Positions 1 through 37,381 of a stretch of DNA of 37,381 nucleotides are shown one piece after another (within the stretch, counting starts at the first letter, position 1; each line of letters starts with the position of its first letter). Both the position numbers and the translations under genes were made by a program. This DNA is from Helicobacter cetorum (GTDB taxonomy: Bacteria > Campylobacterota > Campylobacteria > Campylobacterales > BB28): NCBI GenBank assembly GCA_022729755.1, contig DZAZ01000010.1, positions 1 to 37,381 on the forward strand, written 5' to 3'. The notes under the pieces are model-generated. The model did no database searches. It worked only from the letters and a program-made list of their open reading frames with translations, and was not told the origin of the DNA.

Positions 1-645
1 AATTATTTTAAGTAGTGCTTGTTGAACCCCCTCACCACTTACATCTCTTGTGATTGAGCGATTTTCTGAAAGTCTTGAAATTTTATCAATCTCATCAATA
101 AAAACTATTCCTTTTTCAGCTTTTTTAATATCACCATTAGCTGTTTGTAAAAGTCTTGTTAAAATGTTTTCAACATCCTCACCAACATATCCAGCTTCAG
201 TTAAACTTGTAGCATCAGTTATTGCTATTGGCACATCTAAAAATCTTGCTAATGTTTGAGCCATTAATGTTTTACCACTTCCCGTTGGTCCTATAAATAA
301 CACATTTGATTTTGATAACTCTGTATCATCATCTTGCATAGTAGCACTTTGTTTAAAAATTCTTTTGTAGTGGTTATAAACTGCCACTGCAAATGTTTTT
401 TTGCATTTATGCTGACCAATTACATACTCATCAAGTGTCATTTTTAAATCTTTTGGAGTTAAAAGTTCTCCATTAAAGTCCAATTTCTCTTTTTTATCTA
501 CTCCTTGAGCTTCATCACTAAAAAATAGTTGGTTAATTGATTTAACACAATTTTTACAAATATAAACACCTTCACCTGCTATTATTGGATTTGCTTTAGT
601 TTCACTTTGTTTACAAAAATCACAAATTCTATTTTTTTTACTCAT
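1..645 (-). CDS. clpX: ATP-dependent Clp protease ATP-binding subunit ClpX (N-terminal part; runs off the window)
   Basis: Reverse translation from ATG at 645: [33 protein letters not shown] (zinc-binding domain), then Walker [11 protein letters not shown] and Walker [10 protein letters not shown]. Confidence 0.95.
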
Positions 646-1423
646 CAATATTCCTCTTAAATGGTATTCCTCTTGTTGTTTCTAATACAAATTTAGCTAA
701 TTTTTTTACTTTTTCATTTTCATTTTCTATCAATTCTTGTGCTATCTCTTTTAATGGTTTTTCTCCAGAAAAAAGCCTTTTATATGCACTTTTTAACTCA
801 TCAATTTGAGTTCTATCTATTCTTCTTCTAAGACCATTTAAGTTAAGTCCTCGTAAATATGCCCTATTACCTTCAGCTAAAGTATAAGGAGGAATATCTT
901 GAGTTAAAACCGAACCTCCTGCTATCATAGAGTGTTCACCTATTTTTACAAATTGATGAATAGGTACCATCCCACCAACTACCACAAAATCTTCAATTAC
1001 AACATGACCTCCAAGAGTAACAGCATTTGCTAAAATACAATTATTTCCGATAATACAATCGTGTGCAATATGCACATATCCCATAAATAAGTTATTACTA
1101 CCTATTTTTGTGACACTTCCACCACCTTCAGTTCCAGAGTTAAAAAGAGTAAATTCTCTAATTTTATTATCCTCGCCAATTATTAATTTTACTTTTTCGC
1201 CTTTGTATTTGAGGTCTTGGGGAATTGAGCCTATTACTGCATAAGAGAAAATTTCATTATTTTTTCCAATATCACTATCGCCATAAATACAAACACCATT
1301 ATGAAGTTTTGTATTATCCCCTATTTTTGCTTCACTTGATACAAAACAATTTGCACCAATAGTTACATTTTCGCCAATAATTGCACCTTTTTCAATTATT
1401 GCAGATGGGTGAATTTGTTTCAT
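638..1423 (-). CDS. lpxA: acyl-ACP--UDP-N-acetylglucosamine O-acyltransferase
   Basis: Left-handed beta-helix hexapeptide repeats ([23 protein letters not shown]), [25 protein letters not shown]; adjacent to fabZ. Confidence 0.95.
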
Positions 1424-1863
1424 TTATCTACAACCATTGCTTTAAGTTCAGCTTCAGCAACTAATTTTCCATCTACAAAAGCTTCGCCACTTAAGACTAA
1501 TATAGAACCTTTTTGTCTAATCAAATGAAGTTTATATGTCAATCTATCCCCTGGTTTTACGGGATGTCTAAATTTTGCTTTATCAATTGACATAAAATAT
1601 ACTACTTTATTTTGGTAAGCATTTTCATCATCTAAGCTTTTAAAACCTAAAACCCCACCAGCTTGAGCTAAACCTTCAATTATCATAACCCCTGGATAAA
1701 TTGGATGTTCTGGAAAGTGACCTGCAAAAATTTGCTCATTAATTGTTACATTTTTATAAGCTTCTATATATTCACCTTTTCTAATTTCAACAACTCTATC
1801 AATTAATAAAAAGGGAAATCTATGAGGAAGTATTTTTTGAATTTGAACTACATCTAACTCCAT
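1420..1863 (-). CDS. fabZ: 3-hydroxyacyl-[acyl-carrier-protein] dehydratase FabZ
   Basis: ILPHRFPFLLIDRV and GHFPEHPIYPGVMIIEGLAQAGG motifs. Confidence 0.96.
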   Translation of the reverse strand: MELDVVQIQKILPHRFPFLLIDRVVEIRKGEYIEAYKNVTINEQIFAGHFPEHPIYPGVMIIEGLAQAGGVLGFKSLDDENAYQNKVVYFMSIDKAKFRHPVKPGDRLTYKLHLIRQKGSILVLSGEAFVDGKLVAEAELKAMVVDK

Positions 1864-1996
1864 TTTGTTTAAATCCTAATCTTTCAAAGTTTTTTAGCTT
1901 GATTCTATCAAAAAGTTGTTAAAACTTCTTTTAGTTAAATTGTTTTCTAACTTTTAAATTGTTAAAATGTAAATAAAATTTTGAGGTTTTATCTTA

Positions 1997-2935
1997 ATGT
2001 ACAAACAATCTTTTGAATTAATGCAAAAATCGACTAATATAGTTTTACTTTCTCACATCGACCCTGATGCTGATGCACTTGGAAGTGCATTAGGGCTTTA
2101 TTCTATATTAAAAAATATGAAAAAAAATGTAAATGTAGTCAATTACTCAAAAGAGTTAGCAAAAAATTTAGATTTTTTACCAAATTTTGAAAAAGTAAAA
2201 AATGAGTTACCAAATAAAATTGATTTAATTATAATCTGTGATACAGGAAATATCGATAGAGTTGGATTTGAATTGCCTGAAGTTGATATTTTAAATATTG
2301 ACCATCACAAAAGTAATACAAACTATGGAACTATCAATTTAATTGAGCCAAATGCTCCTTCAACTTCAGCTGTTATTTATAATCTTTTAATGCAAAATAA
2401 TGTAAATATAGATAAAGATAGTGCAATATGTTTATATACTGCACTTGTCGAAGATACGGGATTTTTTAAATATGAAAGCACTAATGAGGAGACTTTTGAA
2501 ATTGCAAAAAATTTAACTATTTTTGGTGCAAATCCACATTATGTTGCTAAAATGCTAACTGAAAGAGATTCCCTTGCAAAATTGCGACTTATTGCCTTAG
2601 TTTTAAATACATTAGATTTGGCACTAGATGCCAGGGTTGCAAAAATTATTTTAACTCAAGATATGCTAAAACAAAGTGGTGCAAAAAGGGCTGATAGTGA
2701 AAATATCGCAAATATGGTTCGAGCAATTGCAACTGTTGAAGTTTCGATTTTTTTAAAAGAAGAAAATGAGGGAATAAAAGTTTCACTAAGAAGTAAAAAT
2801 TATGTAGATGTAAGTGAAATTGCTATGAATTTTGGAGGTGGTGGTCATCAAAGAGCATCAGGATTTAGCTATAACTCAAAAGATTTTGAAGCTTTATACA
2901 AAGAAATATTGAGTAAATTAAAAGGAGTTATATAA
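1997..2935 (+). CDS. DHH/DHHA1 phosphoesterase (NrnA-like oligoribonuclease / pAp phosphatase)
   Basis: SHIDPDADALGSALGL, DHHKSNTNYG, C-terminal GGGGHQRASGF. Confidence 0.88.
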   Translation: MYKQSFELMQKSTNIVLLSHIDPDADALGSALGLYSILKNMKKNVNVVNYSKELAKNLDFLPNFEKVKNELPNKIDLIIICDTGNIDRVGFELPEVDILNIDHHKSNTNYGTINLIEPNAPSTSAVIYNLLMQNNVNIDKDSAICLYTALVEDTGFFKYESTNEETFEIAKNLTIFGANPHYVAKMLTERDSLAKLRLIALVLNTLDLALDARVAKIILTQDMLKQSGAKRADSENIANMVRAIATVEVSIFLKEENEGIKVSLRSKNYVDVSEIAMNFGGGGHQRASGFSYNSKDFEALYKEILSKLKGVI

Positions 2936-4324
2936 ATGTTTGCAAATGATAGAAGAAAAAAAGGCAATGGTGGTAAAATTTTATTTTTATTAGTTTTAGT
3001 GGCTATTGGTGGTGCTGTTGCATATTTAAATAACTCAACTGTGTTTGAAAAAATAAAACCTATAATTGAAATAGAAGGTAATATACATTGGAATTTAAAA
3101 GATAATTTTAAACTTAAAGTTAGCGATGATACGGGAATAAAAAATTATAAAGCAATATTAAGCGATGGAAAGAATAATATAGTTTTACTTAATCAAACTC
3201 TTGATACTCCACTAAAAGAGGTAGAAGTTGAAATAGAACCACCAAAAGTTGGAATGTTTTTTGAAAAAAGTAATATTTCTATTATAGTAGAAGCAACCGA
3301 TGCTAGTAAATGGAATTTTTTAGCTGGAAATAGTACTACAAAAACTGCAAATGTTATGATTGATAATAAAAAGCCAACTTTAGTTTTAGTCAATCACTCT
3401 TATGGGATTACAAAAGGTGGGAGTGCATTAGTGATTTTTAAGGCTAGTGATGAGAGTTTAGATGAACTTTATATAAATACAAATTTTAACAAAAAGTTTA
3501 AAGCGCAAAAATTTTATAAAGATGATTATTATATCTCTTTAGTTGCTTGGCCTGTTATCGAAAACACTTTCAAAGCTACAATCATAGCCAAAGATAAGGC
3601 AGGAAATAGTTCAAAAGCAGATATAAATTTTTATTTAAAAGAGAGAAGTTATAAAAGCTCAAATATTCCTTTAAAAGATGATTTTTTAGAAGGTCCAATT
3701 ACAGACCTCTTTGAAGAGGTTAATCCGCCAAATGTTGAGCTTCACTCTTCACTTGAAAAATTCAAATATATAAACGATGTGTTAAGAAAAAATAATGAAG
3801 ATTTAATTGCAAAAATAACTTCAAATGTCTTTGTAGATGAGAAAATTTCTTCATTTAATTTAAATCCATTTTATCCTCTAAAAAACGGAGCTGCTGTTGC
3901 AAGTTTTGGTGACCATAGATTTTTTTATTATAATGAAGAGTTAATGAGCGAATCTCATCACTTGGGAATAGATTTAGCAAGTGTTGGACTTGCTGAAATA
4001 ACTTCAAATAATTTAGCAAGAGTTGCTTATGCAAATTTTAATGGAATTTATGGAAAAATGCCTATTTTATATCACGGTTTAGGATTATACACACTCTATG
4101 GACACTGCTCTGAAATTAACTTTAATGCAAACGATTTGGTAAAAACTGATAGTGTAATTGCAAGAACTGGCAAAAGTGGATTAGCATTGGGTGACCATCT
4201 ACATTTTGGTGTATTGGTTCAAGGAATTGAAGTTAGACCTGAAGAGTGGATGGATGAGAAGTGGATACGACTTAATGTGAAAAATGTAATTGAAGAAGCA
4301 AAAAAAATGGTAGATAAAAAGTAA
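2936..4324 (+). CDS. M23-family peptidase with N-terminal TM anchor
   Basis: HHLGIDLA, YGHCSEI and GDHLHFGV metallopeptidase motifs; N-terminal hydrophobic segment. Confidence 0.88.
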   Translation: MFANDRRKKGNGGKILFLLVLVAIGGAVAYLNNSTVFEKIKPIIEIEGNIHWNLKDNFKLKVSDDTGIKNYKAILSDGKNNIVLLNQTLDTPLKEVEVEIEPPKVGMFFEKSNISIIVEATDASKWNFLAGNSTTKTANVMIDNKKPTLVLVNHSYGITKGGSALVIFKASDESLDELYINTNFNKKFKAQKFYKDDYYISLVAWPVIENTFKATIIAKDKAGNSSKADINFYLKERSYKSSNIPLKDDFLEGPITDLFEEVNPPNVELHSSLEKFKYINDVLRKNNEDLIAKITSNVFVDEKISSFNLNPFYPLKNGAAVASFGDHRFFYYNEELMSESHHLGIDLASVGLAEITSNNLARVAYANFNGIYGKMPILYHGLGLYTLYGHCSEINFNANDLVKTDSVIARTGKSGLALGDHLHFGVLVQGIEVRPEEWMDEKWIRLNVKNVIEEAKKMVDKK

Positions 4325-4331
4325 AAATATT

Positions 4332-4904
4332 ATGCTAGTAAAACAAAAAAATTTAAGAGTTTTTGAAATTGAAATAGATGATGAAGTGGAATTTTTTAAC
4401 TATGTAAATAAAAATTTTATAATTTTGCAAAAATTTTTACTACTTTTAAGGGGCAATATTAGTGAAAATATAATTAAATTTTTAAATGATAATAAAATGA
4501 TTTTTTTTGATGTAAATAATATAATTGATATAAACAGTGTTATCTCTAATGCGAAATTTAAAAGTGTAGAAACAAATAAAACGGATAAAAAAGAAGAACA
4601 AATAGAGGTAAAAAGATTAATTTTTAATAGAACAATTAGAAGTGGTGAAGAGATTATTTGTAGTGATGATGTAGTAATTTTTGGAAGAGTTAATAGTGGT
4701 GCAAAAATTATAACAACAGGAAATGTCGAAGTTTTTGGAATGATTGATGGTATGATTGAGTCAAGTGGTGATTATTTGATAGCTAAAGAGATTGGAAGTG
4801 GTGACATTATTTTTAATGGTGAAGTGATAAATAAAGCTATTTTTAATAGTACGATAAGACAAATTAGTTTCAAAAATGGTAGTTTAATGGTTAAGGAGCT
4901 TTAG
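4332..4904 (+). CDS. minC: septum site-determining protein MinC
   Basis: C-terminal domain [26 protein letters not shown]; follows the M23 peptidase and precedes lpxC. Confidence 0.82.
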
Positions 4905-5788
4905 TGAAGCAAAAAACGATAGCTAAAAGTATGGAAGTTGTAGGAGTGGGATTACATAGAGGTGTAGCTGTAAAAATGGTACTTGAACCACTTGAAGCAG
5001 ATTTAGGAATTATATTTTATAGGAGTGATAGGGGAGTTTCGATAAAACTATCACCTCAAAATATAGTTGATACAAAATTAGCAACAGTTCTTGGAAAAGA
5101 TGGAGTTAGTATCTCTACAATTGAGCATTTTTTATCGGCACTTTATTCTTATGGAATTGACAATATTAGAGTTAGTGTAGATTCTGATGAATTGCCAATA
5201 TTAGATGGAAGTGCAATTGGTTTTTGTATGATTTTAGATGAAGCTGGAGTTAGAGAATTAGATGCTTATAAAAAAGTTTTAATTATAAATCAAGAAATAG
5301 AAGTTCAAAGTGGCGATAAATTCGTAAAACTTTCACCTTCAAAAAATTTAGAATTTAATTTTAAAATAGAATTTAATCATCACTTAATTAAAACTCAAGA
5401 GTTTAATTTTAACTTTTCAAAAGATTTATATTTAGAAGAAATTGCAAGGGCTAGAACATTTGGATTTTTAAAAGATGTTGAGTATCTTCGTTCAATTGGA
5501 CTTGCAAAAGGTGGAAGTTTAGATAATGCAATAGTACTTGATGAAAAAAGAGTTTTAAATGCTGATGGACTTAGGTTTGCTAATGAATTTGTAAGACATA
5601 AGATTTTAGATGCAATTGGGGATTTAGCCGTTTTAAATTATCCTATTATTGCAAAGTACTCATCATTTGCAGGAAGTCATTCTCTAAATCATCAATTAAC
5701 AAAAAAAGTTTTAAGCGATGCCCAAAATTATGAAATAGTTGAAGTAAAATCTAAAGTAGAATTTGAGAGAGTTTATGCAAAAAGTTGA
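4904..5788 (+). CDS. lpxC: UDP-3-O-acyl-N-acetylglucosamine deacetylase
   Basis: [68 protein letters not shown]. Confidence 0.96.
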
Positions 5789-6245
5789 TGTGTGTGTAGT
5801 GGCTTTATCTTCTCCCATATTGGTTGGAATTTATGAAAATTTAAAATTAAAACAAGAAATTAAAAGTTTAGAAAAAACAAGTGAAATTTTACCAAAAATT
5901 TTTAGTGATATTTTTCAAAACTATGAAATAAATTCTATATTTTTTGCAAAAGGACCAGGTAGTTATATGTCTATAAAGTTAGTTTATATATTTTTAAAAA
6001 CATTAAATATTGTAAAAAGTATTCCACTTTTTGCAACTGATGGTTTTTATTTTTGCAATTCTCCAATTAAAGCAATGGGAAACAGGTATTTTATTAAAAA
6101 TAATAATGAAATAGAAATTATAAAATTAGAAAATGTAATTACAAATTTTATGTTACCAACTTTTTTAGATAAAACTAAATTTAGTAGTGATATAGAACCA
6201 CTTTATGTTTTACCTGCGATAGAACTTCAAAAGGAGCGGAATTGA
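5763..6245 (+). CDS. TsaB-like tRNA threonylcarbamoyladenosine biosynthesis protein (short form)
   Basis: [14 protein letters not shown] resembles the TsaB GPGSFTGLR motif; position between lpxC and thrB. Confidence 0.65.
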
Positions 6246-7126
6246 CAATTGAAGTTCCTGCAACAAGTGCTAATTTAGGGCCAGGTTTCGATACATTAGG
6301 GCTTTCACTAAATTTAATAAATAAAGTAATTATAAAACCATCTAAATTTTTTAGTGTATCGATTAAAGGAGAGGGAAGCAAAAATAGAAAATTAAAGTCA
6401 AATAATATTTTTATAAATATATTTAATGAATATTATAAAAATTTAACGGGTAAAAGGGATAATTTTAAATTTACATTTTTAAATGAAATACCTATTTCAA
6501 GAGGATTAGGGAGTAGTTCAGCTGTAATTATAAGTGCAATTTATGCCGCTTATGAAGCTTCTGATATAACTATTTCAAAAAATAAAATTTTATCACTTGC
6601 ACTTAATTTTGAGCCACATCCTGATAATATAACTCCCGCAGTTATGGGTGGATTTAATGTGGCAATAGTTGAAAAAAATCAAGTTTTTTCACTAAAAAAA
6701 GAGATGCCATCATTTTTAAAAGCTATTGTAGTAATTCCAGATAAAGCAATTTCAACAGTTCAATCTCGTACTACTCTTCCAAAATTTTACTCAAAAAGTA
6801 GTGCTGTTTTTAATGTTTCAAGAAGTTCACTATTAACTTCTTGTTTTTTTAGTGAGAATTGGGAACTTTTGAAAATTGCTTCAAGAGATAAATTTCATCA
6901 AAAATATAGAATGAACCAAATGCCAGAACTTTACGAAGTTCAAAAAGTAGCACTTGAAAGTAATGCTTTAATGAGTACTTTAAGTGGAAGTGGTTCTACT
7001 TTTTTTAATATGGTGTATGAAGATGATGCAAAAAGAGTGGCTAAAAAACTACAAGATACTTTCCCACAATTTGAAGTTAAAATTTTAGATTTTGACAATA
7101 GTGGTGCTAGAGTTATTTATGATTAA
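6242..7126 (+). CDS. thrB: homoserine kinase
   Basis: [43 protein letters not shown] (GHMP kinase motifs). Confidence 0.96.
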
Positions 7127-7143
7127 AGCTTAAATTTGATATA

Positions 7144-7389
7144 ATGAAACAAGTAGATAAACCAATTAGAATGTGCATAATGTGTAAACAAAGGGATGTA
7201 CAATCAAATTTAATCAGACTTCAATGTATTGATAAAAAGTTAATAAATCATAGTGGAGTTGGAAGAAGCTTTTATATATGCAAAAGTTGTATAGATAATA
7301 AAAAGTTATTTAAAATGCTATCACATAAGTGTAAAATAGAAGTGGAAGAGTTAAGGAAAAATTTAAAGGAGATTTTATTTAATGCATAA
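7144..7389 (+). CDS. YlxR family (DUF448) RNA-binding protein
   Basis: PIRMCIMCKQRDVQSNLIRL, GVGRSFYIC; located just upstream of infB. Confidence 0.85.
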   Translation: MKQVDKPIRMCIMCKQRDVQSNLIRLQCIDKKLINHSGVGRSFYICKSCIDNKKLFKMLSHKCKIEVEELRKNLKEILFNA

Positions 7390-9979
7390 AGTTCGTGTTC
7401 ATGAAATTGCTAAAGAGTTAGGGTTAAAAAGTAAAGAAGTCGTAGAAAAAACTAAAGAGATAGGGCTAGAGTTAAAAGCTGCATCTAGTGTAAATTCTGA
7501 TATCGCTGAAGGTATTGTTGAGTATATTATGAAGGGAATAATTCCAAAAGTAATTAAAAATGAGATTGAAAATTCTCAAGAAGAGGTAAGTGAAATTAGC
7601 AAAAATATCGAAAAACAAGAAGTTTTAGATGTGCAAGTTTCTGTGAAATTAGAGGAAAAAGAAGAAAAAATTATAGAACATAAAAAAGAAGAGATAGAAG
7701 CAGTAAAAGAGGATACAGAAGAGAGTTTAGCACAATCATCGATTATGAGAAGAAGAGTTGGTGGAATTAAAATAATTAAAAAAAATAAAGTAAATGAACC
7801 AAAAGAAGAAGTAGAAGAGATAAAACTTGAAGCTCCTTTGAGTACTTCACAAATAATTACTGAAAATAAAAAAACAACTCAAGCTAATGAAGAACTAAGA
7901 AATGCTGATAAATCAGAAAAAAAATCTTTTCAAAAGCAAAAGAAAAAAACTCCACCACCTTCAAAACATACACAAATGGAAAAAATTGATTTTCAAAGAG
8001 ATTTAAGTGAAAGTTCAAGAGAAGATGAGAGTGAAGATGAAGTTGTATTGCTTGATTTTTCAATTGAAGATGAGATAAAAAAAGAGAATGATAAACTTAA
8101 AAATATAATTGATGAAAAAAATATAAAAATTACAAAAAAAACTTCATTTTTAAATCAACAAGGTATCAAAAGAACTTCAAGAAGAAAAAGAAGACCTACT
8201 CAAAATGGTAAAAGCGAAGATGTAAAAGTTATTTCTATTCCTGAGAATATTAGGGTTTATGAATTTGCTGAAAAAATTAATAAAACATCATCAGATGTTA
8301 TAAAAGTGCTTTTTAATTTAGGAATGATGGTAAATAAAAACGATTTCTTAGAAGGTGATTATATAGAGATTTTAGCAGATGAATTTGGGTTAGAAGTTCA
8401 TACGATTGACCCACTTGAAGAGATGGATTATATTAAAATTTATGATAAAATAGAGGATACAAAATTAGTAGAGCGACCTCCAGTTATCACTATTATGGGA
8501 CATGTTGACCACGGTAAAACTTCACTACTTGATAAAATCAGAAATACTAAAATCGCAGATAAAGAGGCTGGTGGGATTACTCAACATATTGGGGCTTACA
8601 TAATAGAGAAAAATGGCAAAAAAATCACATTCTTAGATACACCAGGACACGAAGCATTTACAGCAATGAGAGCTAGAGGTACTAAAGTTACTGATATTGT
8701 TATTATTGTAGTTGCAGCTGATGATGGGGTTAAACCTCAAACTATTGAAGCAATTTCACACGCAAAAGCAGCAGGAGTTCCTATTATTGTTGCAATTAAT
8801 AAAATAGATAAAGCTGATGCTAATCTTGATAGAGTTAAATCTCAAATGGCTGACCAAGGTTTAACTCCTATTGATTGGGGTGGAGAGTATGAGTTTATTC
8901 CTGTTTCAGCTTACAGTGGTGCTGGAATTGAGGATTTACTTGAAACTATTTTAATTCAAGCTGAAGTATTAGAGCTTAAAGCAAATCCAAAAAGAGAGGC
9001 AAAAGCAGTTGTAGTTGAGTCAAGTGTTGAAAAAGGTCAAGGAGCTTCAGCCACTGTAATTGTTCAAAATGGAACATTAGAAGTTGGAAATGTTTTTGTA
9101 GTTGATACAACTTATGGAAGAGTTAGAACTTTAACAAATGATTTAGGTAAAAAAATAAAAAAACTTGAAGCAGGTGAACCTGGAGTAATAACTGGATTTA
9201 ACGATGTTCCAACAGCTGGTTCAGTATTAATTGTTACAGAAAATGAAAAAGATGCAAAAGAGTATGCACAAAAAAGAGCTGATTATTTCAGACAAAAAGG
9301 GCTTTCAAAATCTACAAAAGTTACTTTTGATGAACTTGGAGATTTAATTGCTGAAGGAAAATTAAAAGCACTTCCAATTATATTAAAAGCCGATGTACAG
9401 GGAAGTTTAGAAGCAATTAAGGGAAGCTTAGAAAAGCTTAAAAATGAAGAGGTGAAAATCAATATTATTCATTCAGGTGTTGGTGCAGTTAGCGAAAGTG
9501 ATGTAACTTTGGCAAGTGCAAGTGAAAATACAATCGTACTTGGATTTAATGTAAGACCTTCAACAAGTGTTAGCAATAAAGCAAAAATTCTTGGAGTTGA
9601 GATTAAAACTTACTCAATAATTTATAATTTATTAGATGATGTAAAATCGCTTTTAAGTGGTTTAATGGCTCCTACATTCAAAGAGGAAATTTCTGGTCAA
9701 GCTGAAGTTAGAGATACATTTACTATCGCAAAAGTTGGAACAATCGCTGGTTGTATGGTAATTGATGGAGTTATCAATAGAAATGCAAAAGCGAGAGTTA
9801 TTAGAGATGGAGTTGTTATTTACACAACTACAATTAACTCTTTAAAAAGATTTAAAGATGATGCTAGAGAGGTTTCAAAAGGCTATGAGTGTGGAATTAT
9901 GTTAGATAACTTTAATGATTTAAAAGTTAATGATGTGATAGAAATTTTTAAAGAAGTTGAACAAAAAGCTTCAGTATGA
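7382..9979 (+). CDS. infB: translation initiation factor IF-2
   Basis: [42 protein letters not shown]; long charged N-terminus. Confidence 0.98.
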
Positions 9980-10335
9980 AAAAAAATTTAAAATTACAAA
10001 GAGTAGAATCGCTTTTAAAAGAGTTATTACCAGAAGCATTAGCAAATTTTGAAGATAATAGAATTAACTCTTTGCTTGTGACTGATGTTATTTGTACAAA
10101 AGGTAAATATGATGCAATAGTTTATATTAGTCCTGAATTTATAAGCGAAAGTGAACAAAGAGAAGTTTTGAAACAACTCCAAAAAGCGAAACATACGATA
10201 AAATCGCATATTTTAAATGCAACTGGTTGGTTTAGATGTCCTGAATTTAGTTTTAAATTTGATGAAAATATAGATAAAGTTAATAAAATGGAAGAGTTAT
10301 TCAAAAAGATAAAGGCTGAAAGTGAACAATCTTGA
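9976..10335 (+). CDS. rbfA: 30S ribosome-binding factor A
   Basis: Size, position between infB and rimP, and FRCPEFSFKFDENIDKVNKMEEL resembling the RbfA C-terminus. Confidence 0.88.
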   Translation: MKKNLKLQRVESLLKELLPEALANFEDNRINSLLVTDVICTKGKYDAIVYISPEFISESEQREVLKQLQKAKHTIKSHILNATGWFRCPEFSFKFDENIDKVNKMEELFKKIKAESEQS

Positions 10336-10741
10336 AAATACAATTTATAATATCGTAAAATCAGCAGGGGTTGAACTTTATGATATTGAAAAATTAAAAG
10401 ATGGAGAAAATGGTATTTTTAGGGTTTATATAAAGAGTAAAGATGGCATAACTCTCGATAAATGTAGTGAAGTTAGTAATTTACTTTCGCCGATTTTAGA
10501 CATAAATGAACCATTAGGTGGTAAGTATTTTTTTGAAGTAAGCTCACCTGGGCTTGAGCGAAAATTAAGAACTATTTCTCATTTTGAGAAATCTATAGGT
10601 GATAAAGTTGAAGTAAAACTCAAAGATGCAACTCATTTAAAAGGTGAAATCAAAAAAGTAGAAGGTGAAAAGATTTTTATTGATGAGAGTGAAATTAATT
10701 TCAATGATATAAAATCGGCCAAAACATATTTTGAATGGTAG
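10322..10741 (+). CDS. rimP: ribosome maturation factor RimP
   Basis: GVELYDIE, VSSPGLERKL, infB-rbfA-rimP context. Confidence 0.92.
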   Translation: MNNLENTIYNIVKSAGVELYDIEKLKDGENGIFRVYIKSKDGITLDKCSEVSNLLSPILDINEPLGGKYFFEVSSPGLERKLRTISHFEKSIGDKVEVKLKDATHLKGEIKKVEGEKIFIDESEINFNDIKSAKTYFEW

Positions 10742-11736
10742 ATGAATTTTTCATTTCCCTTGCAATCTCCAAAGCTTGGGAGTATCAACTCTTAACTTAT
10801 CCAAATCCTTCGGTTGGTGCTGTTGTTGTGAAAAATGGTGAAATACTTTCTATTTCAGCGCATAGCGAAGTTGGAAAACCTCACGCTGAAGTTGAAGCTA
10901 TAAAAGAAGCTTATATCAAACTTGCAAATAATCAAAGCTTACAAAATTTAACTTTGGCAAACGAAATTCACGAATTTTTATATCAAAATCATAATAATAT
11001 TTTTAATAATTGCGAAATTTACATAACTCTTGAACCTTGCAATCATTATGGGAAAACTCCTCCTTGTGCTTTATTAATCGAAAAATTAAAATTTAAACGA
11101 GTAATTATTGCTACTCTTGAGCATAATAAAGAGGCAAGTGGTGGAGCAAATAGATTAAAAAATTTTGGAATTGATGTAAAAGTTGGAGTTTTAGAAAAAG
11201 AAGCAAAAGAGTTACTTTATCCTTTTATTAAATGGCAAAAAGATAGATTTATATTTTTTAAAATGGCACAAACTTTAAATGCTAATATAAGTGGTGGTTA
11301 TATAAGTTGCGATAATTCACTTGATTTTGTACATAAACTTAGAGCTAAGATAGATTTACTTGTAATTGGCGGAGAGAGTGTTAGAACTGATAGACCAACA
11401 CTTGATTCAAGAAGAGTAAATGGCAAAGTCCCTGATATTTTGATTTATTCAAAAACTAAAGAGTTTGATAAAAGCATACCTCTTTTTAATATTCCAAATA
11501 GAAAAGTGTTTATTGAAGATAATTTAGAGATATTAAAAAATTATAAATTTATTATGATTGAGGGAGGTTACCAAATGCTTGAAGCTACCAAAGATTTGAT
11601 AGATTGGTATCTATTTTTTATTGCACCAAAAATTTCTACAAATGCTAATTTAAATATTTCTACTTTAAATTTAACTTATCTACATAGTTCAAAAAGTGGA
11701 GTTGATTTAAAAATTTTTGCAAAAGGTGATTTATGA
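10735..11736 (+). CDS. ribD: bifunctional riboflavin deaminase/reductase RibD
   Basis: [34 protein letters not shown]-terminal reductase-like region. Confidence 0.93.
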
Positions 11737-12785
11737 AAATTTTAATTACAGGAACTGCTGGTTTTATAGGTTTTCATTTAACTAATTATCTATTAAATAG
11801 AGATGATGAAGTTATCGGACTTGATAGTATCAATGATTATTATGATATAAATGTAAAATATGGAAGACTTAGTGAGAGTGGAATTGATAAAAATAAAATA
11901 GAATATAATAAAATTATAAAAAGTGAAAAGTTTAAAAATTACTCATTTATAAATTTAAAGCTTGAAGATAGAGAAAATTTGCATAAACTATTTATAGATG
12001 AAAAATTTGATAAAGTTTGCAATTTAGCCGCACAAGCTGGGGTTAGATACTCTCTAAGCAATCCTTATGCTTATATTGATAGCAATATTATAGGATTTAT
12101 AAATATATTAGAAGCTGTTCGTCATAATAATATAAAACATTTGGTTTATGCAAGTAGTTCAAGTGTTTATGGTTTAAATGAAAAAATGCCTTTTTCTACA
12201 AGTGATAATGTGGACCATCCAATGAGCCTTTATGCTGCAAGTAAAAAATCAAATGAATTAATGGCTCACACTTATTCTCATCTTTATAATATCCCAACAA
12301 CAGGGCTTAGATTTTTTACAGTTTATGGACCGTGGGGACGACCCGATATGGCTCTTTTTTTATTTACAAAAGCAATTTTAGAAAATCGTCCAATAGATGT
12401 GTTTAATAATGGCAATATGATTAGAGATTTTACATATATTGATGATATAGTTGAGGGAATTGTAAGAGTAATTGATAATCCAGCAAAGCCAGATTTATTG
12501 TGGAGTGGCTTAAATCCAAATCCTTCAAGCTCAAAAGCACCTTACAAAATTTATAATATCGGCAATAATAATCCTATAAAATTATTAGATTTTATCGAAG
12601 CTATTGAGAATGAATTAGGAAAAAAAGCACAAAAAAACTTTTTACCAATTCAAGCAGGAGATGTTTCAAAAACCTATGCAGATGTGAGTGATTTGGTGAG
12701 TGATTTAAACTATAAACCAAATACTAAAATTGAAGTTGGAATTAAAAATTTCATAACTTGGTATAGAGAATTTTTTAAGATTTAA
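11733..12785 (+). CDS. NAD-dependent epimerase/dehydratase (UDP-glucuronate 4-epimerase-like)
   Basis: [12 protein letters not shown] Rossmann motif, [21 protein letters not shown], YxxxK (YAASKKSNE), [13 protein letters not shown]. Confidence 0.92.
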
Positions 12786-12791
12786 TTAAAA

Positions 12792-14624
12792 ATGAATTTT
12801 TATGAAGTTGCAATTTTAAATACTCCTTTAATTTTAACTTATAAAATAGATTTAAATTTAGAAATAGGTCAAGTTGTAAAAGTTAATATTAAAAAATTTT
12901 TAAAAGTTGGAGTTGTCATTCAAAAAATAGATGAGCCGACTTTTAAATGTAGCGAAATTATCGAAGTTGATGAGTATTTTTTTGATAAAAGTTATATTGA
13001 AATTGCAAAATTTATTAAAGATTATTACTTTTGTTCTTTAGGTGATAGTTTAAATTTATTTAGCCCATTTAAAAATAATCAATTAAAAAAAAATTCTTTT
13101 ATAAAAACTGATATAAATCTCTCATCAATTCAGCAAGAAGCATTTGAATTTATAAATCAAAATAGTATAACTTTACTCTTTGGTGATACGGGAAGTGGAA
13201 AAACTGAAATTTATATTCAAAAAATTGCAAAAGTTATAAATGATGGTAAAAGTGCAATTATGCTACTTCCAGAAATTTCACTAACTCCACAAATGGAAAA
13301 GCGATTAAAAGCCCATTTTGGCAATTTACTTGCTATTTGGCACTCAAAAGTGACTCCAAAAAATAAAGAAAAAATCTTAAATGATATTTATAATGGTGAA
13401 ATAAAAGTAGTAGCAGGAGCAAGGTCAGCTCTTTTTTTACCACTTTTAAATATTGGTTTAATTGTCGTAGATGAAGAACATGATGACTCATACAAATCAA
13501 ATCAAAGACCAAGGTATAATGCTAGAGATTTAGCGATTTTATTTGGCAAAAAATTGAATGCAAAAGTAATCTTAGGAAGTGCAACTCCTAGTGTAACTTC
13601 ATATCAAAAATTTCCTACTTTTAGATTAAAAGGACGATTTTTTAACTCTAAAAAAGAGGTATTTTTTGAAGAGAATAAAACAGAATTAACTCCATATTTA
13701 TTAGCTGAAATTGATAAAAGTTTAAAATCAAACCACCAAATTATCATTTTTTTACCAACAAGGGCAAACTTTAAATATTTAATCTGTTCTAGTTGTGGTG
13801 AAATTTACAAATGTCCATATTGCGAAGTTGGAATGAGTTTACACAAAAGCATTAATGCCCTAAAATGCCACTATTGTAACTACACTACAAACACAAATAA
13901 AAAATGCCCAAAGTGTGGCAATGAAACATTAATTGCAAATAGAATTGGAACGGCTGAAGTTGTAGAAATTTTAAAAACATATTTTGATGTTGCAATTTCA
14001 AAATTTGATAGAGATGAGATAAAAAGTGAAGCGAAATTAAAAAGTGTTTTAAATGATTTTAATGACGGAAAAATCGATATTTTAGTTGGTACTCAAATGC
14101 TTTCAAAAGGTCACGATTATCACAATGTAAATTTAGCCATTATTTTAGGAATTGACTCGATTTTATCGATGAGTGATTATCGTTCTCGCGAAAAAGCTTT
14201 AGCTTTAGTTTTGCAAATTGCAGGTAGAAGTGGCAGAAAAAATGATGGAAAAGTTGTAATTCAAAGTTTGAATAAAGATTTTTTTAAAACTTACATAGGC
14301 GATTTTGAAAAATTTATAAAAGATGAACTTAAGTTTAGAGAAGAGTTAAATTATCCACCGTTTTCAAAATTTTGTAGAATTTTATTTTCACATAAAGATA
14401 GCAAAAAAGCAAAAGAAGCTATGGTTTTGATGGTTGAGAATTTAAAAAAATTTAACAATATCCAGATTATCGGCTATAAAGAGGCTGAAATTTTTAAAAT
14501 TGCAAATAAATTTCGCTACGATATACTTGTAAAAGGCAATAATGTAAAGGACTTAATAGAAACGATAAATTTTTCAAAAACTGATTTTTGCGAAATTGAC
14601 ATTGACCCTGTGAATTTTAGTTAA
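12792..14624 (+). CDS. priA: primosomal replication protein N' (PriA helicase)
   Basis: GDTGSGKTEIY, VDEEHDDSYKS, CysX2Cys zinc motifs (CSSCGEIYKCPYCEVGMSLH), GTQMLSKGHDY. Confidence 0.96.
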   Translation: MNFYEVAILNTPLILTYKIDLNLEIGQVVKVNIKKFLKVGVVIQKIDEPTFKCSEIIEVDEYFFDKSYIEIAKFIKDYYFCSLGDSLNLFSPFKNNQLKKNSFIKTDINLSSIQQEAFEFINQNSITLLFGDTGSGKTEIYIQKIAKVINDGKSAIMLLPEISLTPQMEKRLKAHFGNLLAIWHSKVTPKNKEKILNDIYNGEIKVVAGARSALFLPLLNIGLIVVDEEHDDSYKSNQRPRYNARDLAILFGKKLNAKVILGSATPSVTSYQKFPTFRLKGRFFNSKKEVFFEENKTELTPYLLAEIDKSLKSNHQIIIFLPTRANFKYLICSSCGEIYKCPYCEVGMSLHKSINALKCHYCNYTTNTNKKCPKCGNETLIANRIGTAEVVEILKTYFDVAISKFDRDEIKSEAKLKSVLNDFNDGKIDILVGTQMLSKGHDYHNVNLAIILGIDSILSMSDYRSREKALALVLQIAGRSGRKNDGKVVIQSLNKDFFKTYIGDFEKFIKDELKFREELNYPPFSKFCRILFSHKDSKKAKEAMVLMVENLKKFNNIQIIGYKEAEIFKIANKFRYDILVKGNNVKDLIETINFSKTDFCEIDIDPVNFS

Positions 14625-14645
14625 TTATGATGGGATTGAAATAAA

Positions 14646-16715
14646 TCAAAACCACCATTTAGGAAGCCATTTTAAATACTCATTTACATAAGCTCTTTCT
14701 ATCTCAATTCCCGTTAATATCGGATAAAACATAATAAATAAAATCACAATTACAAGCATATAAATAAGCACTAAATATATAAAATTAAATTTTTGCTTAA
14801 TCAAATCATAAACCATATAACCAAGTGCTAACATTAAAAATGGAACGGCATAATAAAAGTGGTAAATAAACATAACTCTACCGATGAGGGCATAAGGCAT
14901 AAAAAGGGAAATAAATCCAGCTAAAATTATAAGTGCTTGATTGCTTTGTTTTTTGATAAATGAAAATAGTGTATAAAACACCCCAACAATCGCGACCCAC
15001 CAAATAGCAGGATTACCAAACGCATTAATTGAAGAGGTGTAAATATTATACTCTTCTCTTAAATATCCCATTGGAACCTCCATAAATGCCCAACTAAACC
15101 ACTTTGAAGTATATGGATGAGTGGCGGTTAGTGCAGAGTGATAACTATACATATGCTCTTGCAATCTCACGATATCCATAAAGCTATCACCTTTTAAAAA
15201 TAGTGGAAAAAAGCTTATTATGTAAATAATTAAAGGAATTAATATAAAAGCTAAAACATTTAAACCAAAAAATTTAATGTTATTATAAGCTAAAATTTTG
15301 TTTTTATGATTTTGATAAAATAGATATAAAATGACAATTCCAAGTCCAGAAACTCCGAAAAGTGCCGACCATTTTACACTTGCACCAAGCCCTAAAAATA
15401 CTCCACTTCCAAAGAGATATTTGCTAGATTTTTTATCCATAAAGAGATAAAGCATATAAAAAGCCATCAAAATAAAAAGTACTCCAAAAGTATCAATTAA
15501 ACCTATTCTTGATTGAGTTAAGTGCATAAAATCAAAAGTCATTAAAAAGCCCATAAAAAAGCCCATAAATCTCGATTTAAATAAAGTTTTTCCAAAATAA
15601 TACATTGCAACTATTAATAAAATTCCAAATAAAAAGTTACTAAATCGCCATCCAATAGGGTTCATATCAAATAGTAAAATCCCTGCACCTACTAAAACTT
15701 TGCCAAGCATCGGATGAACTTTGTCGTATGGGTCAAGTTTATTAGCTATCTCATACCCACTTCTTGAGTGATAAATTTCATCAAAATAAAAACCACTAAA
15801 ATACCCCTCTCTTGCTTGAATTTGGCTCTCATCAAAAAGTTTTGCTAATTGATTTGAGTCTATTTTTGAAGTGATATTAAAATCTATAATTGGCGAATTG
15901 TTTTGTAAAAATCGCAATTCATAAAGCCAAACAGGAGGCGTTAAGATTTCAAGTTTTAAATATCTTGTTTTTACATTAGCATTTTTAAGCGATTCCCATC
16001 TAAATGAAAAATTAAAAGCTTGAGTTGATGTTTTATTATAAGGCTCCCATTTACCGTCTTTGAAGTATGAAATTTGGAAAGTTCCACCTTTATCAATTCC
16101 TTTGAAAAAAGAGATTTTTGAAACATCTTGTTCAGTTTTTAAATCAAATATAACTTCACTTTTATTTGTAAATTCATAATATGTTTTTAAAGATTCAAAA
16201 CTTCCCAATTTATAAGAAGCAAAAATAATCCACGAAATCACAAGAATACTCAATAATCCAATATCATAAGCTCTTTTTTTATACCATATAAAAATCAAAA
16301 AGAGAGTTAATAAAATTCCTGCAATTATCGAATAAGCCCTTTTTGGCGAATCTTTCACACAAAGCACTCCGTGATTTACAAAAGCTTTATTTGAATAAAA
16401 TCCACCATCTCGCATATTAAATAAACTTTTATTTTCTGTATCTTTTAAATTTAAATCATTAACCCAAAAATAATCAAAATTTAAATTAGGATGATTTTGG
16501 TAAGAATAAGTTAAATACATTTCGCTAGGAATTGCTAATCTTAGACCATCTTCACTACAAAATTCACTCGCTTTTTGATAAGAAAGTGGCTCATTATGTA
16601 CTTTTGTAACTTCAAACTCATTTTTATATGAGTAGATAAAATAAAAAGCAATTAATGGAATTAAAACTAAGCTATATAAGTACAACTTTAAACTTTGATG
16701 AGTAAGCTTTTCCAA
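14646..16715 (-). CDS. PMT-like (dolichyl-phosphate-mannose) membrane glycosyltransferase with extracytoplasmic inserts
   Basis: FDEIYHSRSGYEIAN, DKVHPMLGKVLVGAGI, GWRFSNFLFG; many TM segments; Cys-containing insert after TM1 and discoidin-like insert after TM2. Confidence 0.8.
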   Translation of the reverse strand: MEKLTHQSLKLYLYSLVLIPLIAFYFIYSYKNEFEVTKVHNEPLSYQKASEFCSEDGLRLAIPSEMYLTYSYQNHPNLNFDYFWVNDLNLKDTENKSLFNMRDGGFYSNKAFVNHGVLCVKDSPKRAYSIIAGILLTLFLIFIWYKKRAYDIGLLSILVISWIIFASYKLGSFESLKTYYEFTNKSEVIFDLKTEQDVSKISFFKGIDKGGTFQISYFKDGKWEPYNKTSTQAFNFSFRWESLKNANVKTRYLKLEILTPPVWLYELRFLQNNSPIIDFNITSKIDSNQLAKLFDESQIQAREGYFSGFYFDEIYHSRSGYEIANKLDPYDKVHPMLGKVLVGAGILLFDMNPIGWRFSNFLFGILLIVAMYYFGKTLFKSRFMGFFMGFLMTFDFMHLTQSRIGLIDTFGVLFILMAFYMLYLFMDKKSSKYLFGSGVFLGLGASVKWSALFGVSGLGIVILYLFYQNHKNKILAYNNIKFFGLNVLAFILIPLIIYIISFFPLFLKGDSFMDIVRLQEHMYSYHSALTATHPYTSKWFSWAFMEVPMGYLREEYNIYTSSINAFGNPAIWWVAIVGVFYTLFSFIKKQSNQALIILAGFISLFMPYALIGRVMFIYHFYYAVPFLMLALGYMVYDLIKQKFNFIYLVLIYMLVIVILFIMFYPILTGIEIERAYVNEYLKWLPKWWF

Positions 16716-16780
16716 CTCTTTATCCTTGATGTTTTTTTAGCTATTATAACAAATTTTTAACATATTAAAAAAGGAAACAA

Positions 16781-18025
16781 ATGCCATATTACAGTGTAAC
16801 AATACTCAAAAAAGGCAAAAAAGAAAATGTTTTGATTGAAGCAACTTCGACCGAAGTGGCGATAGCAAAGGCTAAAGAGACACATATGGCTTTTGCACTA
16901 AAAGCTAAGGAAGTACCGCCACCATTTAATATTCAAGTGCAAAATTACATCAAAAATATTACAAAAAGTCTTGAAATAAACCAAAAAGTCAATATCGATG
17001 AATTAATCATTATAACTAGACAAATGAGTGTAATGCTTAGTGCTGGGATTAGTATAAATGAAGTTTTAGAAGAGTCAAGAAATTTCACAAAAAATAAAAC
17101 TATGGCAAAAATCCTCACTCAATCGCTTGATGGGATAAATGCTGGACGAACGATTGCAGATTCCTTTCGACCTTATACTAGTGCGGTTGGAAATTTAACA
17201 GTTTCTATGATTGATTTTGGAGAAAAAACAGGAAATCTCGATGAAGCCCTTGGAATGCTCTCTGATACTTTAGAAAATATTAGAGATAACACTCAAAAAT
17301 TTAAAAAAGCTCTTCGTTATCCAATCATCACAATCATCGCAATTGCGATAGCTTTTACTATTTTGATTTTATTTGTTGTGCCAAAATTTAAATCTATCTT
17401 TGAAACACTTGGTGCAGAGTTACCACTTCCAACAGTTATTTTACTCGGTGCTGAAGAGGTTTTGAGTAATTATGGCTTATATATTTTAGGTGCAATATTT
17501 TCGATTTACACGATAATCACATATCTTTATAAAAAAAATAAAGATTTTAGACGGCAATTTGATAAAAATATACTAAAGCTTTATATCTTTGGAAATATCA
17601 TTTATATGGTTTCAGTTAGTAGATTTATTTTATCTTTTTCAAAGCTTATTAAAGCTGGAATTCCAATCACAGATGCCCTAAATTCCTCAACTTTCATCAT
17701 TGATAATTTATACATAAAAGAAAAATTAGAAACAATCCAAAATAATATAAAAACGGGTATAAATTTGACAGATTCTTTCAAAGATACACAGCTTTTTGAA
17801 AATATTGTTCTTCAAATGGTAAAAACAGGCGAAGCAAGTGGAAATCTCGATGAAATGCTCCTTAGAGTAAGCGATTTTTATAAAATGAAATTTGATAATA
17901 TCGTCGATAATATTTCATCACTAATTGAGCCAATATTAATCTTTTTTATCGCGGGTATGGTTTTACTTTTAGCTTTAGGAATATTCTTACCAATGTGGGA
18001 TATGGGTAGTGCCGTAAAAGGCTAA
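16781..18025 (+). CDS. type II secretion / type IV pilus inner-membrane platform protein (GspF/PilC family)
   Basis: Two T2SSF-like repeats (QMSVMLSAGISINEVL...GNLTVSMIDFGEKTGNLDEAL; FSKLIKAGIPITDAL...VKTGEASGNLDEML), C-terminal TM. Its stop codon lies inside the left attachment repeat. Confidence 0.93.
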   Translation: MPYYSVTILKKGKKENVLIEATSTEVAIAKAKETHMAFALKAKEVPPPFNIQVQNYIKNITKSLEINQKVNIDELIIITRQMSVMLSAGISINEVLEESRNFTKNKTMAKILTQSLDGINAGRTIADSFRPYTSAVGNLTVSMIDFGEKTGNLDEALGMLSDTLENIRDNTQKFKKALRYPIITIIAIAIAFTILILFVVPKFKSIFETLGAELPLPTVILLGAEEVLSNYGLYILGAIFSIYTIITYLYKKNKDFRRQFDKNILKLYIFGNIIYMVSVSRFILSFSKLIKAGIPITDALNSSTFIIDNLYIKEKLETIQNNIKTGINLTDSFKDTQLFENIVLQMVKTGEASGNLDEMLLRVSDFYKMKFDNIVDNISSLIEPILIFFIAGMVLLLALGIFLPMWDMGSAVKG

Positions 18026-18130
18026 TTCTTAGGAGTTTCCTTAAAGATAAATATTAAAGCTTTTTTTAATATTTAAGTGTTCATTTTGAATAAATTTTGA
18101 GTAAGTTTTGGTAATTTGTTCGATACTTGA
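18001..18130 (+). repeat. Left direct repeat (attL region plus int 3' end)
   Basis: tatgggtagtgccgtaaaagg[c]taattcttagg...ttcgatacttga; identical to 34113-34242 except 18022 c vs 34134 a. Includes the gspF 3' end and the last 30 int codons. Confidence 0.95.
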
Positions 18131-19096
18131 GTGACCAACTATTTGAGCAATAACAGGAAGAGAAAAGCCGTTTTTTATCATAGTAGTGATAAAAGTGTGT
18201 CGCATAGAATAAAGCACTCTATATTTTAAATCAAGTGAGTTAAGAAGCCGAACCCATCGACCTTCTTTGTTATTACCTCTCATATATTCGGTATCTTTGA
18301 AGTATTGATTATTATCATTTGGATTGAAAAATAAAAACTCTGAATTTATTTCACTTGCAAGTTCAAGTTGAGATTGTAAAAAAGGCTTCAAAACATCAAA
18401 AATCGGCACATCTCTTTTACTATTTTCAGTTTTAGGATTACCAATAATACCTCGTCTTATATCTCTTTTCACCTGGATAAAATTAAATTTTATATCTTCA
18501 ATTTTAAGCCCAATAATTTCACCTGTTCGCATTCCTGTATAAAATCCAATTGCAAGATAATTTCTAAACCACAAAGGCTGGGCATTTTGAAGAATTAAAT
18601 TCACTTCACCTGGTGAAAAAATTTCTATCTCTTTTTTATAGTGTTTTGGAAGAGTGTAAAATCTGGTAGGGTCAGATTTAATAATTTCGTCTTTTATCGC
18701 AATTTGGATGATAGAACGAAACGGTTGCAAATATTTTTTAACAGTTCGAGGCGAAACATTCTCAAGCATTAAGTTAAAATAACTCTCAACATCACTAGGA
18801 ATAAACTTTGTAACATCGTAATTAGCGAATGTTTTAAGCAAATAATTTACTCTATCGCTAAGTTCACCAAAAGTTCTAATATGTTTTTTAGAATTCAAAA
18901 ATCTTTTTGAATAAAAAGAGAAAAATTTTATTTGATTTAGCAAAATATCATCTTTAAGTTTTGGAATAACTTTATTTATCAAAAACTCTTTATTCTCTTT
19001 AGTTGCCGATTGTTTGGTATCTTTTACAATCTTTTCATCATTAAAATAATAACTCACAAACCAATTACCATTTTTTTCAAACAGTTTAATATCCAT
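18041..19096 (-). CDS. tyrosine recombinase/integrase
   Basis: GFYTGMRTGEIIGLKIEDI (Arg I), MRHTFITTMIKNGFSLPVIAQIVGHSS (HxxR-GH region), TKTYSKF (catalytic Tyr). Confidence 0.95.
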   Translation of the reverse strand: MDIKLFEKNGNWFVSYYFNDEKIVKDTKQSATKENKEFLINKVIPKLKDDILLNQIKFFSFYSKRFLNSKKHIRTFGELSDRVNYLLKTFANYDVTKFIPSDVESYFNLMLENVSPRTVKKYLQPFRSIIQIAIKDEIIKSDPTRFYTLPKHYKKEIEIFSPGEVNLILQNAQPLWFRNYLAIGFYTGMRTGEIIGLKIEDIKFNFIQVKRDIRRGIIGNPKTENSKRDVPIFDVLKPFLQSQLELASEINSEFLFFNPNDNNQYFKDTEYMRGNNKEGRWVRLLNSLDLKYRVLYSMRHTFITTMIKNGFSLPVIAQIVGHSSIEQITKTYSKFIQNEHLNIKKSFNIYL

Positions 19097-19108
19097 AAAA
19101 ACCTCACT

Positions 19109-19339
19109 TTATAAAATATTTTTCAAAATTTCATTAACTTTTTTATCATCAAAAGAGTGGGATTTAAGCCATTTATCAAGCTCAAATCTATCCCACCGAA
19201 GAAAGTTTTTTTCAGGAGTAAAATAGTGAATACCTTTAAAAAATACTTTATCTTTTCGTTCATTTAAAAAACTACGACTACAAGAGAGATAATCGCAAAC
19301 TTCTTTAGTAGATAAGTATCTTTTAAAAGTATTTGACAT
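19109..19339 (-). CDS. AlpA-like/MerR-type HTH protein (putative excisionase)
   Basis: YLSTKEVCDYLSCSRSFLNERKDK...YFTPEKNFLRWDRFELDKWL; directly upstream of int. Confidence 0.8.
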   Translation of the reverse strand: MSNTFKRYLSTKEVCDYLSCSRSFLNERKDKVFFKGIHYFTPEKNFLRWDRFELDKWLKSHSFDDKKVNEILKNIL

Positions 19340-19408
19340 TAGTAAGCCTTTTAAAATTGTTTTAGTGGGAAAGGAGAAAGAGAGAGCCGATAAAAGAGAG
19401 AGATTTTT

Positions 19409-20029
19409 TTATAAAGTTGCACCTAAAAAAAATTGTGCTTGTTCTAAAGCTATTTCTTCTACAATTATTAAAGAATTTACACCTTCAACTGGTTCAAAAA
19501 TTTGAATTTTTAAATAATTTCCATTACCATCACCAACTAATAATTTATTTAATCCAAAAAGAATAGTATCAGCATCATCATTATTATGGTCAATACCTAA
19601 AACAAAATCAGGTTGTCGACACAATAAAATATTAGCTTCAATTGGTAAACAAAAATAATTTGGGTCTGTTGATGTATCGTGTGTACCAATAAATGCTAAC
19701 AACTCTGTATATAAAAAAGAAGAAATAACAAAAGAAACAGAAGTAACACTATTAAAAAAAAGACTATCAATAACACCACTAGACCCACTTTGAACCTCTC
19801 CAACACTCCCATCAACACCAAGAAGCTCAAGTTCATTTTTAGTTCTAATGATTGCAGGAGTGTTTTGTGGGATTTGAGTGAGTGAAAAGTTAGTTGCCAG
19901 AGAACTATTATAGATTTTAAGCTGACCGCCGATAACACAATAAGCCTTATAAATATCATTTTTTATAGTGTCAAGTTCAAGAGCCGATAAAGGGGTGAAA
20001 GAGTTAAACCCCTCTTGTAGAGTAGCCAT
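19409..20029 (-). CDS. element protein of unknown function (206 aa)
   Basis: Open frame in the co-oriented array, ATG start; no motif recognised. Confidence 0.65.
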   Translation of the reverse strand: MATLQEGFNSFTPLSALELDTIKNDIYKAYCVIGGQLKIYNSSLATNFSLTQIPQNTPAIIRTKNELELLGVDGSVGEVQSGSSGVIDSLFFNSVTSVSFVISSFLYTELLAFIGTHDTSTDPNYFCLPIEANILLCRQPDFVLGIDHNNDDADTILFGLNKLLVGDGNGNYLKIQIFEPVEGVNSLIIVEEIALEQAQFFLGATL

Positions 20030-20031
20030 AA

Positions 20032-20712
20032 TTAAGCCTCTTCAACGACATTAATAGCAGTTGCATTAATAACACCTGTATAATCAATTCCATCTTTAGT
20101 ATATCTAAATGGCTGACCAAGATAGCCAGTTGTAAAGTCAAGTTGAGCCACATCAACACCATCAACTCTAATATTTGCACTTTCATTATCTGTAATTGGG
20201 TCTTCATTTAAATTTAAATTATTAAATTCAACAGAACCAGCTCCAGCAAGTGAAACATTATCAACAGCACTATCACCAGCATTTAAAGTAGTGTCAAAGC
20301 TTAATGGAACTACAACACTTGAATAAATTGGATTAGTGATAATCGGAGTTTGTTGAAACAGTACAGGTTTATATTCAAACTTATAAACTTCAACATTAGT
20401 ATCATCACTTAAAATTTGATAAACATCACCACCCTCTTTTAGGGTAGTTCCAATAAATTCAATAAGAGCCGAACCTGAAGTAATTTTAGAAGAAAGTAAA
20501 GAGATAAATTCATTTCTATTTGTCCAATTTCGCCTAGAATTTGGAAAAGATAAGTTATAACCAGTTCCATTTCGGCTTACAACTCCACCCTCAAAATCGC
20601 CCCAACTAACCGAACCAAATTCAGCAACACTAACTGAAAGCTCATCGTTAAGTTCAACTAAAGCTTCATCAGTAATAACCAAATCTTCAAATTTATAACT
20701 TAAATTAGCCAT
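20032..20712 (-). CDS. element protein of unknown function (226 aa), beta-rich, structural-looking
   Basis: Tight junctions with neighbouring ORFs; Asn/Ser/Val/Gly-rich composition. Confidence 0.65.
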   Translation of the reverse strand: MANLSYKFEDLVITDEALVELNDELSVSVAEFGSVSWGDFEGGVVSRNGTGYNLSFPNSRRNWTNRNEFISLLSSKITSGSALIEFIGTTLKEGGDVYQILSDDTNVEVYKFEYKPVLFQQTPIITNPIYSSVVVPLSFDTTLNAGDSAVDNVSLAGAGSVEFNNLNLNEDPITDNESANIRVDGVDVAQLDFTTGYLGQPFRYTKDGIDYTGVINATAINVVEEA

Positions 20713-20956
20713 TATTATCCTTTATTTTAAAATAAATTTTAAGTGCGACAATATCTTCTTTAATTTTATGGATATCGTCAACTAAATTATTATAAGTCCC
20801 AAGAGAGGACTTCATAACTATAAACTGTTCCAAATAAGACTTCAAAACCTCGATATCTTGTGTATTATTTTTACTTTCAATATGAGTTTTTATAATATGA
20901 AAAATAAGAGTACCAATAATGACGAAGTCTTGAATTGATAAACTATCTATATTCAT
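20705..20956 (-). CDS. small protein with one hydrophobic segment and coiled-coil-like tail (possible holin/membrane protein)
   Basis: DFVIIGTLIFHIIKTHI hydrophobic stretch followed by charged heptad-like region; overlaps the next ORF start. Confidence 0.6.
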   Translation of the reverse strand: MNIDSLSIQDFVIIGTLIFHIIKTHIESKNNTQDIEVLKSYLEQFIVMKSSLGTYNNLVDDIHKIKEDIVALKIYFKIKDNNG

Positions 20957-21288
20957 TAAGATTTATGACCAAATAAACCAACATTGCACTGTGTCATAGT
21001 AATACCATCAACTTTAAAACCAACAAAATTATCTTGAATAGTTTTACTAGTTTCAGAACCACCAACTAAAGCAGTAAAAAAGAAATCATTACCATCTTCA
21101 TCACTCATATGAACTTTTGCATATTGAGTTGAACCCTCAATAGTATTCATCTCAAGATGTTCTTCAAAAACACCAGTTCGAGAACGAAGTAAAGTAGCAA
21201 TATCAGTTGCACCAGTTTTATCAGCAGGAACTCTCATAGTAGAAATAGAACCACCATCATATTGTTGTACAATTAAACATTCAGCCAT
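20956..21288 (-). CDS. element protein of unknown function (110 aa), possible paralogue of the adjacent 122-aa ORF
   Basis: ATDIATLLRSRTGVFEEHLEMNT aligns by eye with VDTIVTIMTGKVKVFEGTLDTN of the neighbour. Confidence 0.65.
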   Translation of the reverse strand: MAECLIVQQYDGGSISTMRVPADKTGATDIATLLRSRTGVFEEHLEMNTIEGSTQYAKVHMSDEDGNDFFFTALVGGSETSKTIQDNFVGFKVDGITMTQCNVGLFGHKS

Positions 21289-21291
21289 AAA

Positions 21292-21660
21292 TTAATCCTT
21301 TTTATCAGAAATTAAATTAACATATTCAGCAGTATCAGACATATCAAAATGACAATCTAAAGAAGCCATTTTATCTCTAACATCTTTTACAGTTTTATCA
21401 TCTTTCATATCTCTAAGAGTAAAAGAACATCGTTTATAACGACCTCCACCTAACTTTCTACCACAACTAAACACTTGAGTATTTAATTTATCAGGTTTAG
21501 CCTCTAAGGAAATATTTGTATCAAGTGTGCCTTCGAAAACCTTAACCTTACCAGTCATAATAGTAACAATAGTATCAACATCAGTATCAGTGATACCAGA
21601 AAGCATAAATTGGTTAGTTCTACCAAACTCATCTTCTTGTCTAAATAAATAATCAGCCAT
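21292..21660 (-). CDS. element protein of unknown function (122 aa), possible paralogue of the 110-aa ORF
   Basis: ATG with good Shine-Dalgarno (AAAGGATTTTTTTATG on the minus strand); similar size and motif to neighbour. Confidence 0.65.
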   Translation of the reverse strand: MADYLFRQEDEFGRTNQFMLSGITDTDVDTIVTIMTGKVKVFEGTLDTNISLEAKPDKLNTQVFSCGRKLGGGRYKRCSFTLRDMKDDKTVKDVRDKMASLDCHFDMSDTAEYVNLISDKKD

Positions 21661-21775
21661 AAAAAAATCCTTTCAAAAAATTAAGTTTAAAAAACAAAAA
21701 AAAGATATAAATATAAAAATAAATCTTACAAATCACACCTCCTAAAATAGATAAAATAAATGCAAAATGCAAAAA

Positions 21776-21825
21776 AAGCCCCCGTACCTCACAAGTGCCA
21801 AGGCACAGGAGGTACTAAGGGGCTT
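21776..21825 (-). terminator. Three-tier stem-loop with T-run on the minus strand (intrinsic terminator / attenuator)
   Basis: AAGCCCC/GGGGCTT, GTACCTC/GAGGTAC and GTGC/GCAC nested pairs; followed by TTTTTTT when read on the minus strand. Confidence 0.85.
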
Positions 21826-21839
21826 GAGAGAGGAAACAA

Positions 21840-22196
21840 TTAATAAAGTGGAGTGTTTACAGTATCAACAGCAAAGCCGTCAATCTCAAGATGATTTTTG
21901 ATAAGAGTTGGTAAATCGCTAACGGCTGAAGTTTTTACACAAGGCAGACGAAATTGGGCAGTTAAGATATTTTCTTTATTGCCATAAATGATTTTAGCCT
22001 CATTGTAATAATCAGAGGGATTATCACTTCTTTTATCAAAATCTTTATCATAAACAATCTCCATAATACGGATAATTTGCATAGTTGTAGTTGCATTAAA
22101 AAAATCTTTGCAATCTTGAAGGCTTTTAGCCTCAACTGGTTGGTCTATTGTGTGGGTTCGAGACCCTTGTTTTAGGGTGACTTTGTATAGGGGCAT
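21840..22196 (-). CDS. element protein of unknown function (118 aa)
   Basis: Open frame in co-oriented array, ATG start. Confidence 0.6.
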   Translation of the reverse strand: MPLYKVTLKQGSRTHTIDQPVEAKSLQDCKDFFNATTTMQIIRIMEIVYDKDFDKRSDNPSDYYNEAKIIYGNKENILTAQFRLPCVKTSAVSDLPTLIKNHLEIDGFAVDTVNTPLY

Positions 22197-22215
22197 TAGA
22201 AAAACCTTTAATAAA

Positions 22216-22569
22216 TTATTTTAAATTAACACACCAATAATAATCAATTTTTTCTATATGAGTACCAAAAGGAATCCAAGAAAGTTGAAGAAAATAAGAA
22301 CCTAAGGGTTGTCGAGTACCGTAAAAATAATAAAAATAAGATTTATTGTAAATCGTATAAGTGTATTTATCGAGTGGTGAAGAGGTAGTAACGGTAATAG
22401 TACCATCCTTAAAAAAATTTTCTTGATATCGAGAAACCACAACAGGCAAAGATTCAGAAATTAAAGAAAGAGAACAAGGAATTCCAAAAGAATATCCAAT
22501 CCTATTAAAATCATCATCTAAACACTCCCCAAAACACATAAAACCCTTATCTCCACATTTTAAAGCCAT
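22216..22569 (-). CDS. element protein of unknown function (117 aa), Cys-containing
   Basis: MALKCGDKGFMCFGECLDDDFNR...; end-to-end with next ORF. Confidence 0.6.
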   Translation of the reverse strand: MALKCGDKGFMCFGECLDDDFNRIGYSFGIPCSLSLISESLPVVVSRYQENFFKDGTITVTTSSPLDKYTYTIYNKSYFYYFYGTRQPLGSYFLQLSWIPFGTHIEKIDYYWCVNLK

Positions 22570-22982
22570 TACTTAAACCCATTTACTTTAGTTGAACCAA
22601 GAACCACATTACCGATACTTTCACTCATACTATAAACTTTATCTAACATATCTTTATCCTCTAGTTTAGTTTCAACTCCAGAACTATCAACTTCAAAAAC
22701 TTTACTTTCTTGAGTTCCATCAGGATTAGTAACCATTTTATCAGTCAAAGTAAGCTTAGAACCAGAAATTTGGTAATTAAGCTCATTTGAAACCTTTAAA
22801 ACAAATTTTAATTTTGAACAATCTGAATTATTACATCCATAAATAGTTACAACAGCACGATAGATAAAATCCAGTTTATCGGCACATTCTAATGTAGTTA
22901 TATCTTCAGAAGCTCCACAATAATCAGGTAAAAGTTCGTTTAGCTTTTCAAGAATATAAGCTAATTTTTGTTCATCATTCAC
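22569..22982 (-). CDS. element protein of unknown function (137 aa), Cys-containing
   Basis: LLPDYCGASEDITTLECADKL...YGCNNSDCSK; overlaps next ORF. Confidence 0.6.
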   Translation of the reverse strand: MNDEQKLAYILEKLNELLPDYCGASEDITTLECADKLDFIYRAVVTIYGCNNSDCSKLKFVLKVSNELNYQISGSKLTLTDKMVTNPDGTQESKVFEVDSSGVETKLEDKDMLDKVYSMSESIGNVVLGSTKVNGFK

Positions 22983-23557
22983 GGCTTAAAATTCCCAAAA
23001 TGATTATGAAGTCCAAGCATAATTTTGCTGAAACTATGCAAATTACCGTCAGTATCTTCCACGGCAAACCATTCTGAAATTTTGTTTAAATCATCTTTAT
23101 CGCGAGTTGAAAATTTATTTATCAAATCTGTATCGCTATCGCTAAAGCTACCACTTATGAGTTTTGCTAGAAATTTCAAAGCTTCGTTATCATCGCTTTT
23201 TAGTAGGGTTTCAAGCCATAGTGTGAGTTCAGAAACACTTTTATTTGAAGCTCCAAGAGTATTAAAGCTATCAGTTTCACTCACATCACCGCTTGATAAT
23301 TGAGTAATTGCTGAATAAAAAGCCTTTGAAATGCCATCACTATAAACTTTTTGTTTTAGCATTTGGTTTAAAATATAAACTATTTTTTGCAACGAATTGC
23401 TATCCACACGATTTAAAACATTATTTTCTATCTCATATTGTTGTTTAAATTTTAGATTAATTTCGTGTGCTTTGGCTTGTTTGCCTAAAGATTTATTTGC
23501 ATTGGATTGCAAAATAAAAAATGTTTTAAAAATTCCTTGAATACCTTTAGACATCAA
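22979..23557 (-). CDS. element protein of unknown function (192 aa), predicted helical
   Basis: Open frame with SD-like AAGGATTTTT upstream; Leu/Lys/Ser-rich helical composition. Confidence 0.6.
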   Translation of the reverse strand: MMSKGIQGIFKTFFILQSNANKSLGKQAKAHEINLKFKQQYEIENNVLNRVDSNSLQKIVYILNQMLKQKVYSDGISKAFYSAITQLSSGDVSETDSFNTLGASNKSVSELTLWLETLLKSDDNEALKFLAKLISGSFSDSDTDLINKFSTRDKDDLNKISEWFAVEDTDGNLHSFSKIMLGLHNHFGNFKP

Positions 23558-23564
23558 AAATCCT

Positions 23565-23825
23565 TTATTGAATTAAGCCATTAAAAGCCAAAAGTGTATC
23601 AATACTAAAAGGGTCATTTGCAAGTTGGTCAACAAATGCACCAAAATCGGCTTTTAAAGCTGTAATTTCAGCAAGAGTTGAAACTCCAAAAGTTGTACAA
23701 TCGAGTTGTTGGTCAGGTGGTAAACAAGGAATATCACCAGTGTAAGACATCGTAGCCGTATCATAGCCATCTAAAAATTGCTTGACACAAGGGTCACCCA
23801 TAACAGTATTACTAGTACAAGACAT
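23565..23825 (-). CDS. small Cys-containing protein (86 aa)
   Basis: Co-oriented ORF with SD-like sequence; MSCTSNTVMGDPCVKQF...IPCLPPDQQLDCTTFG. Confidence 0.55.
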   Translation of the reverse strand: MSCTSNTVMGDPCVKQFLDGYDTATMSYTGDIPCLPPDQQLDCTTFGVSTLAEITALKADFGAFVDQLANDPFSIDTLLAFNGLIQ

Positions 23826-23836
23826 AAAAATCCTTT

Positions 23837-25540
23837 TTATAAAGTTGAAACTAAACTTTTTAAATCATCAAAACTTGTTTCAAAACGATTAATATCATTA
23901 GAAAGTTTTTGAAGTGCAAAGAAGAAGTTAGCTTGAAGTTTACGAGGTTCATCATTTACACTATCATCTTTAAAGCTAGAAGTAGACATAGATTGAGGAT
24001 TATTCATAAAATTATAATAATCTTCAATCTCTTCAATTGATTCAAATATTTTTTTGAGATTATCATTTAAATCTTCCAAATACTCAAGAAAACCGAGCTT
24101 ATCGAGATTATCAAGTTTTTTAAGAGATTCTTTTGAAGAGTGAAGATGAGCTTCTATATTTTCAAGTTCATCTAAATATTCCAAAGAGCTAAGTTTTGCT
24201 AAACTTTCCAAATTTTTAGAGTACTCTTTAATATCAGCTAAGTTAGACAAACTTTCAAGATTAGATAAATCTTCAAGATTAGACAATTTATCGAGTTTAG
24301 TAACTATATCTGCCAAATTATCACGAGATGAAGCCAAAATTTGGTTAGTTTGAGTTAAATCAACATTAAACTCAACATCACCACCACTTGAAAAATCTAA
24401 ACTAATACTTTTACTATCAATTGCACTTTTAATATTATCAAGACCAGTTCGCAAAGAAGCAATATCAGGCGAAACTGTAACATCAACAGTTTCGATATCT
24501 ACATCAACACTTGAAACAGTAATGCTATTAGTTTGGCTAAGTGTATCAACATCTAAAGTTGCATTAGTTATATCCACATCAACAGTTGAAATAGTCATAG
24601 TGTTAGTTTGGCTAAGTGTATCAACATCCAAAGTTGCATTAGTTATATCCACATCAACGGTTGAAATAGTCATAGTGTTAGTTTGGCTAAGTGTATCAAC
24701 ATCCAAAGTTGCATTAGTTATATCTACATCAACAGTTGCAATACTCATAGTGTTAGTTTGGCTAAGTGTTCCAACATCCAAAGTTGCATTAGTTATATCC
24801 AAATCAAAATTTGAAACTGTAATAGTGTTAGTTTGGTTTAAAGTTGTAACATCAAGTGTTGCATTAGTGATATCAATATCATTAGTTTGATTAAGTGTAT
24901 CAACATCTAAAGTTGCATTAGTTATATCAATTTCAACATTAGAAATAGCAACAGTATTATTTATATTTTGAAAGTTTATTGAGTTATTTTGATTTGCTAT
25001 ATCAATATCAGCGTGAGAAACAGTTACATTTTCAATTGTGACATTAGTCGAAGCACTAGCAACACCATCAATGGCAACTTGTATATCATAAAGTTGAGTA
25101 GCTTGAATTGTAAAAAAGTCTACAAACATTCCGTGCAATTCATAAAGTTGAACAGCTTGAGTAGTAGAACTCTCATAATTTGAAAGTGCAACAGCTTGTG
25201 CAGATGCGGAAACAATTTCAGCGTGATATTGAACAGAATCAGAAATAATCGATAATTTTTCAGTAACTAACTTAAGAGCATCAACAATACTTTGAGAAGC
25301 CCTTAAAATATCTTTTGAAAGAGGTGAATCTGTGCTACTAATATGATTATTTATAGTATTATTGATAGTACCACTATTAGAAACAACATTATTAACATTA
25401 GCATCTTTAGCATTTAAAAATTCAGTTTTTTTATCTCGAACTTCATCACTAAAACTAACAAGAGTAAGTGTGTTACCAACAGTATAATTAGCAGGAATAG
25501 GATTAGTATGAGATGAATTTGGAGGAGTAGGTGCACCCAT
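23837..25540 (-). CDS. large repeat protein (567 aa), putative fibre/adhesin-like structural protein
   Basis: Multiple ~25-aa repeats VDVDITNATLDVDTLSQTNTMTIST, then Leu/Glu/Ser-rich coiled-coil-like C-terminal region (LSNLEDLSNLESLSNLADIKEY). Confidence 0.75.
   Translation of the reverse strand: MGAPTPPNSSHTNPIPANYTVGNTLTLVSFSDEVRDKKTEFLNAKDANVNNVVSNSGTINNTINNHISSTDSPLSKDILRASQSIVDALKLVTEKLSIISDSVQYHAEIVSASAQAVALSNYESSTTQAVQLYELHGMFVDFFTIQATQLYDIQVAIDGVASASTNVTIENVTVSHADIDIANQNNSINFQNINNTVAISNVEIDITNATLDVDTLNQTNDIDITNATLDVTTLNQTNTITVSNFDLDITNATLDVGTLSQTNTMSIATVDVDITNATLDVDTLSQTNTMTISTVDVDITNATLDVDTLSQTNTMTISTVDVDITNATLDVDTLSQTNSITVSSVDVDIETVDVTVSPDIASLRTGLDNIKSAIDSKSISLDFSSGGDVEFNVDLTQTNQILASSRDNLADIVTKLDKLSNLEDLSNLESLSNLADIKEYSKNLESLAKLSSLEYLDELENIEAHLHSSKESLKKLDNLDKLGFLEYLEDLNDNLKKIFESIEEIEDYYNFMNNPQSMSTSSFKDDSVNDEPRKLQANFFFALQKLSNDINRFETSFDDLKSLVSTL
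24530..24910 (-). repeat. 75-bp tandem repeat within the 567-aa ORF (about five recognisable units, outer ones diverged)
   Basis: Period gtgttagtttggctaagtgtatcaacatccaaagttgcattagttatatccacatcaacggttgaaatagtcata; central copies nearly identical. Confidence 0.9.
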
Positions 25541-25549
25541 TTTAAAACC

Positions 25550-26254
25550 TTAATTATTGGATTTAATCAAATAAGGTGAAATTTCTCCTATAAAAGATAA
25601 AAAGTTTCTTGAATTAATATAAATTTTGCCTTTACCACTTATCTTTATCATCAAAAATTCACCACTAGCAAAAGAGGTAAAAATCTTTGAAAATAAATTT
25701 TTACCTTTAGATATAACAACTTCATAATGCAGAGCATCATCCCAAGCAACAAGATGATAATTATCAACTATAATCTCTTCATTATCCAAATCTATATCAA
25801 TTAATGAACCAAAACCACTAATAGCTAAACTTCCAACTCCTTTGAAATGCTGAACAAAAAAACCACCATTACCAGCAAATAAAGAGTTAAGAATATTATT
25901 TTGAAATTTAGTGTCTATTTTAATACCACCATCACAAGCCACAAAACAACCATCATTTACATAAAATCCGTTATTTTTTAAATTCAAAATAGCAATATCT
26001 CCTATTAATTTAGGTGCTAAAATAACAGAACTATTTGCTTTATTTGATTGAAATTTTTGTAAAAAAATAGACTCTTCATTTAAAAATCGTCTAGCAATAG
26101 ATTGTAAAAAACCACCTTGTAACTCTGAAGACATATCAATATTAGAACTCATTGCAACCATCGAGTCAGATTCGGCATAAATAAAATCATCTTTTGTTTC
26201 AAATTGAACTCTTAAAAATGGTTCTGTATCATTAATTTTTTCAAAAATAGTCAT
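25550..26254 (-). CDS. AIM24/TIGR00266-like protein
   Basis: FLQKFQSNKANSSVILAPKLIGDIAILNL...FVQHFKGVGSLAISGFGSLIDIDLDNEEIIVDNYHLVAWDDALHYEV...GEFLMIKISGKGKIYINSRN pattern. Confidence 0.75.
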   Translation of the reverse strand: MTIFEKINDTEPFLRVQFETKDDFIYAESDSMVAMSSNIDMSSELQGGFLQSIARRFLNEESIFLQKFQSNKANSSVILAPKLIGDIAILNLKNNGFYVNDGCFVACDGGIKIDTKFQNNILNSLFAGNGGFFVQHFKGVGSLAISGFGSLIDIDLDNEEIIVDNYHLVAWDDALHYEVVISKGKNLFSKIFTSFASGEFLMIKISGKGKIYINSRNFLSFIGEISPYLIKSNN

Positions 26255-26312
26255 AATAAAACTCCTTAAAATTTTAGGAAGTTTATTAAAATAAAAATAA
26301 AAAATAAAATAT

Positions 26313-26735
26313 TTAAAAACTATCTCTCAACATAGCCAAAGAAAGGCTATCGCAACGAGCTTTTACTTGAAAGCACCATTTAGAATTTTCCATCTGAAAA
26401 GAAGCCTCTTTAAAATCCAAATCTTTAACAGCTAAAATTAACTTTTTAAACTTAAGGAAATTTGGTTTTCCGAGGTTAAAAATCATATCGATTAAGACTT
26501 CTTGACGAACATCTGAAAGTTTTTCAAAGAGTTCTGAACCAAAAATATCGATTAATTCAGCTACACAGCGATTTATGTCGTTTTTAGCTAAATAATAAGC
26601 TTCATCTTTAGACAAACCTAAATCTTGTATATTGCGACCAATGCCGATAGTTAAGCGACCTGAAGGGCAAACATAAGGTTTTAATTCTAAACCCTCGTGT
26701 TTTACTAAATTAGAAAGTAATCTATCTAAATTCAT
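26313..26735 (-). CDS. phage-type lysozyme (GH24 muramidase/endolysin)
   Basis: KHEGLELKPYVCPSGRLTIGIGRNI (catalytic-region pattern), RQEVLIDMIFNLGKPNFLKFKKL. Confidence 0.92.
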   Translation of the reverse strand: MNLDRLLSNLVKHEGLELKPYVCPSGRLTIGIGRNIQDLGLSKDEAYYLAKNDINRCVAELIDIFGSELFEKLSDVRQEVLIDMIFNLGKPNFLKFKKLILAVKDLDFKEASFQMENSKWCFQVKARCDSLSLAMLRDSF

Positions 26736-26977
26736 ATAAGCCCCTTAATAAGTGAAATAACTTTGTCATCTACCTTATTTTCGCTATCTTTTGCCAATAT
26801 TTCTAATATTTCGATTAAAGCCTCTTTGAGTGAAATTGTAGAAAGTGGTGGAAACAAAGATTTTATTTGTGAAACAACCATATCATCAATTTTTGATGAA
26901 GTTGATGAAGCCAAAAGTGTGAGAATATGAATTGAAACAGAGTAAAGTAGTCTAGTTTGAGATTGATTTAATGTCAT
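26732..26977 (-). CDS. small phage-type protein (81 aa) with two similar segments
   Basis: SSKIDDMVVSQIKSLF and ENKVDDKVISLIKGLI; overlaps the lysozyme start. Confidence 0.6.
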   Translation of the reverse strand: MTLNQSQTRLLYSVSIHILTLLASSTSSKIDDMVVSQIKSLFPPLSTISLKEALIEILEILAKDSENKVDDKVISLIKGLI

Positions 26978-26992
26978 GTTTTTCCTTTAAAA

Positions 26993-28525
26993 TTAAAATG
27001 GATAGTCAAAATCAGGGGAAAATTCAAAATTTACAACAGGTTCAGGCTCAATAGCTTTACGATAACCAATATCATAGAGAGTAGATTTGAATTGAAGTTC
27101 TTTAGTGAAATCTCTTAAAGACAAAGCCTCTTCATAATAATCAAACTTAGAATTAACATCGTGAAAATGCTCACTTTTAGGACTAAGCATAGATATAAGT
27201 TGAACAAAATTTTCTCTAAAATCAACTTCTGAATAAGAGTGTTTTATAAAATCATATTCATAGTTTGAAAGTTTGCCTGTATCCAAAGCTTTAAATACAT
27301 CAAAGCTAGAAGTAAAAGCTTTTAAAAGCCCGTAAGAATGGATAGTTAAATCTTGATGTAATAAATCATTTTCTAAAGAAGCAATAAGTTCTAACATTTT
27401 ACTAGAGTCACCGTGAGCTATTTTATAAGATTGAGAGATAAACGATTTTAGCGAACGAGTTGCATAATAACTATTTGCAGTAGAGTAGTGTTTATGTCGT
27501 TTAAAGCCATCTTTGTTAAGTGTTTTACCATCCCAAGTATACAAAGAAGCCCAAAAATCAAACTCTTCATTTTTCTGAATATTTTTTCGTTTTCTTTGAA
27601 AAACTTTTTTGATAGAGTCACTTTTCAATTCACCTGACATAATTCTTAAAACTTCACTATCACTCAAATCTACATATCGAACTTTGTTCATAACATTCAA
27701 CCAAAGTTTATCAAGAATACCGAAAATAGCCTCAACTTCATCAATCAAAAAAGCAAATTCAGACTGTAGAAAAAAAAGCTTAAGGTCTTGACGGCGATAT
27801 TGAACTTCGTGCCTCCAAACGGGCAAATTATCATCATCTCTATAACCATTTAAAGCCCAAAATTCTTTAAAATAACTTTTGGTTAAATTTTGTTTTATCT
27901 CAAGAGTTTTATCATAAACTCTAAATCTAAAATCACTACGACCAAAAGTAAAGCCAGTAGTTCGATAAAATCGCATATATTGATTAAAATTTTGAGGAGA
28001 ATGGCTCTCTTTAACATAAAGAGTTTGAAATTTATAAAAATCAAGAGGTTTATAATCAATACCCCAAATATCGGTAGCTAAATCTATCCGTTGGCAAGTT
28101 GATTTAAATTCACCTAAAATTCTTTTTGCAATCTCTTTTCCATATTCATAAGCTTTGATATATCCAACATCAAATAAAAATTGACTTCGATACTCGATTT
28201 TTAACTGTGATTTGTGTTGAGTGTTTTGAAATTTTGAGTTTGAGATGTGAATAGAAACTAAATCATTGCTAAGAACATAAGAGTAACCTGAAACCCCTGC
28301 ACTGAAAATTTGAAATTTACCAAGCTCTAAAAAATTATCAATAATTTTAGACTTTACTCCAAAAGCCTCTTGTAACTTAGCAATCTCTTTTTGAGTATTT
28401 AAAAATTCTATTAAATCTTGAAACTTTGTATAATAAAACTCTTCATCTAAAGCAAAATGTGCTGAATGAAGTGTATCTACAAATTGACCTACAATTCTTA
28501 AATTAGAAGATAATAGTTCCATCAA
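26993..28525 (-). CDS. replication initiation protein, Rep_trans/RstA-like (rolling-circle type)
   Basis: RIDLATDIWGIDY, FRFRVYDKTLEIK, VWRHEVQYRRQDLK motifs typical of phage/plasmid replication initiation factors. Confidence 0.8.
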   Translation of the reverse strand: MMELLSSNLRIVGQFVDTLHSAHFALDEEFYYTKFQDLIEFLNTQKEIAKLQEAFGVKSKIIDNFLELGKFQIFSAGVSGYSYVLSNDLVSIHISNSKFQNTQHKSQLKIEYRSQFLFDVGYIKAYEYGKEIAKRILGEFKSTCQRIDLATDIWGIDYKPLDFYKFQTLYVKESHSPQNFNQYMRFYRTTGFTFGRSDFRFRVYDKTLEIKQNLTKSYFKEFWALNGYRDDDNLPVWRHEVQYRRQDLKLFFLQSEFAFLIDEVEAIFGILDKLWLNVMNKVRYVDLSDSEVLRIMSGELKSDSIKKVFQRKRKNIQKNEEFDFWASLYTWDGKTLNKDGFKRHKHYSTANSYYATRSLKSFISQSYKIAHGDSSKMLELIASLENDLLHQDLTIHSYGLLKAFTSSFDVFKALDTGKLSNYEYDFIKHSYSEVDFRENFVQLISMLSPKSEHFHDVNSKFDYYEEALSLRDFTKELQFKSTLYDIGYRKAIEPEPVVNFEFSPDFDYPF

Positions 28526-28666
28526 AATAGCCTTTTTTTATAAGATAGTAAAAAAGACAATGAACTTTAAGAAGACCCAAAATGTGGGGCTTTTCAAAGT
28601 ACACTTGTCCCGAGGAGGTAACTTGTTAAACGGGGGCGTAATCAATAAAAAGAAAGGAGAGAAAAA

Positions 28667-29128
28667 TTAAAATGAAAGTGAACCTAAAAGTTCAGCAGAA
28701 GAGTATTTTTTATCAAATTGTGGAAGATGATGAACATCTATAAAATTGTAACTGACATAAGTTGAACCAGTAGAATTTTTCTTATTTTCAAGCCTGTAAT
28801 CAAACAGATAACTTTTGCCTTTTTCAACTTTACTAAATAGATTTTTATCTTTTAATTCAATAAGACCTAAAATAGGCATTTCTACCTTTAAAATATGACT
28901 TGTACCTGAAATCTCTTTACCATCTTTATCTAAAAAGCTGTAATCTTTAGCTTCTTTATCATCGATATAACCAAAAATGCGACCAAAGTTCATAGACTTA
29001 AGAGCCTCTCTCATCTGCTCACGATGTTCAATATCAGATTGAGATAAAGTAACTTTTTCACCTGAAGTAAATTCACTATGAGTAACATTCATAGGTTGAA
29101 CTTCAACTTTTTGATTTTCTTTTGACAT
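28667..29128 (-). CDS. putative ssDNA-binding / OB-fold-like protein
   Basis: Immediately upstream of Rep; beta-rich GRIFGYIDDKEAKDYSFLDKDGKEISG...GKSYLFDYRLENKKNSTGSTYVSYNFIDV; inference. Confidence 0.45.
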   Translation of the reverse strand: MSKENQKVEVQPMNVTHSEFTSGEKVTLSQSDIEHREQMREALKSMNFGRIFGYIDDKEAKDYSFLDKDGKEISGTSHILKVEMPILGLIELKDKNLFSKVEKGKSYLFDYRLENKKNSTGSTYVSYNFIDVHHLPQFDKKYSSAELLGSLSF

Positions 29129-29172
29129 TTTCTATCCTTAATTTTGATTTATTTAGTTTATAAAAAGGAGAG

Positions 29173-29209
29173 CCGAAACAAGTTTCGGTACTTTTCCTAG
29201 CGGAAAAGT
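29173..29209 (-). other. Tandem hairpins between collar ORF and 153-aa ORF
   Basis: CCGAAAC-AA-GTTTCGG (29173-29188) and ACTTTTCC-TAGC-GGAAAAGT (29190-29209). Confidence 0.8.
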
Positions 29210-29238
29210 GAAAAGTGGGAGATGAAAAAATAATAAGT

Positions 29239-29526
29239 TTAGTGTTTTATGATAGTTAAAGGCATAACAGGATTAGAACCAGATCTTCTAAGTGATAAAT
29301 AAGAAAAAGACGCTATAGAGCCAATTCCAAGTACTGATGGCAATCTAAAAGTTTCAACTCCATCGCCACCAAAAGTAACACCAATTACACTAAAAAGTTC
29401 TTGGTAATGATTTATTAAAAGTTCTCTTCCATTACAAACTAAAAATCCATAAGGAGCAGAATTACCTAAATATGGTAAAACTGTTCCAACTGGAACATTA
29501 GTTAATTGCAATGGGAGTTCCTTCAA
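29239..29526 (-). CDS. phage tail-collar domain protein
   Basis: NVPVGTVLPYLGNSAPYGFLVCNGRELLINHYQELFSVIGVTFGGDGVETFRLPSVLG; apparent TTG start. Confidence 0.85.
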   Translation of the reverse strand: MKELPLQLTNVPVGTVLPYLGNSAPYGFLVCNGRELLINHYQELFSVIGVTFGGDGVETFRLPSVLGIGSIASFSYLSLRRSGSNPVMPLTIIKH

Positions 29527-29920
29527 CTACATCCACAGCTTGAGGGTAAATTTTATTTACAGTGTTTGCAACATCATATTTAATCGCATAACCATAATTA
29601 TCTAAAACACCCCTAGAAGTTGAAGTTTCGTACATAAATAAAATGCTAACACCATCAGTTGCAGTTCCTAAATTTCCACCGATTAATTGCATAACATTTA
29701 AAAGACTATCTCTATTAAATTCAGTTGGTGCATTTGTAGCTTTTAATTTATTATTTACATCTAAACTAAAAACAGTGTTAAGCCAAGCTCCATAAGTGTT
29801 TGCTTGATTTACATAATCAGATGGGTTTTCAACTAAAGCCGAGTTAATCGTAGTTAAATCAATTTGATTTAAACCAGTTCCATCACCTAAAATTCCATTA
29901 GAAACTATCTTCAAAGCCAT
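29498..29920 (-). CDS. element protein of unknown function (140 aa), possibly N-terminal part of a fibre with the collar ORF
   Basis: ATG with SD-like AAAAAAGGATTTTTTATG; overlaps the collar ORF by 29 bp in another frame. Confidence 0.65.
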   Translation of the reverse strand: MALKIVSNGILGDGTGLNQIDLTTINSALVENPSDYVNQANTYGAWLNTVFSLDVNNKLKATNAPTEFNRDSLLNVMQLIGGNLGTATDGVSILFMYETSTSRGVLDNYGYAIKYDVANTVNKIYPQAVDVVEGTPIAIN

Positions 29921-29996
29921 AAAAAATCCTTTTTTTTAAATTTTGAGAATTAAATCTCATAATTACCAACAAAAAAATTAGCAAATATGAAATTTA

Positions 29997-30024
29997 AGAG
30001 AGTGGTGGAACAGGTCCACTCTCT
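29997..30024. other. Hairpin with 9-bp perfect stem
   Basis: AGAGAGTGG-TGGAACAGGT-CCACTCTCT. Confidence 0.8.
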
Positions 30025-30074
30025 GTAAAACAAAAAACAAAACTAAAATTAAAAGGAGGTAAAATGAAAAAGAG

Positions 30075-30096
30075 GGGGTTTAAACTAATAAACCCC
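30075..30096. other. Hairpin with 8-bp perfect stem
   Basis: GGGGTTTA-AACTAA-TAAACCCC. Confidence 0.75.
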
Positions 30097-30175
30097 TAGA
30101 TACCAACTGTTTTAATAGTAATTGGCATTTAGGGATTTATTTAAATCTCTCTTTCAACCCTCTTAATCTAAGAAA

Positions 30176-30234
30176 ATAAACAAGTTAAAAGTGCCTATTA
30201 TGGAGGTTTAACTCTAAGGCAAAACTTGTTTATT
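30176..30234. other. Long stem-loop with 12-bp perfect outer stem
   Basis: AATAAACAAGTT ... AACTTGTTTATT flanking an inner GCC...GGC pair. Confidence 0.75.
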
Positions 30235-30513
30235 ATATTTTCTATTATGGAAAAATCAGGTCAAAAGAGAAAAAAAATATTAATTTATTTATTGCATCCT
30301 TGCTAACATTTTTCAATGCACCATACGAACAAAGCTTAAGCCTTTTGATTAAACCGTGTAAGGGATTTTTGATATTATAGTCGGGATGACCTCTTCTAGC
30401 TCATTAGTCCAAAAACATCCTAATCTTAGACTACTTACGCTTTCCAGCCCTGCTTGCTCCGAACCGACTTTGGTTAACATTACATTTTTTAGATAACACT
30501 TAATAAAGAAAAA

Positions 30514-30562
30514 AATTAAGACTTACTCAAACCCCTATTTCTAGGGGCTTTGATAAACCTTA
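30514..30562. repeat. 49-bp direct repeat copy 1 containing a CCCCTATTTCTAGGGG hairpin
   Basis: aattaagacttactcaaacccctatttctaggggctttgataaacctta; identical to 30667-30715, offset 153 bp. Confidence 0.95.
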
Positions 30563-30666
30563 GTCCAAACGAGACAGCCAATTATAAAAATCAGCAGTAG
30601 CCGCATCTACCTCTAAAAAAACTCTAAAAAAAATGTCGGACCAATAAAAAAACAAAGTCTTATAAC

Positions 30667-30715
30667 AATTAAGACTTACTCAAACCCCTATTTCTAGGGG
30701 CTTTGATAAACCTTA
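30667..30715. repeat. 49-bp direct repeat copy 2; overlaps the stop codon of the CI-like gene
   Basis: Identical to copy 1; position 30713-30715 is the reverse-strand TAA of the regulator. Confidence 0.95.
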
Positions 30716-31183
30716 ATCCTTTTGAATTTTACAATCTAGCTCAATTCCAGCTAGTTCTGAAGTTTGTTTGAGTTTTAAAAAAAGTTCCTCTAAAACAAAT
30801 CTTATTTGTTTTCGTTCAGTTTCAGTAATAGCCATTCCACCCTCACTATCTGGGTCAGTTGCTTGAATAAGTGCAGTTTGAAAGTCAGTGAATTTTTGAG
30901 AAATTTGAATAGAAAGTGCAAAAAACTTATGGATGTGAGAGTCTATTTCAAATTGATTTTTGTATTTTGCACCCTCACCACTCATAAGCCATTTAATATT
31001 TACATTTTTTCTATCAGCCAAAACCTCTAACTTTTCATAAGCAAAAACATTAATATCTTTTTTTCTAAACAAATCATAAGAAACACCAAGAAAATTAGAT
31101 AACTGTTTCATATTAGAAACTTCAGCAACTTCATAAGCCCTAATTAAAAAACTTTCAAATTTATCTTTTGAATTTTTAAACAT
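30713..31183 (-). CDS. CI-like phage repressor (HTH); ORF track extends to 31276 but the start is probably 31183
   Basis: KDKFESFLIRAYEVAEVSNMKQLSNFLGVSYDLFRKKDINVFAYEKLEVLADRKNVNIKWLMSGEGAKY; GGAG Shine-Dalgarno precedes ATGTTTAAAAAT at 31183. Confidence 0.8.
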   Translation of the reverse strand: MFKNSKDKFESFLIRAYEVAEVSNMKQLSNFLGVSYDLFRKKDINVFAYEKLEVLADRKNVNIKWLMSGEGAKYKNQFEIDSHIHKFFALSIQISQKFTDFQTALIQATDPDSEGGMAITETERKQIRFVLEELFLKLKQTSELAGIELDCKIQKD

Positions 31184-31195
31184 TTTTAACTCCAT

Positions 31196-31297
31196 AATGT
31201 AAAAATTACACATTTTTTTTACAATTAATGTAAAAAATTTAACATTTTTGATATAATTAATGTGTAAATCATACATTAAATGTAAAATTTACACATT
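31196..31297. promoter_or_regulatory. Four operator-like dyads AATGT-N9/10-ACATT between divergent regulators
   Basis: 31196-31214 AATGTAAAAATTACACATT; 31227-31246 AATGTAAAAAATTTAACATT; 31259-31277 AATGTGTAAATCATACATT; 31279-31297 AATGTAAAATTTACACATT. Confidence 0.85.
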
Positions 31298-31422
31298 TTT
31301 TCTAAAATTTTTCTATTTTTTGTTTATGAAGTACAATACTATATGATTTTACATTAAAATTTATTTAAATTAGTATAATTTTTTATAAATAAATTAGAAT
31401 TTGTAAAAAAAAGGAGTGTAAA

Positions 31423-31896
31423 ATGAAATTAGCTAACGAAAATTTTAAAAAAGTTAGAAAACAATTAAGATACAAACAAATAGATTTTGATGAAATTTTA
31501 GATTTATCAAAACAAAGGTCAAGTTCAATAGAAAATGAAAGAAGTAATGTAGATGATGAAATATTAAAAAAACTTAGAGATAAATTTAATATAAATCCTA
31601 TGTTTGTATTATTTGGAGAAGGTGAAATGTTTTTAAAGCCTGAAAATGTAACAAATGAGGAAAGTTCAGAAAAAACTGAAAAAAAAATAATAAATGGCGA
31701 TAATAATAAGATTAGTATAAATAGTGGAAGTCATTTTAAAAATTATGAGAATGCAACTATTAGCAAAAATATATTAAATAATAATCAAAACAACAAAATA
31801 AGTGAATTAATAAATATGTATGAACATATACCTCCTATTGAACAAGAAATAATATATCACGAACTTAAACTAAGATACTTAAAAGCTCAAATTTAA
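31423..31896 (+). CDS. XRE-type HTH regulator
   Basis: FKKVRKQLRYKQIDFDEILDLSKQRSSSIENERSNVDDEILKKLRDKFNINPMFVLFGEGEMFL; divergent from CI-like gene. Confidence 0.75.
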   Translation: MKLANENFKKVRKQLRYKQIDFDEILDLSKQRSSSIENERSNVDDEILKKLRDKFNINPMFVLFGEGEMFLKPENVTNEESSEKTEKKIINGDNNKISINSGSHFKNYENATISKNILNNNQNNKISELINMYEHIPPIEQEIIYHELKLRYLKAQI

Positions 31897-31897
31897 T

Positions 31898-32383
31898 TCA
31901 TTCACTAAAATTAAAAGTCTTACCATCTATAGTAATATTTACTGAATTTAAAGATTTAAGACCATCTTTAGTTCTAGATTTAAATTTAAGAATAATAACT
32001 TTAGTAATAAAAGAACCAAAATAATATGAATATATATTAAAAATTTTTAAATTTGTATAAATAAAATTTAACTCTTCAAGAGTGAAATTATTATAAAACA
32101 TTCTATTATAATCTTTTAAAATATTTTTAATATAAGTAATTTCAGATTCAGATGAAACTCCAAATTTTTCAAAAAATGAAAAATCATTATCTATGTTTTG
32201 AGAAAAAATCTCAACCAAATTATTAACTAACTCATCTCTTGTAAATGGAATAGAAACAGCTTGAGGTGGGGAAACTTCGATAGGTTCGGAGCTAGGAGAA
32301 AACTTATAAAATAGCAAAGCAACAACTAATCCTGTAACAAAAAGAAAGAAAGTAATCTCAATGTACGAAAAAGCCCTTTTCAT
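31898..32383 (-). CDS. prepilin/pseudopilin-like N-terminus membrane protein, unknown C-terminal domain
   Basis: MKRA|FSYIEITFFLFVTGLVVALLFY: short charged leader, Phe+1, Glu+5 and hydrophobic segment as in class III prepilin signals. Confidence 0.6.
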   Translation of the reverse strand: MKRAFSYIEITFFLFVTGLVVALLFYKFSPSSEPIEVSPPQAVSIPFTRDELVNNLVEIFSQNIDNDFSFFEKFGVSSESEITYIKNILKDYNRMFYNNFTLEELNFIYTNLKIFNIYSYYFGSFITKVIILKFKSRTKDGLKSLNSVNITIDGKTFNFSE

Positions 32384-32514
32384 AAAACAACCCTTAAATA
32401 AAATGATTACAAAATTATAGTAAAAAAAAGTGAAAAAAAAGTGAAATTTTGGAAATTTGATGAGTTAATTGTGTTGATGGGGGGAGAAAGTGAGGATTAA
32501 AATTTAAAAAAAAA

Positions 32515-32790
32515 TCAAACATAATCATATTGAAAAAATTTATCAAAATCATAAATATTAAATGCAGGAAAATATTTTAAAATTAAATTATCATCCCAAG
32601 AATGTTCCCTTTTTCTCTCTAAAAAATCATCAATTGTAATAGCAATTATTTTATGCTTATTTTCTCTAACCAATATATAGTCATCATCTAAATAACTGTT
32701 ATCAGATTTTTTAGGTTTGCCAACAGATAAATATAAAACATCTGAATTTTCATCATATATCAAATGAAAATCATCAATTACCATTTTCAT
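32515..32790 (-). CDS. DUF2283-like small protein (start revised from the ORF track)
   Basis: MKMVIDDFHLIYDENSDVLYLSVGKPKKSDNSYLDDDYILVRENKHKIIAITIDDF; the upstream extension in the ORF track overlaps the neighbouring gene. Confidence 0.7.
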   Translation of the reverse strand: MKMVIDDFHLIYDENSDVLYLSVGKPKKSDNSYLDDDYILVRENKHKIIAITIDDFLERKREHSWDDNLILKYFPAFNIYDFDKFFQYDYV

Positions 32791-33142
32791 ATTTACTCCA
32801 TTTAATTTTACCTTTTGAAATAGTATTATTCCCATCATAAGCAGTAATAACAATCGATTTAATGCCATTAATATCTTTAGTAGCAACAAAAGTTCCACTT
32901 AATTGAATATTACTTATAGAGTTAGCTTTAAAATACAATTCTGTATCAGATTTTCTACCCTCTCTTATAATATCAGGATTTTCAATAGTCATTTTAACAT
33001 CTTCTAAATGATTCTCCATTTCGGGATGACCCTCTATAATATGCTCCTCCCAAGTATCTTCAAATAAAGTAACTATTTTATTTCTAGGGTCTTGTATTTG
33101 TAATTTAATTTTTCTAATTGAAAAATCAGAATTATCAATCAT
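32774..33142 (-). CDS. PBECR-like (phage barnase/EndoU/colicin/RelE-like) putative nuclease
   Basis: LFEDTWEEHIIEGHPEMENHLEDVKMTIENPDIIREG pattern; overlaps the DUF2283-like gene. Confidence 0.55.
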   Translation of the reverse strand: MIDNSDFSIRKIKLQIQDPRNKIVTLFEDTWEEHIIEGHPEMENHLEDVKMTIENPDIIREGRKSDTELYFKANSISNIQLSGTFVATKDINGIKSIVITAYDGNNTISKGKIKWSKYENGN

Positions 33143-33381
33143 TATTTTTGCTTTTTATTAAGAATATTATTTAAACTATCTCTTAATATAACAGCTTGTT
33201 CATAAGAAATTCTCATAATAGTATGAATTTTAATTTCACTTTTATCTATAGAACCTTTAAATGAAGTAACACCAAAACCTATACCTACATCAGTATTAGT
33301 AGTTTGAGTAAAAGTAGTATTAGCATACCTAGTTTCAATTTCACTAACATTTAAATCTAAACTAGCACTATCTTTAAGCAT
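33142..33381 (-). CDS. DUF3467-like small protein
   Basis: ETRYANTTFTQTTNTDVGIGFGVTSF...IMRISYEQAVILRDSLNNIL. Confidence 0.5.
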   Translation of the reverse strand: MLKDSASLDLNVSEIETRYANTTFTQTTNTDVGIGFGVTSFKGSIDKSEIKIHTIMRISYEQAVILRDSLNNILNKKQK

Positions 33382-33471
33382 TTTTAATTCCTTTTTTAAT
33401 ATAAATAAAAAAAATTGTACTAATTATTGAATTAAAAAAAAGTGAAATTTTGAAAATTCAATAAATCAATA

Positions 33472-33687
33472 TCATAAAAGCTGAAGTTCCCTCTCATCAA
33501 GAAAAACAATTTCAACTTTCAATTGTGTAAATAAAGTTAATAACATATCTATTTTATCAAGAAATTTTAAAAGCTGAAATTGAATTTCAGGATATTGATG
33601 AAAATAATCTTTTAACTTTAAAAGTTCATCAAAATATTTTTGAATAATTATTTCATTAATTTCAAGAAAATCATAAAAAAAATCCAA
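33472..33687 (-). CDS. small hypothetical protein (71 aa)
   Basis: Open frame in co-oriented right-arm cluster. Confidence 0.45.
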   Translation of the reverse strand: MDFFYDFLEINEIIIQKYFDELLKLKDYFHQYPEIQFQLLKFLDKIDMLLTLFTQLKVEIVFLDERELQLL

Positions 33688-33690
33688 AAT

Positions 33691-33948
33691 TTAATCCTTT
33701 TTACTTTTTTTAACTTCAATCGTATAAACTTTATCAATAGAAACAAAGTCATCGATACAAACTAAATCAAACTGCAAAAATAAAAACTTGAGTTTAAGTT
33801 TTTTAGATGTTTTAAATTTAATCGAAAAATCATCAAAAACTTTTTTTAAAATCTCTTTAGTTAAATCTTTATTTTCACACCCAAAAATAAAAATATCATC
33901 ATTGTTAATTTCAGTAATTTTAATAAATTTTTTTTCCACAAAAGACAT
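33691..33948 (-). CDS. hypothetical protein (85 aa); its 3' end recurs at 34884-34951
   Basis: ATG with SD-like AAAAAAGGATTTTTTATG; C-terminus IDDFVSIDKVYTIEVKKSKKD. Confidence 0.6.
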   Translation of the reverse strand: MSFVEKKFIKITEINNDDIFIFGCENKDLTKEILKKVFDDFSIKFKTSKKLKLKFLFLQFDLVCIDDFVSIDKVYTIEVKKSKKD

Positions 33949-34112
33949 AAAAAATCCTTTTTTTGATTAATTTTAACTCGAAACTTAAACCAATCCTTAA
34001 ATTAAAAATAGCTTTATTACATACACACAAATACAACTACGGACAGTGAAGCAAAACTTAAAAATTTTAAAGTAGCCGAATTTTAGGGAGTTTTTAAAAT
34101 ATTGACTGGGTT

Positions 34113-34242
34113 TATGGGTAGTGCCGTAAAAGGATAATTCTTAGGAGTTTCCTTAAAGATAAATATTAAAGCTTTTTTTAATATTTAAGTGTTCATTTTG
34201 AATAAATTTTGAGTAAGTTTTGGTAATTTGTTCGATACTTGA
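34113..34242 (+). repeat. Right direct repeat (attR region plus a copy of the int 3' end)
   Basis: 130 bp, one mismatch to 18001-18130; similarity stops at both edges. Confidence 0.95.
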
Positions 34243-34336
34243 AAAATAAGAACATAAAATTAAGATTAAAAGCCTAAATGGATATAATTTTTTCAAATAT
34301 TTAAGGGAATACGACAATTAAAAGAATTTTAAAAGT

Positions 34337-34702
34337 ATGAGCGAATTATTAAAACTAGGTGAAGAACAAGGTTTATTTGAGTTTACAGAAAACAAAACAC
34401 ATATTATTTATAAAACTACTCAAAACAAAGGACTAGGAAGTAAGCAAACTTGGAATGAGACAGAAGAGAAAGTAAGAGCTGAAGTTTTGACAAAATATGT
34501 TCTTGAATATGAATATCCACTTAAAAATATAAAAATTGAAGTACTAGTAAAAAGAGGTAGTGGAGATAAAGATAAAAATAGAGCAGATATTATTATTTAC
34601 ACAAATGAAAAACACACAAAAGATTATATTGTTATTGAAACAAAAACAAAAGAGTTTAAAGATATAAAAGAAGCAAAAGACCACAAGCTATATATGGAGT
34701 AA
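34337..34702 (+). pseudogene. N-terminal fragment of a type I R-M subunit (HSDR_N-like domain)
   Basis: EEKVRAEVLTKYVLEYEYPLKNIKIEVLVKRGSGDKDKNRADIIIYTNEKHTKDYIVIETKTKE then a premature stop. Confidence 0.65.
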
Positions 34703-34748
34703 TTTCATTATATTATGTAGGATACAATCTAATAAATAAGGCTCAAAA

Positions 34749-34841
34749 ATGAAAGAATTTTCGATAATTATAGCAATAATAGGGACTTTAGCTTGGATAG
34801 TATTGTTTGTAGTGAATACAAAAAAAACTACTCATAAATAA
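34749..34841 (+). CDS. 30-aa single-TM small protein
   Basis: ATG...TAA: MKEFSIIIAIIGTLAWIVLFVVNTKKTTHK; below ORF-track cut-off. Confidence 0.35.
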   Translation: MKEFSIIIAIIGTLAWIVLFVVNTKKTTHK

Positions 34842-34883
34842 AAAACTATTTTTTTAAAATATAAAGTGAAATTTTTCACCTAT

Positions 34884-34951
34884 AATCCTTTTTACTCTTT
34901 TTAACTTCAATCATATAAACTTTGTCGATAGAAACAAAATCATCAATATTC
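34884..34951 (-). pseudogene. Diverged 3' remnant of the right-arm 85-aa gene
   Basis: Reverse reading gives IDDFVSIDKVYMIEVKKSKKD vs IDDFVSIDKVYTIEVKKSKKD of 33691-33948; ~90% nucleotide identity by eye. Confidence 0.85.
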
Positions 34952-35061
34952 TTATTTTATAAGTTTTTAGCTATATAAGAAATGGCAAAAGAAAGTGCAA
35001 GTAAGTTTATGAGATTATAAAAGTTTAAGTATAATAAAAAATATTGTAAATAAGGAATAGT

Positions 35062-35190
35062 ATGAATAATAATATTAAATCATATTTTGAAAAAATAAAT
35101 CAAAATAAAAAACAAATTCAAACCCTTGAAAACTTGCGAGATACACTCTTGCCAAAGCTTTTGAGCGGGGAAGTTAGGGTGGGGATATGA
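35062..35190 (+). pseudogene. C-terminal remnant of a type I restriction specificity subunit (HsdS)
   Basis: MNNNIKSYFEKINQNKKQIQTLENLRDTLLPKLLSGEVRVGI; typical HsdS tail. Confidence 0.8.
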
Positions 35191-36074
35191 AAATTTGCAT
35201 ATCATCAACTTTTATCGATTTAATCGAGTACAGAAATGTTGCCCTTGAAGTTTGTGATATTTTTAAAGTGCAACAACTTGTAATGGAAATAATGTTTAGC
35301 AAAACAGAAACTCCAGTTGAAGCTTCTTTGGAGCTAGTTAGGAATTGCGATATTTATATTTGTATACTTGGCAAAAGGTATGGAACGATTCCTACTGAAT
35401 ACGAGAAAAGCATTACGAATTTAGAATATGAAGAAGCTGTAAGTCTTTCTAAGCCAATTCATATTTTTATTTTAGATGATTCAAATAAAGAAGAAAAATT
35501 ACAAAAATTTATTAATGAAATTAAACAAAAACATGTTTATAGTCTTGTTAAGGATAAGCATGATTTTAGAAGTAAACTATTAAATACTTTGAGACAAAAT
35601 CATTTCAAAGAATTGAAAATAGACAGTCAGTTTTTAGTTGACTTAGAAGCTGAACATTTTAAGTTAAATGACCATGGACTTGCGATGGATTTTATTTCAA
35701 GCAAAGATACATTGGAATTACTGAATATTTTTTCAGAAAACATAAGTGGACTTCAAAATATGCATAGCTGGATTTCATCATCAAATGACAAATTGGAAGA
35801 TGATTTAAAAAAGCTTATGCAAAAAGTTGGTTGTGATAGTGAAAAATTAAATTCAGTACCATATTATGAAAATCCTTTTATTAATAGGGATTGGGAAACA
35901 ATAGCTTTAGGCTTTCCAAATTGGATGAATGCACTTAGACTATCATTTCTAAATTTACAAGTACGACTTTTAGAATATGAAGTTCAGAGGAGTGAAAGTG
36001 AAGAATATGCAGAAGCTTTAAATAAAGCAAAGGCAGAATTATTTGACTTTATAGGTGTTTCACATGTTGATTAA
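35187..36074 (+). CDS. DUF4062 domain protein
   Basis: MKICISSTFIDLIEYRNVALE...SLELVRNCDIYICILGKRYGTIP; ATGA overlap with the hsdS remnant. Confidence 0.85.
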   Translation: MKICISSTFIDLIEYRNVALEVCDIFKVQQLVMEIMFSKTETPVEASLELVRNCDIYICILGKRYGTIPTEYEKSITNLEYEEAVSLSKPIHIFILDDSNKEEKLQKFINEIKQKHVYSLVKDKHDFRSKLLNTLRQNHFKELKIDSQFLVDLEAEHFKLNDHGLAMDFISSKDTLELLNIFSENISGLQNMHSWISSSNDKLEDDLKKLMQKVGCDSEKLNSVPYYENPFINRDWETIALGFPNWMNALRLSFLNLQVRLLEYEVQRSESEEYAEALNKAKAELFDFIGVSHVD

Positions 36075-36078
36075 GGAA

Positions 36079-36132
36079 CAAATCCAAATTCTTGAAAACA
36101 CTCTTGTCAAAGCTTTTGAGTGGGGAAGTTAG
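36079..36132 (+). repeat. Second copy of the hsdS 3' tail (with internal deletion)
   Basis: caaatccaaattcttgaaaacactcttgtcaaagcttttgagtggggaagttag vs 35113-35177. Confidence 0.85.
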
Positions 36133-36138
36133 ACTTTA

Positions 36139-36756
36139 ATGCTACAAAAAATAAATATTCAAGATGAAAATAAATTAAACTTATTAAACATAAAATGGCA
36201 AGTACTATTTGAAGAAATCAACAAATCCAAACAAAATATATGTGTTATCCCAAAAAATAGTGAATTACTTAGATTGCTAATCGCAGGAGAAGATCATAGA
36301 TTTAAATTTCATAGTGGTGTGGATGTAATTGCACTAATAAGAGCTTCTTGGAAAACATTAATTTTAAAACAAAGAGAGGGTGGATCGACAATAGCTATGC
36401 AATTAGTTCGTGTTTTAACTGGTAAATATGATAAGACTATAGATAGAAAGTTAGAAGAGATGTTTTTGGCTTATAAACTTACCAAATATGTTTCAAAACA
36501 AGAAATTTTATCTTTGTATTTATCAGTTGCTTATTTTGGTTGGAATATGCATGGCATTAGTCAGGCTTGCAAAGTACTAAAATTTAATTTAAATAATTTA
36601 ACTCTCGAAGAATCAGCAAGTTTAATTGCTCGTCTAAAGTATCCAGAACCAAAAAATATTTCAGAACAGAGAAATAGTCAAATTAAAAATAGAACAAAAT
36701 ATATATTAAAACGGTACAACACATTAAAAATCAAGGATAAATATGCTTCCTTTTAA
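36139..36756 (+). CDS. GT51-family peptidoglycan transglycosylase-like protein without obvious TM anchor
   Basis: AGEDHRFKFHSGVD, GGSTIAMQLVR, DRKLEEMFLAYKLTKYVSKQEILSLYLSVAYFG: canonical GT51 motifs. Confidence 0.85.
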   Translation: MLQKINIQDENKLNLLNIKWQVLFEEINKSKQNICVIPKNSELLRLLIAGEDHRFKFHSGVDVIALIRASWKTLILKQREGGSTIAMQLVRVLTGKYDKTIDRKLEEMFLAYKLTKYVSKQEILSLYLSVAYFGWNMHGISQACKVLKFNLNNLTLEESASLIARLKYPEPKNISEQRNSQIKNRTKYILKRYNTLKIKDKYASF

Positions 36757-37228
36757 AGTTCCATCAATATTTCAAGATTTTTCAGAACAATATCCTAAAG
36801 CACATCAAATTCAAACTATTGCAAAAAATGGAGGAAATTATGCACGAAATTCAATTGCTAGATTATGGCTTTCAGAGGGAATACCTTATGCCTTTAAAGA
36901 ATCTCCTATCCTATACGAGGAAATTCGCTCATGGCTTGCAACAAGATTAGATATTGATCCAAAAGAAATAAGCATGACTGGGAGTGGTCGTATTGGACAA
37001 TCCTTGGCTCCTTCAAAATTAGGAACAGATTTTAGTGAAAAATCAGATTTAGACCTTTTTATAATATCAGAAAAATTGCTTGATAGATTACGAAATGATT
37101 TTAATAATTGGTCTTTTGATTTTGAATCTGGTCGTATTCAGCCTAAAAATGAAACAGAAGAAAAGTATTGGAAAGATAATTTATCAAGAGGACATACATA
37201 TTTCTCAAGGGGATTTTTTGATTGTTAA
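36743..37228 (+). pseudogene. nucleotidyltransferase (pol-beta-like), probably truncated by an insertion sequence
   Basis: MTGSGRIGQSLAPSKLGTDFSEKSDLDLFII (GS...DxD pattern); 14-bp overlap with GT51 ORF; frame ends at a TGTTAAG junction with transposase-like sequence. Confidence 0.7.
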
Positions 37229-37381
37229 GTCCCTTTCTATAGTCATTTAAATGCAACTCTCTTTCCGCACTTTTAAATGTCTCAATATCAACTTTAAACA
37301 ACTCTGGTTTTTCGTTAAACCAACTTTCTAAACACTCAATCGGGGTTTTACGACTTATCCCTGAATGTTTGATATGATGGT
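37223..37381 (-). mobile_element. 3' end of an IS (DDE transposase C-terminal fragment; runs off the window)
   Basis: Reverse reading: HHIKHSGISRKTPIECLESWFNEKPELFKVDIETFKSAERELHLNDYRKGLN; abrupt junction with NTase ORF. Confidence 0.6.

Follow-up and report, generated by a model that had tools for sequence, protein, structure and literature searches.

An anchor-less GT51 glycosyltransferase gene paired with a nucleotidyltransferase-like gene: a candidate horizontally moving two-gene conflict module

A stand-alone GT51 glycosyltransferase gene and an adjoining nucleotidyltransferase (NTase)-like gene form a pair that we found at eight loci in two bacterial phyla and a probable enterobacterial prophage. 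Our leading reading, held with about even confidence, is that this pair is a horizontally moving conflict module of two genes, most likely anti-phage or toxin–antitoxin-like, and not a cell-wall housekeeping operon. The DNA analyzed here (the window) is a stretch of 37,381 nucleotides that makes up an entire contig of its genome; its own copy of the pair is a case of ordinary decay, and the finding is the family that stands behind this copy. A reading made from the sequence only had called the pair an undescribed defense-type pair, and that description is supported by the eight loci, by the separate anchor-less clade formed by their GT51 proteins and by the defense-related or mobile contexts in which most of them lie.

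The GT51 gene of the window (table 1) encodes a domain (residues 41–192) that matches PF00912 with an E-value of 3.1e-39 (134.7 bits against a cut-off of 27), with both catalytic glutamates present (E51 and E107), and is by these measures a GT51 domain. The motifs quoted in the sequence-only reading are intact, and an AlphaFold2 model (pLDDT 74) matches Staphylococcus aureus MtgA and Aquifex aeolicus PBP1a with a Foldseek probability of 1.00. The same reading had described the protein as lacking both a membrane anchor and a transpeptidase domain, and both points were confirmed. No anchor was detected in a 19-residue hydropathy scan (best mean 0.96, with a range of 0.92–1.51 across the pair clade, against 2.2–3.1 for four housekeeping GT51 proteins scored identically), and Pfam finds GT51 only, with no transpeptidase domain in the 205-aa ORF, which sets the protein apart from the class A penicillin-binding proteins (PBP1A/1B/1C). 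The MtgA equivalog model TIGR02070 gives 75 bits, below its cut-off of 182.65. Since the host genome already has a GT51 gene, its sole other one, encoding an anchored 645-aa protein of the penicillin-binding type, the window gene is an extra one.

Table 1. Features of the window, with coordinates counted from its first nucleotide.
Feature	Coordinates	Strand	Basis or remark
Tyrosine integrase of phage-like element	18041-19096		phrog_1
Endolysin of phage-like element	26313-26735		
Putative Rep-like protein of phage-like element	26993-28525		
HsdR N-terminal domain fragment	34337..34702	+	PF13588 E 2.6e-10
HsdS 3'-tail-like repeat, copy 1	35106..35177	+	Direct repeats D1/D2; HsdS-tail reading by eye
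DUF4062 gene, 295 aa, direct upstream neighbor of the pair	35187..36074	+	PF13271 E 2.8e-21
HsdS 3'-tail-like repeat, copy 2, immediately 5' of the GT51 gene	36072..36132	+	Direct repeats D1/D2
GT51 (PF00912) glycosyltransferase gene, stand-alone, TM-less, intact, 205 aa	36139..36756	+	Pfam, motifs, fold model
GT51 motif 1, EDHRFKFHSGVD, catalytic Glu = residue 51	36289..36324	+	ED..R...H.G.D invariant in pair clade
GT51 motif 2, GGSTIAMQLVR	36379..36411	+	Alignment of pair GT51s
GT51 motif 3, RKLEE, second catalytic Glu = residue 107	36445..36459	+	Alignment of pair GT51s
LKYPEP motif, clade-specific	36634..36651	+	LKYPxP in 7/7 pair GT51s, 0/12 other GT51s
Overlap of GT51 and NTase-like genes, 14 bp	36743..36756	+	Identical overlap in L014, L004, L003
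NTase-like gene, truncated, 161 aa	36743..37228	+	Homologues 219-247 aa; last codons from ~37221 belong to repeated element
End of multi-copy repeated element interrupting the NTase-like gene, runs off contig	37221..37381	-	14 matches in genome; boundary at TTGTTAAGTCC

In a maximum-likelihood tree built from 19 GT51 domains, a branch with 100/100 support separates the seven pair GT51s from the other 12, which are those of Escherichia coli MtgA, PbpC and MrcB, the PBP of the window genome, three Smithella proteins and five plasmid-borne PBP-type proteins that served as outgroup. E51/D52 and E107 are invariant in all seven, as is LKYPxP, and the asparagine of the usual YLN motif is lost, so that activity of these proteins on lipid II is not guaranteed. 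They are 185–229 aa long, of which the domain takes up ~150, and carry no added ligand-binding domain. The pair GT51s form a clade of their own that has no anchor and keeps the catalytic site intact; neither a cryptic anchor nor a housekeeping grouping emerged from the hydropathy scan and the tree, and identity with a housekeeping GT51 or MtgA was rejected on the tree, the TIGR02070 cut-off and the missing anchor.

The claim of a second ORF with a GS...SDLDLF motif and a 14-bp overlap also holds. Its GS (residues 80–81) and SDLD (101–104) are intact, and GS...SDxD is invariant in an alignment of nine NTase-like sequences. The further claim that the product is a pol-beta nucleotidyltransferase agrees with the motif, but the ORF is incomplete, no member reaches the cut-off of a Pfam NTase model (the closest are NTP_transf_2 with E 0.013 and Polbeta with E 0.0074), an AlphaFold2 model from a three-row alignment is poor (pLDDT 54) and has no significant fold match, a PDB sequence search returned nothing significant, and no residue could be assigned as the third catalytic acid that a pol-beta NTase should have. 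The pol-beta label is a weak and putative one, drawn from the motif and the sub-threshold Pfam matches. In the window, the gene has lost its last ~58 of ~219 residues to a repeated element entering at ~37221, whose reverse-strand coding end resembles a transposase C-terminus and inside which the contig stops; the lost C-terminus was sought elsewhere in the host genome and was not found. Because this element cuts the NTase-like gene, the window copy of the pair is probably dead, and the notion of a functional copy at this site was not borne out.

Seven further loci rule out that the pair is unique to the window. Two lie in genomes of another family within the same order as the window genome, one intact (L014, genome G235) and one frameshifted (L016, G056); the others are on an Aliarcobacter cryaerophilus plasmid (L004), a Smithella MAG contig (L003), a viral contig with a P2-like prophage (L018) and in two genomes recovered by a search around Smithella (L035 in G642 and L036 in G472). 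In G472, both genes are only 27–32% identical to the reference, still adjacent and in the same order. The exact 14-bp overlap occurs in four loci, including the window, and in the remainder the two genes lie close together or overlap more extensively. Between the window and G235, the GT51 proteins are 80% and the NTase-like proteins 84% identical, against 54% for InfB of the same two genomes, which indicates that the pair moved horizontally between families; dN/dS values for this comparison (0.10 for the GT51 gene and 0.14 for the NTase-like gene) indicate purifying selection. The GC content of the pair is 37% against 52% in its surroundings in L018, and 25% against 56% in L036. The genes of the pair thus travel horizontally, as a unit. 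The pair is rare, occurring in 3 of the 397 sampled genomes of the window's phylum and, in its GT51-bearing form, in 3 of the 395 sampled from the other phylum, and searches of phage and E. coli genome collections returned no matches. Plasmid GT51 matches in Enterococcus, Paenibacillus, Anoxybacillus, Leptospira and Riemerella were rejected as pairs, being longer, PBP-type proteins with no NTase neighbor.

Most loci have neighborhoods or carriers of a defense or mobile kind, in what is a small sample read locus by locus. The A. cryaerophilus plasmid carries the pair in a defense island together with a Septu-like PtuA ATPase and HNH gene, bSEFIR (E 1e-83), PDC-S21, a PLD protein and DUF4365. 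The neighbors in G642 are type III-A cas10/csm1, cas6, a DUF4011 Hhe/ProA-like helicase and a Mrr-like nuclease, along with a PIN protein and a HEPN-MNT pair (both assigned by eye). In G235, the pair is followed by RhuM, the PADLOC candidate PDC-S05 (E 1e-153). The Smithella contig encodes an integron integrase (TIGR02249, 445 bits, cut-off 265) and has two attC-like hairpins near the cassette ends (z -5.2 and only -1.7), and the term integron rests on these two features, a scan of the contig for the strict attC pattern having found nothing. On the viral contig, the pair sits at the prophage end, between the tail genes and chromosomal mug, and not in gpA–gpQ, the hotspot described for P2-like phages (PMC9122126). 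No defense neighbors are evident in G472. In the window, the pair lies downstream of the HsdR fragment, the HsdS-tail-like repeats and the DUF4062 gene, which the sequence-only reading had taken for restriction–modification (R-M) and DUF4062 remnants; the HsdR fragment is real and DUF4062 is present, but the latter is an open gene of 295 aa with no obvious sign of being a remnant.

Some further observations concern the surroundings of the pair. The DUF4062 gene of the window is flanked by both HsdS-tail-like repeats, as if cargo had accumulated serially behind hsdS. An integrated phage-like element with few family matches occupies positions 18041-31900 and also encodes a 567-aa protein with long 'ITNATLDVDTLSQTN' repeats, and two small overlapping ORFs on the reverse strand (32515-33142) resemble another small two-gene unit. 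The Smithella contig has identical 220-nt palindrome-rich repeats at 1651-1870 and 4566-4785, the second just 5' of the pair. On the viral contig, a 179-aa ORF without a family assignment (6644-7183) lies between the tail genes and the pair and is a possible third cargo gene.

Profile searches with the NTase-like protein found relatives, ~19–24% identical along their length, that sit beside a DUF262 protein instead of a GT51. There are four such loci (L037, L038, L042 and L059), belonging to G734, G617, a 6.2-kb Cronobacter plasmid and G351. Their DUF262 partners match PADLOC NsnA (E 3e-38 to 4e-21), which we take to be a component of Menshen, and PD-T4-2_A. PD-T4-2 protects E. coli, in its native strain, against T4 (PMC9519451), and DUF262 domains are also found in Menshen and Dazbog (PMC10952713). 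All 12 NTase loci (3' remnants excluded) have either a GT51 or a DUF262 partner; matches in G467 and G093 were dismissed as a 3' remnant and a chance match. The sister NTases also match the PADLOC 'oligonucleotide-cyclase' profile weakly (E 0.0025 and 0.0067). As to setting, the NTase–DUF262 unit of G351 (L059, 4165-10210) has a Rep-like gene and a phrog_1 integrase gene within a few genes of it, an arrangement similar to the window's integrase/Rep element, and that of L038 (8121-9754) is flanked by argD-like and argF-like genes, where defense-type cargo would be unusual.

If control lies with the NTase and action with its partner, the NTase would be expected to stay constant while the partner varies, as it does across these loci, and we infer that the NTase-like protein is a shared controller (a sensor or an antitoxin) and its partner a swappable effector. 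A bolder proposal, which we advance tentatively, as possible rather than probable, is that the GT51 belongs to a type of immune effector not described before: it would polymerize lipid II from the cytosol and abort infection through its action on peptidoglycan precursors at the inner leaflet, with NTase-like controllers governing DUF262 proteins elsewhere in a modular family of interchangeable effectors. Lipid II, the substrate of GT51 enzymes, is synthesized at the inner leaflet and as a rule polymerized outside; being unanchored and unexported, the pair GT51 could meet it only inside. In the mechanism that we consider the likeliest, the GT51, which lacks a signal peptide and an anchor, would remain cytosolic and reach lipid II of the inner leaflet, and the NTase-like partner would keep it silent by binding or by nucleotidylylation. 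Infection would then release or activate the GT51, which may polymerize lipid II, or sequester it, at the wrong face of the membrane, and the consumption of lipid II would starve wall synthesis, so that the infected cell stops growing or dies. To our knowledge, the targets of known immune effectors are nucleic acids, NAD, membranes, translation or proteins. Should the GT51 prove to be an effector, the lipid II pool would join the targets of bacterial self-sacrifice, and lipid II flipping could be studied with a natural polymerase that works at the inner leaflet. The link to NTase–DUF262 pairs offers a way to search for a broader modular family that current defense databases miss.

Among the alternatives, the one that fares best, though we consider it rather unlikely, is a plain toxin–antitoxin or addiction module for the upkeep of mobile elements, with no anti-phage role, in which the GT51 would be a toxin acting on lipid II and the NTase-like protein its antitoxin. 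NTase-like antitoxins are known from MNT-HEPN pairs, and such a module would suit the small size of the unit, the usual overlap of its two genes and its presence on a plasmid, an integron contig and a prophage. Several copies, however, lie inside dense defense islands, and chromosomal copies decay, one being frameshifted (G056) and the other, in the window, having a broken controller beside an intact GT51 gene; since the window GT51 survives without its antitoxin, strong constitutive GT51 toxicity is argued against.

We find it improbable that the module works in the manner of CBASS, with the NTase producing a nucleotide signal upon infection that turns on the GT51 effector. The GS...SDxD motif and the weak cyclase match of the sister NTases would agree with this, but no CBASS family matches the GT51-linked NTases, the GT51 proteins have no ligand-binding domain besides the GT51 domain, the third catalytic acid was not found and no ancillary CBASS genes were seen. 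The sequence-only proposal of nucleotide signaling or nucleotidylylation is left unsupported by the unplaced acid and by a GT51 that has no ligand-sensing domain.

More doubtful again is an accessory role in the cell wall or in antibiotic resistance, whereby the GT51 would offer a bypass around, or a decoy for, antibiotics directed at lipid II and the NTase would inactivate a drug in the manner of ANT enzymes. ANT enzymes share the same core motif, and integrons and plasmids carry resistance genes too. Against this, the loci read have defense genes and no resistance genes beside the pair, a GT51 with no anchor or signal peptide is unlikely to reach the periplasm, and the sister NTases are paired with DUF262 proteins of the defense type. 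Finally, an insignificant, degenerate class A PBP or MtgA fragment beside an unrelated ORF, as the truncated NTase, the cut contig and the R-M fragments of the region might suggest, is very improbable; it may hold for the single window copy but is refuted for the family by a pair order kept down to about 27–32% identity, by purifying selection and by a separate GT51 clade whose window member falls far short of the MtgA cut-off (75 bits vs 182.65).

With regard to what is already known, PADLOC, its CBASS families included, has no match for either window gene or for the NTases of L018, L035 and L036, and no NCBIfam model names a GT51–NTase pair. In the literature covered, outside which most subscription journals and preprints fell, we found no GT51–NTase defense pair, and within the same incomplete coverage no description of an immune effector with a peptidoglycan polymerase fold. 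The conflict module that we favor resembles several known systems in part. The pair GT51 shares with MtgA and the GT domain of class A PBPs the domain and fold, both catalytic glutamates and five motif regions; unlike them, it has no anchor and no transpeptidase, has lost the YLN asparagine and gained LKYPxP, forms a separate clade and, in the loci found, always has an NTase-like partner. From CBASS, where an NTase likewise adjoins a possible cell-killing effector, the pair differs in having no CD-NTase match above noise, no sensor domain in the effector and no ancillary genes. The relation to Menshen (NsnA) and PD-T4-2 runs through the sister NTase lineage, whose DUF262 partners match NsnA and PD-T4-2_A, whereas the window and its seven relatives have a GT51 and no DUF262 beside the pair. 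MNT-HEPN and related NTase toxin–antitoxin systems are likewise small, adjacent two-gene units on mobile DNA with a GS...DxD NTase-like member; here, however, the partner is a GT51 and not a HEPN RNase, and the NTase, of about 219 aa, is extended at both its N and C termini and reaches the cut-off of no MNT family. Two-gene conflict modules that join an NTase to a partner are known as a kind, and it is the GT51 partner that appears to be new.
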